Source: Saururus chinensis (Eukaryota > Streptophyta > Magnoliopsida > Piperales > Saururaceae). From it: a stretch of DNA of 64,000 nucleotides. Shown here in pieces: positions 1-64,000 of the stretch. Under the pieces are notes generated by a model that saw nothing but the letters and a program-made list of their open reading frames with translations, was not told where the DNA came from and searched no databases. The stretch covers positions 29,079,057 through 29,143,056 of the forward strand of contig CP141148.1 of the NCBI GenBank assembly GCA_035235625.1, read 5' to 3'. Numbering within the stretch: position 1 is the stretch's first letter; each line of letters starts with the position of its first letter. A program made the translations under genes and the position numbers.

Positions 1-3000
1 GCCTTCACATCAAACCAATCACACTTAAATAGTATAAATTTAAGGTTTGATGAGTACGTCAGCTCAATTATATCTGTTAATCTCCCATAATAGTTTATCT
101 CCCCTGTTATAGGCCTACTGTCCCTTGCACTTGCATAGCTTGTTGTCATTGTTGTAACGACAACACCACTATTTTGGGTTTTTGCTATCTTATCTTGTTC
201 AGCTGTCCGAAATCTGTATCCATTAATCGTGTATTTTTTAAACCTCCTAACAAGCGAATGCGAACCTTCAGCGAGCAAATGAAGATTGGCTGGCATTGAT
301 CTATTGCTTTCTCGCAACATTCGAACCTGTTTTTATCCAAATTAGGTTACTTATACACTAAATTTTTTTTATAAATAAATTATAGAAATATCAGTTGACC
401 TATCTTACATGTTCCTTAAACCAATCAACAAATTGCTCATTGTGAATTTTTTGGCGCACATGTTGTCGTACTCCTGGGTGAGTAAAATTTAGGAATTCAA
501 TGTGATGCCTGCATGCAATAGATGTTTATGACTGAGAAAACTAAAAAAAGATAGGTTAATAAATAATGTCTTTGTTATAACTTACTCTAAATAACTCGTC
601 GCCAATTCGTGGTTGAATAGGATATAGCGATGTGCTTGTGTCAATTCAATGTCACTCAATCTAAAATGTGTTGAACCTCTTAAGACACTATCATCTGGGT
701 TCCTTGGGGGTCGACTCAACCTTGTCTCAATATTGAATAAGTACCTTGAGCAAAACGTCATACATTCTTTTGCAATGTATCCTTCTGCAATAGATCCTTC
801 AGGTTGAGCCTTATTGTGTACGTATGATTTTAATATATGCAAGTACCTATACACAAACAATGTAAACTAGCAACACTTGAATTTTATATAATTGTAAATA
901 AATTTTAATTGAATACATTTTCATAACACCTTTCAATTGGATACATCCACCGGTATTGAATTGGCCCACCCAACAATGCTTCTGATGCAAGATGTATAGG
1001 CAAGTGTACCATTACGTCAAAGAATGATGGTGGAAAAATTCGCTCTATGTGGCAAAGAACTAATGCAATGCGCTCATCAAGTTGTTTTAACTCATCAATG
1101 ACAAGGACCTTGGAGCATAATTCCCGAAATAATGTGCTAAGTTCTATCAGAATACTCGTCACATTCTTGGGAAGAGTTTTTCTAATTGCCAATGGAAGAA
1201 ATTGTTGCATTATAACATGTGAATCATGACATTTTAGCCCATATATCTTACGCTCTTCAACATTAATGCACTTGGCAAGATTAGAAGAGTATCCATCCGG
1301 AGTCTTCATATATTTCAAAACCTGACAAAATATTTCTTTCTCTTTTTTCTCCATTGAATAGCATGCAGATGGTAAATAAACTCGGTTTGTACCTTCTTTC
1401 CACTTCGGATGCAACTCGTGCCTCACCCCCATTTCTACCAAGTCAAGGTGTGAATTTAAATTGTCCTTTGTTTTGCGTTCAATGTTCAACAAAGTTTTGA
1501 CAATATTATCGCATACATTTTTCTCGATGTGCATTACATCTAAATTATGTCTAAGTAAATTATTTTTCCAATATGGCAACTCAAAGAAAATGCTATTCTT
1601 CTTCCAATTAAACATTAAACCTTCATCCACACTCCTTGCCCTTTTCCTCCTTTTCTTCTTCCCAAAACTGTGATTGTTATTTTGTACCTCGCATAACACA
1701 TCCATCCCAGACAGTGGACTTGGAGCACCTCTAACCTCTACATTTCCATCGAAAGATTGTTTGTGTCTTCGGAATCTATGATTCAATGGTAAGAATCTTC
1801 GGTGACCCATATAACAATGTTTCCTCCCATTACTCAAGTATCGACTACATGTGTCTTTATGGAACAAAGGACATGCCATCTTACCTTTTGTACTCCAACC
1901 TGACAATATTGCATAACCTGGGAAGTCACTAATGATCCAAAGTAAGCCTGCATGCATTCGAAATGTTTCTTTCTTAGACGCATCATAGGTATTTACACCA
2001 AATTCCCATAACTCTTTTAGCTCATCAATCAAAGGTTGTAAGAATATGTCAATGTCATTTCCAGGGCCAAATGAACCAGGAATAATCAATGATAGGATCA
2101 TATTGGACTGCTTCATACACAACCATGGAGGTAAGTTATATGGCATAAGTATCACTAGCCATATGCTATGTGTAATACTCATTGTCCCAAATGGATTGAA
2201 GCCATCGCTTGCCAATCCAAGTCGAACATTGCGACACTCTACTGCAAAGGTTGGATTGGTCAAGTCAAGATGTTTCCAAACTTCAGAATCAGTTGGATGT
2301 TGTAATATATCATCTTTGTTACGACCCTCATCATGCCATCTCATATTAAATGCAATTTTCGATGACATATATAACCTTTGTAAACGAGGAATGAGAGGAA
2401 AGTGACGTAAAATCTTAGCTGGCGTCTTCTTTTTTTTAGATTCTGACCGTGTGTCTTCTTCTTTCCATCTTGAGGTGCCACATGTGTCACATGATTGTTT
2501 GTCGACATTGCCTTTATAATACAACATACAATCATTGGGACATGCATGAATTTTGTTGCAACTCAAACCTAAATCTGTTATGATTTTCTTACTTTGGTAA
2601 AGATTTTCTAGAAAGGTGGCATTAGGAAAAGTTTCTCTTAACAATACAAGCAACATATCAAAAGATTTGTTACTCCATCCACCAAGGATTTTGATATGCC
2701 ACATCTTAACAATGAAAGAAAGTATGGTTTGTGATTTGCAACCTGGGTACAACTCTTTCTCGGCATCTTGTACCAATGTGTTGAATTTAGCATTCACATT
2801 ATTTGTACCTTGAGGCAATCCATCATAAGCATCATCTTGAACTGGGCCTCCAAATACATCTTCCAACATAGTTCTCATCTCATCACTTGTATCATCAACT
2901 TCAAATTCATTGTTCAAAGTATCATTCTGTGATGAATTTGTCTGAAGGATATCTTCTCCATGAAAATACCACACTGTATAATTTTGTATAATACCATTGC

Positions 3001-3166
3001 ATATCAAATGCTCATATAGAATGTCTCTATCTTGATAATAGACATTACCACATTGAACGCAAGGACACTTGAACTTCCCATTGATAGGTGTTCCATGAGA
3101 TGCAACAAAATTGAGAAATCCTTCTACCCCCAAAGCATACTCATTAGAAACCCTACTTTTTCTCAT
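1..3166 (-). CDS. TNP2: TNP2-type CACTA transposase, four exons, C-terminus outside window
   Basis: Exons 3166-930, 846-586, 508-409 and 326-1 join with GT-AG borders; phases (2, 2, 0) agree and no stop interrupts at least 974 codons. Exon 1 has the N-terminal transposase-associated zinc domain (F-K-C-P-C-x2-C near residues 31-38), then the long TNP2 domain with family hallmarks LGLASDGFNPFG and ISDFPGYAILSGWSTKGKMACP, then the start of the DUF4218 region (FPPSFFDVMVHLPIHLASEA, RWMYPIER). Exon 2 continues it with YLHILKSYVHNKAQPEGSIAEGY. Exons 3-4 give a DUF4216-like tail (YYGRLTDIIEL, FKCDWFDV). The codons just before the chosen Met read D-K-S-W in frame, like the usual MDKSWM start, so the true start may lie in an upstream exon. 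The protein would bind the CACTA ends and cut and paste the element in the nucleus. The family is certain; the exact N-terminus is not. Confidence 0.9.
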
Positions 3167-6100
3167 CCAACTCTTATCTATGATAATATATACCAGATTT
3201 ACAGATCACACCTAAAAATATTGATAATATTATAATAACCTCTACAGTACAAAGAATGTATTTGTACAAAAGAAAATTATGTATGAACCCTTATAAACAA
3301 GAAAAACTAATAGTATCATATATCTACCTATGCATAGGCATATTACGAAAACCCTTGTTCATATAGGTTCTACACATATCCAAGTTTATCACATTTTAGT
3401 AAACAAATAATTATTGTAAATAAAAAATATATATTCAAGAAATTGGAGTCAAGTACCTTTTCTCTTTTCAGGAAGCTATAAAATGACCAATAGTTGCACG
3501 CCCTCCTCAATTAACCAAATTACTCTAAATATCTAAACAAGCAACAAACACCAAATAAGAAAATCTAGATTGAATATTATTTACTATGCAGATAAGTAAT
3601 GCAATGATGTACAACCATTAATTTTAGATATTCTACAAGAAAGGAAAAAAAAAAGCTCTCCCAATGGGAATTCAGATGAATTACAAAAAGAAAGATTCAT
3701 TTAATTTGTTTTATTCGACAAACAAGAGCAGAAAGATATGTTTATGCTGGGAGCAACAAGGATGAAAACCTCAAAATGCTCTGTAAAGGAAAGAACTTTA
3801 ACAACACTGGAATCTAAGATGTTTTTTCAAGCTAAACCTTTGGCACAATCTGATAATTAAGTGATTCCTTGTCCAGGTTATACATATACAAAATTAGTAG
3901 AATTGAAGCTTTGTTAATTTCAATTTTTCCTTATATTCAAGATGCTTATACTTCCCCTTGAATTTGCATGTCAAGAAAAAATACAAGAAAATAAGAGTAG
4001 TTTCAAAAATAGTAATTTAATTGGCGTATAATTCATTGTCCTTTTATGAAGATCTCTATAATAAGCATTTTCATTATATATTGGAAAAATCCACAAACAA
4101 ACAGAACTTGCATGCAAATTTGCACATTATGGTTAACACAAAAGCCAGTTGCTGTTTGCATAAGATACAAGAAATATTTTCCATTGACAGACCACCAGAC
4201 TCCTAATACTGTAATCATTATGAGGTTTAAACCATAGCTTTCACATTAAACATCTCCGGGAATATGAAAAGAAAACAATGAGTAAAAAAAGCTGAAATAT
4301 CTATATGAAGAAATATTGAGCCACTGATCTTGTATATTGTGGGATATTTTCAAGTATGAAAGTCAAATACTTCATAGCAGAAACAAGTCCTGTGCTTTTC
4401 TTTATACGGTAGACCAAAAACCCAGAGGAAAAGTCAAGCTGGAAACTCTTTGCCCAATTTTGATACTCACTACTAAAAAGTCTAAACAATGACTACAGTC
4501 AATACATTAATTGATCTTAAGTGTTTCAATGTTCATTCTGGCTTTTGGGAATCCAACTCTTTGGGCTTTGTTTTTTCAGCTGTCCTGGGAGGAGTTTAAA
4601 CCTCATGAACTTATTAGCTGACAGTGTGTTCCCAAAACAAGGACGAACCACCAGAACATCACAACCGGCAAAAAAAGGAAGAGACTAATCATGCCATGCA
4701 CCATAGCGTGCAAGGATCACTAGATGAGAGCATGATATAATCAAAGGACAGTTATAATAAATTAAAAAAAAATCAAGAAGTCTGGAAAAATCATGAGGGG
4801 GTCAGTAAATGAAGAATGCAGGTTTCCCATAGTCTGCAAATTAAATATTCCTGTTTTGTAGATGAATAAGGATGCAAGGTTTTGACCAACCAATCCGGCT
4901 TTTAAAGTCAGATATTGAGGCTTAAGAAACCATAATTCAACCACCAAAAAAAATATATTGGGATGTCCAATATGTCCATGAAACTGATGGAAGGAGAATG
5001 TTACATTTATACTTAAGAAATAGGAAAGAAACAAATACATCTTATCCAATCAAGTATCACAAAATAGGAAGAATTAACAGTGGTACCCACCAAATAATGG
5101 ATTTTACACCACCACTAAAGCCAAAGTTTGGTGTTTGTGTTCACAGACAAATAATTGCAAAAAACTGTAGTAAAAATTCTGTATGGAATTTAGGCTTAAA
5201 AAACTTGAAGGGGAAATATCTAAGGAAAAGGTTAAGATTTGGATCTAACTGGCATGCATATATAATAGGGGAGGCTCATATCTAAATAACTCATCCTTTT
5301 TGCTTTAAATTTCCATTATATGCAAGTTATATTTATCCTATTAATTGTGCTCTCTACTTGCTCTGCTTTCCCCTGCTCCACTACATTTCTCACAAGGGAA
5401 GAGTTGACCAGATGGAGCTCCTCCCCCTCGTCACCCCACCTAAAAAAGCACCTAGGAGGCTGCTCCAGCCATCTTCTCTGCCCATTGTATAATTCCTACA
5501 GCTCAGACCACCTTCTTGCTCCCACATCCATGATCTGGCAGCAATCCCTTCCTGTCCTTCTAACCTATAAAGTCAATCCCTTTTACCCCAATCCCTTCCT
5601 CACTTCCCTACCTCCCCAGTGGCTTGATCCTTTCCTCGGTCAGTCTGACCATGCCTATTACCACCCTGTCTCCCTAATCATGCATTGCCCTGGGGGCACG
5701 AGAGATAAGGGGTAGTGGCCATTACTATTGTATGGTGACCGGAACTTAATGGAGAGGCTAAAGGAAATCCTCCCAGAGGCCAGAGAAGCCACCTGACAAA
5801 CAAATGAAGGGTAGTTTTGTTTTTGGTTTATCATAAGGGTATACATTTAGAAGATTAGTTCATTTAATGAAAATTAATTTAAAATGGACAGGTAATTCAG
5901 ATATTTTCCCAAACTTAAACAAGTGAATTTTTAATATCCCAAATTTTCAACCTGCAATAGTTCAGGGGATGTAAAATTAGGAGTTGCATATTGTTCTATC
6001 ATACAAACAAACACTTCATCCATACTTAGCATAGATTCTGGCTTGGCCTAAAAAAAGGACTTTATAGTATTACATGCTCCGGTTGCCTTCAAAAAATTAT

Positions 6101-7300
6101 TCTGGGCCACACCACCAGAAGCATTTCTTAAACATCATGCTGAACACTTTTCCCGACTCACAATTTCAAAATGTTATCAAACATTAAAGGGCAGATATAG
6201 AATTTGAATTCAATCAAGGTAGTCACCCCTGCACTTTAACTTAAACTTATTCATTTCTAGATATTATGGAATATATAACCAAGAAATGATGCAGCATCTG
6301 ACCCAATAAGATAATTATAATCTTACTTCAATGTTGCAATACTTTCTTCCTCGAGGCACTGCCGAATATGTCGAACAATCCTTCTTAAAATTGAGGCAGA
6401 CTGTTTCACATTGTCACGGAGGAGAAAAATAGAAGCACTAACCCTAGCAACGGTGACAATGAAATTAGTCAAAGCTATTTCTGTAAATCATTAGCACTCA
6501 TAAGTCATAAAAACTCAGTAGTTATTTCAATAAATAATCACAGTAAGAAAAATGCAAAACTCATTGACCTTGAACACCATAAGACAATACTCCCTCCATG
6601 AGTCCCATTTCTAAAAATTGCATATCCTTTACCAATTAATTACGATTTCTCAACTTCTTCAAACAAATCTAGCAATTCATCTCTTATTATGCCTCTAAAA
6701 CAAGAGATTTCCCGTACTCCCAACAAAAGCAAACATAATGAAAAACAAACAGAGAATTGAAGCGGGTAGGGAAAGGGGAGAAAGAGAAGAGACTTAAAAT
6801 ACCGTGTTGTTGGGATCACTTCGATCTCCAAATGGGTGTGCCCTTGAACCTTCAGGGAAATCTTTATCTTGTTCGATCCGCAACTCCCTGTCCAAACAAG
6901 TCCAATAGAAGACTTAACTTTTACTGAATATAGAAGAAGGTGATCCGATGGTGGTCAATGGGAAGAAGGCTGCAGCAGATTTGGGAAATAATTAAGCTTG
7001 TGCAGAGGTCGGATGAAGAAGGCAGGGGATTTGGGCGAAGAAATTGCAATCTGTAGCGAAGTCGATTCCGCAGGTGGATGAAGAAGATACGGTGCTTTGT
7101 TAAGCTTTGGCTGTCTAGGTCGAGGAATTCGATTGGCACAAAGAAGCAAAGAAATCCCATAGCTAACAACCCACAATCCCTGGAAAATAGGCGCGCGCAG
7201 AGACGAGAAAATGCGGGAGAGTGGGAAGTGTCGTGTATACAGGAGGAGCGGCATTGATCGTGTGTTAAATATAACACATACAACGACTGTTTTTCAAAAC
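3167..7300 (-). other. CACTA 5' region without a clear gene
   Basis: This stretch between the transposase start and the terminal repeat is AT-rich and holds only short open frames. Two minus-strand pieces look exon-like. One, about 6894-6806, encodes RELRIEQDKDFPEGSRAHPF and ends at a GTATTT donor. The other, about 6443-6327, encodes LLRDNVKQSASILRRIVRHI and more, lies after a TAG acceptor and ends at a GTAAGA donor. I do not recognise either. They could be leader exons, parts of a second element gene, or captured host exons. Nothing else is evident. Confidence 0.35.
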
Positions 7301-7358
7301 GTTGCTATATGTATGTCGCTGATAACCACTTTTTTTGTAGTGGTATACCATTAGTAGT

Positions 7359-7691
7359 CATGAGAAATGCTGAAGAGTTCCTCTTGTATGCTTTGGGAAA
7401 GGATTTGGATGAGCTTCATTGGGGTTTAGTGCTTGTGGGTGAGTATATGTAATCGTTTCTTGTTTATGATGGAGTATATGTATTCTGTGCTCGAGTTGGT
7501 GCAACCAATTAACTATTAGATATTGTTCATGAGAAAAGCTGAAGAGTTCCTCTTGTATGCTTTGGGAGAGGATTTGGATGAGCTTCATTGGGGTTTAGTG
7601 ATTGTGGGTGAGTATATGCAATTGTCTCTTGTTTGTAATGGAGTATATGTATGTGCTCGAGTTGGTGCAACCAATTAACTATTAGATATTG
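7359..7691 (+). repeat. Tandem duplication of a 169-bp exon-like segment
   Basis: Two head-to-tail copies (7359-7527 and 7528-7691) differ at roughly ten positions. Each contains an open frame reading AEEFLLYALG-(K/E)-DLDELHWGLV followed by a consensus splice donor GGTGAGTATATG. A possible downstream exon follows an acceptor at 8052-8053 (TTGTGCAG) and would give a short C-terminus, EAKSYLCCCHGFSF and stop. The CACTA terminus lies 17 bp upstream, so any earlier exons are cut off or lie outside the window. I do not recognise the protein. This could be the tail of a host gene disrupted by the CACTA, or an exon captured earlier. Confidence 0.5.
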
Positions 7692-7855
7692 TGTTTGTTT
7701 GTTCGGTGATGTTTACATGTTATTGTTGGTCTTCCCCTTGCATAACTCTTGTTATTGTGTCTAGTATGTATTGAGGAATGACTTGGTTGATCTTGTTTAT
7801 TGCTGGAACATGGATCTACTTTATTGCATTTGTATGGGGGTGCTCATAACACTAC

Positions 7856-7990
7856 ACTAGAATATATCAACCAAAACCTTACACTTAGTTTTGATTAGAT
7901 TGTGAAAGTGGGTCTCACATAGACAATAAGAGGTCCACTTTCCTCTATCAAATCAAAGCAGGTGTAAAGTTTTGGTGTACACGTTCTAGT
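7856..7990. mobile_element. 135-bp foldback MITE
   Basis: The whole segment is an imperfect inverted repeat. The left arm begins ACTAGAATATATCAACC and the right arm, reverse-complemented, begins ACTAGAACGTGTACACC. Pairing continues through CCAAAAC..TTACAC and GAAAGTGGGTCTC/GAGGTCCACTTTC to the centre. There is no coding capacity. Family is uncertain because the target duplication is not clear. Confidence 0.6.
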
Positions 7991-8492
7991 ATGGAAATAT
8001 CATTATCCTTATTGTATTTGTTGGTATTCTTAATGCTATTTGTTCTTGTGCAGAGGCAAAATCTTATTTGTGCTGCTGCCATGGTTTTTCGTTTTGAATC
8101 TCGGTCTCAACTTGATGAGCCAAAGAGACGAGATCTCGTAGAGAATTTAGAGAGATCACAAAGATATTAAGTAAAAGAATCTTGGTTGTCTACGTGATTA
8201 GAAGAAGCATATATTAACATCTACAAAAAATAAATATTATATAATACAATTATAAATTTATTATATAGCATAAATTATATAAAATAAGTAGAGAAGATGA
8301 TATCTAATGGTGATGTAGAATGAGAGTGAACACAACCGTTGTTTATATAGAAACCCTATTGAGATATAAGATTTAGGCATCAATAACCTAATAAGATAAA
8401 ATAAAAAATTATTTAAATAGAAAATACAATAATATAATAATGTCTTTGGACTTTATCTTAGGCATCTTATGTAAATCTTGACAATCTCATGT

Positions 8493-8720
8493 AGGGAAGC
8501 ATTTTTTATGCTCCACGCTTCAGTGTGAGCCAAGCGTAAAGAATGTCTGGGAGGCATTTATTTTTAAAATCGACGGCACATATAATAGCACACGTTAGCG
8601 CAAGTATTATATGCGTTAACATGCACCACCATACGCGCCGTTGATCTTAGAAATAAATGCCTCCCAAGCGTTCCTTACGCTAGGTTCACACTGTGCATAG
8701 AGCATAAAAAACTATTCCCT
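8493..8720. mobile_element. Foldback MITE, family 'GGGAA-GCATTTTTTATGCTC'
   Basis: Long terminal inverted repeats of about 80 bp: the left arm AGGGAAGCATTTTTTATGCT pairs with the right arm AGGGAATAGTTTTTTATGCT (reverse complement), continuing through GTGTGA(G/A)CC(A/T)AGCGTAA and GGGAGGCATTTATTT to GGC near the middle. It is non-coding. A related foldback copy lies at 54008-54136, and fragments with ACGCTAGGTT occur near 31.98 and 32.53 kb. Confidence 0.7.
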
Positions 8721-8724
8721 CACA

Positions 8725-9370
8725 TAAATCTTCTCAGTCAGATCTCGTTGAGATAATTTAAAATTGTTTTACATTATCGCGAGTGTCGGTAAAGGCCCTG
8801 AGACATTGCGAGGCTTGCTGAGATGGCGAATCATGGCTACCTTGGCCCGTGTGGGTGCGCGCTTGCATGAGGCGCTCATTTGGGCCTAAATCCGCTACAT
8901 GAAGGACAAATTACGACTAAAAGAGGTATGAGTAATGCTACATTGGCACTGAGTTCCATATGTGTTGAAACTACATCATGTAGAACTGTTAGATCAATGG
9001 GGTCAACTTAGCATGATGTGTGTCATATATGAAACTTAAGATCATCTAAGCATTTTCTAAAATGGGGCGGCACCGAATTTGGTTACCTTCCAAGATATAA
9101 GGTCCCTTCAATCAACGATTGAATTTGGGTTACTTTACATGTTTAAGGGAAGCAGGCCTATCTGTTGGGCTAAGATCAAATTTGGCGGTCTCTGAGCACT
9201 TTTAATCACACTTTCATACTTGGTTCCACTTTCGTGGGACCACAACACATCAAGTGGATAACGGTGACAGAATTGGAGCGAGTTGACTTGGTGACTCGGT
9301 CAAGACTCAGTCCAGCTTAAGTTACACGGCTGCTAGTTCGAACCAGGCAAATATTATTGGCCTTGCCGAC
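8725..9370. other. Intergenic, nothing recognised
   Basis: There is no open frame of note and no clear repeat structure between the foldback MITE and the next TIR element. Confidence 0.4.
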
Positions 9371-10113
9371 TAAGGGGCTATTTGGATATAGATGAGTCAA
9401 TGTAGTAAATGAAGATTTACGTGAATCTGATTAGTCAAATTCATTGATAAAATATTTTATGTTTGGATAATACATGTTTTATAAATTTAATTAATGAGAA
9501 ATTTATTGATGAATCATGTTTGTTAAAATCATATAAAAAGTGGATTCAATAATTAAAATTTACACACATGCCCACTAGATTTTTTTGCATATTCTTGGGG
9601 GTCACCAAAACACTTCTAACCCATATAAATTACTATAAAGTCCCCTCCATCTTCAAGGCTGTACTCTTGACATATGGATTCTACCTTAGGAGGTTGATAA
9701 ATTTCTAATTTAATCACATGGTAGGCATATAGTATAATTTTGGCTATTTTAATGAAGGCCTTGTAATCCTTGAAATAGAATTAGCAATAAACCCGACTGG
9801 CTTTCGGATAACAATTTACTTCTTCTCGCTGTGTTAATTTCGTAAGTGGCCATTGCTACCGTGAAACATTTTATCACTTCTTATTTTGATACTTTTTTTT
9901 TTCTTTTGGCAAAATATTGATAATGTTTTCACAAGTGTATTGTAAGGAATCATAAATAATGGCTTCCTTGATTCCGAGCGCAGCATGTTGTTACCACATT
10001 TTTACTATGTGATTGTGCATGTTTATTTTCCTATAAGCATTAAAATATGACTTATTCATCTACATTAATTAAAGAGTATTTATGGTAAATAATTTTGTTA
10101 ATACATAATTATT

Positions 10114-10218
<105 letters not shown>

Positions 10219-11107
10219 CACTTTGTTTGCAGTTAAATATATGAGCTTGTGAGTTTGTTTTGAGATATTATGGTTGTTCTGCTCTATTTTCTCTTACTTG
10301 CCTATCAATATTAAAACATAAACAGTGTCTCGTCGTGCAGATATCATAAAGTAGTTGTGTAAGTATACCATCGCTTGACAAGTCTAACAAAGAAAGCAAT
10401 TGAAAATGCGACGTGCCTAACATCAATTAGAAGATAGCACATGTGACAGAAGCTTTGCACCACCGTCAGGATTAGCACAGTAAATTACGAGAGACTCCTC
10501 AAGTGGTACTTTGGCAGTATTCTCATTTAAAAATATACAACAAAAGTCATCTTTATCTTCCCTTCAAAGATTTTATTACTGTTTCAATAACAATCTCCCG
10601 CGTGCTATGGTGTTCCTAGTAATCCCATGTTAACGACAACTAAAATACTACTACCCAATGTCTACAAGCTACGAAGAACAATTTAAGAGACAATGTAATA
10701 AAAAAAGATAACCGAAGTTGCTAAATGCCTTAAACCATGTTTCATTTGCTATAAATATACAAAAAATAACAACACATACAAAAGCTACCATTATTGTCGT
10801 ACTTGAAACTCCTCAGATGCAAAACTACTAATTTACCGGGTGGTTTCCTCACATACTAATAAATGTCAGTAAACTTCTTGATGTGGTTGCCTTGCCTCTT
10901 CACCCCCATCACGGACTCCGTGGGGATAATTTTTTTATTGTCATTATTACCTCAATATGCAATATCATGCACCCTCAAGATGCAAACCCGGTTCCACCCT
11001 TCATCCCCTATGCGCTTCCCCTTCGGCTCTATTCATTTTTCTGCTCTCTGTTTTGGGTCAGCTGGCTCACGCCATGTTGGTTTTAAAACCTTTACTTGCT
11101 ATTCCAT

Positions 11108-11410
11108 ACCAGGCTAGCTGGGCAATCTTACCGATATGAAACAGCTCTACTTGGGCTACTACAATGATTTTGATGGAGGTATTCCTCCTCAGCTTGGAAA
11201 GCTGACCAATCTAGTCCATCTTGACCTCTCCAGCTGTGGCCTAGATGGTCTATTACCTCCTGAACTAAGTAGTCTCAAGAATCTAGACACTCTTTTCCTG
11301 CATGCCAATCAGCTGAGTGGCTCAATTCCACATTAATTTGGCAATTCCTCAGTTTATATTAGAGCTGCCCAATTTGGAGGTGTTGAAGCTTTGGCAGAAT
11401 AACTGGAAAC
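11108..11410 (+). pseudogene. Fragment of a BAM-type (CLAVATA1 family) LRR receptor kinase
   Basis: The frame around 11127-11336 reads LGNLTDMKQLYLGYYNDFDG, then GIPPQLGKLTNLVHLDLSSC and SLKNLDTLFLHANQLSGSIP, three leucine-rich repeats of the GYYN-F-GGIPP type found in BAM receptor kinases. It then hits a stop. A second frame at about 11365-11404 continues the family sequence as LPNLEVLKLWQNN, so at least one frameshift and stops at both sides separate the pieces. No signal peptide, membrane span or kinase domain is present. Full BAM proteins are about 1000 residues; only some 80 are left. It lies inside a TIR element, so it is probably a captured or processed fragment without function. Confidence 0.8.
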
Positions 11411-12219
11411 TTCCTGTTCTTAATATAATAGTTATCTGACAGTAAAAGAAATTACTAATACCCATGTCTAAACAGGCACAAAAAGTACAAAGAAAATGAA
11501 ACCAGAAGCAAACACAAGAGAATGCACAATTGCTATCAATTTCCAAGTGTTTGATACACAATTGGGCTTCATACGCATTATTAGAATTTTTCCTTCCACA
11601 TATTATTATTAAAATTCTAATAATTACCATGAGAATAATAAATCGGTCAAATTCTTCATTCACTAAAAAAGAAATAGTGGTTACGCACAGCTTGCCACCA
11701 AACTAAATCAACAACTCAATACGAACAACCTTTCGTATATACTAATTAATTAATTTTAGTCCAGCATCTACTTGACTTGCCCCTATATACTAAAGGTTCC
11801 CCTTGCAACGAAGATGCCTATATCAATGCTGACAACCCCCACCTCCCTCTCTTCTCACTAAATTTTCTAGCTTTGCCCTTGCCAAGTAGTGCCTACAAAG
11901 GTAGGATCATTTTTTTTTCTTTATCTTTCATTTAGGTTGTTAACTTGGGCAGTACTGAATGAAAATTTCCTCTATGTCTAGCATACAAGTTAATCAAGTG
12001 AACAACATATCATCTCAAAAGGATACCCCTGCCTTGTTGAGAGTAAAAACAAGCAGTCTTCTTTCATATGTCTATCTTCAGATCAATATATCATTTCTTA
12101 TCCAAGATGTATCATCTAAAAAATGTTTCAAATCATTTGGAAATAACCACATAATAGAAATATATAAAATCCACAAGTCAAGAGGAGTTGTGAATTGCAG
12201 ATTCCACAAGTCAATATGA

Positions 12220-12395
12220 GGGAGTAGAAGCTTTCGATCACAGCCTTGTTGGAGGTATCCCAAATCTGGGCCTTGACGGATTTGTGCGCAATGACTAGGG
12301 TGCGGGTATGGAACTCGATGCCGATGGTGGCCATGGAGGAGGCTAAACTTGTCCATCGCTGAGTTTTTGATCACCTTGAGCAGTACACAAAGCCG
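12220..12395 (-). pseudogene. RAB (RAB11/RABA-like) small GTPase fragment
   Basis: On the minus strand the frame reads [20 protein letters not shown] followed by AQIWDT, matching the switch I/effector region and the WDTAGQ motif of plant RABA GTPases. After WDT the family sequence AGQERYRAI is degraded. Upstream a different frame carries remnants resembling the region after the P-loop ([10 protein letters not shown]). There are no introns, at least one frameshift, and no G4/G5 motifs or C-terminal cysteines. It is a broken fragment about 55 codons long, sharing the TIR element with the LRR fragment but on the opposite strand. Confidence 0.7.
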
Positions 12396-13233
12396 AAGCC
12401 TCGATTGCCTACAGAGCGGAGCTGCACAGAAATTAGAGAATGCATGCACAATCACACCAGCCGTCCTTCTTGCACAACGAAGCTGTTTCAGGGAAATCAC
12501 ATGAGACTCAAAGGGTATAATTAGAAAAATAAAATAAAAATAGATTACCGCCCTTGATTAGTTACGAAATCACCTAATGAGGAGATTACTTAAGAAAATA
12601 AAAATTAATCATGAATCTTAATGAATCTAGTGATTCATTGTAAATCTAATACATTTAAGAATTTTTTCAACCAAACCTAATTTACAAAATTTCCCCTTAA
12701 TTTAATCTTAGACAAATCTTGTTCATGAATCTTCATCCAAACAACCCCCTAATTTACAAGATTTCCCTTAATCCTAATCTTAGGGTCCGTTTGTTTAGCT
12801 TAACCCCCTAGTTTACCAGATTAAGTATCTGATAAGTGAGTTAAAAGTTGACTTATCAACTTGTTTGTTTTAAACTTATTTTTTATCTGATTAAGCTAGA
12901 AAATTAATCTAATTAAGCCAGAAAATTAAGCTCACATTATTCGAAAATAAGATAGGTTTGACAGGCTGATTTGGCTAAAAATAAATCAGGAACCCAACTC
13001 GCCGAGACCGTCCTCCATCTCTGAAGCCCTTTCCATGGCATCGTCTGCTTTCCATTTTTGGCCTTGGACTCTCCTCGCTGCCTGCTTCGTCCCGAATTCA
13101 TCTACTCATAAGCCATCCATTCCTCTTCAAGCAACAGTCGCTTCCCCCTATCCCATCACTACACTCCGCCACTCGCCGAGACCCTCCTCCATCCCCTACC
13201 GTTACTACCTCTCATCGATGCTTGCTTCATCCC

Positions 13234-13410
13234 GGATTTGTCTCGATTGTTCACCCAGCATCTCATTAGCGGATCTGCGGCATCTCGCCAAGATTACTCA
13301 CCTCCGGCTCTCAGATCATTCTAGATTTGTCTCGATTGTTCACCCAACATCTCACTAGCGGATTTGCTGCATCTCACCAGGATTACTCACCTCTGGCTCT
13401 CAGATCATCT
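13234..13410 (+). repeat. Tandem repeat, two units of about 88 bp
   Basis: Two adjacent copies share GATTTGTCTCGATTGTTCAC, ..CATCTCA(T/C)TAGCGGAT and ATTACTCACCTC(C/T)GGCTCT. The surrounding segment has an open frame of 107 codons from 13035 that is serine- and proline-rich and looks non-coding. Confidence 0.7.
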
Positions 13411-14972
13411 GTAGTGTTTTTGCCCTAACACTTGAAAGCTATAATTTTTCTCACTGCCGATTGACATCTGCATCACCAAATTTGTGTTCCTTTCAGCAAT
13501 CAGGTAGCATCGTCTTTCAATTTTTGTCTGAAAGTATACTACTTTTGCATGTTTGATGAAAAAAGTTGTGATTTTTCAGTCATGTATGTGTATTGATCAC
13601 TTTGATTTGGTCAGACTTGTTCATTCTTTCATAAGTCGCTAGATCTTGGTTATTTGAGCTTTTAGTGTGATTTCATTTTAAGCATCATGTAGAGCCAAAC
13701 TAAGCGATAAAAGGTGGGCAAAAATGCATAGTCATTTTGGTTGTTGTTTATCAATACATAAACTCGTGTACTTGCAGATGGATTTCATATTTCTAAAAAA
13801 ACATGAATTTCATATGGTCTGTGCAATATGTTCTATTGATACTATAACCCTTTATAAAAAAAAGTATTAATAATAAGATTAAAGCATATTAGTTGTAGAG
13901 GTTTGAGAAGCTCATGGAGTTCAACTAAGGGAGTCAATGAAATCACTCCTAAAATCATACTCCCTCCATCTTAAAATAAGTGTCCTATTTATTTTAATTC
14001 ATTTTGAAAAATCAAATAAAAATATTCATTTTAGGACGGATGGAATATATATTAATTTTGAATCATCTTGACTCGAAAAAGCTAAAGAATGAAGTCAAAT
14101 CAAGAGATTTGAGAATTAAAATAGAGTTTTAAAACTATGGAACAAATTAATTAGGGGTTCTTTCAATTGCATTGTGTCTACAATGACTACAACCATGCCC
14201 TCTTGCTGTAGAAATCAACCAAAAAGAATGTTGTGACACCTTTACATGCTATGATATAAATGATTTCTTTATGGAAATTAGTTTAACAACAAGGATGTAA
14301 TTTAAGTTTCATTTTTTTGTCTAAAAACCATTATATATTGTCTCCTTTTTTATTTTTTTAGTTCACCTCTAAGCATCTTTAAGAAGTACAAAAAAAATAT
14401 CCTCGCAAAAGGTGCCTTGTGCTGTTGTGCTTTCATGCTTTTCTTTATATTTTAATTTTATTTTTCAATTCATATCTTCACATGACATCATTCTAAATAA
14501 ATCATCCGAAAGTCCAGTCTTCCATTCCAAGTCCCTCGTTAATTAGTAGACCTTCCTACTCAACCCTCAAAGAATAGAAAAGATGGAGAATTATATCCCA
14601 TGCCAGTGGGACTATGGTGATATAAATGGAAATTTGTAATTGGAGGATTCTTAAAGAAAAGTTAAGCAAAATGGGGTGAAGTGAGATTGAAGTTTTGGGT
14701 TACTTTTTTAGAAGTATCACTGAAATGGGTTTGCAATTTCTAATGGGTTCTTCGAGTTATTATATCGGGTACTCTAATGTATATAGTGTCTGAGAGAATT
14801 TTATGCAACTTTGTGCAATTTAGTTTATTTGGATACTCAGGGTTGGCTTGTTTTGTTTTTTTTTCCTGTTACATAAGCTTATATTGTGGGCTCTTTATCT
14901 TATTGAAGATGTGGAAATTTTATATCTAGATGGAAATGGTGTTGGAGCTTATATGTTTGCCAATTATGTTAT

Positions 14973-16648
14973 TGTAACGACCCGACCCGAGCCGGGCCCA
15001 CAAAATCACTAATAGAAAATTTTCTCTTTCCTTGAGCCAGGGATCAACGTCTGAGTGCGAGAGGTACAACGTTCATCTATGCACTACGGAGCTTTAAGGC
15101 TTCCTCGTACGTAGACTTAGGTTGTAATGAATACGTACACACAACGAAGCTTCATAGTTCGTCGCATGTAAAACAGAATAAAACATATTATTATAATGAT
15201 TTGGATTGGGCTAACGTTGCCTTGCCGTTGGTTGCCTACGTACGTATTGGATATTATTCCAATACGATCGGATCCGAACGTAGTTTTGCCTAATGGCACA
15301 TAGCATAGTATATAGGCACATAGCATGACATATAGGCACATAGCATAACACACATCATAACTTAGCACATGCTGTACGGAAGATCAGAAATGCTTACTTC
15401 TATCATAACCCATACAGTATCGGTATCTACGGATAGAACCCCGTCTTACTTCGGGTGTCTTTTTCTTGTTTCGGTGTTCGGGCAGGGCCTTGCTTAATCT
15501 CGGGGCATTTCCTCCTTATAAGGTTGTCAGCTCAGAAAATAGAACCCACCATCGCGTAGAACACCTTCGATTTAGTCAAGAACGGCTCTTGAATCGACTA
15601 AATCGGAGTTGGGGGTGGCCAGAAACAGAGAAAACAAAGTTGGTTGGTACGGGTAGAACCTTTCCTTGTCTTGGGGCGTTTCCTCTTCATACGATTGCCA
15701 ACTCAGAAAACGGAACCCTCCATCACATAGAACATACTCGATTTAGTCGAGAACGCCTCTTGGACCGACTAAATCGGAGTTGGGATGGCCAGAAACAGAG
15801 AAAACGAAGTTCGTCAGTGCATGAAGATAATGGGCAGGACCTCCTCTTGTCTTGAGACGTTTCCTCATCATACGGTCTCCAACTCGAAGAACGGACAGAT
15901 CCATTGCATAGAGCATACTCGATTTAGTAGGAAACGAGTCTTGAAAGGCCTTAATCGGCCTCGGAACGGTCAGAAACAGGGGTGGAGAAGTTCTGGTCGA
16001 AAAATGAGCTCAAATGGGGTTTATATAAGCCCCAGCGCGCCAAAAACCGCGGCGCGCCGCAAATTCAAACCGCGGCGCCATGCCGCAAAACTGCGGCGCC
16101 GCGCCGCAGGAAAACTAGGCACCGCCAGAAATGGCGGTGCCCGCCGTTTTTCCGCGCCACGCGCCCGCGGCGCGTCGCCCGCAAGTGACGCACGCGGCAA
16201 CTGCGCGTTGCGGCAGCGCGTTACGCGCGCCGCGATCGCGCGTGTCGCGCACGCGTCGCGCACGCGTCGCGCATTTCTTTTTTTTTTATTTTTTTTATTT
16301 TTTAAAAGGAAATCCTTCAAACGTGCGTAACTTCTTACCCCGGATTCGGATTCGCGCGTTCTTGGTACCGTTGGACTCGTATCGACGAGCCTTTCGATAC
16401 CAACCCACTTAAAGCAATAAATCGTGCTCTTTTTAAGTGGGCCCCACCTATATTGTACGTTTCTCAAATATCGTAACTTTCGGTCCCGACCTCTATTTCG
16501 CCCGTTCTTTGAGTCATTACACGCATTTCTTCGAGTTCTACTCAAATATGGAGGTTTAAACCATTGAATACCTCTAAAATTTATCCCAAAATTATTCAAT
16601 TAGGCCTAACCCTTCAGGTTAGACATAATCGAAAAACAAGTCATTACA
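14973..16648 (-). mobile_element. Solo LTR, 1676 bp, probable Ty3/gypsy family
   Basis: Bounded by TG and CA (TGTAACGACCCGACCCGAGC at the left, GTCATTACA at the right) and flanked by a perfect 5-bp duplication, gttat, at 14968-14972 and 16649-16653. There is no internal domain, so it is a solo LTR left by recombination. Orientation is inferred as minus: a TATATAAACCCC box reads on that strand near 16025, and the minus-strand 3' end (GGCTCGGGTCGGGTCGTTAC) resembles the 3' end of the solo LTR at 38493-41657. It contains three tandem units of about 170 bp (15480-15995) and a very GC-rich CGCGCCGC-type block at 16030-16270. Confidence 0.88.
15480..15995. repeat. Three tandem units of about 170 bp inside the solo LTR
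   Basis: Each unit repeats CTTG-(T/C)-CTTGGGGCGTTTCCTC, a TCAGAAAACGGAACC-type block, CATAGAACA and CTCGATTTAGTCGAGAACG, ending near GGCCAGAAACAGAGAAAAC. Units start near 15480, 15650 and 15830. Confidence 0.8.
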
Positions 16649-17916
16649 GTTATGCACAATTTTTACACCTTTTTTTAAACTTTAATTATCTGAAAAGGAT
16701 TTGAGAATTTGTTTTAAACTTGGGGTTGCTTATATTGCTTACATATGACTTCTCATTTGATTTTTGAAGTTACTTTTACTAACTTATGATTCAGTAATTA
16801 TGTACTAAAATTAAGATACGTTTTGTGTCGTTGTTAATGTCTATTCTATTTTTTTAAATTGTAAACTTTTGCACTCATAAACAATTACTTAATGTTGACT
16901 TTTACACTGAATTTAAATTCTTGGACTAGGGTCATACAGAAGCTTAAAGATAGTAAATTTAAGATAACAATAACCCAAAAACAATTGAGAAACCAATGAG
17001 ATTACAATAAGAAGAAGTACGAGGTTTAGAGTGAGCAATACTTGTATAGCACATACCCTTTTTGGGATGGACATTTATGAGAAGATGAATTGTTATAGCT
17101 GTGGCATGGAGTCCAAACATCTAAAGTACACATCATTTTTCCACAACATCAATGCCAATACATTGCATACAATGAAGGCATGTCTTATAATGAGGAATAT
17201 GGGTAGATTTCTAGAAATTAAGAAATTCAGCTGCTGGAAATAACTAATGCTTGGTTTGTACTTTAAACTTATTACTGAAAGTATTTGTCTCTCCTTTTTC
17301 TTCTTCAGATTACTTGTCCAGATTGCTCTTTTAATAAGCTTTTGAAAAATGTCGAGATGAATTAACAACTACCCTATGATCCAGAGTGTGGTGGATGTGG
17401 AAAGATGAACTATATCCATCACTTCCTGTCAAATGCTCCACATATATTCACAACAGATCTGTTCTTGCTACCAAGAGGATATCATTTTCTCATGAGTAAA
17501 GTAATTGGTTATTTTATTATTTTTTTAATCATGTGCTGCAGTTCTAGGTTGGCAAAATACTTGTGAAAGTGTTGAAGATATATCGACTACACGGACTGCT
17601 ATTACAACTAAGATAGATATTGGAGTCCTGTATCATGGTCTAGATCGAGGACATCATCATTGCCTGGTTTCTGTGCTATGCAATTTTATGACGTTTACTT
17701 TGGTAATTTATTAGTTTTTTATTTTTAATTTAGTTGGAGAAAGTTCATATTTATGCCCTGTTATGTTGTGACATTTAGTCTTTAGATTCAGCTAATTCAG
17801 CTCCAGATTCAGTTTCTGTTAATCTAATTTTAAATTCAGTTAAATCAGATAATTAATTTTTCAACTAATTAAGATAATTTTTTAGATTAAGATTCAGCCG
17901 AATAAACGGACCCTTA

Positions 17917-19038
17917 GACAAATCTTGTTTGTGAATTTTCATCCAAACAAATCCTAATTGTGAGTTCTTAACCCAGGCCAGTATTTTTAAAACCAAACTG
18001 GTTCAAGTGAATTTTTGGGTTGGTTTAACCTGGCTGAATTAGCGTAACCCATTCAGTTAAACCGTGAACCTAGAATTTCGATCCAGACCAATTTTTAAAT
18101 AAAAAACTAAAAAAAATACCATGATACGCAAATTCGGGGCAGAAATCCGTCGCCGGGAACCAGCTATCACTCGCCACCCCATTTGCTGTCCATCCGTATG
18201 TCTATTCATCTTTACCTATGTAATCCATCAGAAGACACATCTACCACGTATCCCGTACATCGGTTCCTCTTGGTTAATTTTTCCTCGTCTCCGTACGCAA
18301 AGATAAGCGAGAAAGACATAAAGCAGAGGAAGAAAGAGAGCTCCATTAATCGGCATACTCCTGATGAATGGTGGGGAAACCAGTACAGAGTCCAGACAGC
18401 AGAGACCCAGTTGGCTATCAAAGCCAAGGATGTTTGCATGCTGTTGTCTCACACAAAGGCGGAAACTTCTCAAGCTCGCAAATTGCATTGCTGCTATGAA
18501 TGTTCCTTTGTATCAAGAGGATATTGGTCACCCAAAGTATCATCCTTATTACTCGATCGGGACTATGATGAGATCAAATGGGCAGAAGGAATGAACAAAT
18601 TGAAACCCAGATGTCAATATCAACTGCAAATCAGATCTCTACTCTGTTCTTCCTCGATTCAGATCTGCAGCTTTCATTATACCCAGAAATCAGAATTCGC
18701 CAAGAGCTGCAAAATTTGGAATCGATTCCAGCTACAGAAGAAAGCCAGATAAAAACATCGATGGAGAAAAATAAAATTTTGCTCAACGGAAAGGGAGAAA
18801 CTTTGGGCGATTTGGGCCGGCGGTTGCCTCTCCGTCGAAAATCCCTCCCTCTCCGGAAAAGATCTCTCTCCGTCGAAAATCCATCTCCGGTGAAAATCCC
18901 TCCTTTCTCTTCTGCCTCTTCACCACTTTTTTTCTCTTCTACCACGCCGTCCATTCCTTCCTTGTCGCCATTTTTTTTCTTTTCTGCCTCGCCGTCCATT
19001 TTTTTTCCTTCATCGATTTTCTTCAAGCTAGTACTGTT
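17917..19038 (+). other. Short segment between two transposons, with an unrecognised open frame
   Basis: Holds an open frame of 189 codons (18183-18752) and overlapping shorter ones, one of which includes ANCIAAMNVPLYQEDIGHPK. I do not recognise them; no splice-consistent gene could be built. It may be a host exon remnant. The 18780-19020 part is CT-rich with low-complexity frames. Confidence 0.25.
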
Positions 19039-19199
19039 TTCTTTAATGAAGAGTGCTATTTGAACCCCTGATTTATCCCCGTATCCCCTATTATTTATAC
19101 ACCCCGAGTATAAACGTAAAAAGTGTTCAGTTACACCCCACAACTTCGAAATAGTGCAGTTAATATTTTTTAACCCTGTATACCCCGTCATTTTCACCC

Positions 19200-19485
19200 T
19201 CCAGCGGCAGCGGCGAGAAAACAGATCTTCGGCCTCTCCCGTCTCCCCAGTAGCGGCGCTTCGTCGTTCTACCGGAAAAATCTTTCAATCCGGGCCTAGA
19301 ATCTTCTTTCCCCTCCGCCGAAATAGCGCTTAATTCCCCTCTGCTGAAACAGCACCTTGTTTCCCTCCGCCGGAACAGCCTGTGTTTCGCCTTCGCTGGA
19401 AAAACGCATTTTTTGCCTCTGTCGGAACAGCGCCTCCTGCTCCACCTCCACCAACGACTCCAAAGCTGCCGCTACCATAGAAAAG
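19200..19485 (+). other. Probable 5' untranslated exon of the PMD gene
   Basis: A C/T-rich leader-like segment ends at the donor AAAAG|GTAAGG at 19485/19486. The next good acceptor, ACGCTAG, is at 20359 directly before the ATGATG of the PMD frame. This arrangement, a leader exon and a long first intron, is inferred from splice signals only. Confidence 0.4.
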
Positions 19486-20359
19486 GTAAGGTTTTTACAT
19501 TCTTTCTGAACGCGACGAGCTGAAGCTGTGGGGGGTACTCCTGTTTGGTTTCATCGGCGCCGCAATCACAACTTTTGCTATAATTTCAGTTTTCATTAGC
19601 CCTTTTACTTGTTCGTTGTTTTTTTTAAAAATGTCTAATTTCTTATTTTCTCACATCCTTTGAACTGCCCGTGAGGTGGGACACTTTTGGGCGTTTTGAT
19701 TTCCTTGTTGATCGCAATAGCGTATCTTTATTATTTTATTTTATTTTTATCCTTTATACATTTTCATCTATTCTTCTTGGTTGCCTAATTATTTCATTTT
19801 TCAAGCAGGACGAGTATCATATTTCAAAGGTTTTTTACGTTCCATGTTGTTGTTACTAATTTTTACCTCCCAATTCTATCACCTGTGTGGAAGTGCCTAT
19901 GAATTGGATTGTCAGCATTGGTTTTTTCTGTTCATTGGTTTCATTGTCTAACTGAGTCTTCATACCATGTAATGATGTCTCTGATATTTCTAAACTGATC
20001 GTTTTGATTGCAATAGTCCATGCTATGATCATATCTCCTTTGATGCTATTTGCAGAGGCTTTATGTAAGGGTAGTAGGTTCTTTATGTTTGTGTGGTTCT
20101 TATTGTTAACGAACTAACTTGGGCTGGAAGTTTTACCTTACATGTTTTTTGTGCGATGTTGTTTTTTATTATTAAACTTTGTACCATCTAGTGTTGTGGT
20201 CTTCATCTTCCATGATCATTCAAATTTTATCCATGTTCTGCAAGGATTCTATAATTCTGATAGCAGAGGTATTATGGGGTTTATGCATATATTGTTACTA
20301 ATTCAATGACTATTAAATAATGTTGAGGCTGATATTTGCTTTGATTCTCCGTACGCTAG

Positions 20360-22188
20360 ATGATGAGGACACACCCAACTGCATCAAATAGGCGGCGATG
20401 AGCTGAAACAAAAGATGGAGTGGCCGATGATGGCCTTGAAGCATATCCAGATGAAGTGGAGCGAAGACACGAAGTTCATGAAGAAACCACTGACGTTGAT
20501 CAAGAACAAGAAGGCAATGTAGGGGAGGATGAAGAAGGCCAGACAGTAGAGGATGAAACTTATCCTTTTCCTGGAGGACCGGTAGAAATGACAGTACTAA
20601 ATTGTTACCTGACTCATGTGTCGAAAGATATATGGAAAAGCAAGGTAAGTTGATTTACTTTTAAAAACCTTTAATAAATGCTTTCATTATACACAATTTT
20701 TTAACATAGTATATACTACTTTTGTATAGGACCGTGGACCTCTCCGATGTGTTCATCACCATAAGAAGCTTGCCGATTGGGATATCCATGATAGTCGAAT
20801 AACGCAATTGATAGAGGCTAGTGGCTTGTATCCATTGACGTATGTATCCTACAAGACTATTAATAGGATGTGGATCTCTTCGTTGGTTGAAAGGTGGTAC
20901 CCGGAAACGAATACCTTTCACATGCCATTTGGAGAGATGACTATCACCTTGGATGATGTCCAACAACTGATAGGGATTCCGGTGAGAGGACATGCTGTGG
21001 TGACCCCTGACTTTAATAGTGGTGAGTTGGTCGATTTATGTGTTAACGCCACAAAGAAGAAATTGAAGACCAATTGAGCAAATGCAAAGGGAAGGGCTTG
21101 ACATTGAATTGGTTGCGGGATATATTTCGACAACTGCCAGAGGATGCTACCCAGGAAGATATTGATTGTGCCGCTCATGCTTATATTCTATATTTGCTAG
21201 GGTGTACAATCATGTGCGACAAATCAGGAACGAAAGTTCCGGCAAAGTACTTAAATTTACTTATGAATGTGGATAGCATCAGCAAGTATGCATGGGGAGC
21301 AGCTGCCCTTGCATTTTTATATCATCAATTGGGCATTGCATCAAGAACAGAAGCGCGGCAAATCAGTGGTTATCTCACATTGTTAGAGGTATGATGACAG
21401 TTGTTTAGGTATTTGTTATTTATTATTGTGTCACATATTGCTTAGAGATATAATAATTATTTTTCTTATATTGTAGGCATGGTCATATGAACATATAAAA
21501 ATTGAGAGATCAGTCCCCAATGTGTTGTATGAAAAGGGGCAGCCACGAGCCTTACTCTGGAAGGGCAATATATCACAGCCAATAAATCCTGCTCATAAGC
21601 TTATTAAATTCAGGGAAGCGCTTGATCATTTAGATGCACGAGAGGTATAATATGTTAATTTTACATTTTCATTGGTTGCAATTATAACAATTCTCTAGTA
21701 AGATTATAACGTCCATGTGTATTGCCTCATAGGTCATATGGGATCCATACAGAGAAGAAAGGGCGCATTATCCACAAGCTGGTAATTCATTGTACTCAGG
21801 GTTTCTTTTTTGTTTTCAAATTAGGGAACCTCATAATCCTGCAAGGGTACTAAGACAGTTTGGATTTATCCAAACAATCCCTCCACCACCACCACAACCA
21901 ATACACAAAGGATCTAGCAGGGGTGCACACGCGAAGGGGTACAAGCTTGTGTATGATGCGAACATAAACATTTGGAAGAAGAACAATAGACATACATTGC
22001 CTTCCAAAGAATGCGGAAACTTATGTAGAAATTCATGGGATTGTGCACCTGATTACATTCAGTGGTTTAAATTAGTGTCACACCCCTTGGTGCAAAATCC
22101 AGATGGCCAAGTTTATGCATTGGACTACACAGGCTCACAGAAAAATGAAGAAGAATGGGTAATTTTGTTAGTATTATTGATGGATACT

Positions 22189-22238
<50 letters not shown>

Positions 22239-22456
22239 TGTTTTCCATTATGCAGCTTGTCCACAAAAAAAAAACAATTGCCTTGTTACAAGATTCGTTG
22301 ACGGCTCTTCAAGACAATGAAGGGAAGAGAAAAGTAAGCTTAGCACTTGAAGAGCTTCTTTACGATGAACCTACTCCAAGTGACACAGGAAAAAGAATGG
22401 CAACTCGAACTAAGACTAGAGTAGTAAAAGGAAAGAGAAATGGGGTTTCTAAATAG
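20360..22456 (+). pseudogene. Plant mobile domain (PMD/MAIN-like) gene carried by the MULE, five exons
   Basis: Exons 20360-20644, 20730-21388, 21477-21644, 21733-22158 and 22256-22456 have GT-AG borders, all in phase 0 if one base is restored in exon 2 (659 instead of 660 nt). The product would be about 579 residues. Family features: LIEASGLYPLTYVSYKTINR, WYPETNTFHMPFGEMTITLD followed by DVQQLIGIPVRG, LTLNWLRDIF, YILYLLGCTI, AWGAAALAFLYHQL, a tryptophan-rich W-D-P-Y block, and a lysine-rich tail. PMD proteins occur both in host silencing factors (MAIN, MAIL1) and in transposons. Damage: an in-frame TGA at codon 14 (20399-20401, from an R codon in the repeat RRR) and one frameshift near 21055. 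A TA microsatellite fills intron 4. The function inside the element is unknown; it is not a transposase by sequence. Confidence 0.85.
22196..22235. repeat. (TA)n microsatellite in a PMD intron
   Basis: About 40 bp of alternating TA immediately upstream of the last PMD exon. Confidence 0.95.
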
Positions 22457-23603
22457 CCTCAGATAGAACCGGGAGTCCATATCTGTTGGTTTTATAAGTG
22501 CAATCCATGACAAACACATGATGGAACAAATTTGCAAGCCGAACCGATAATGGATGAGCAAAAAATATAGATGTTATTGTGTCTGTGTCCTCATCCTTCT
22601 TATAATAGCAAACATACCCTGATTCCTCTATCCGTTTCATCAACTCTTGTAGCACAGTTCTGCCCTCTCTTTGAGTTAAAGACAAGCAACTACGGACATT
22701 GTAAATTGTTTTCATAGTTGTACAATTTGTATGGTCTGCTTCCTTCAAAGATAACAAAATTTGTTGAGGTTTCAACCGTACCTTTGACAAATTCTTCACA
22801 ATTTCTATCTCTCCTTCTTTAAGACGACCAACATATGCATGCCCTTCTCCAAATTGCCCTGGGGGGTGATTGTGACTACCACAAATTACTTTTAATTTCC
22901 ACCAAACAACATTGTCAATATACATTTCCCTTGCTTGTAACTTGAATGGGCATCCACATTTCTTTGTGGTTGTTTGTCTATTATGAATATTCGACTTGGG
23001 CTTTTGAATAATACTTCTTTTGTAGTAACCTGCCCTTTCACAAACTAAAGTAACACGTGGTTTCCGCTTTTGGGCATCCGATTTTAGGATAATAAGCATT
23101 GTACCATGCCTCATAGAAATTTCTTTGGCCCATTTTATTAAAGCGTCTCGTGATGGGAACACCTGCAAGTTGATCAACATATATTATTCTTGACATTTCT
23201 TCAATTAATATGACATATTGTCACAACATTCATGATTTTACCTTATCATCAGAAAATGCAAAAGATATATCTATATTTAAGATGTCGCCTTCGCTTTGGC
23301 CTTCTCTTTCATATGCATCCTGTTAACAAAGAGTTGCATGATAAGATTTTCATTTCACAACATTAGAAAATACCATAATTCTTTGTGTTGCCTTATATTT
23401 TTCTTTTTAGATAGAAAAATGGTCTATACCTCTTTCGAAGACTGGTTTTCTACCTCACCATATGTTTCATTCGCCTCTATTTGTTTCAATGAACATGGAA
23501 CAATCTCGTCTATTTCCTCGTTTGAAGCAATACACCCACTATTCTTGATAATATATGACATCAAATACATAAAAGACGAAGATTCACCAGCAAGATGCTC
23601 CAT
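22449..23603 (-). CDS. MULE transposase, N-terminal half only, three exons
   Basis: Exons 23603-23430, 23319-23242 and 23162-22449 join in phase 0 to 321 residues, starting MEHLAGESSS. Residues from VFPSRDALIKWAKEI onward form a FAR1/MuDR-type zinc DNA-binding region (LVCERAGYYK.., CGCPFKLQAR, ICGSHNHPPG). Next comes a helical stretch, KVRLKPQQILLSLKE, and the start of the MULE catalytic domain, HHVFVMDCTYKTNRYGLPVL. The protein stops right there, so only the first of the DDE acidic residues is present; the rest of the nuclease and the SWIM finger are gone. Its stop codon overlaps the end of the convergent PMD gene by 8 bp, as if a deletion had joined the two tails. It might still bind the element ends and could act as a repressor, but that is inference. 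Confidence 0.85.
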
Positions 23604-24384
23604 TCTTGATTGACTTAATCAATAAGCTATAGTCACCTATAATAACACAAATTAAGAGTAATGAAATTCTAGGACGATCATAAACAAACAATACTTGGCA
23701 AGAACTAACAAAAATTTTTATCTCATCAATATACATTATTGTACTTATAAGTGGGTTATCCCCATGTAGATATAATCACATTGTTGCATGGTTTACCCTC
23801 CGCAAGTATACTAATTTAAGCTTCACAAGTATACTATTTAAAGTTTTTACTTAGTTAATATGTGGCAGGGGGTGGTCCCCGTGAAGTGAAGAACAATGTG
23901 GCAGGGGCTAACAAAAGGTTGCATCTGTAAACGTTCTGGCGGAAAAAAAATCTGAAAAACTTGTATATGGAAGTGTAAAGACGGTCTCTGGAAGTGTAAA
24001 AACGCCATTAATGAACAAAGGAAGAAAACTTACAAAAAGGGTAGGTCGCCGGAGCTTTTCTACCCACCACCGGAGTTTTTAAATCATTGCCGGAGCTAAG
24101 GTATATGCTGATGGCAATAATACTCTCTGATCGCCGGCGGCTACAGTGCTTGCCGGCGGCCTTGAGGAAGAGGAGAGTAAAAAATCTCTTTCATTAGGTT
24201 AACTTATTAAGTAAAAACGTGGGGGGAAAAAGAGTAAGTCCTGAAAAGGTAGATGGGGTATAAATGAGTAAGTTAGGGAGGGGGAAAGCGGGGTATAAAA
24301 GTAATAAAATATTCAGACTTTTCACTTTCATTTGGGGGATAGTGGGAAAAAACAGGGGTCTATATAGCCGCATTCTTCTTTAAT

Positions 24385-26040
24385 ATGATAAAGTAGGTTG
24401 AATTCTACTATTATATTGTCCCGTTGTCCTTCGTCTGACTGTGACGTATCGTGTGATGTAATAGGAGGAGTCCAGTTGCTATAGTTTATCAGATAGTGTT
24501 TGGTTTATGGCGAATCATACAAGTGGTCAATTAGAATTTATATTTAAAGAATATTAAATGAATAAATAAGATTTTTGCTTTATAAAAGGCTCGAGTTTTT
24601 TTAAAAAATTTGGTCATCTTACGTGGTATTTCAAGCTCTAATGTTGCGAGAGGTCTTGTGTTTAAGTGCTTAATGGAAGTTTGTACCTGAGAAGGGGTGT
24701 TTGACTATATAGTAAATAAATACTATTTATCTTTCCTAACGGTTTAAGCTTTTGAAAAAGTTAATTATTTTACCCGGCATCAAAGGATGTCTTGGGTTCA
24801 AATTTTGTTGTAGGCATTTTTATATCCCAAATTATATTTTACACGTCCGGCTGAATAGACACAAGTGAAGATAGGTGTTAGAATATAAAATAAATTTTGC
24901 TCAACCTTATATAGGAAACTTGGTTGTCCTACACAACCTACAAGTTTGGCCTTTTATAAAATGATATATGTAATTGGTAAAAAAAATTTATGAGCCCAAG
25001 CTCACGCTCGACCGCATTACTTCTTGCCTATATAAACGGGTCTCATTTAATTGTCAGGGTTTGATGTGAAAATCCACCAACCCAGTCCAACGCCCAACAA
25101 AATCTGAAAACATTGTACGTGGTCGGTGATCACCTTCATGCTGAAACACAATGTGAATGATTGGGTTCCCATAATTTTTCAATTCAAATGAGTGGTTGGG
25201 TGAAGTTGAACATTGACTGTATTAGACACAATAATTTAACGCAAGATGTCAAACCCTTATGTTTGTCCGCTGGAGCAGAAACTAGAGAAGATCCAACTAC
25301 AGTTTTATTTGATTCGGAGGCTGTTTCTGCTACTCTTCTTGCTCCGAGGCTTCTTCTCCTTTCATTGCTTGGGGGCAGTGGCCTCAGTTCCCAAGTTGAA
25401 GCTTCAGCATGTAATCTACGGGTGAGTTTTCTTGTGTTTTCTTCTCCCTTTTGATTATGTCTTCAAAGTTTAAGTGAAATCAGTAAGGGAGAGTTTAATA
25501 CAATGAACTCAGAGAGGTATTCTACTTGATTACATACGTCTCAGATTTTGAAGTCTTCAACTACGTATAAACATAGACATATTATATCTTAGTTCTTCCT
25601 TTTATTTTAGCTCATATGAGAGTTAGTGTTATTATTTTAGCTTTTCTAGTTTGACATTCCCAAATTAAAGTGTTCATTGACTTTCAATTCAGGTAAATTT
25701 GGAAGTTGCATACTTGAAGTTTTTAGAAATATGTAAAGTACCAAAAGCAAGCGGCTGTGTGTAAAAATTAGGAGAGATCTAGTGGAGCTTATTAGTAAGA
25801 TTCATTTTTTGGGGGAGAAACTGACCTACTCCATCAAGTGCGATTCGAGATCAGATTGTACATATCATCTTGTTCTTCAATTACCCACCAAAACTTTGCT
25901 CTTCAAGTTCTAGTGGCAGGAAGAAAAAGATGGAACATCTTTCCCCAAAGGAAGATAAAGAAATTAAAATGAATGGAACATTTTGATTCCTTTACTGGGT
26001 TTCTAATGCATATACAAGATGTTTTTGTAGGGTTTTTTCA
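24385..26040. other. Intergenic; probable leader region of the next gene
   Basis: No gene is evident from 24385 to about 25060. A segment at 25230-25420 ends in a good donor (CTACGG|GTGAGT) and could be a 5' untranslated exon of the PB1-MuDR gene starting at 26064. Its own frame of 97 codons is not recognisable. Confidence 0.3.
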
Positions 26041-26063
26041 TCTTCGTTTTCTAGAGTATAGAG

Positions 26064-28155
26064 ATGATGGCTGCTCATTTTGATGTGCCCTCGTCAAACC
26101 ACTCATCACCGGACTGGAATTGCCTGAGCCCCATCCAAGGCTTGATTGAAGATGAACCAACATTTGATTTACTTCCAGAGCCCCCATCTCCACAAACAGT
26201 ATCTCGGGAGGATTCCCTTCATTCCAACAATTGGGTCCATGTCCTGCTTAGCTATGGAGGTGAATTTGCTTGCATGTCCGGCAAGTGTTTATATAGGGGT
26301 GGCAAAACAAAGCTTATGCGGATTGGCGAGGCCATTACTTACTCTCAGCTTCTGGTGAAGGTGACTGAGATTTCTTCATTGCCTGCAAGTATGGTGGAGA
26401 TGAGATATAGGTATCCTAGTTTGGAAATGGAAGCTCCTCTCATTGTTGTTGAAGATGACAATGATATAAAAGAAATGATGCATGTGTTCCTTCCACTCTC
26501 TGGTCAACCTCCAGTTCAGCTCTTTGTATTTGCTGTAACAGAGACTACAATCACAACTGCAGCTCCCAGGTTTGGTGTCTGATAGTATCCATGAAGATTT
26601 CTATATTCTTTGATGCATAATTTTTTTTTCTATATTCTGACCAATCAATTTTAGTCATCATCAAGACAAGTTGTTTTGGTTGACAGGAAAATCATTTGTA
26701 CGAAAGAAAAGCTTAGAACTTAATAATACTTAATCAAGAAATTAACTACGATGCAACTGTGGTCAATAATGGGTGTCTTGGAAATCAAAGTAAAATACTG
26801 TTGTAGCATTATTGGTTGATTTAATCAACCATGAAAAGTCCTTGGCTCCCAGCTGATTGTTTTGTTAGTAAGAGACCAAATTGGTTATCCTTGTCAGCAT
26901 GGAAATTGGACAGAGTCCGCCTAATAGTGGTTTGTCCAAGTTCCTATTAGAATTTATATGGACAAAAAATTATTGTTTGTGATGAACCGTCCAATGGATG
27001 TGTCCAACAATTTCTCCTGTATATATACATAATATTACTAATTATATTGAGATAAGAAAATTTCAAAAGGTACTAGAAAATTTAAGGTTTCTCACAAACA
27101 ACAATTGACATCAAATGACTTAGTTAAGTGGTAAGAACTAATGAACATTCAACGTTTAGTGCCTTGTATTTATATAAAAAAAAAAAGGTTTAGTGCCTTA
27201 AGCAATTATAGTGAAGGTCATAGTATAATGTTTGAATGTTATGGCATTGGATCACACACGGATACTGTTACGATCTTGTCTGAGTCCATGTTTGAGCAAG
27301 TTGGACAGGACTCATTTAGCTACACAAGAATTTGTTGAACATGGTGTCCATTTCCACCCCCTTACATGGTTATGAAAATCTGGTTTTTGTGCAGATTTTA
27401 GGGTTTCTAGTTTCCATCTGGTAGTTAGGAGCTACATTTAACTTTGATTATTATGTCTACCACTACTCTAATATGTAAATGACCTTTTTTCCATTTTGCC
27501 TATTCTATAATTGTACCTCAGCAACTATGTGAAGGAAACTGACAAGGGATTAAACACTGAATTAACAGAGGAAGGCATAAGAGACCCACAGCTAAAGGAG
27601 AGCAGAAACTTTACCAGATCTCATAATATGCGAAATGATCTTACTGGGATGGACCTCAATGTTCCTCATGAAGAAAACGGCAATGAACTACTGGATAACA
27701 GCTTTGGCTTAGAAGTTGGACAAGAGTTTTCTGATATAAAGAGTATCAAGAATGCTCTAAGGGAGCATGCCATGCGTTTTGGTTTCCAGTTCAAGTCCAT
27801 CAGGACTGATCCGAGGCGGTTCACAGCAAAATGTGCTGATGAAGGTTGTGCATGGCGTATACATGCCTCTAATAAGGGAGATGACCAATCTTCATTAATT
27901 AAAATCAAATCTTTGCAGGCATTCCACACATGTAGGAGAATGCCAAGAAGTTCTGGGCATCGACAAGCGACAAGAAGATGGATTGCGGACTGCATAAAAA
28001 CTCGGTTGGCGAAAGATAGAAGATATTCACCTAAACAAATTGTTGAAGAGATGAGAATAGAACATGGTATTAGTGTGAGTTACACTAAAGCATGGAGGGG
28101 CAGAGAGCTGGCTTTGAAGTTGATACAACGTGAAGAATCTGGTATGGATGTTTAG
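26064..28155 (+). CDS. PB1 plus MuDR domain protein, MUSTANG-like, C-terminally truncated
   Basis: Exon 1 (26064-26569) ends CCCAG|GTTTGG and exon 2 (27522-28155) follows CTCAG; joined they give 379 residues. Residues about 57-157 form a PB1 domain (WVHVLLSYGGEF.., KCLYRGGKTKLMRI, PLIVVEDDNDIKEM). Exon 2 carries the MuDR DNA-binding domain (FSDIKSIKNALREHAMRFGF, then a C-x4-C.. zinc pattern AKCADEGCAW and FHTC) and GISVSYTKAWRGRELALKLI, which in full proteins leads into the MULE catalytic domain. PB1 followed by MuDR is the layout of the domesticated MUSTANG-B family. Here the frame ends with GMDV; shifted by one base it would read ELALENIQKRQQQTDKRKSA before a stop, so the catalytic and SWIM parts are absent either way. 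No TIRs or target duplications were seen around it. It is either a short host gene or a truncated duplicate. Confidence 0.75.
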
Positions 28156-28565
28156 AATTAGCATTGGAAAACATACAAAAGAGGCAGCAACAAACTGACA
28201 AAAGGAAATCTGCAAGTAAATAGATTTTATAGATGTGCAAACAAATCTAGTGTTAAAATTCTTGCTATATTTTGGTCATTTGTTGCTTAAATAATAACAA
28301 GGTATGTGTAAATTTCAATCTTGTCTTCCACAATTATGCTGCTGTTAACATCCACTTTCATGCTTCATAACCTCATTTCATCTTCATTTTACTCCTCGAT
28401 CTATATTAAAAAGTCCAGCTAGGCTCCTCTCAAATCGTCTTCACAACCACCTTTTTCTTCTTCTTTTTAATGGCGAAGGCCACAAAGAGCCAAAATCCAT
28501 CATAAACATACAATCCAATCTCGCTAAAAGCAAATATGATGTACGTTCCCACATAAAGGCGCCCA

Positions 28566-29545
28566 TTCTCCGAAATCCCTTTCTCTGTTTTGAAAGAAGA
28601 AAAACAAATAATAGGAGATTTTGGGCAAATGAAGCTTTGAAGTAGAAGGACGATCGAAAAAGAAAAACCACAGTAAACGAAGTAGAAGTTGCCGTACGTA
28701 TAGAGAGTGTACATGAATTCTCTCTCTCTCTCTCTGGAATCTCACCAGCATCCCTTATCCCATTCGGATAAATACTCGAAGAAGTTACATCGTCTCCAGC
28801 CCTCCTTCATTGGCTTACGGATTTGTTAAAGAATTTGATAGAAATGTGGAAAGATTTGGCAAAATCATATTTGATACCACCCAGTTTTAATTGTCATTAA
28901 TTGGAAGAAGCAAATCTGTCTTGTTTGGCAACACAAACCATAGTGCTTATTTTTCCTCCACAAATCCTCTACGAAAAATAAGCGCATCAAACATACTCAA
29001 TTGCGTTGTCCTGGTGTTCATTCACAACTTCGAAGGCAATCCAATGGGGGAGGGGAGAAACAATCTTGGTGCCCTTTAGGGTAATGGAAACCAAAACCCC
29101 CACAGGGATAATTCTAATCAACTTGAAGAAATCATTGATTGTTGGTCTCTGTTTCCCCTAACGACTTTCCCTTCAAGAAGAATGGTAAGGTTAACATAGC
29201 TCAGAGCAGGAAAATGAAGGAGAAAAAGAAACTCAACTACTGCATTAAATAAACGACGACAAGTCGGCGTCAACGAGTGGCTTCTTACATATCTTCTTAT
29301 AAAGTTAAGCTAAGGCGCTTGCCCACCACAAAACTTCTGGGACGAATCTGCAGATAGCAAATTACAAGCAGCAGAGGGCGCCGGTGCTTGAGCTGAAAGC
29401 GATTTCAGCTCATGAAGATGAAGGTGTCGAAAGAAGAGTGCGTGGAAAAAGAGGAGGCGATCACCGGACTGGAAGTGACAATTTTTGCTGTCTTGGAAGC
29501 TAGCAAGAGCCGGAAGATGAGAAGAATATGCAGGGCAAAGCAGCG
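28566..29545 (+). repeat. Dispersed repeat, copy A (about 1 kb)
   Basis: Same order and strand as copy B at 54446-55676. Shared blocks include CCGAAATCCC..TCTCTG.TTTGAAAG, GGCAACA.AAACCATAGTGCTT, ACATACTCAATTGCGTTGTC, GGCGCCGGTGCTTGAGCTGA and CCGGACTGGAAGTGACAATT. Identity is patchy, high in blocks and broken by indels. Neither copy has a recognised gene, TIR or LTR. It may be an unrecognised non-autonomous element or a degenerate gene segment. Confidence 0.7.
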
Positions 29546-31900
29546 AAGCAAAAGAAAAAGGGTAACATAAATGATGGGAGTGGATATGATGGTCGAGTAC
29601 TGAGTCACTGACTTAAGCTGATATTCTTACTCTAATTTCGGTACAAATCTGTCTAGCGTGGCTGGGGTGTAAATTTTTAGCGCCGGCTCATACGCATGAC
29701 CTAAATTCTTAAAATTTTTAGTTCAAGTAAAGGTGAAGCAAAAACAGTTTAGGCCCAAGTTATTTATTTAAGGCCGAACAATGGGCTAAAAGCTCGTAAG
29801 CCCGACCCAACTCGCAACCCACTTCGCTAAACAAAAATTTTTGTAGTGGATTAGGCTTACTCTTGCAATATAATATTAATTATATTCTTATTTTCCCTTC
29901 ACAATATTTTTTATGTTAACTTTAGTTTAGTAACCAATTGATCATATTGGTTTTTTGTATGGTTGGGAAAGGTGGATAAATGAATGTCTTATTGGGATTT
30001 GGGCAGTAAAGTATCGGAGGATATTATGTACATGACATTTTATGCATATATGCAATTTATGTACTTACTTCTAAACTATTGACCAAAATAATTAAGTTTT
30101 ATTTATGAATAGATAACAATTGTCATTCTCACTTGTCACAATTTAGTAGATGTTTCTCTTCTTCCAATTTCTTATATTTTCACTGTTTTTCATATTGGTA
30201 ATTCTTGAGGGGGTAGAAGTTGGTTCTTACTGGGAAATAGGAAAGCTAGCACTCAATTTCTAGCTTGTCTATGATGGCGACAATATTGCCCCTTCCTGTT
30301 TAACTGATGTCTAACCAAAGCTCGATATAACAAAGAGGTCAAATCAAGAAATTCACGCGGAGCTGATTGGATTAGTTTAGCTGAAAATGATTTAAACAGT
30401 CAACAGCCCATTTCAGCTAAAAAGAGTTGGTTATAAAAGGAGAACAAAATGAGAGTTGGAGGGACGATTTTCATATTCAAAATTCAAACTGCTTGAAGCA
30501 AGTTTCCCGGTGTTTTCCATATATTAACTTTTTTGTGGATTCGGGTCAGTAATATTGTTATTTTTCTTTGAGGAATTCTTGACACATTTGATGGATTTCA
30601 GCAGTCGTAATTCTTACTCTGTTTCTGATTGATTTTTGTTAGCTGAATTGTGATATATAAAATACTGTTGTTAGATCCAATTTTAGCTTCCAGTTACATG
30701 TAATTTCTCTTGTTGAATACAAAATCGAAATACAAATTGAGTTCCAGTGAATATTCAAGTCTATGATCTTAGCATCTTTGATTGATTTTTTACTGTTTTA
30801 TGAAATTCGAACTGAAAGTTTCGAATTTCCAAACTGCTGTGCCATCAGTCTCATTAATTATCTCTTGTTATTGTCTCTAAATACACTTACTAAGATTGGA
30901 ATGCTAATTGTGTGCATTAGTTGTGAGATTTCAAGTGTGTACAGAGGTTAAAAATGTCAACTCATTATGAATATTTATTATAGGTTGTGGACTAGAGAAG
31001 AAAAGCAACTTGTGTAAAGGCTCATTGAATCCTATATTATATTGTATTGATTTTTTATCTCTTTGTTTCATCTATGTTTCTCTAATAAGATCACATTTTT
31101 TCACTTTTAAGCATGATTATAAGTTCTTTATAAAAATAATCTAACACAAGGAGATTTTGTTATTATTGAAAATTAATCTTGAATGTTGCATTTGTATTCT
31201 TATTCATAAAAAAATTAAAAATAAAAAAACCCAAAGGTTGGCCTAATCCCGATTAGGGCCTGCATTTTGAAAGCCCGCTTAGGGCTAGGGTAGAGCCAGC
31301 CTTGGGATATTAATTTTAGGGATAGGGCTTGGGCCTTGTAGATATAAGTGTGACTAAGTTCCATAACCAAATCTTTGTGACTAATAATGGGAAGCTGCCA
31401 CATTATCAAAAAGTGGTAAGAAAGAAACTTGGGCACATGATCCAAAGGTTCCCAAGTTTCTCCCCTTCAACATGTTTACTGATCCTACATTTTGGTCCTT
31501 AGCTCTTAGGAAAACAAATTTCTTTTTCTATACCTTTCATTGGATAGAGAAGGTGAGTTATAGAGGATATTTATTTTTTCTAGTCCAAATTAGAGGTAGA
31601 GTATGCTTGCGGTTAAAAAATTGAAGTATAAATATTATTTTCCCAGCAAAAAAAGTACCTTTTGTAATCTACTTTTATCCATTGCTACAGTGAAATACAT
31701 ATGATGCTAGGAAGAGTCTTATAAGCGGAATGGATGGCCATTTGGGCCTAGTTACAGAAAAATGATGCTAGGAAGAGTATTATATTCGGATTGGATGACC
31801 ACTTGGGTCTAGTTACAGAGGAAGCAATCCACCCATTACGAAGATATTCACAACATTTCAGTATCCATTACAGAGATATTCACCTAGCTGTACAAAAGGT
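29546..31900. other. Intergenic, nothing recognised
   Basis: AT-rich sequence with only short chance frames. No repeat structure or motif could be supported. Confidence 0.4.
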
Positions 31901-32015
31901 GGGAAATGTTCCCTACACACCATCTATGAGATTGATGAGCACATGTTAGCCTACGTTAGCATCAGTGACATGTGCTCATGTGTAGCTTACGCTAGGTTTT
32001 GAGCCGATCTGGATA

Positions 32016-32443
32016 GAACCGAGCTGTGATTGACGGGTTGGGTTGGGTCCTATCTCGGGTTAGGTCGGGTCTAAGAAAAAAATACCTGAGTGAATCTCGG
32101 GTTGGGTCGGGTTCAGCATGTGAAAACCCAAGAAATGACCTGAACCAACCCAAATTTCTAATTAACTTATAAAATTATATTTAACTATGGGTATATGATT
32201 TTTTATAATTTTTTATAGATAAAACTAATTTAATATAATGTCAAATTAGTTTGAATTATTGAAACCGACCCGACCCAAGATACAATCTCGGTTCCTATTT
32301 CGGTTCTTGGGTTTTTTTGGGTCTTATTTCAGGTTGAGTTGAGTCCAAAATTTTCGTTTCTTATCTCGGGTCGAGTCCAAAGAACTCGGCTCCTATCTCG
32401 GGTCCTACAAAACCCGACCTAACCAAACCCGAGATGCAGCCCT
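32016..32443. repeat. Possible hAT-like non-autonomous repeat rich in TCGGGT
   Basis: The two ends are inverted and similar: GAGCTGTGATTGACGGGTTG on the left, GGGCTGCATCTCGGGTTTGG read inward from the right. Both continue into GGTCGGGT runs, and the centre is AT-rich. Boundaries and target duplication are unclear. It sits inside another repeat whose ACGCTAGGTT end is seen on both sides. Confidence 0.35.
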
Positions 32444-32544
32444 AGTGCAAGCATTAGCGTCAACGTTATTGATGTTAGTGTGCATGTTCTCGATTTTAAA
32501 TATCAAGGGCTCTCATGCATGGCTTACGCTAGGTTCATTGTGAG

Positions 32545-33185
32545 TAGGGAGCTTACGAGCATAAATGGACAGTGTGTCTGCCATTTGCATATCCCTTGCC
32601 CGTGTTCGTATTATATTTTGTCCAAGTTTGTCCGTTACAGACACAAATAAATATGGACAAATACTTCAACACTTCAATTTTATTTCAATTCAAATTGTCT
32701 AGTAGCTATGTAGCATGTTAAAATTATCGTAATATACTACATATGTACTAAATCCATGTTTTCACGTTGTCTAAAACCAATATAGCATGTAAGGACATTC
32801 TTAGCATACTACATAGGTTATAAATCCATGTTTTCAAGTTGTCCAATACCTATGTAACATGTAAAGATTTTCCTAATATGCTACATAAGTAATGGACCAT
32901 GTTTTTAAGTTGTCAAGTACCTATATAGCATTTTGGAACTATCATAACATGCTACATAGGTATATTATTTCATTTTTTCCCACTTGTACTTAGTAAAACA
33001 TTAATATTTAAGATAATGTTGGGTGGTGGATGTCTGTGGACACGGACAATTGTATGTCTACGTCCATTGTTTTTTATTAGGGTGAACAAAAAACGTAGTC
33101 CATATCCGCCCCAGACACAAAAATTGTTAGCTCGAATGCGGACATGGATGGACATCCAGGATACGGATGTCCATGAGCACCCCTA
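32545..33185. mobile_element. hAT-like non-autonomous element, 641 bp, with internal palindromic repeats
   Basis: The left end is TAGGGAGCTTACGAGC and the right end, inverted, is TAGGGGTGCTCATGGACA. The flanks attgtgag (32537-32544) and attgtcat (33186-33193) agree at 6 of 8 positions, as an aged 8-bp hAT duplication would. The interior holds four units of about 75 bp (see next entry) and no coding region. Confidence 0.5.
32698..32965. repeat. Four tandem units of about 75 bp, each palindromic
   Basis: Each unit has TATGTAGCATGT..., an AT-rich centre, ...ATGCTACATA(G/T)GT and then AAATCCATGTTTTCA.GTTG. The paired TATGTAGCAT/ATGCTACATA halves allow a hairpin in each unit. Confidence 0.75.
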
Positions 33186-33189
33186 ATTG

Positions 33190-33750
33190 TCATTATATTT
33201 TTAGTTTTAAACCAATATGATTGGTTGAATTAAAAATTTTTGTTATGTAATAAGAATTACATATTTATCTTTATTAGGATTAGGATGATTGAATATAGTA
33301 TTTAAAAATTAAATAATATTATATAGATGAATAATGGTAGAAGGAATAAAAAAATTTATTGTACCTATATTCTCAATTTTATTAATAGTAGGATTTATAT
33401 TTGTTTGAAATACAATAGCATAATATGGGTATTATATACCATATTATATAATATATTATATACTATGTATTAATTTATATATATTTTTATAAAATAACAT
33501 AAAATATTATACGTACTTAAAAGGTGAAAGTTAATAAATTTATATAATATAAATATAATATACAAGAAGTGAAACCGATCAATTTTTAGGTTAAATCAAT
33601 TCCTTTTGGCCCTTATTCTAACATAATTTGTTTAATTTCAAATTCAAATTGAGACTAAGTCGAACCATCTTCAAACTAAGTTCGAGCCCAATTGAAATTA
33701 TTTAAGTCATCAAAGTAACTCCACTCGTTAGCAGCTTTAGCTAACTGACA
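33190..33750. other. AT-rich intergenic, nothing recognised
   Basis: Very AT-rich with TATATA runs near 33.45 kb; no gene or repeat ends seen. Confidence 0.4.
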
Positions 33751-33754
33751 GCCC

Positions 33755-34245
33755 GGTGAGTTGGGGGAGTGAGAATCTCTTAAAAATGCCAATTCATGGC
33801 CAGTTGAGGCCATAAAATGACAGCTTAAAATTTTAGCTTAATTTTCCAGTCAACCCTTAAATTTTAGCTTGGCTGCAATATACCTTTGACCCAAGTGCCA
33901 TGGGAGAGTGAGAATCTCTTAAAAAAGCCAGTTCATGGCCAGTTGAGGCCATAAAATGACAGCTTAAAATTTTAGCTTGATTTTCCAGTCACCTTTGGCC
34001 CAAGTGCCATGGGGGTGTTAGAATCTCTTAAAAAAGCCAATTCATGGCCAGTTGGGGCCATAAAATGACATCTTAAAATTTTAGCTTGATTTTTCGCACA
34101 ACCCTGAAAATTTAGGTTGGCTGCGATATACCTTTGACCCAACACCTGAAAACAGCTTTGTGTGACGCGTTTTCGGCTAGCTCTGAACCAGTTGAGCAAG
34201 TAAAACGACAGCTTCAAAATTCTAGCCCCATTGAACCTGGAATTT
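33755..34245. repeat. Tandem array of about 110-140-bp units
   Basis: At least three copies share GAGAATCTCTTAAAAA.GCCA, TTCATGGCCAGTTG.GGCCA, TAAAATGACAGCTTAAAATT and CTTTGACCCAAGTGCCATGG. A fourth degenerate copy (CCAGTTGAGCAAGTAAAACG) ends the array. It lies about 480 bp upstream of the start codon of the 34724 gene, so it may fall in its promoter region. Confidence 0.85.
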
Positions 34246-34723
34246 TTGGGCTCGTTGTGAGACCATCACATCAACGGGCTCCACACGTGGAAGTGATACT
34301 TGTTTCATCACGTGATCAACATTGGGGTTCTGCTGCCCCTCTACATATATCACAACATGTTCATCTTCCATAAATTAATTTCATCGGTTCTTCTTCCGCT
34401 AAGGCTCTCCCGTCTTCAGCTCACATCTCCAACTCTTCCTTAACATATTCCCAGGTATCCATCGTGCACGGTCCTCTTCATCTCTTTAATCACAACCTGC
34501 GCTTATATAGCATTGGTCTTCAATCATATTTGTTGCACATTCTATTCTCTCATTTTTGTTTATTACATCATGGAAGCCATAAGTAGCATTCATCTACAAT
34601 AAATTAGCACATCATGAGCGGGTACAGTAGTTCGCAAACAATATGTTGGTGAGGATCAGCTGATTGATTAGGAACTAACGCGATTCCTTCTTACTTTTGG
34701 TATATTGTGCTGCTGATCTAGTT

Positions 34724-37700
34724 ATGGAAGTTACTCCACGTGACTCTCAGCAAAATATGGACACTCGAAACAAGGTAGCTGTTCACTCATGCACTTTCAG
34801 TAATTAATCTTCTCAGAGTCTGACCTGAAGATTAAAAGAAGGGTAAAAAAAAGGAGGGCGTCAATGAAATAAACTTTAAGCCCTTTAGGTTCTTAGATTA
34901 ATTTTTATCAACCTTGTTTTCCTAGTTTATTGCTTAAATTTGTTTCTCTATATTTTCCACTTTGGCAGGTAGGTTGGTTCATTACATACAAATCCGTTAA
35001 TTGAAACCAACAATTATTAGGATTATAAGTGATGAAGATTAAAGACAACTGGTTTTCAATTCACAAGGCCCTTAGTAATAATGTTTAATACTATCGCATT
35101 AGCTAGGACGCGAATCTGCTGGGGAGGGGTTTTTCGCTCAGCACCCATTGGCCACCAATGAGTAGCTTCCACGTCACAAGGACCAACATTAGAACAAAGA
35201 CGCTCAAATTAACACACGGAATTTGGGTCACGGTTCTTGCTTAAATTAATAGACACGGGACCGGGAACCTGGTTTTCTAACAAAGACGGAACCGGGCTCT
35301 GAAACTAATAGAGAAAAACCAATATAGAAAACGGGAGAGAAGAAGTTCAAAAAACACCTGGACTTTTTTCCCGCCTCTCGTACTTGCTCCCTCCTAGTCG
35401 ACCGTCGCCACCGGAACTGTCCACTACAGCGCCTCCCTCTTGATCGCCATCGGACAAATTTCGTCTATTAGTTTGAATGTCTTTGTTCTGTTGCTGGTCC
35501 TTGTGACGTGGAAGCTACTCATTGGTGGCCAATAGGTGCTAAGCGAAAAAACCTCCTCTACAAATTCATGTCCCATTAGCTAAGATTGTCACTTTGCTAG
35601 TAAAAGTAAAAAAATGAAGCTATTTGACTCGTGTTTGTGCATTTTTACATTATTACTAGCCGGACAAATGCAACGGCGAGGCTGAAGTGAAAGCCCAGAG
35701 TACCTCCGATGTAGTCATGTCACCAATGCGAACCACGCATTCTATTGACATTTTGGGCACGGCTGATGCAGTAAAAGATAGGTCCGAAAGCTCTATAGAA
35801 AAGGTAAACAAGCATTCACTTCAATTGCGATCTTGAAAATTTTGCTTATAGTAGTCATCTATAAGTGCAGGGCATGAAATAGAAACTTGCTTTGTTTAGA
35901 AATATACTTAAGATATTTAGTTTAGTTAAGAATTTATTTGTTTATAAATTTATATTATTTTTACCTCCCATTTACAATAAGGAACATATTGTAAGGATTA
36001 GATGTGATTACATGCAAGCCTAAAATGGTGAATGCTATTAGATGTGCTTACATGCAAGCATAAAATGAGGCCCTTATACAATTGGTTACCTCCATAGGCT
36101 GACTGACTATAGCCACTTTTCACTACTATTTATTTTGGGCACATTGCATACAGATGCATTTATAAATTTTCCCGGCTATAGTCTAGAAGCCACTAGGACA
36201 AGTTTGATGATGAAATAAAATTCTCTTATTTCTCTCTATGTCACAAATACTATAATTTTATTTAATATAATTTTTATATTCAAAAATATATTATTCAATA
36301 TATGCATGCATAATATATAATTATCTAAAAAATTAAATTAATATTTTTAATCATGTGTGAGTGAGACTGGTCTGACGTACGTTAGTGTGAGCCTTGGCCT
36401 TGGGTCCATAGAATTTCAAACAAATGACACATATATCTTAGGGGGCAGGCATGTTGCATTCCCCTTTGCACTCTTATATATTGATCCGATGACTCTTAAA
36501 GCCCGGGCTCACACAAACAAGAGAATTTAATTTTATTTGGTAATTATATATCTTGTATTTATATATTAAATAATATATATACTCAGTTATATAAAATATA
36601 TTATTAAATTATAATAATAGAAAATATTATATTTTAGACATGTATGGTTATACTTTACAAATTTCATGATTATTTGCAATGTTTATATTTAAACATCACA
36701 AAGAAACAACCTTATTTGTGATGTATAACTATATTTATGTAACACCCTATTTTCTGATTACGTATAACTAAGGGGTTAGGGGTAATTATAGAATTTTAAA
36801 TAAAATTTAGGGGGTTTCAAAGGATGAAATCTCCTTATATAAGTAGAGCTCGAAGAAATGAACATAACAAATCGAAAAACACATTATACGCGAAACAGAG
36901 GTTAGGAGCAATAGTTACGACAACAGAAACTGTGCCATATAGGCAGTACCCACTTAAAAAGTGTGAGATAACCTACCCATGTATGTCTTAGTTTCGAAGG
37001 GTTCGTTAATATAAGTTTATCAGCATGAAGAACACGCGATTCTGACTTTGAGGTACGAAGTTATCATGTTTTGAAGTTGAGATAATATAAAATAGGAACA
37101 AAAATAAAATATTAATAAAAGGACAAAATACATAATGCAGTGCTGACATCCATAGCTGGCTTCAGCCGCGTTGGGGAGTTGTAGTGTGTGGCAGTAAGGC
37201 TCATAGGCCCGTGTCATCTCAGGTTGCCTCGCGTGATTACGCGGTGGGGCTGCATAGCTGGGGCCAACTCTCATGAGAAGTGCGGGAGCCGCATGCCACA
37301 ATCACATGGAGTAGGCCGGGGCATTGCGTCTTGCGGTGTGACTACATGCAGCATGGGGCTGCGCACAAGTATGCATAGAGCACTTATGTGCAGGTTTGTT
37401 TCATATGCTTACAGGTCTTCCCCAATAAATAAGAAACTCGTGCCGACTTTTGGGGGATTTTTTTGGTCCATTCAAAGTCTATTTTTGCTCGTTCAGTAGG
37501 CATTCTTTGATAATTCTTTGGTGTTCTATGTAATGAAAGAGTCCACTTCTCAAGTTAGTGACTCTAGAGATAGGAAATGGCCAAGGATAAGAGGAGGCTC
37601 GTCTAATGCTCCTATGCCTAAAGAGTGAGAGAAGTGGCCCAAAGTGAGAGGAGATAATGTCCTCTGCCATCAGGCAACACCGAGAGTAGTGGCCCGGAGT

Positions 37701-40700
37701 AAGTGAAAGCTCCGTGCTTCTCCGACTTGCAACGTATTGAGAAAAAGATCTTTGGGTAAGAGGAGGTTATGACTATTACTTACGGGCGAAGGAAGTGTGA
37801 AGTGTCTCTATGTATGAGGAGATTCTGCTCGTCGCCTATGGGTGCGGGAAGTGTGAAGTGATTCTAGACAAGGGAAAGTTCTGTGTGCCACCTATTGACG
37901 TAGGAAGTGTCTCTGGGTAAGGAGAAGTTCTATCTATCATCCACGGACAATATGAGAGGGAAGTGTCTCCGGGTAAGGGGAAGTCATGTCTGCCACCTAT
38001 GGGCATGGGAAGTGGGAAGTGTCTCTAGGTAAGGGGAGTTTTCATCCGTCGTCCATAGACACAATGAGAGGGAAGTGTCTCTAGGTAAGGGGTGATGAGA
38101 GGGAAGTGTCTCTAGGTAAGGGGAAGTTCTATTTTTTGTCTATGGACACGATGAGAGGGAAGTGTCTCAAGGTATAGGGAAGTTCTGTCTACCGCCTACA
38201 TGTGCAAAAAGTGAGAAGCATCTCCGGGTAAGGTTATGTTCGCCACTTTTGGAGCATGCAAAGAAAAATACATCTCCAGGTAAGGGGAGGTTTTGTTTGA
38301 AACCTTTGGGCATAAAGAGTGAGAAGAGCCTTGGAAAGGGGAGTGTCTTTCTATCTCCTTTCGGCGGAATGAGAGAAACATTCTGGAGTAAGAAGAGGTT
38401 CCGTCCACTGTCTCTAGATCTAAAGGGGAGAACACCTTAAAGGAATGCACAACTTCACATGTCGCTATTTCTGAAGAACTTTGGGGAGTGAGTGTAAGGA
38501 CCCTCATCTTTAAACCGGTTTTGGTTTTCTTTAATTATTGATTATCGTGAGATTTACGTGTTTTCTGATCTTATTCGGTGATTTTGTAAATAAATAGAGT
38601 TTGTGATGGTTTTAACCAAAATTAACTTCAATATTAGTGGTTTTAAGTGATTTTAAACCAAATGTGAATTTTTGGAATTTTTCGGATTTTTCACTATTTT
38701 CCTAAAAATTAGGGTTTTGGCGGGACCCCTGTGGGCCCCACGGTCGAAAATTTTATTTTTATGTCAAATGAACCTAGACATATACTTAAGGTCACACAAA
38801 AATTTTCAGAATTTTATTAGGCTTAATTCGTGCTTAAATTTGCAAAATAACCACTTTTAGCCTACTTTTCATATTTACACCCCAAAACTTACCTATGCCT
38901 ACCCCAACCCTTACTATAAAAGGGCAAACCAGAGCCATTTCCATTTTTGGGAATAGGCTAAGGAAGGAGGTCTGGCCTAATCCCCACTTAGGCCCGAATT
39001 AGAAGCCGATTAAGGTAAGCTTGCTCTAATTAAGCACTAATCCTTGGCTTTTCTCTTAATTTCTTCCAAATCTACCATTTTCCCCTTGATTCAATTCGTT
39101 TTTGACCATCAAAAGCTACTGATTTGTGTTTTACTATAAACCCTAACATTCAAAATTTGATTTTTACTACCAATAAGCCCTAGATCTAAGGTTTAATTAG
39201 GGATTTCTTAAGTAAATCGATTTCTATTGGTGTTTGATTCAAACTCATTGTGTTTTCAAGGATTTCAAAAAGGGTGACTCTTCAATCCGAGCTTAATCAA
39301 GTGCTGAGGTAATGGGTCTTCAAAATCTCTATTTATCCATGGTAAAACTCTTCATTTTTGGCTTATTTCGAAATGGTTTGCTTGATTTAGTGTGTTAATG
39401 GTAAGATTAGAAAATGGAATTATTTAATCCCGATTTCTTAGGGTTTTGCATTATTATGGTTTGGTTTGATATTCTGGAAGTCAAGGAGGACTTTTGATGA
39501 TGTTTAGGGTGTTAGATGTGGATTTGAAGTGTATTCTATGGTGTTTCGGTTTGGATTTGCGAAAGGAAGAAGATGACTGTTCTGCCGTGTTGGCGATCGA
39601 TCGGCCTTGCAGGGCGATCGATCGGCTGAACTGAAATTTTTAAAATTTTGCGTGTAACCGATCGAACGGCCTGAAGGGCGATCGATCGGCTACACAAAAA
39701 ACTATATGTTGTGTGTATGATGCTTATTTTGATGATTCCACTTTAACATGCCAATTTTATATGAATGTGGAGTGTTTTAAGCTATGTTAGGCTACTGGAA
39801 ATGCATGCTATTGAGTTTATAGAGTTGAGACATATGCTTAGAGATGGTAGGATGACTTATGTTTTGTGGCATGATCTTGGAATCGTTATCTTGAAATTAT
39901 GAACGGTTGGTTCCCTTTGGATAAGCATATATTTTCAGTAGGACTACAATCATTGTTGGACTGATTTGTCATGATAAATTGTGATTAATGGTGTGTGAAT
40001 GTTGGTGATTGCCATGACTCAATGATGAAATGAGTGATGTTATAGATGTTTAGCCTTTGTGGTTGAGTTTTGCATTTAACTATGATTTCAACGATTCTTC
40101 TACCATGATTTCCGCTAGAATTCATGTTTAGGTAGAAATTCACATGTGTAGTGTGGTAGTGAGTTGATTTTTCAAGCATTGGATGCAATGGGATGGAATT
40201 GTGTGCCGGGTTTATCAGTCGTGGATTAATCGCAAGTTGATTGGTCCGAAAGGACATATTTTGATTTGAAGTTCCTGTGTGGAACGATTTGAAGTTCCTG
40301 TGTGGAATGATTTGAAGTTCCTGTGTGGAACGAGTGCACTCCCCGGGTTGAGTCTTTTTAATGGAATGATGTGGGGACGAGTTGTGTACTTGTCTTGCGG
40401 ACACGTGAGAATATTTTTATGTGTGTCATCTGGACCCTGAGAATCCAGTGTGGTATGCCGTGTGCACCCCGCTACCACGTGTTCTAGGGTTCTCTGTGTG
40501 AGAACTCGGGCTCTTCCCTCCGCAGGAGATGTCCCTGGGCGAACACCCCTGCTCTAGATTCTCTGTGTGAGAATGGGACATCCTTGGCCAGGATCGTCCA
40601 GGGCGAGCAGTATTAGGGATTGACAACCCCGATCTTTCTTGAATTCTTGTGTAGAATTTTGTACCATGACACACCTTCGTGGCCTTGTCTATGCTCCCGT

Positions 40701-43258
40701 CTGTGTGACATTAATGTGTGATTACTCCTTGATGGAGGTTGATTGTGATGATGCTATGCATGTGGATTATGTATGTTAGAGATACATCCATGCATGTTGA
40801 TGTTGATGTTATGCATGTGGAATATGTATGTTAGAGATACATCCATGCATGTTGATGTTGATGTTATGCATGTGGAATATGTATGTTAGAGATACATCCA
40901 TGCATGTTGATTTTGATGTTATGCATGTGGAATATGTATGTTAGAGATACATCCATGCGGGATTGGTTATGATGTGAATGCAGGTGGGAATATGTATGCT
41001 AGAGATACATCCATGCAGGTTGAATTATGCATTTTGATGCAGTGTTAAGTGATATGAATGTGTGATCAGAAAGTGATGCACCATGTAAATCTTTGATCTG
41101 AAACGATCTCATTTCTAAGCTATCGTATTTTCTATGTTGACAGTGATATTAAAACCATTGCTGAGTGTTAAAACTCACCCCTCTTTTGTGTTTTGATTTG
41201 GGGCTGCGTGGTGCGACACGCAGACGGACAGGATTGCCTTTTTGAGGAAAGGTCAGAGGTAGCTTGGGTGTGATGATGGAGATCGTTGCGTGACTTTCCT
41301 TCATTTTGTTTCATGTTTTATGTTAGAACCTATGTGTAGGGTTCTTTGTTGTGGATTTATGTCACATGTTACAGTTATGTTTGCTTATGACTTATTTTGA
41401 GCCGGTGTGGGCTTTACTTAAACTAAGCTTGTGGGTTTGAGATTGTTGTTTACTTTGTGTTAAGCAACACCTTTTCTTTCCCTTTTATTTACTCTTGCTC
41501 AAAGGATTGTGCGCACTCCGTGTTGCTGTTAATCGCCCGTGGTTAGGGATTAAGTCTTCCGCTAGAATCGTTTCTCAATTTCACTTCGTCGCCCCCGCGC
41601 GCTTGACCGGCCCTTGGACCGGGTTCGGCTCGGGTCGGGCATGACCGGGGCGTGACAGTGAGCGTTTCTGACTGTCCTATTTAATAAGTAATTATATGCT
41701 TGTCTATGCATCTTAAGTAGTTAACTTAAGATATTAATTAAGTTATATGTCTTGCTATAATCCAATGTATTCTTATAAGCTCTGATGTGCTTTATTTTAA
41801 TATGATATACTTTAATATGATCTCATATGATCTAATATGGTCGGAATACATTTAATATGATATGATGTATTTTGATATGATCCAATCTGCTCTGATGTAT
41901 TTGGCTTCGCTCTATAATAAAAGGAGATGCATAATTTCGCTGATTTGTTAGTTTTTGTTTAACTCCAATGATTTATAATATTTCTATCTGAGTTTGAATA
42001 ATTTATTTGGATATAAAGATATCGTATTTTAATGTTTATGATATTGTCTAATTCATATATTAGCTGTTGAGCAAAACTACGTTTAGATCTTATTGTATTA
42101 GAATAATATCGTAGATGTTATCTAATACGTACGAAAGTAACCAAAGGTATATTAACTTTAACTTAATTTAAATTAAAATAAAATATAATTTTATTGTGGC
42201 CTATGCACAATTAAGTGCTTAAGTTTCATAATATGTAGAGAAAAATTACAGCTCTTGTACTTGAGACTCTGCCACTCTTAGTTTATTAATTTTACGTTTT
42301 AAACGCAAATTTTGGGTTTTCAGAGCCTCCGCTCTCGAAAGATTCCGGACTGGGGTGTTACATTATATGTGGGTTGGGTCACGGTTTTCTAGACCCAATT
42401 TGATAAGATTTTCATAACTAAATCGCCAGACCCAAAAAACTAATATGAGGGCGGTCGGATCAAGTTCAACTGGCTGGGCCCGATTTTTAAACACGTGGAG
42501 GAATCCACGAATTACAGAGAAGTTCACCTACGACAGAGTGCATTCATTTCCGTGAACTCTCATCCTACCCTTCTTTGCGTATTCCTATTCAAAAGATGTT
42601 TGCTTTCAAATCTATTCTAAATTACGCTGGGATCAGGTCGACAATCACCCAGAATGAGTGAAATTCCCTCTGTCACATATTAATGGCTCATCTAGAATGT
42701 AAATGACCTTAAAGCAACATAATGCATAGTTTGTGAAAAAAAAAAACGAAATGCATAAACGGAATTTTATTGAGAGCCACGAACATGCAAAGACTCAACA
42801 CTGAACACAAACACAGGTTAGAACTAAGCATTAATGGAATTTAATCCAAAGTAATTTCTGTTCCAATTAATCAGGAAAGTGAAGAGGGTAGCATGACAGG
42901 TGGAGCTGCAGCAGATGTAGAAGCACCAAGACGTGCTGGTGCTCAAGTTAATCTTCTCAAGACTGGATACAAAATTGGAATACGGGCATTGAAGTTAGTT
43001 TTTGTACTACTCGCAGCTCTGCTTTCTGCGTCGTGGGACACCCTAACCAAAACAAAACTGGACAAGAATCTGATGGCCCTCTTGCTTTCAACCATCTGCC
43101 TGTTGTTTCTGCTGGGCTCAACCCTGGCTCTGGTACGCATCATCTCTCCGAACATGCAGAAACAGATAATCCTCAAACTTCTTATTACTGCAACCTTCCT
43201 ATCCGCAGCATTTGTTGTGGGACTAGTCGTTGCAATTTGCTACCGCAGGATCTGTTAG
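34724..43258 (+). CDS. Small host protein with three membrane spans, three exons
   Basis: Exons 34724-34774, 35660-35803 and 42875-43258 have GT-AG borders, all in phase 0, giving 192 residues: MEVTPRDSQQNMDTRNK, a polar second exon (PDKCNGEAEVKAQS..SSIEK), then ESEEGSMTGGAAADVEAPRR. The first 90 residues are charged and look disordered. They are followed by three hydrophobic helices: IRALKLVFVLLAALLSA, LMALLLSTICLLFLLGSTLA and LLITATFLSAAFVVGLVVAI, ending CYRRIC. There is no signal peptide, so a polytopic membrane protein with a soluble N-terminus is likely. I do not recognise the family. Intron 1 (885 bp) holds a Mutator-type MITE, and intron 2 (7071 bp) holds nested LTRs. The internal Met at 42893 is an alternative start if the first exons are wrong, but three matching phases favour the spliced form. 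The frame is undamaged. Confidence 0.7.
35106..35573. mobile_element. Mutator-type MITE, 468 bp, in intron 1 of the host gene
   Basis: Terminal inverted repeats of about 100 bp: GGACGCGAATCTGCTGGGGA.. at the left pairs with GGACATGAATTTGTAGAGGA.. inward from the right, then GGTTTTTTCGCT.AGCACC, ATTGGCCACCAATGAGTAGC and TTCCACGTCACAAGGACCA. A perfect 9-bp duplication, cattagcta, flanks it (35097-35105 and 35574-35582). It has no coding capacity. Length, long TIRs and the 9-bp duplication fit a non-autonomous Mutator-like element. Confidence 0.88.
37530..38480 (+). repeat. Degenerate minisatellite, units about 55-65 bp
   Basis: Repeats of GGGAAGTGTCTCTAGGTAAG, GGGAAGTTCTGTCT..., CGCCTATGGGCATG-like text occur about 14 times with much variation, inside the outer LTR. 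Confidence 0.75.
38493..41657 (+). mobile_element. Solo LTR, 3165 bp, family shared with 49908-53255
   Basis: It starts TGTAAGGACCCTCATC and ends CATGACCGGGGCGTGACA, with a perfect 5-bp duplication gtgag at 38488-38492 and 41658-41662. A TATAAAAGG box at 38915-38923 suggests plus orientation. No internal domains exist, so it is a solo LTR of a long-LTR family, probably Ty3/gypsy. Internal features are a group of GGCGATCGATCGGC palindromes (about 39.59-39.70 kb) and a 57-60-bp tandem repeat at 40760-41030. It is nested in the older LTR at 36738-42362. Confidence 0.92.
40760..41030 (+). repeat. Tandem repeat of about 57 bp in the solo LTR
   Basis: About five copies of GGAATATGTATGTTAGAGAT, ACATCCATGCATGTTGATGT and TGATGTTATGCATGT. 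The inverted solo LTR carries the same array at about 50.55-50.82 kb. Confidence 0.85.
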
Positions 43259-43259
43259 T

Positions 43260-45840
43260 TATTGTCTATCGAACTTGAAAGATCATTCCTTCTCACTTTT
43301 TATCTAAAAGTTGCAGAAGGTTCAATTGATTTTTTTCAGTTCGTGATTTTCTAAGCTCACTTTTATGAACTCTTGAAGAAACCATGTTGTTGTAAGTTCA
43401 TACTCAGAGCGTTTCAACTAATTTTGCGAGCTAAAGACTCAAAGTAATTTGTTTTGTATGGAAATTATTTAGATATATGTAGTCTGTTTTGTGCATCTAA
43501 CTAAGCCGTTGTTTACGTATTGTCGTGGGAAAATTACTATAATATTTATCCTCAATGACCAATTATAAGGCAAATTTTATAAGCTGATGAATTGAAATAT
43601 TGTAGCCATCATCTATCCATTTAGAACCGAAAATCTCTCAATCAGACAAGGAGGTGTCGAGCAGGAGGCAGATATTGACGCCCTCTCCTAGAAGTTCTGC
43701 GTTGCAGGAAACAAGTCTTGACCTCTGACTTCTAATGAGTTAATGACTTAATATTGATTGATTTTTTTCCTTGTTAATAAGTTAACAAAGTAAATTACAA
43801 AAGCCAACCGAAGATTTCGAAAGATAGAGAAATTATTGGGTACGATTATGGGTATAGAAAATTCGTGCTCAAAACCAACCCGTGTTAACACGCACTAGTG
43901 TATTTTTGGCATGGGCACACATAATACGGTAAATGTCTAACACAGATTGTGGTTTCGTACAAAATTTTAATACACATAGCATACCTAATAAATTCTAAAG
44001 ATATAAAAACAAAATTATAGGTTACTCTTGATGATTTATTTTGCCAATAAAAATGAAGCAGCAAATGAAATTTCACCCTCTTCCAAAAGATACCGCCGAT
44101 CCAACTCTGTGGAACCCACATCGGCATTCTTTTTCTTTATAGAAAAGAAGGTCAAAACAGTTTAAAAAACTTTTGTCACTTAACCTGAAGACTTATCCAC
44201 TTGGTAGGGCACACCCAATCACGTCCAAGATAACGTTAACTGCACAAATTAGTCCCCGTGGATTCCCCTTTTTGTATTTTATCACGAGGAATATTGAATA
44301 TGTGCATCTATGACGATATCTCTATACGATATTGTATACTTGATGGCATAGGTTAAATGGGAGGCACGCTACATCAAACGGCTGAAGTATTTTTGGTCCT
44401 TCTATATATCGAATATTCGTCATAATTTTTTCCACACGGATAAGAGCTGTCGATCACGAGGATCAATGACATATATGATAGTGCACATTAGCACTTATTC
44501 ATTATTTACACTAATATACGGTAGTGTGTATGTCATTGATTCTCATATCGACGACTCTCGTCCACTAGCAACATCCTCCCTGATGACCATAAGAGTTTTC
44601 CCTAATGCGTATGATGTTTACTCCCGACCTGGAAATACATTGCCACCAACAAAACTCGCTTCGTTTGGGCACTTTCTTGATGTTCAATATATCTTCTATT
44701 TTAACAACTCAATCAACAAACTGTTTCAATTACATACCGCCATAGAATTCATGTTTGTTAGATTCTAAAACGTGTCTCTCAGCGCCTAAAGGAAGTATCC
44801 CCTCGTCTCTACATTGTAACATCCTACAATTGTAGATTATCGACCTGTTGGTTGCCACACGGCAATGCGTTGGCAAAAGAATTATGGCCTTCAATTCAAC
44901 TTCTGGCTTATCTTCAACTTAGTTAACTGAGTTCGATTTCTTGCGAGCAATGATGATGTCCAGAGCGGTTGCTCCACCTACCCTGACAACCTTATTAATT
45001 CATCTTGGGTATGAATCTCATCAATTCTTGCAATGTATCCACCGCAACAAGAAGGTAGCATGTTTCGCCTGCGTGAGTGATCACCAGCAGATGCCATCTG
45101 AATTGAGATGCACTAGTCAACGGAGAATTTTATCTACTAATTATCAGTCCTTTCTCACAACGAGTTCACTTAGCACATCGAACCAACATAATTCAGTGAA
45201 AAATGAAAAGAGAATAAATCTTCACCTCAATTACAAAAATCTTCCGTAACATTCGTGTTTTCAAAAGTTGAGTTTGAAGTCTGAACACATCTGGCTAGTT
45301 CTCATTTATGTCTCAAATGGTTGCAGGAATTCCCATACCTGATGTCTCATTGAAAATTGTAATCTTTTCATTTTTCTTCAGTTTAGTTGCTCTTATATTT
45401 ACACTCTTATTATGTTTAGTGAAAAGGGGTAAAGCCCTAAAATTTACCTATCAAACAAAAACCTAAAAGAACAAATAAAGAAACTCAAGCGTACCAGCAC
45501 AACAGACACAAGTGATCAATCAGCAAAAAAGAATAAAATTAATATAAATCTTATTAGACTATAAAGTAAAAGAATTTTCCAAGCTGCGCATAAACAATAC
45601 CTCCATTGAGTTCCTAGATGTTGAAGCCTCTGGGCCAAGCAGCCTAAGTTAGGAGGCCACAAGACTGCACCCTTATGTTTCAATTCTATTAAGTGAAAGA
45701 CGAATAACAGTAGCGCTTCATACCTGCAGCGAACTATTGAACTGTTCTATACTGTGAAGAGTCAAATAGATGATTGTTGCTTCGGCTTCCAAGTAGAAAT
45801 ACATAAAAATGGTGGATAAGATTTGAAAGATCATAATTTC
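43260..45840. other. Downstream of the host gene, nothing recognised
   Basis: The first 300 bp are probably 3' untranslated sequence of the membrane protein gene. Short frames at 44466-44768 and 44941-45249 show no recognisable domain. Confidence 0.35.
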
Positions 45841-45843
45841 TCT

Positions 45844-48130
45844 CACTAGAGCAAAATATACTATTAGTGACGCAAATAAAAGTGTTGCTAAAAACGACTA
45901 CTTGCAACACATATCAAATCGTCGTAAAAAAATAAACTATTAGCAACAGATAATAATTTACATTGCAAATAGTCATTTATTAGCGATGCTTAATTTAAAG
46001 TGTCGCTAATACTAACAATATTAGCGACGCTTTCTAATAAACGTCGCTAATTAATTAGGCTATTAGTGATTTTTTAAATAAACATCGCTAAAAGATATTT
46101 GTTTTAAAAAAAATTATAACTATTAGCGATGCTTTTTCTTAAGTGTCGCTAATAGTTTTACCAATAGTGACGTTTATTAAAAAGTGTAACTAATAGTTAT
46201 GCTATTAGCGACGCTTAATAAAAGCGTACTTAATAATAATAAATTTAAAATAACAATAAAAACTTAGAATTATTTGCGACACTTTTAAACAAGCGTCGTA
46301 AATAGCATTAATATTAATAGAGACGCTTGTTTACAAGAGTCTCTATTAGCTTTATTCAATAATTTTATTTAATAAATAAATATTAAAATAATTAAAATAA
46401 ACTTCTTAAATATAATATATTCTTATGTGTCGCTATTACCTTATAATTTATTATATTATAGAGGAAAAAAAAGAGGATATAGAGAGAGAGAAGAGAAGGG
46501 GAGAGAGAGGAGAGAGGGGGAGAGAGAAGGGAGAGAGAGGGAGTAGAGAGAGAGAGGGAGAGGAGAGGAGAGAGGAAAATTTTAATTTTTTATTTTTTTT
46601 ATTTAAAAATTAATTAATAAATATATAATGTACTAGTGACGCATATGAATATGTGAATACCCTTAGTATTAGCGATGCAAATGAATATACATCGCTAATA
46701 CCCTTGGTATTAGCGACGCATATTCCTATGCGTCGCTATTACTTTATAATTTATTATATTAATTTTAAAATATGTAGAGAGAAAAAAAAGGATATAGAGA
46801 GAAGGGGGAGGAGAGAGGGAGAGAGAGGAGAGAGGGAGTGGAGAGAGAGGAAAGAGAGAGGGGGGAGAGGGAGGGAGAGAGAGGGAGTAGAGAGAGAGGG
46901 ATGGAGGATAGAGGGAGAGGGAGGGAAAATTTTAATTTCAACTTTTTTATAATTTTTATTTAAAAATTAATTTAAAATAAATAAATAAATAAAAATGTTT
47001 ACTCTTGTTATTAGCTAAGCATACAAATATATGTTGCTTGGTATTAGCAACGCATATTTATATGCATCGCTATTACCTTATAATTTATTATATTAATTTT
47101 AAAAAATGTAGAGAGAAAAAAAAAGAGGATATAGAGAGAGAGGGAGAGGAGAGAGAGAGATGGAGGAGAGAGGGAGAGGGAGGAGAGAGGGGAGAGGGAG
47201 AGGAGAGACAGGGGCGAGGAGAGAGAGAGTAGAGAGAGGGGTGAGGGGAGAGAGAAAGGGAAATTTTAAATTTTTTTATATTTTTTATTTAAAAATTAAT
47301 AAATAAATATGTGTTAATGGCGCATATGAATATACATCACAAATATTCTTGTTATTATTAACGCATATTTATATGTGTCGCTAATACCCTTGGTAACCTT
47401 GGTAGTAATAATGCATATTCCTATGTGTTGCTATTACCTTATAATTTATTATATTAATTTTAAAATATGTAGAGAGAAAAAAAAAAGAGGATATAGAGAG
47501 AGGGAGGAAAGAGGGAGAGGGGGAGGAAAAAGGGAGTAGAGAGAGAGAGGAGAGAGACAGTAGAGAGAAGATGGAAATTTTTTAATTTTAATTTTTTAAT
47601 ATTTTTTATTTAAAAATTAATTAAAAATAAATAAATAAATAAAAATATAATAGTGACGCATATGAATATTCATCACTAATACTCTGGTTATTAGCAATGG
47701 ATATTCTTATGCATCGCAAATACCTCGGTAGTAGCGATGAATATTCCTATGCGTCAATATTACCTTATAATTTATTATATTAATTTTAAAATATGTATGA
47801 AGAGAGGGAGAGAGAGGAGAGAGAGGGAGGAGAGAGAGAGTGAAGAAAGTGAGAGAGTAGAGGGAGAGAGAGAGGGAGGAGAGAGTGTAGAGCGAGAGTA
47901 GATGATGGGGGAGAAAGTAATAGTATTTGCGACGCTTATTTATAAGCAATGCAAATGAAAAGAATTGGTGACATTTTAAAAAACGCCGCAAATATAGAAA
48001 TATTTGCGATGCTTTTATAAAAGCATCACCAAAAGATTGATTTTTGTGACGCTTAGATTATGCGTTGCAAATGACATTCATTTGTGATGCTTTCTAAGTG
48101 TCGTTAAAAAAATAGGGACGCGTGGGGAAA
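45844..48130. mobile_element. CACTA-like end with long subterminal repeat region
   Basis: It begins CACTAGAGCAAAATATAC at 45844 and continues with dozens of direct and inverted copies of (T)TAGCGACGCTT / AAGCGTCGCTAA, the kind of subterminal repeat that CACTA transposases bind. Five GA-rich tandem units (next entry) sit inside. No matching inverted terminus (..TCTAGTG) was found to the right, so the element is truncated or the other end has diverged. No transposase gene is evident. The C-rich sequence at 48.25-48.6 kb may be its interior. Confidence 0.6.
46425..47935 (+). repeat. Five tandem units of about 300-360 bp with GA-rich tracts
   Basis: Units start near 46428, 46728, 47063, 47427 and 47745. 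Each reads TGCGTCGCTATTACCTTATA, ATTTATTATATTAATTTTAA, AATATGTAGAGAGAAAAAAA, then 100-180 bases of nearly pure purine (GAGAGAGGGAGAG type). In the first four units this runs into TTTTATTTAAAAATTAAT and a new GCGACGCATATG motif. The purine tracts are nearly uninterrupted and could form triplex (H-DNA) structures. Confidence 0.85.
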
Positions 48131-49700
48131 AAAATTTCGCCCCTCCCATGTGATATTTCGACCGCGCGGGCAATTTTCACCCACGTGGGCAATATATATT
48201 CGCTCGCGCGGGTGTTTTTCACCCACATTGGTGTTTTTCATTGAATCCTTCCCCTCCTCTCCCTCCTCCCCCTGCCGATGTCTGCCCTCCACTGTCGTCC
48301 TTCGCCGTCTGCTACCCGTTCTCCGAGCTTCACCCCCACTACTTCCGCCTGCTGCTCCTCCCTTCCTATGCCCCACCCCCCGCTGCCCATGCTCCCCTCG
48401 CCCGTCTCACCCAGTTGGCCCAGCCGCCCTCCACCCTCTGCCACCCGTCCTACCCACTCTATCCTCACTGGCCTTCTGCCCACCTCCCATTCCTCATGCT
48501 TTGCCCCCGCCCGCCGCTTGTACGCCCCGGCAACCCCCCGCCGCCCATGCGCACCCCCTGCTACCTCTCACCTCCTTGTGCCCCAATTTCTAAATATATA
48601 TTTTACGTGAAATCATTTTGTTCCTTCCCTAAAGAAGATATCTTAAATCTCATTCATCCATCTTGTTTGTTGCGGCGGTTAATCATATGAAATAAATAAT
48701 TAAAATAAAGATTTAGAGGTATGAGTATCATTTATCTTAACAATCATTTGAATGTGATACCATTATGTCTAATAAAAATTTATATAACTATTATATTAAA
48801 ATATTCACAAGACCCACAAGTTCACAATTGTCTACTAACAATATATAAACTAATAAAAGATAAATAACACACTCACGTACCTAATCAAACCTAGTTGAAG
48901 TATCTCAATAAATACATAGTAAATCACTACAACTACAACCTTCACATACCTTCGAGCCTTAACCCGAATACCTACACCAAAAAGGGTACTAAGTATATAG
49001 AAATACTCAATGGGATAGCAATATTAAAGAATCATAAAAGCTCGATCAACATAACGTAGAATTCTTGTTAAAAAAGTCAATTCATCATTATAAAAAAATA
49101 CATACCTTTCATATTATTTATTTGATTTGCAAGCAAAAACCCTTCCATGGTTCTCTAAACATGATCACCCCATCTAGGAGTGTTGCACTCTTAGATATTG
49201 GGCTACCACATAATGATCTCACTGCTCTCAAGTTTGCCTCTCCCCATTCAAGCTATGAAGTAAAAGCTCACAAGGGCCCATAGACCCTAGTATTGAGATT
49301 CTAATTTTTCATAATCATCACAACCTCTTGTATTAAGTTGTGCAGGACTTGCCATTTTTTATTGCTTTAGTTCATTCTAATGCGACTCCTGGGCCAAGTA
49401 AGCAGTTTTATATAACTTCCGTTTTTAGAGAACCAAAAAACTGATCATTTTTTATACCAACAACCCCCTTTTGTCAATGTAGAGCCGAGGCACCAAGGAT
49501 TCCTATAACAATGGTTGTTGTATGCTTAGTCTTTTAGGTACCAATTCATTACAATCAATAGTTTCATATACATGCATTAAGGATTATAACCCCTAAGTAA
49601 TATATGCATAAGTGACATTTTATCCAAATCACATTAGAAACCATGCATTATTAATTATAAATACTATAACATACATTAGTTATAATCCTAATAAAATCTG
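48131..49700. other. C-rich block then AT-rich intergenic
   Basis: 48240-48590 is a low-complexity C/T-rich block with proline-rich frames on both strands that look non-coding. From 48.6 to 49.7 kb no gene or repeat is recognised. Confidence 0.35.
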
Positions 49701-49719
49701 AAATCATATATTTCATCAG

Positions 49720-52700
49720 CAGCCTTATCGACATCTCGATGACCATAAGTAAACTCATTGATATGTCGAACCCTGCCGACATTGACTTTGAGGTCCATCA
49801 GTAACTTCATGGACAGGTCGATGACCCCGCTAATAACCATTAGTTAGATCATCGATACATTGAACCTTACTGATGGAATCTTTTGGTGATCTTATGGATA
49901 GGTCGGTTGTCACGCCCCGGCGATGCCTGACCCGAGCCGAACCCGGTCCAAGGGCCGGTCAAACGCGCGGGGGCGACGAAGTGAAAATTGAGAAATGATC
50001 TAGCGAAAGACTTAATCCCTAACCACGGGCGATTAACAGAAACACGGAGTGCGCACAATCCTTTGAGAAAGAGTAAATAAAAGGGAAGGAAAAGGTGTTG
50101 CTTATCGCAAAGTAAACAACAATCTCAAACCCACGAGCTTAGTTAAGTAAAGCCCACACCGGCTCAAAATAAGTCATAAGCATCACAACTGCAAAATATG
50201 ACATAAATCCAAACAAGAACCCTACACAAAGGTTCGAACATAAAGTATGAAACAAACACAGGTAAGTCACGCAACGATCTCCATCATCACACCCAAGCTA
50301 CCTCTGACCTTTCCTCAAAGAGGCAATCCTATCCGTCTGCGTGTCGCACCACACAGCCCCAAATCAAAACACAAAAGAGGGGTGAGTTTTAACACTCAGC
50401 AATGGTTTTAATATCACTATCAACGTAGAAAATACGATAGCTTAGCAATGAGATCGTTCAGATCAAAGATTTACATGGTGCATCACTTTCTGATCACACA
50501 TTCAGATCACCTAACACTGCATCATAATGCATAATATCATCACAACCTGCATGGATGTATCTCTAACATACATATTCCCACATGCATTCACATTATAACC
50601 AATCCCGCATGGATGTATTTCTAACATACATATTCCACATGCATAACATCAAAATCAACATGCATGGATGTATCTCTAACATACATATTCCACATGCATA
50701 ACATCAACACCAACAAGCATGGATGTATCTCTAACATATATATTCCACATGCATAATATCAAAATCAGCATGCATGGATGTATCTCTAACATACATATTC
50801 CCACATGCATTATATCATCATAAACAACCTCCATCAAGGAGTAATCACACACTAATGTCACACAGACGGGAGCATAGACAAGGCCACGAAGGCGTGTCAT
50901 GATCCAAAATTCTACACAAGAATTAAAGAAAGATCGGGTTGTCAATCCCTAATACTGCTCGCCCTGGACGATCCTGGCCAAGGATGTCCCATTCTCACAC
51001 AGAGAATGTAGAGCAGGGGTGTTCGCCCAGGGACATCTCTTGCGGAGGGAAGAGCCCGAGTTCTCACACAGAGAACCCTAGAACACATGGTAGCAGGGTG
51101 CACACGGCATACCACACTGGATTCTCAGGGTCCATATGACACACATGATAACATTCTCACAATCCGCAAGACAAGTACACAACTCGTCCCCACATCATTC
51201 CATTTAATTAGACTCAACCCGGGGAGTGCACTCGTTCCACACAGGAACTTCAAATCAAAATATGTCCTTTCGGACCAATCAATTTGTGATTAATCCACGA
51301 CCGATAAACCCGGCACACAATTCCATCACATTGCATCCAATCGGTCAAATTCGATTAATCACGATGAAGCCTCAATTGGAAATCTATTTTCTATGATGCA
51401 TACAACATGGTACATACGTGGGCAAAGCATACATGAATCCTAATCCATGATAAGTGCTCTCATCAGCCCCTAATGCATCATTCATAACCACAATATTAAG
51501 CTTCAACATCATCATTTAACCCCACATGTGTGTGTATCTAGTAGAAGCATTCCACATAATGCATGCCATCATGCTTGAAATTAAACTCACTACCACACTA
51601 CACATGTGAATTTCCATCTAAACATGAATTCCAGAGGAAATCATAGAAGAAAAATCGTTGAAATCATAGCTAGATTCAAAACTCAACCACAAAGGCTAAA
51701 CACATATAACATCACTCATTTCATCATTGAGTCATGGCATTCACCAACATTCACACACCATTAACCACAATCTATCATGACAAGTCAGTCCAATAATGAT
51801 TGTAGTCCTACTGAAAATATGCTTAACCAAAGGGAAACAACCATTCATAATTTTAAGATAACGATTCCAATATCATACCACAAAGCATAAGTCATTCTAC
51901 CATCTCTAAGCATATATCTCAACTCTATAAACTCAATAGCATGCATTTCCAGTAGCCTAACATAGCTTAAAACACTCCACATTCATATAAAATTGGCAAG
52001 CTCAAGTGAAATCATCAAAATAGACATCATATGCACAACATACAATTTCCTGTGTAGCCGATCGATCGCCATTCAGGCCGTTCGATCGGTTACACGCAAA
52101 AATTTGAAATTTACAGTTCAGCCGATCGATCGCCTTGCAAGGCCGATCGATCGCCAACACGGCAGAACAGTCATCTTCTTCCTTTCGCAAATCCAAACCG
52201 AAACACCATAGATAACACTTCAAATCCACATCTAACACCCTAATCATCATCAAAAGTCCTCCATGACTTCCAGAACATCAAACCAAACCATAATAATGCA
52301 AAACCCTAAGAAATTAGGATTAAATAATTCCATTTTCTAATCTTACCATTAACACACTAAATCAAGCAAACCATTTCGAAATAAGCCAAAAATGGAGAGT
52401 TTTACCATGGATAAACAGAGATTTCAAAGACCCATTACCTCAGTACTTGATTAAGCTCGGATTGAAGAGCCACCCTTCTTGAAACCCTTGAAAACACAAT
52501 GAGTTTGAATTAAACTCTAATAGAAATCGATTTACCCAAGAAATCCCTAATTAAATCTTAGATCTAGGGCTTGTTGGTAGTAAAAATCGAATTTTGAATG
52601 TTAGGGTTTGTAGTAAAACATAAATCGGTAGCTTTTGATAGTCAAAAACGAATTGAATCAAGGGGAAAATGGTAGATTTGGAAGAAATAAAGAGAAAAGA

Positions 52701-53480
52701 CAAGGATTAGTGCTTAATTAAAGTAAGCTTACCTTAATCGGCTTCTAATTCGGGCCTAAGTGGGGATTAGGCCAGCCCTCCTTCTTTAGCCTATTCCCAA
52801 AAATGGAAATGGCTCTGGTTTGCCCTTTTATAGTAAGGGTTGGGGTATGCATAGGTAAGTTTTGGGGTGTAAATATGAAAAGTAGGCTAAAAGTGGGTAT
52901 TTTGCAAATTTAAACACTGATTAAGCCTAATAAAATTCTAAAAAATTTTATATGACCTTAAGTATATGTCTAGGTTTATTTGACACAAAAATAAAATTTT
53001 CGACGGTGGGGCCCACAGGGGTCCCGCCAAAACCTTAATTTTTGGGAAAATAGTAAAAATTCCGAAAAATCTCAAAAATTCACATTTGGTTTAAAATCAC
53101 TTAAAACCACTAATGTTGAAGTTAATTTTGGTTTAAACCATCACAAACTCTATTTATTTTATAAAATCACCGAATAAGATCAGAAAACGCGTTAATCTCA
53201 CGATAACCCATAATTAAAGAAAACCAAAACCGGTTTAAAGATGATGGTCCTTACATCGGTACCCTCACTGATAACTATCGATGAATTCACCGACGTGTCG
53301 ACTACTACTGAAAGAGATGCTAATCTCCATAATTGACTTTAATAACAAATTGGTGCCTTCACTAATAACCATCAGTGAGATCATATCATTGACAAAGATA
53401 TAAATCTCTATTGGTGACTTTGTAGACTGGTAGATGCTTCACCACTATCGGTGAGATAACCGACATATCAAACCATACTA
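49720..53480. repeat. Degenerate minisatellite interrupted by a solo LTR
   Basis: On both sides of the solo LTR (49.72-49.91 and 53.26-53.48 kb) occur repeated phrases of the type CATCGATATGTCGAACC, CTGA(T/C)AACCATCAGTGA and GACTTTG. The solo LTR inserted in this short array; the target duplication tcggt is part of it. Confidence 0.5.
49908..53255 (-). mobile_element. Solo LTR, 3348 bp, inverted relative of 38493-41657
   Basis: The plus-strand ends are TGTCACGCCCCGGCGATG and GATGGTCCTTACA, the reverse complement of the 38493-41657 family, with a perfect 5-bp duplication tcggt at 49903-49907 and 53256-53260. The TATAAAAGG box reads on the minus strand near 52830. It shares the internal 57-bp array, the GATCGATC palindrome group (52.06-52.16 kb) and most of its length with the other copy. 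No internal domains are present. Confidence 0.92.
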
Positions 53481-54006
53481 ATAATGGAATAACAGTATTG
53501 TATCATTTTCACATAAGCCTCGTTGACACGTATTTCACACTACTAATGACCAAAAACTACATGCCTACAATACGTACATGTATGATCACTGTTTATCTTC
53601 TTTCTTTTATGAATGTCACCACCAACACATCAGTAACTTTACCAACGATCAGAATCATACCCAGATTTTCTCTTTTATTTTGAAAAACTATATATATGCA
53701 CACAAAAAATACAAGGAAGAATCCACCCAACATACAGAGAAATAATTTAGAAAAGAGTACAAATTTCATAGAGAAGGACAAATAAAGAGTAGGTGAGAGG
53801 CTTTCTTGTTAGTGAAAAGTAAGTAGTTGCATGTATAGCCCTTGACATTCTTGTGAACATAGGAGGGGATGTGGGCAAGGAAGGACTCAGTCCAGGAGGG
53901 GGTCTATTCATGAATCCTCCTCGTCAAGGTGGCAATGGGGTGGCAATGATGGTGACTCAAATACAATGAGGGGGTTAAGGGCTCTGCCGCTCCAATGGCT
54001 AAAAGA
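53481..54006. other. Intergenic, nothing recognised
   Basis: Short chance frames only. Confidence 0.4.
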
Positions 54007-54007
54007 G

Positions 54008-54136
54008 GGGAAACATTTTGTATGCTACTTAAAAAGCATGAGTTGAGTGTAAGGAAGGAATGCCTGGAAATTGACGGCTCCTAGGCGTTTCTTACTCTCG
54101 GCTCACGCTCAACATGGAGCATAAAAAATACTTCCC
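54008..54136. mobile_element. Foldback MITE, same family as 8493-8720
   Basis: Inverted arms: GGGAAACATTTTGTATGCT at the left, GGGAAGTATTTTTTATGCTC inward from the right. Pairing continues through TTGAG.GT(G/A)AG and GCCT to GACGGC near the centre. The right arm (ATGCTCCATGTTGAGCGTGA) resembles the left arm of the 8493 copy. It is non-coding. Confidence 0.6.
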
Positions 54137-54445
54137 AAAAGAAGGATGGGTGCAGTGTGACTGGACTTGCACTCCATAGGGAGGGGCGGAGAGGGGGAGC
54201 ATGATTCTCAATAGAAACAATATATACCTTCCAAAATGTTCCAACTTAACCACGGTTAACTTTACAAGTTAAAAAAAGGTTGTAGGATGTTAATCCCACG
54301 GCTAATATTGACGGGGCGCATAACGATAAGAAGAGCGTCGGCTCATAGGATCTATGAAATATTACTATTTAGAGATGCTCAAGTCAGACATAAATGTGTG
54401 GAAGGAAGCATTACTCTTCAAGCGCAAAATCGTAGAAGAGTCCTC

Positions 54446-55676
54446 TTTCCGAAATCCCGTTCTCTGGTTTGAAAGAAGAAAAACCCCAGTAAACGAAATC
54501 AGAGTTGGCAAAGAGGTAGGACTCAAGTCGACAAGCAGTGCGGTACTTGCCCACGGCCCAAAATTTTGAGCTTTTGGTTCTCCAGTCGTGCGGCCACCAG
54601 TCGTCTGGGAGGAAGATGAATTGTCGGAAGCAAGATCGTTGGTTTTATTGCGGCCGGCCAGGAGGAAGATGAATAGTCGGGTGGGAGTTTCTCCAATGGG
54701 CGGCAAGAAATGTAGAAGGGCACCGAATGTGAAGACAGGTGTTTTTGATCACCGGCGTGAGATGTAGACGCGCAGCAAATGTGAAGACATACTCGAAGTA
54801 ATCACAACATCCCCAGCCCCTCATCCTTGGCTTTCAGATTTGTTTGAGGATTAAATACAATTGCCATTACTTGGAGGAAGCAAATCCGTCTTCGTTTTTA
54901 GGTGATTAAGCAAATCAGTCTTCTTTGGCAACAGAAACCATAGTGCTTATTTTTCTTCCACAAATCCTCTACAAAAAATAAGCGCATCGAACATACTCAA
55001 TTGCGTTGTCCCGGTGTTCATTCAAATTTTTCGAAGGCAATCCAATGAGGGAGGGGATCAAGAAGAAACCTTGGTGCCTTTTACGGTGCATGGAATTGAA
55101 ACACAATGCTTGTACCGAACCAAAGCCCCCACAGGGATAAATACTAATCAACTAGAGGAAATCATGATTGTTGGTCTCTTATTCCCCTAATACCTTTCCC
55201 TTTAAGGAGAATGGTAAGGTAACATAGCATAGAGCAAGAAAATGAAGGTGAAGAAGAAATATCCTCAATGATTTACCCTTTGTATTTGTTCCCTTACCAG
55301 CAGTAAGAAACTCAGCTACTACAATTAAATCGACGAAACTTTTAAGGAGTCAACAGGTGGCTGCTTCTCACACGCCACCTTATAACGTTTAGGTTAACGT
55401 GAATCTGCTGGGGCGGTCGTCTCTCTTAGCGAACGCCAAGGGGCTTGTCCACGCTTTTGGGACGGATCTGCAGATATCAAATTGCCAGCAGAGGATGGCG
55501 CCGGTGCTTGAGCTGAAAACAATTTCAGCTCACGAAGATGAAGAACAGAGAGAAGAGTGCATGGAGAGGAGGATAGAAAAAAAGACGAGGCGACCACCGG
55601 ACTGGAAGTGACAATTTTGGCTGTCTTGGAAGCTAGCTGGAGCCGGAAGATGAGAAGAATATGCACGGCAAAGCAA
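54446..55676 (+). repeat. Dispersed repeat, copy B
   Basis: Partner of 28566-29545, in the same orientation 26 kb away, with the same block order. This copy is about 250 bp longer because of extra segments near 54.55-54.75 and 55.25 kb. Confidence 0.7.
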
Positions 55677-56158
55677 GGGACCGAAATAAAGGAAGAGTTT
55701 TGCGTCCTGTCCTCTAACAATGAGCGTAAGAAATAGCTGTAAGCGTTTGAGATGTATGGCATGTAGGCTTAGTGCACATTAGTGTTAGTAGTATTCGCTC
55801 TAACATGTGCTTAGCGTATGTGCGATTAATCTCAAGGATCCCCGCGTTTTTTGTGCTGGGCTAATTGTCAGAGTAGATCAAAGCGCTTAAAAAAAGGGTT
55901 TATTTGCAAGGCAAAACGGGGATTCATTGCATTAACATAAAGATGGGTTCCACTCATGGTCAAGTACTCCCCTAGGCGCACAAAAGGTACTTCTCATCTC
56001 CCTTATCATTTCCTTCCTAAAGTAGACCACATATTATATATAAGCGGGATTGGCTGACTACTTGGGTCGAGTTAGTCAGACCATGCCCATTGAGCCCGTA
56101 AAATGGCAGCTTGGCCCTGATATTTTCAGGCCCATTTTGTGGGTCACTCTAGTTGTAA
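55677..56158. other. Intergenic with a possible foldback remnant
   Basis: 55.70-55.86 kb carries GAGCGTAAG, TTAGTGCACATTAGTGTTAG and AACATGTGCTTAGCGTATGT, resembling the foldback family and the 31.9-kb repeat. Nothing else is recognised. Confidence 0.3.
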
Positions 56159-56159
56159 G

Positions 56160-56979
56160 TAGGGGTGGCCACAGGTTGGGCTAGACCGGGCCTATTCTAG
56201 CCCCCTCACGGGGTTGGATAAGCTAGGCCAGCCCCGAGGAGGGGGAGCCCAACCCAGCCTGTGGCCCCTTCATAAGGGTTGCAAGCCTGCCCGGTAGGCT
56301 AGTCTGCCCAAGTCCCTCTTAGCTTCTGTTTTTTTTTTTTAAATAAAAAATAAAACTTGGCTACGGCCAGGCTCGCTCCTAACTAGTAGCAGACAATCTC
56401 ATGGTGGAGGTTCTCATCTAGAGAGTTCGGGTGGCGATGGAGAGTAGTCATAGGTGTAGGAGAGGAAGTGTTTGAGCTTGTTAAGGTTGCGAGGGGACAT
56501 CTCATTGACATGCTTGGAGCCTGGCCATATGCCAGCAAGGTTGAAGCCGTGGAGGACACCTCTAAGCTAGCTCTCCCATGGGGTGGTGGGGTCAGGGTTG
56601 TTGGGTGGGAGGGGTCTTTTGTTGTACGGAGGAGGAGTTTGTCGAGGTTGGAAAGGTGGGTGCGGAGGGAGGGGTTAGTGGAGGAGATGGGTTGGAAGGA
56701 GACGAGAGAAGGTGGCCTTTCTTCTGTAAGGGTGGAGGTGCGAGGTCTGAAGGAGGATTTTAGAGGGGAGATGGAGGGGGGCAGGCATGATAGCTGTGGT
56801 GCCGCCCCACTAGTTGGGCCGTCCTCCCTTCCTATAGTTCGCATACGATCCGATTTGGACATGCCCGCAACCGTTGGGGCCAGTCCAGGCCCTCTCTTCT
56901 AGTAGGCTGGACAGAATCTTGGCCTAATGGTGTCTGTCGGCTGGCCACCAACTGGTGGCCCACACTTTGGCCACCCCTA
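56160..56979. mobile_element. hAT-like element, 820 bp, with possible captured coding DNA
   Basis: The left end TAGGGGTGGCCACAG and the right end, inverted, TAGGGGTGGCCAAAG form a 15-bp TIR with one mismatch, of the hAT type. Flanking 8-bp sequences do not match well, so the copy is old. The interior is unusually GC-rich. It has a minus-strand open frame of 159 codons (56862-56383). An overlapping minus frame at about 56555-56413 reads GVLHGFNLAGIWPGSKHVNE and MSPRNLNKLKHFLSYTYDYS, which looks like real protein but is not recognised. Confidence 0.55.
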
Positions 56980-57856
56980 AAATTAAGAGGAATTCTCACG
57001 TTATGTAACATTTTGATATTAGGTCAATTATATTACATCAGAAACTTCTTCAACATCAGGTCATTTTTGTTATTCCCATACCTTAGTAATTATGATTAGA
57101 AAAATTTATAAAAAGTCAAGAACTTAATTATCGAATCAAGCATTAAATGCTCTTACTTTAAGATAGATTTACGCTCTCTATATTAATGGTGTTTAAGATC
57201 ACTTAGATGTCTACTTTCTAGGATAAGACGATCTATTATATATTGTAGAAGTACTTTTACATGACATATATTGTTGGACCATGGTATGGGCTCGAGCCCG
57301 GTTTGGTCCAACGGTGTCGCGGTCCGGGTGAGCCGGTACTGGCCACAGGGTCCAAGGGTGGTGGGGGCGGTCGCGTTGACCCCACATGTACCTTCGTTAC
57401 ACATAATTCGTGTAGGACCCACACATGGCACACACGTACACTAGACATATATCTAAGTATGGATTTACACATTGTGGGGCCCAGACGCGCGAATTAGGTG
57501 TTGAGGGTGGAACCCGCGTGATTAACGAGGGGTCGACCCTGTCGCGGGCTTGGCCGTGTGCAGGGGGTCTAGGCCTCTGCGGGCTCTGTGTGACAGAGCC
57601 CGCTCCCGTTGTGATTGAGCCTCTATGTTAAACCGGTTGGAATTAAGCATTCAAGCCCATGTAATCTCAGCCCATTTGTTCTAGCCCGCTTCATATGGAA
57701 GGTAGGGAGAGAGAGAATAATGGAGAGAATAAGAGAGAATATTCTCTCTTATTCAATTGAATGGGGCGTCCCCTTTGTTTGTGGATCTAATTCTTAATTA
57801 GATCTTCCTTCTCCCATACTTGGTAATCTCTCATTCTTCTCCTCTCTCAAACCAGT

Positions 57857-58163
57857 TGTTGTGCACGACTGTACACGATGCTCAGACTCCTTTTGATTAC
57901 TTTACTGCTTTGATTAGTTAGTTGAACAGTAGCCTTTTACTTATTGGTTCACTTTGGGTTTAGATTAAACTGTATGAACCGGGCAGGTTGGGTTGGTTCA
58001 ACTGGTCCGGTTCACTAGGAGGGTCGTCTCCCATAAGGGGCGGCCTGAACTCTTGTTTTGATTATGCAATTGGTAATTCAGACTTCTCCCCTTTCTTCTA
58101 CAATTCTCCCCTTTCCCTGCACAATCCTCCTTGATATCGATCGTGCCTGCATCGGGCACATCA
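57857..58163 (+). repeat. 5' LTR of the chromovirus
   Basis: 307 bp, TGTTGTGCACGACTG to CATCGGGCACATCA, followed directly by the primer site. Confidence 0.95.
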
Positions 58164-58164
58164 T

Positions 58165-58176
58165 TGGTATCGGAGC
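58165..58176 (+). other. Primer-binding site, tRNA-Met type
   Basis: TGGTATCGGAGC, one base from the usual plant initiator-Met site TGGTATCAGAGC, one base after the 5' LTR. Confidence 0.85.
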
Positions 58177-58199
58177 CTGTGCGATCCTTGACCATGGCG

Positions 58200-59400
58200 C
58201 GTGGCAAGCAGCCTATGGTGCAGGAGGTGGCGTCAGAGAAGGAGGCACCAGCGCCGACTTCCACAGACAGTCCGCAGGCCAGTGCTGCTGTCAGCGACGC
58301 CCGATTGTCAGAAATCCTCACAACGGTACAAGCTCTTGCAGCCGATCTCGCCAGAGTGAAGGTTCAACAGGACGCCATGGCAGCGCGCTTCATGCCAGTT
58401 CTGTCTGCGCCGACCGCTGTCAACTTGGAGAAGGGCGAGCCCTCGCAGGCCCCGGAGCCAACTCTGACAGCCACCCCAGTGCCTGCCGGTGTCAATTTAG
58501 GGGGCCGAACTCGTCCTGCAGACTTTGACGCTGGCCAGACAGCGCTGGGAGGGAGGCGCCAGACCTGGGACACGCGAGGCACACCAGGTGTTCGTGAAAA
58601 TGCCCCTATGAGGCCGCCCCATCCTAACCACTTCCAAGATGTTGAGGACGAGTGGGACGAGTTTCCTCAGCATGGTGGGGGTCACAGAGCGGGCGCGGAA
58701 CCCCGTCTGGCACGACTGCAGTTCCCGCGCTACAACGGGGATGATGACCCGGTTGAATGGTTGTATAAGGCTGACAAAATTTTCTCCTACCAAGGCACTC
58801 ATTCAGAGGTAGAGCGCTTGCGCGTCGCGGCCTTCCACCTTGATGGCAATGCATCTGTGTGGTTCCAGAGTTTTGAGAAAGAGGTACGATACCCAACATG
58901 GGCGGCCTTTTCCGATGAGCTCTGCGTGCAATTTGGACCAAACGAATTCCAGGATTTCAATGAGATGCTGTCTTCCATGCGCCAGACTACCACCGTCCGT
59001 GCATACTACACTGAGTTTATGAAGGTGGCCAACCGGCTGCCCGACTGGCCGGTCGCCGCCTTGGTGGGTACCTTCAAGCGTGGCCTCAAGCCCGAAATTT
59101 CCGAGGAGATGCGTCACTTTCCCTGTGCCAATATGCGGGACGTGGTACGCCACGCTCGCATCGAAGAGGAGAAACTGACCAGGCAGCGCAGAGGGGGCCG
59201 GCTGGGACCATTGGGCCGCTCTAGCCCTAGCGCCACTCTTACTCAGCCGCCGGGCAGCAGCGCTATTTCTGGCCGACCCACTCCGCTCCCTTCTACTGCA
59301 GGTCCGATTGTCCGACGTTTAACTCCGGCTCAAATGGAGGAACGCCGTTCAAAGGGGTTATGCTTCCGCTGCGACGAGAAATTTGTGCCTGGGCACCGCT
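58200..59400 (+). pseudogene. Chromovirus gag region
   Basis: Contains the retrotransposon gag capsid motif region (RLARLQFPRYNGDDDPVEWL, FHLDGNASVWFQSFEKEV) and a zinc-knuckle-like segment GLCFRCDEKFVPGHRC typical of Reina-type chromoviruses. Fossil part of the element at 57857-63175. Confidence 0.9.
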
Positions 59401-59559
59401 GCTCCGTTAAGGGCAGCCTTCTAGTGGAAGAAGTGGATGATGGCGACGCAGTTTGTGATGGTTCGGACTTGTCCGCCAGTGACGAGCTCTTGCCAGAGAT
59501 CTCAGTACATGCGTTCTCTGGGGCTTTTACACCCCGCACGATGCGCGTCGAAGGACTTC

Positions 59560-59830
59560 TCAAGCGCCAAAAGGTAGCTATCTTGATCGACAGTGGTTCT
59601 ACTCACAATTTTATTAATGACAGGGTTGCCAACCGTCTTGGGTGTTTCGTATCGGACTCCAAGCCTTTTGATGTGCTGATCGGTGATGGCAAGCACCTTC
59701 GGAGCAATGGGGTGTGTGCGCAGGTTACTTTATCTATCCAGGGCCATGCATTCGTCACTGATCTCTTCCTGTTGCCGACAAAAGGGGCAGACGTTGTATT
59801 GGGTGTCCAGTGGCTCCAGGAGCTTGGCGA
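59560..59830 (+). pseudogene. Chromovirus aspartic protease domain
   Basis: Shows the retroviral-type protease motif ILIDSGSTHNFI and the downstream LLPTKGADVVLGVQWL block, in the gag-protease order of Ty3/gypsy elements. Confidence 0.9.
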
Positions 59831-60149
59831 TGTCATGTGGAACTTCAGGGAAATGTGGATGGATTTTGCACTATAGGGTCAGCGCGTCAGGTTGGAAGGT
59901 ACTAGGCCGGGCACTCTTCTCTCCGGCCATTCGTCGAGCAGCTTGTACCGGTATGCCCCCCAAGGGCTCCTCTTACAGCAGCGTGCAATTATTGAAGTTC
60001 CTCAAGCTACCATGCCGCCCGACCTCAGTGCGTTGTTGTCCGATTATCAAGAACTGTTCGCTGAACCCCAGGGCCTTCCGCCTAGCCGCACCCATGATCA
60101 TCAGATTCCGATTACTCCGGGTACCGCACCAACCAATGCCAGGCCATAC

Positions 60150-60750
60150 CGCTACCCCCATATACAGAAAGCTGAGATCGAGCGGCTGGTGGCCGATATG
60201 CTTCAGGCAGGAATTATTCGGCCCAACACAAGCTCTTATTCCTCGCCGGTGCTGCTGGTGCGCAAGAAGGATGGCACATGGCGCTTCTGTGTGGACTACC
60301 GCGCCCTCAATGCTGTGACCGTGAAAGACAAGTACCCGATTCCAGTGATTGAGGAGTTACTTGATGAATTGACAGGCGCGACAGTGTTTAGTAAGCTCGA
60401 TTTGCGTTCGGGCTATCATAAGATTCGCATGAGTGCTGCGGATGTGCACAAGACAGCTTTTCGAACTCATGACGGTCACTTTGAGTTTCTCGTGATGCCG
60501 TTTGGGTTGACTAATGCTCCATCCACCTTCCAATGCCTTATGAACGACCTCTTCCGCCCATTCCTGCGCCGTTATATCTTGGTTTTCTTTGATGACATTC
60601 TGGTATACAGCAAATCATGGGCCGAGCATTTGTCCCACCTCAGGTCGGTTTTCTCAATTTTGCGTGATAACTCTTTATGTTTGAAACGTTCGAAGTGCTC
60701 CTTTGGCAGTCGACAGGTGGACTACTTGGGCCACATTATATCAGAAAAGG
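60150..60750 (+). pseudogene. Chromovirus reverse transcriptase domain
   Basis: Shows the RT blocks SPVLLVRKKDGTWRFCVDYR, KLDLRSGYHKIRM, MPFGLTNAPSTFQ and the active-site YILVFFDDILVYS. Fossil part of the element. Confidence 0.95.
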
Positions 60751-60899
60751 GTGTCGCCACTGACCCAGCCAAGGTAACCGCCATGCTGTCCTAGCCTATT
60801 CCCACCAGCGTTCGCGCACTTCGTGGTTTCCTAGGCCTCACGGGGTACTACAGGCGCTTCATCAGTCACTATGGGGAAATGGCTAAGCCGCTGACAGCA

Positions 60900-61360
60900 C
60901 TGCTCAAGAGGGGCGCTTTTGCTTGGACTCCAGAGGCGCAGACAGCATTTGACGGGTTGAAGCACGCCATGGCTTCCACCCCCGTTTTGATCTTGCCTGA
61001 CTTCAGACGCCCATTTGTGGTCGAGACGGATGCTTCGGACACAGGCTTAGGGGCAGTTTTGTTACAGGATGAGCGTCCCATAGCATATTTCAGCAAGGCC
61101 TTGGCCGGCAGATCTTTGTCACTGTCTGTCTATGAGAAGGAGATGCTGGCTATCATCCATGCCGTCACCAAATGGCGGCCATACCTATTGGGTTGGCGGT
61201 TCCTGATTCGTACTGACCATCAACCATTGAAGTATTTCCTCGAACAGCGGGTGTCCACCCCATCTCAGCAGCGTTGGGTCAGTAAACTTCTGGGTTATGA
61301 CTATGAAGTGGTTTATAAGAAGGGGTCCGACAACACAGTGGCTGACGCTCTTTCCCGTAT
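60900..61360 (+). pseudogene. Chromovirus RNase H domain
   Basis: Shows VVETDASDTGLGAVLLQDER, SVYEKEMLAIIHAV and RTDHQPLKYFLEQR, the usual gypsy RNase H blocks directly after RT. Confidence 0.92.
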
Positions 61361-61589
61361 ACCAACATCAGGGTCGTGCCTCACATTCTCTATGCTCTCT
61401 TGTCCTTTTATCGATGAGCTAAAGCAAGCCTACTGTTTTGATGCTTCGACATAGACGTTGATCGCTGCCCTTCAGCAGGACCCGGCTGGTCGGCCGTTTT
61501 ACACCTAGCGGGATGATTTACTATTCTGGAAGGACCGTTTGTGGGTTCCTAATGTAGCTGATCTGCGCCGCCGTATCATATCTCATTTC

Positions 61590-62330
61590 CATGACTCTCA
61601 GGTTGCTGGCCACGAGGGGGTTTTTCGCACTTACAAACGGGTCAGTCAGAGTTTCTTATGGTTGGGCGTTCGTCGGGCTGTGCATGAGTATGTTACGGCT
61701 TGTGATATTTGTCAGCGCGCCAAGGCGGCCACCACTTCCCCCGCTGGGCTGCTCCAGCCCCTCCCGATTCCGGACAAGGTATGGGAGGATGTCTCCATGG
61801 ATTTTGTGGAAGCCTTGCCGCTGGTGCAAGGTAAGTCAGTGATCATGGTGGTGGTTGACCGCCTCTCTAAGTATGCTCATTTTTGTGCGTTGGGTCACCC
61901 CTTTACTGCTAAAACGGTGGCTGACTTGTATGTTCGGGAGGTGGCGAAGCTTCATGGTATGCCTCGTACCATTGTGTCTGATCGTGATCGTATCTTCCTT
62001 TCTCAGTTCTGGCAGGAGTTCTTTACCTTACAGGGGACGTCGCTTCATATGAGCACTGCATATCATCCTCAGACGGATGGACAGACTGAAGTCGTCAACC
62101 GCTGTTTGGAGCAGTACTTGAGGTGCTTCACGATGACAGAGCCCCGCCGGTGGTTGCAGCTTCTACCGTGGACCGAGTGGTCCTATAATACTGCTTATCA
62201 CACGCGTGCTGGTTTCACTCCATTCGAGGTGTTGTATGGCCGTCCTCCCCTTACTATTTTGTCGTATGTGCCGCATCGATCTTCGGTGGCTGAGGTGGAT
62301 TATACGCTCCAAACTCGTGATGAGGTCTTG
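61590..62330 (+). pseudogene. Chromovirus integrase domain
   Basis: Shows the zinc-binding H..H..C-x2-C segment (HFHDSQVAGHEGVFRTYKRV, CDICQRAKA), then the catalytic core (DFVEALPLVQGKSVIMVVVD, IVSDRDRIFLSQFWQ, HPQTDGQTEVVNR). Position after RNase H is diagnostic for Ty3/gypsy. Confidence 0.93.
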
Positions 62331-62639
62331 CGCCAATTGAAAAGGAATCTGGCTGAGGCCCAGAATCGGATGAAACAGCTCTATGATGGCCGATGAACTG
62401 ATCGGGAGTTCCAAGTTGGTGACTTGGTCTATGTTTCTGTCTTACCGCAGCGCCAGTCTTCTTTATTTCAGCCCGAGCACTCCAAGCTTGCTCCCAGGTT
62501 TCATGGTCCATACCCGGTGGAGGCTCGCGTTGGACTAGTAGCTTACCGGCTGTCCTTGCCGCCTACTTCCTTGGTTCATCCAGTGTTGCATGTGTCCCGC
62601 CTTCGCCGGTTTGTGGGTGATCGGAGCCTGGCTGTGGAT

Positions 62640-62830
62640 GTGTCCCCTCCACCACTGATGGGTCCTGTGCCGCCCTCTGATCCTGTCCCTGCGTCTGTTC
62701 TCGAGAAGCGGCGGGTGCGTCGTTCGGGTCGTATTGTTACTGAGGTTTTGGTTTCCTGGCAGGGTCAGCCTTTGGAGGATGCGACGTGGCTGCTTGAGGA
62801 TGACTTCTTGCTTCGATATCCGGCATGGTC
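62640..62830 (+). pseudogene. Chromodomain-like C-terminal segment
   Basis: VTEVLVSWQGQPLEDATWLL and EDDFLLRYP match the chromodomain tail of chromoviruses, which guides integration to marked chromatin. Confidence 0.8.
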
Positions 62831-62868
62831 GCCTTGAGGACAAGTCGACTAGCGGAAGCGTGGTGGAG

Positions 62869-63175
62869 TGTTGTGCACGACTGTACACGATGCTCAGACT
62901 CCTTTTGATTACTTTACTACTTTGATTAGTTAGTTGAACAGTAGCCTTTTACTTATTGGTTCACTTTGGGTTTAGATTAAACTGTATGAACCGGGCGGGT
63001 TGGGTTGGTTCAACTGGTCCGGTTCACTAGGAGGGTCGTCTCCCATAAGGGGCGGCCTGAACTCTTGTTTTGATTATGCAATTGGTAATTCAGACTTCTC
63101 CCCTTTCTTCTACAATTCTCCCCTTTCCCTGCACAATCCTCCTTGATATCGATCGTGCCTGCATCGGGCACATCA
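62869..63175 (+). repeat. 3' LTR of the chromovirus
   Basis: 307 bp, two substitutions from the 5' LTR. A purine-rich segment (AGCGGAAGCGTGGTGGAG) stands just upstream as the likely polypurine tract. Confidence 0.95.
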
Positions 63176-63652
63176 CCAGTCCGCCCTCCCCTTCTCTCTT
63201 GTTTTTGGGTGCGGCCTGCACCCTTGGTGGCTGGTCGCCTTCCTTTATATTGGCGGGGTTTTTTAAGGAGAGACTCTCCTTCTCTGCTGGGACGTAGAGG
63301 CTGAAGAAGAGTTGAGAAAAAGGGGCTTGTATGCTAAGAATTCCTTCACTCCAAGCAAGGGTTTGAGAGGAATTATCGATCACAAAAAGGTAAACCTTAA
63401 TCTCCTCCTCTAGATCTAGTATTTGGCATATACGAATTGGTTTGGAGGGCATGCTAGGGCTGGATCAAGCCCAGGTCAGTGTGTATCTATCCAATATTTT
63501 ATTGTGATTTACTTGATTTGATCATTTACATATTGATATTGCTAATTGGTATTAGTTTATTGCATGTCTTGTGTAGATCTATCATAAAGTTTTGATTTTT
63601 GATTTGCGCCAACCCCTCCACCAAGCTTCCGCTGTTGGCCAGCCACTCTACA

Positions 63653-64000
63653 TATACAACGAACCACAATAGTATAATAACTCTCACTAATCACTAAAAA
63701 ATCCGATTTAAGGATTAAGCAGAAAACAAAATTTTCACCATATACTCGTTAGGTTTTTAAAAAATGCATCGTCCTATAAAATACTTTGCACCCATCGTAA
63801 AGCATTTGGTTGTATGCAATAGAAATCTAATGATAGCATTAGGCTGTATGATCCAGGGCTTCAGATTGTTCCCCGCTTCTTCATCTCTTTGAGGTAGAAG
63901 CCAGTGCACGGCCTCACCGCTTACTGTTAATTTCTCAAAGAGGATTAGATATTTCAAATTATACCTCAATGAGCTGGGAACTGACTTCATTTGTAAGTTC
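63653..64000. other. Window end, no confirmed gene
   Basis: A minus-strand open frame (63990-63757, 77 codons) starts MKSVPSSLRYNLKYLILFEK and could be an exon with a GTAAGC donor near 63925. I do not recognise it and the window ends beside it. Confidence 0.25.

Follow-up and report, generated by a model that had tools for sequence, protein, structure and literature searches.

Within the window, the stretch of 64,000 nucleotides of Saururus chinensis contig CP141148.1 that was analyzed as a whole, we located a Mutator-like element (MULE) at positions 19048 to 24375, bordered by the perfect 9-bp target site duplication (TSD) TTCTTTAAT and by imperfect terminal inverted repeats (TIRs) of 42 bp, as the first-pass annotation had placed it (Table 1). 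The duplication falls within the 8 to 11 bp typical of MULEs, and the inverted repeats agree at 30 of 42 positions. Among 5413 exact 9-mer pairs lying 1 to 10 kb apart within the window (any 9-mer occurring at more than 60 places was excluded), the TTCTTTAAT pair had the highest inner TIR score, 40, the runner-up reaching 37. Moreover, terminal repeats of at least 8 bp, with small end shifts permitted, occur in 16 of the 21 family sequences with both ends recognizable (window counted; 5 of 26 sequences were excluded because an end was missing or weak), and in these 16 sequences the ungapped TIR identity ranges from 13 to 34 of 42, L020 and L019 being the lowest. Since no other pair scored as high for inner TIRs and most of the both-ended sequences carry such repeats, we rejected a chance origin of the 9-bp match, a doubt that had been attached to these borders at the outset. 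A search for the empty site, with 11 and 13 flank bases joined over one TSD copy, gave no genome match with up to three mismatches and was uninformative.

Table 1. Features of the Mutator-like element in the window
Feature	Position	Strand	Basis
TSD left copy TTCTTTAAT	19039..19047	.	identical to 24376-24384
Left TIR, 42 bp	19048..19089	+	30/42 positions equal to right end; end common to family copies
PMD coding exon 1	20360..20644	+	GT 5' splice site; AG ahead of start
Premature TGA, PMD codon 14	20399..20401	+	translation
PMD coding exon 2, PMD domain, frame shifted in window copy	20730..21388	+	PF10536 in two frames
Private 10-bp deletion site, PMD exon 2	21049..21053	+	comparison with 21 other copies
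PMD coding exon 3	21477..21644	+	gene model
PMD coding exon 4	21733..22158	+	PF10536 positions 239-347
PMD coding exon 5, stop TAG (22454-22456)	22256..22456	+	gene model
Transposase exon 3, truncated	22449..23162	-	AFT, FAR1, ZSWIM1-3 RNaseH-like matches
Deletion junction, 3-bp microhomology GAT	22462..22464	.	both flanks compared in longer copies
Transposase exon 2	23242..23319	-	gene model
Transposase exon 1	23430..23603	-	gene model
Right TIR, 42 bp	24334..24375	-	30/42 positions equal to left end; end common to family copies
TSD right copy TTCTTTAAT	24376..24384	.	identical to 19039-19047

On the + strand, the plant mobile domain (PMD) profile PF10536 was matched in three open stretches with 74.5, 80.0 and 38.4 bits, all of them exceeding the curated cut-off of 34.9, which places the protein in the PMD family. 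The gene model obtained from the sequence comprises five coding exons, all with GT/AG ends, and, judging by eye, the coding introns share their positions with those of a different lineage in this genome that also carries PMD. A search of solved structures with the PMD returned weak, unrelated matches alone (best E value, 0.019). An intact PMD gene in the window copy was rejected, since the first exon is interrupted by a TGA at codon 14 and a private 10-bp deletion near 21051 shifts the reading frame in the second exon, at a site where 18 of 21 other copies have 10 extra bases, L030 has 7, and L022 and L026 have no coverage. With its frame broken twice, the PMD gene of this copy is dead.

On the - strand, convergent with the PMD gene, we found matches to AFT, FAR1 and RNaseH-like profiles. 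In particular, across the window and the longer copies described below, AFT was matched with 26.6 and 29.4 bits (cut-off, 21.6) and FAR1 itself with 22.0 and 21.2 bits, below its cut-off of 28.1; in the window copy, the ZSWIM1-3 RNaseH-like profile was matched with 19.7 bits, under its cut-off of 27.2, the start of the catalytic domain alone being kept. The positions assigned to the catalytic D, D and E are putative. Profile searches of the window and the longer copies gave no SWIM match in the transposase of this family, and no DBD_Tnp_Mut match was found in it, though another frame in the same window scores DBD_Tnp_Mut. The truncated third exon consists of transposase sequence as far as 22462 and from there on of the PMD 3' end, read in antisense to a chance stop, and the frame ends right after MDCTYKTNRYGLPVL at 22449, overlapping the PMD stop by 8 bp. 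The exons, strands and overlap of this five-exon PMD gene facing half a transposase thus agree with what had been described before. Both flanks of the junction are present in longer copies, with GAT common to both, and the window junction occurs once in the 516-Mb genome with up to three mismatches permitted. The window copy is the product of a single internal deletion with 3-bp microhomology, which also took the tandem-repeat spacer and the 3' flank of PMD. We rejected a functional 8-bp overlap, given that the junction is single in the genome and the stop arose by chance; the overlap is accidental. It had been suggested that a deletion removed the catalytic half while both 3' ends stayed usable; the loss of the back half of the transposase holds, but usable ends are not supported, the spacer and the PMD 3' flank being gone, the transposase stop being fortuitous and the PMD frame being broken twice.

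In the host genome, we found longer relatives of about 8.3 to 8.8 kb, in which the PMD gene and a longer, degenerate transposase stand tail to tail on either side of a tandem-repeat spacer, and both halves of the window element flank additional sequence in these copies. The search for full-length relatives with the same TIRs, recommended by the first-pass annotation, thus recovered copies that keep PMD together with more of the transposase. The window copy clusters with the longer copies L009 and L011_12 (support, 0.76). The longer transposases show FAR1/AFT-like matches, and that of L014 contains the MULE domain PF10551 (82 bits; cut-off, 27.6), through which the family presents the transposase domain of MULEs. 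The PMD part is disabled by at least one change in all 21 other copies examined (three of them partial there), and a stop or frameshift indel is present in 18 of the 18 transposases with more than 60% coverage; no copy with both genes intact occurs among those read (21 other PMD parts and 18 transposases), so that any recent activity of the family is at most putative.

Four further relatives, L031 to L034, share nearly the same right end and half a transposase; their left arm is a different one, and nothing in them matches the PMD half at the DNA level. Three of them have 9-bp TSDs. Relatives lacking PMD, which had been named as an observation that would speak against the pairing, do exist, but, being derivatives in which half a transposase is combined with a different left arm, they are no refutation of PMD as a family component. 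The suspicion that their left arm holds a captured host gene found no Pfam match in the three pieces tried. An OTU-like C terminus of the transposase is a lead only; Pfam gave no match there, and the best deubiquitinase match, VCPIP1 (E value, 0.32), ranked below an unrelated chain (0.23).

Taken together, the window very probably contains a non-autonomous copy, shortened by an internal deletion and by now dead, of a PMD-carrying MULE family with two genes. In the longer members, which have TIRs and mostly 9-bp TSDs, a PMD gene with five coding exons reads inward from the left end, and a transposase of apparent FAR1/AFT type, modelled with three exons, does so from the right, the two meeting tail to tail over the tandem-repeat spacer. 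In the window copy, one microhomology-associated deletion took the spacer and what followed of the transposase, leaving coding ends that overlap by chance.

Across the genome, a convergent transposase lies within 15 kb of PMD at 62 of the 87 PMD loci of the window type that come from the listed part of 153 matches (150 of 1684 candidates having been scored, and eight second pieces of already listed loci having been removed), with all 150 matches taken in on the transposase side, where 150 of 884 candidates were scored; 25 of the 87 loci have no partner within that distance. Random placement, repeated 500 times, gave a mean of 0.19 and a maximum of 2 pairs versus the 62 observed. The pairing persists to 56% identity, and PMD and transposase identities are correlated (Spearman 0.87, n = 62).

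In 19 of 22 PMD coding sequences (L022, L025 and L026, mostly missing, were excluded), the ratio of nonsynonymous plus stop to synonymous changes is 93:63 for shared differences, eight of which are stops, versus 217:53 for private ones (Fisher p = 5e-6; neutral expectation, 2.92); within exon 1 or exon 5 taken separately, the contrast is not significant (p = 0.33 and 1.0, respectively). For the transposase, no such contrast was present in young copies (91:42 versus 292:115, p = 0.51) among 18 of 26 sequences with more than 60% coverage, the window copy being excluded; both counts were restricted to sites with at most two letters. In deep pairs, chosen for open frames and with saturated dS of 1.5 to 3.0, the dN/dS of PMD exon 2 is 0.074 to 0.157 (4 loci) versus 0.151 to 0.192 for the transposase domain, and two closer pairs give just 0.4 (NG86) or 0.55 to 0.67 (YN00). 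These values indicate that PMD has been under purifying selection in the samples examined, and in the few loci compared the constraint on PMD appears stronger than that on the transposase domain. Because of the pairing, the correlated divergence and the purifying selection, PMD appears to be a long-standing second gene of the lineage, in a position like that of mudrB.

It is already known that MuDR-type MULEs can carry PMD in antisense: Dupeyron et al. (2019; PMC6446971) report it in groups MUDR 50, MUDRAVI2 49, MDR 48, monocots 47 and Solanaceae_1 42. These resemble the window family in their TIRs, 9-bp TSD and PMD antisense to the transposase, whereas the transposase described here has an AFT/FAR1-type N terminus and neither a DBD_Tnp_Mut nor a SWIM match. 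Jittery and other FAR1-type MULEs also have the MULE domain and a FAR1-like N terminus, the latter putative in the window family, which Pfam matches tentatively place with them; for plant groups 35 and 36, which bear FAR1 (Jittery belongs to the latter group), Table 1 of PMC6446971 lists no PMD. The variant found here would thus be the combination of PMD with a FAR1-type transposase, which would make FAR1-type MULEs a further PMD carrier beside the MuDR-type groups. The PMD-C MULEs of grasses and Amborella (PMC5418596) also carry PMD, but there it is described as fused to the transposase, whereas in the window family it stands apart as a convergent gene that has a start and introns of its own. 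The portion of PMC2528002 considered contains nothing on PMD.

As for its role, we infer that the PMD protein serves the mobile element. Ikeda et al. (2017; PMC5418596) have already put forward the idea that MULE-carried PMD acts in counter-silencing, and the considered parts of PMC5418596 and PMC8616336 do not go beyond speculation on whether transposon-borne PMD is useful or mere cargo. Tentatively, we regard it as the most likely role of PMD, ahead of aid to transposition, that it maintains the chromatin or the transcripts of its own element in an active state, which it may do, for example, by interfering with or replacing host MAIN/MAIL-type PMD proteins.

That PMD might instead be a mudrB-like factor in the transposition reaction or in reintegration, with no part in silencing escape, is possible, if somewhat unlikely. 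Maize MuDR likewise has two convergently transcribed genes, mudrA and mudrB, between its TIRs (PMC3440606), and mudrB is apparently needed for integration (PMC6446971); the second gene here is a PMD, likened to mudrB by layout and not by sequence, and host PMD proteins are linked to silencing and gene expression (PMC5418596, PMC7156037). Quite improbable is a passenger of the Pack-MULE type, a captured host gene useless to the element, although host fragments are frequent in MULEs (PMC6446971), every PMD copy read is now disabled, and L031 to L034 moved without the PMD half: against it stand the convergent pairing with matched divergence among the listed loci, the dN/dS of 0.07 to 0.16 over subfamilies, the contrast of shared and private differences among young PMD copies, and the coding intron places equal to those of the other PMD-carrying lineage. 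That the truncated transposase and PMD form a functional compact element with a selected overlap, or that the short protein is a repressor, is extremely improbable even if the front half retains the region for DNA binding and a frame that is open up to the stop, because a junction found once means that this form did not multiply, its stop codon comes from PMD sequence in antisense, and the PMD gene within it is broken twice.

Returning to the element's own activity as the role of PMD, we could also hypothesize, as an unlikely version, that in this FAR1-type lineage PMD is a dedicated silencing-override factor, constrained more than the transposase and turned against the MAIN/MAIL pathway, with the tandem-repeat spacer as its possible target, as in VANC systems; a transposon would then be turning a relative of host silencing proteins against the pathway of those very proteins. 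VANDAL elements with VANC (PMC10398659, PMC13317346) are likewise MULEs that carry an additional gene and whose non-coding DNA contains tandem repeats, and PMD occurs in half of the VANDAL group (PMC6446971), but VANC is a demonstrated anti-silencing protein, whereas the PMD of the window family is a putative one at most. Since the pairing of PMD and transposase is kept over deep divergence in one genome, the usefulness of an element-borne PMD is directly testable here.

The Mutator-like element (MULE) at 19048-24375 proposed in the first-pass annotation proved to be real, its 9-bp flanking repeat and imperfect 42-bp terminal inverted repeats forming the best combination among the 5413 exact 9-mer pairs found 1 to 10 kb apart in the window. 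The gene models, predicted from sequence alone, comprise a plant mobile domain (PMD, PF10536) gene and, convergently, the first part of a transposase, for which AFT is the sole transposase match above the Pfam cut-off, the FAR1-like and RNaseH-like matches falling below it.

Furthermore, the deletion supposed to have cut the transposase is borne out by longer copies, which carry both junction flanks. In one of these, L009, the flanks read ...CTCAGATTGA (left) and ...TATGGATAGAACC (right), and the window reads ...CTCAGATAGAACC; therefore, 3 bp, GAT (22462-22464), are common to both. A pattern of 37 bases spanning the junction, searched with a tolerance of three mismatches, occurs only once genome-wide, in the window, and in the tree of PMD coding sequences the window copy clusters with the longer copies L009 and L011_12 (support 0.76). 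The reading frame of the truncated transposase stops after passing into sequence antisense to the PMD 3' end, and thus the 8-bp overlap of the two genes is a by-product. The suggestion that both 3' ends had been kept usable was not supported, since the transposase stop comes from antisense PMD and the window PMD gene, compared to its relatives, has lost 10 bp of exon 2 and acquired a premature stop (TGA, codon 14); the PF10536 match to exon 2 is split over two frames. In sum, the element in the window is a dead deletion derivative of an ordinary kind.

Coordinates and lengths of the features described (window positions unless a locus is named)
Feature	Position	Strand	Length	Remarks
PMD gene, five coding exons	20360-20644, 20730-21388, 21477-21644, 21733-22158, 22256-22456	+		GT/AG introns
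Transposase, first part, exons	23603-23430, 23319-23242, 23162-22462	-		AFT, FAR1-like, RNaseH-like matches
Copy L010			8665 bp	both ends, most of both genes
Copy L015			8717 bp	both ends, most of both genes
Copy L019			8561 bp	both ends, most of both genes
Copy L027			8309 bp	both ends, most of both genes
Copy L030			8788 bp	both ends, most of both genes
Tandem repeats between the two genes of L010	3872-4331 and 4395-5078 in L010			129-bp and 138-bp units
Transposase C-terminus of L010	5182-5781 in L010	-
Distant PMD locus L036	G000:C5:5936300-5941300			fetched piece
CACTA-type transposase frame	908-3205		766 aa without stop	Transposase_21, DUF4218, Transpos_assoc
PB1 domain frame and MuDR DNA-binding domain frame	26055-28152			first frame begins 1.7 kb to the right of the element
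Large inverted duplication	38493-41657 and 49908-53255			91-94% identical
Ty3/gypsy LTR retrotransposon	57857-63175			307-bp direct repeats; gag, protease, RT, integrase matches

The 516-Mb assembly containing the window (11 contigs) was searched for the element, and copy counts are lower bounds because 40 of 499 candidates were scored. In the copies read, about 1.2 to 5.7 kb of extra sequence lies between the parts matching the element's left 3.4 kb and its right 1.9 kb; several copies, of 8.3 to 8.8 kb, retain the two termini and the greater part of each gene, and others are shortened or bear insertions. The MULE domain of the longer transposase in the copy L014 lies well above cut-off. The C-terminus in L010 presents a D-G-H-C...H pattern, which we take to resemble OTU proteases; its match to VCPIP1 is weak (E 0.32). 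Judged by the reference frame, all 18 transposases covered over 60% contain one or more stops or frameshift indels, and the PMD part of all 21 other copies read (three partial there) contains at least one disabling change. Of the 270 private PMD changes, 151 (more than half) are G to A or C to T, which would fit the decay of methylated repeats.

There is good evidence that PMD has been a working second gene of this MULE lineage. Among 19 coding sequences, the ratio of nonsynonymous plus stop to synonymous differences was 93:63 for shared differences (two or more copies, eight stops included) versus 217:53 for private ones (one copy; Fisher p=5e-6). Exons 2-4 alone gave 55:47 versus 159:40 (p=4e-6), and the contrast was not significant in exon 1 (p=0.33) or exon 5 (p=1.0). 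Compared to the neutral ratio of 2.92 under the private mutation spectrum, private changes lie slightly above (p=0.03) and shared ones below (p=5e-5); dN/dS was 0.26-0.70 in ten chosen copy pairs. The transposase showed no such contrast (91:42 versus 292:115, p=0.51), both ratios being slightly below its neutral 3.23 (p=0.04 and 0.03). At greater depth, PMD exon 2 at four loci picked for open frames gave dN/dS of 0.086, 0.074, 0.157 and 0.110 versus L010 (NG86; dS 1.5-3.0), with YN00 values of 0.115 and 0.094 for the first two, and the transposase domain (L014 and two loci) gave 0.151, 0.192 and 0.182; therefore, in the few samples compared, PMD is under stronger constraint than the transposase domain. 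Two closer PMD pairs gave about 0.4 (NG86) and 0.55-0.67 (YN00).

The association between PMD and transposase is an old one. When the genome was searched with PMD exon 2, 150 of 1684 candidates were scored and 153 matches obtained; among those listed, 87 were of the window type (53-100% identity) and 55 were more distant (41-48%). The transposase MULE domain, used as the query in turn, yielded 150 rows. Among the matches listed, 62 of the 87 window-type PMDs have a convergent transposase within 15 kb, two of them with an additional one in another orientation, and 25 have none, whereas random placement of the 87 loci (500 trials) produced 0.19 pairings on average and never more than 2; because the rows are related by descent, the pairing p-value is not independent evidence. 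Two of the 55 distant PMDs listed have a convergent transposase, 1 has one in another orientation and 52 are without any. Over falling bands of PMD identity, from 90% and above to 50-60%, the paired fraction was 20/23, 16/22, 13/17, 7/14 and 6/11, and PMD and transposase identities correlate within pairs (Spearman 0.87, n=62). In an initial count, 45 of the 106 transposase rows at 50% and above lacked a PMD partner among the matches listed; some of these, e.g., L022, hold a partial PMD missed by the list.

Four elements of about 4.9-5.0 kb, L031-L034, have the right arm and a transposase front half in common with the window element, but their shared left arm is a different one and they show no DNA match to its PMD half. 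Three present 9-bp target-site duplications, one of low complexity. These elements, which look non-autonomous, moved without the PMD half, so that PMD in cis is not needed for the movement of derivatives.

L036 represents a second PMD-carrying lineage, the abundant group of distant PMD loci; in the genome as a whole there were 2740 first-look PMD candidates, 117 of them scored. A frame with a SWIM zinc finger above cut-off and a weak zinc knuckle, presumably as in MURA-type transposases, precedes a PMD gene of like orientation whose exon 2 is 39% identical to that of the window; no MULE domain was found in the piece analysed, and it may lie beyond or be absent. Four coding intron places agree by eye between the two genes, L036 having one extra intron, which suggests that both derive from a PMD gene that already had introns. 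Since exon-2 frames are open at many loci of this group, it may be the younger of the two lineages.

The window family represents a variant among the MULEs that carry PMD. In the parts of the literature compared, PMD-C fused to MULE transposases is described in grasses and Amborella, with an anti-silencing use suggested (Ikeda 2017, PMC5418596) and restated in a 2021 review (PMC8616336); antisense PMD is listed in several plant MULE groups (Dupeyron 2019, PMC6446971, Table 1), and MuDR has two convergent genes (PMC3440606), so the convergent layout and the presence of PMD were already known. Genic PMD-C predominates in eudicots (Nicolau 2020, PMC7156037), and 175 phased-siRNA loci at PMD genes are given for the tea plant (PMC10673657). 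Judging by its Pfam matches, the family may belong to a FAR1/AFT-type group; the FAR1-bearing plant groups 35 and 36 have no listed PMD in the portion of Dupeyron 2019 (PMC6446971) compared, and a pairing of PMD with a FAR1/AFT-type transposase was not found in those same parts of the literature.

Elsewhere in the window, the direct repeats of a Ty3/gypsy element are 99.3% alike, and this element looks young. The PB1 and MuDR DNA-binding frames may, we assume, be a domesticated MUSTANG-type gene. A CACTA-type transposase frame and a large inverted duplication are also present.
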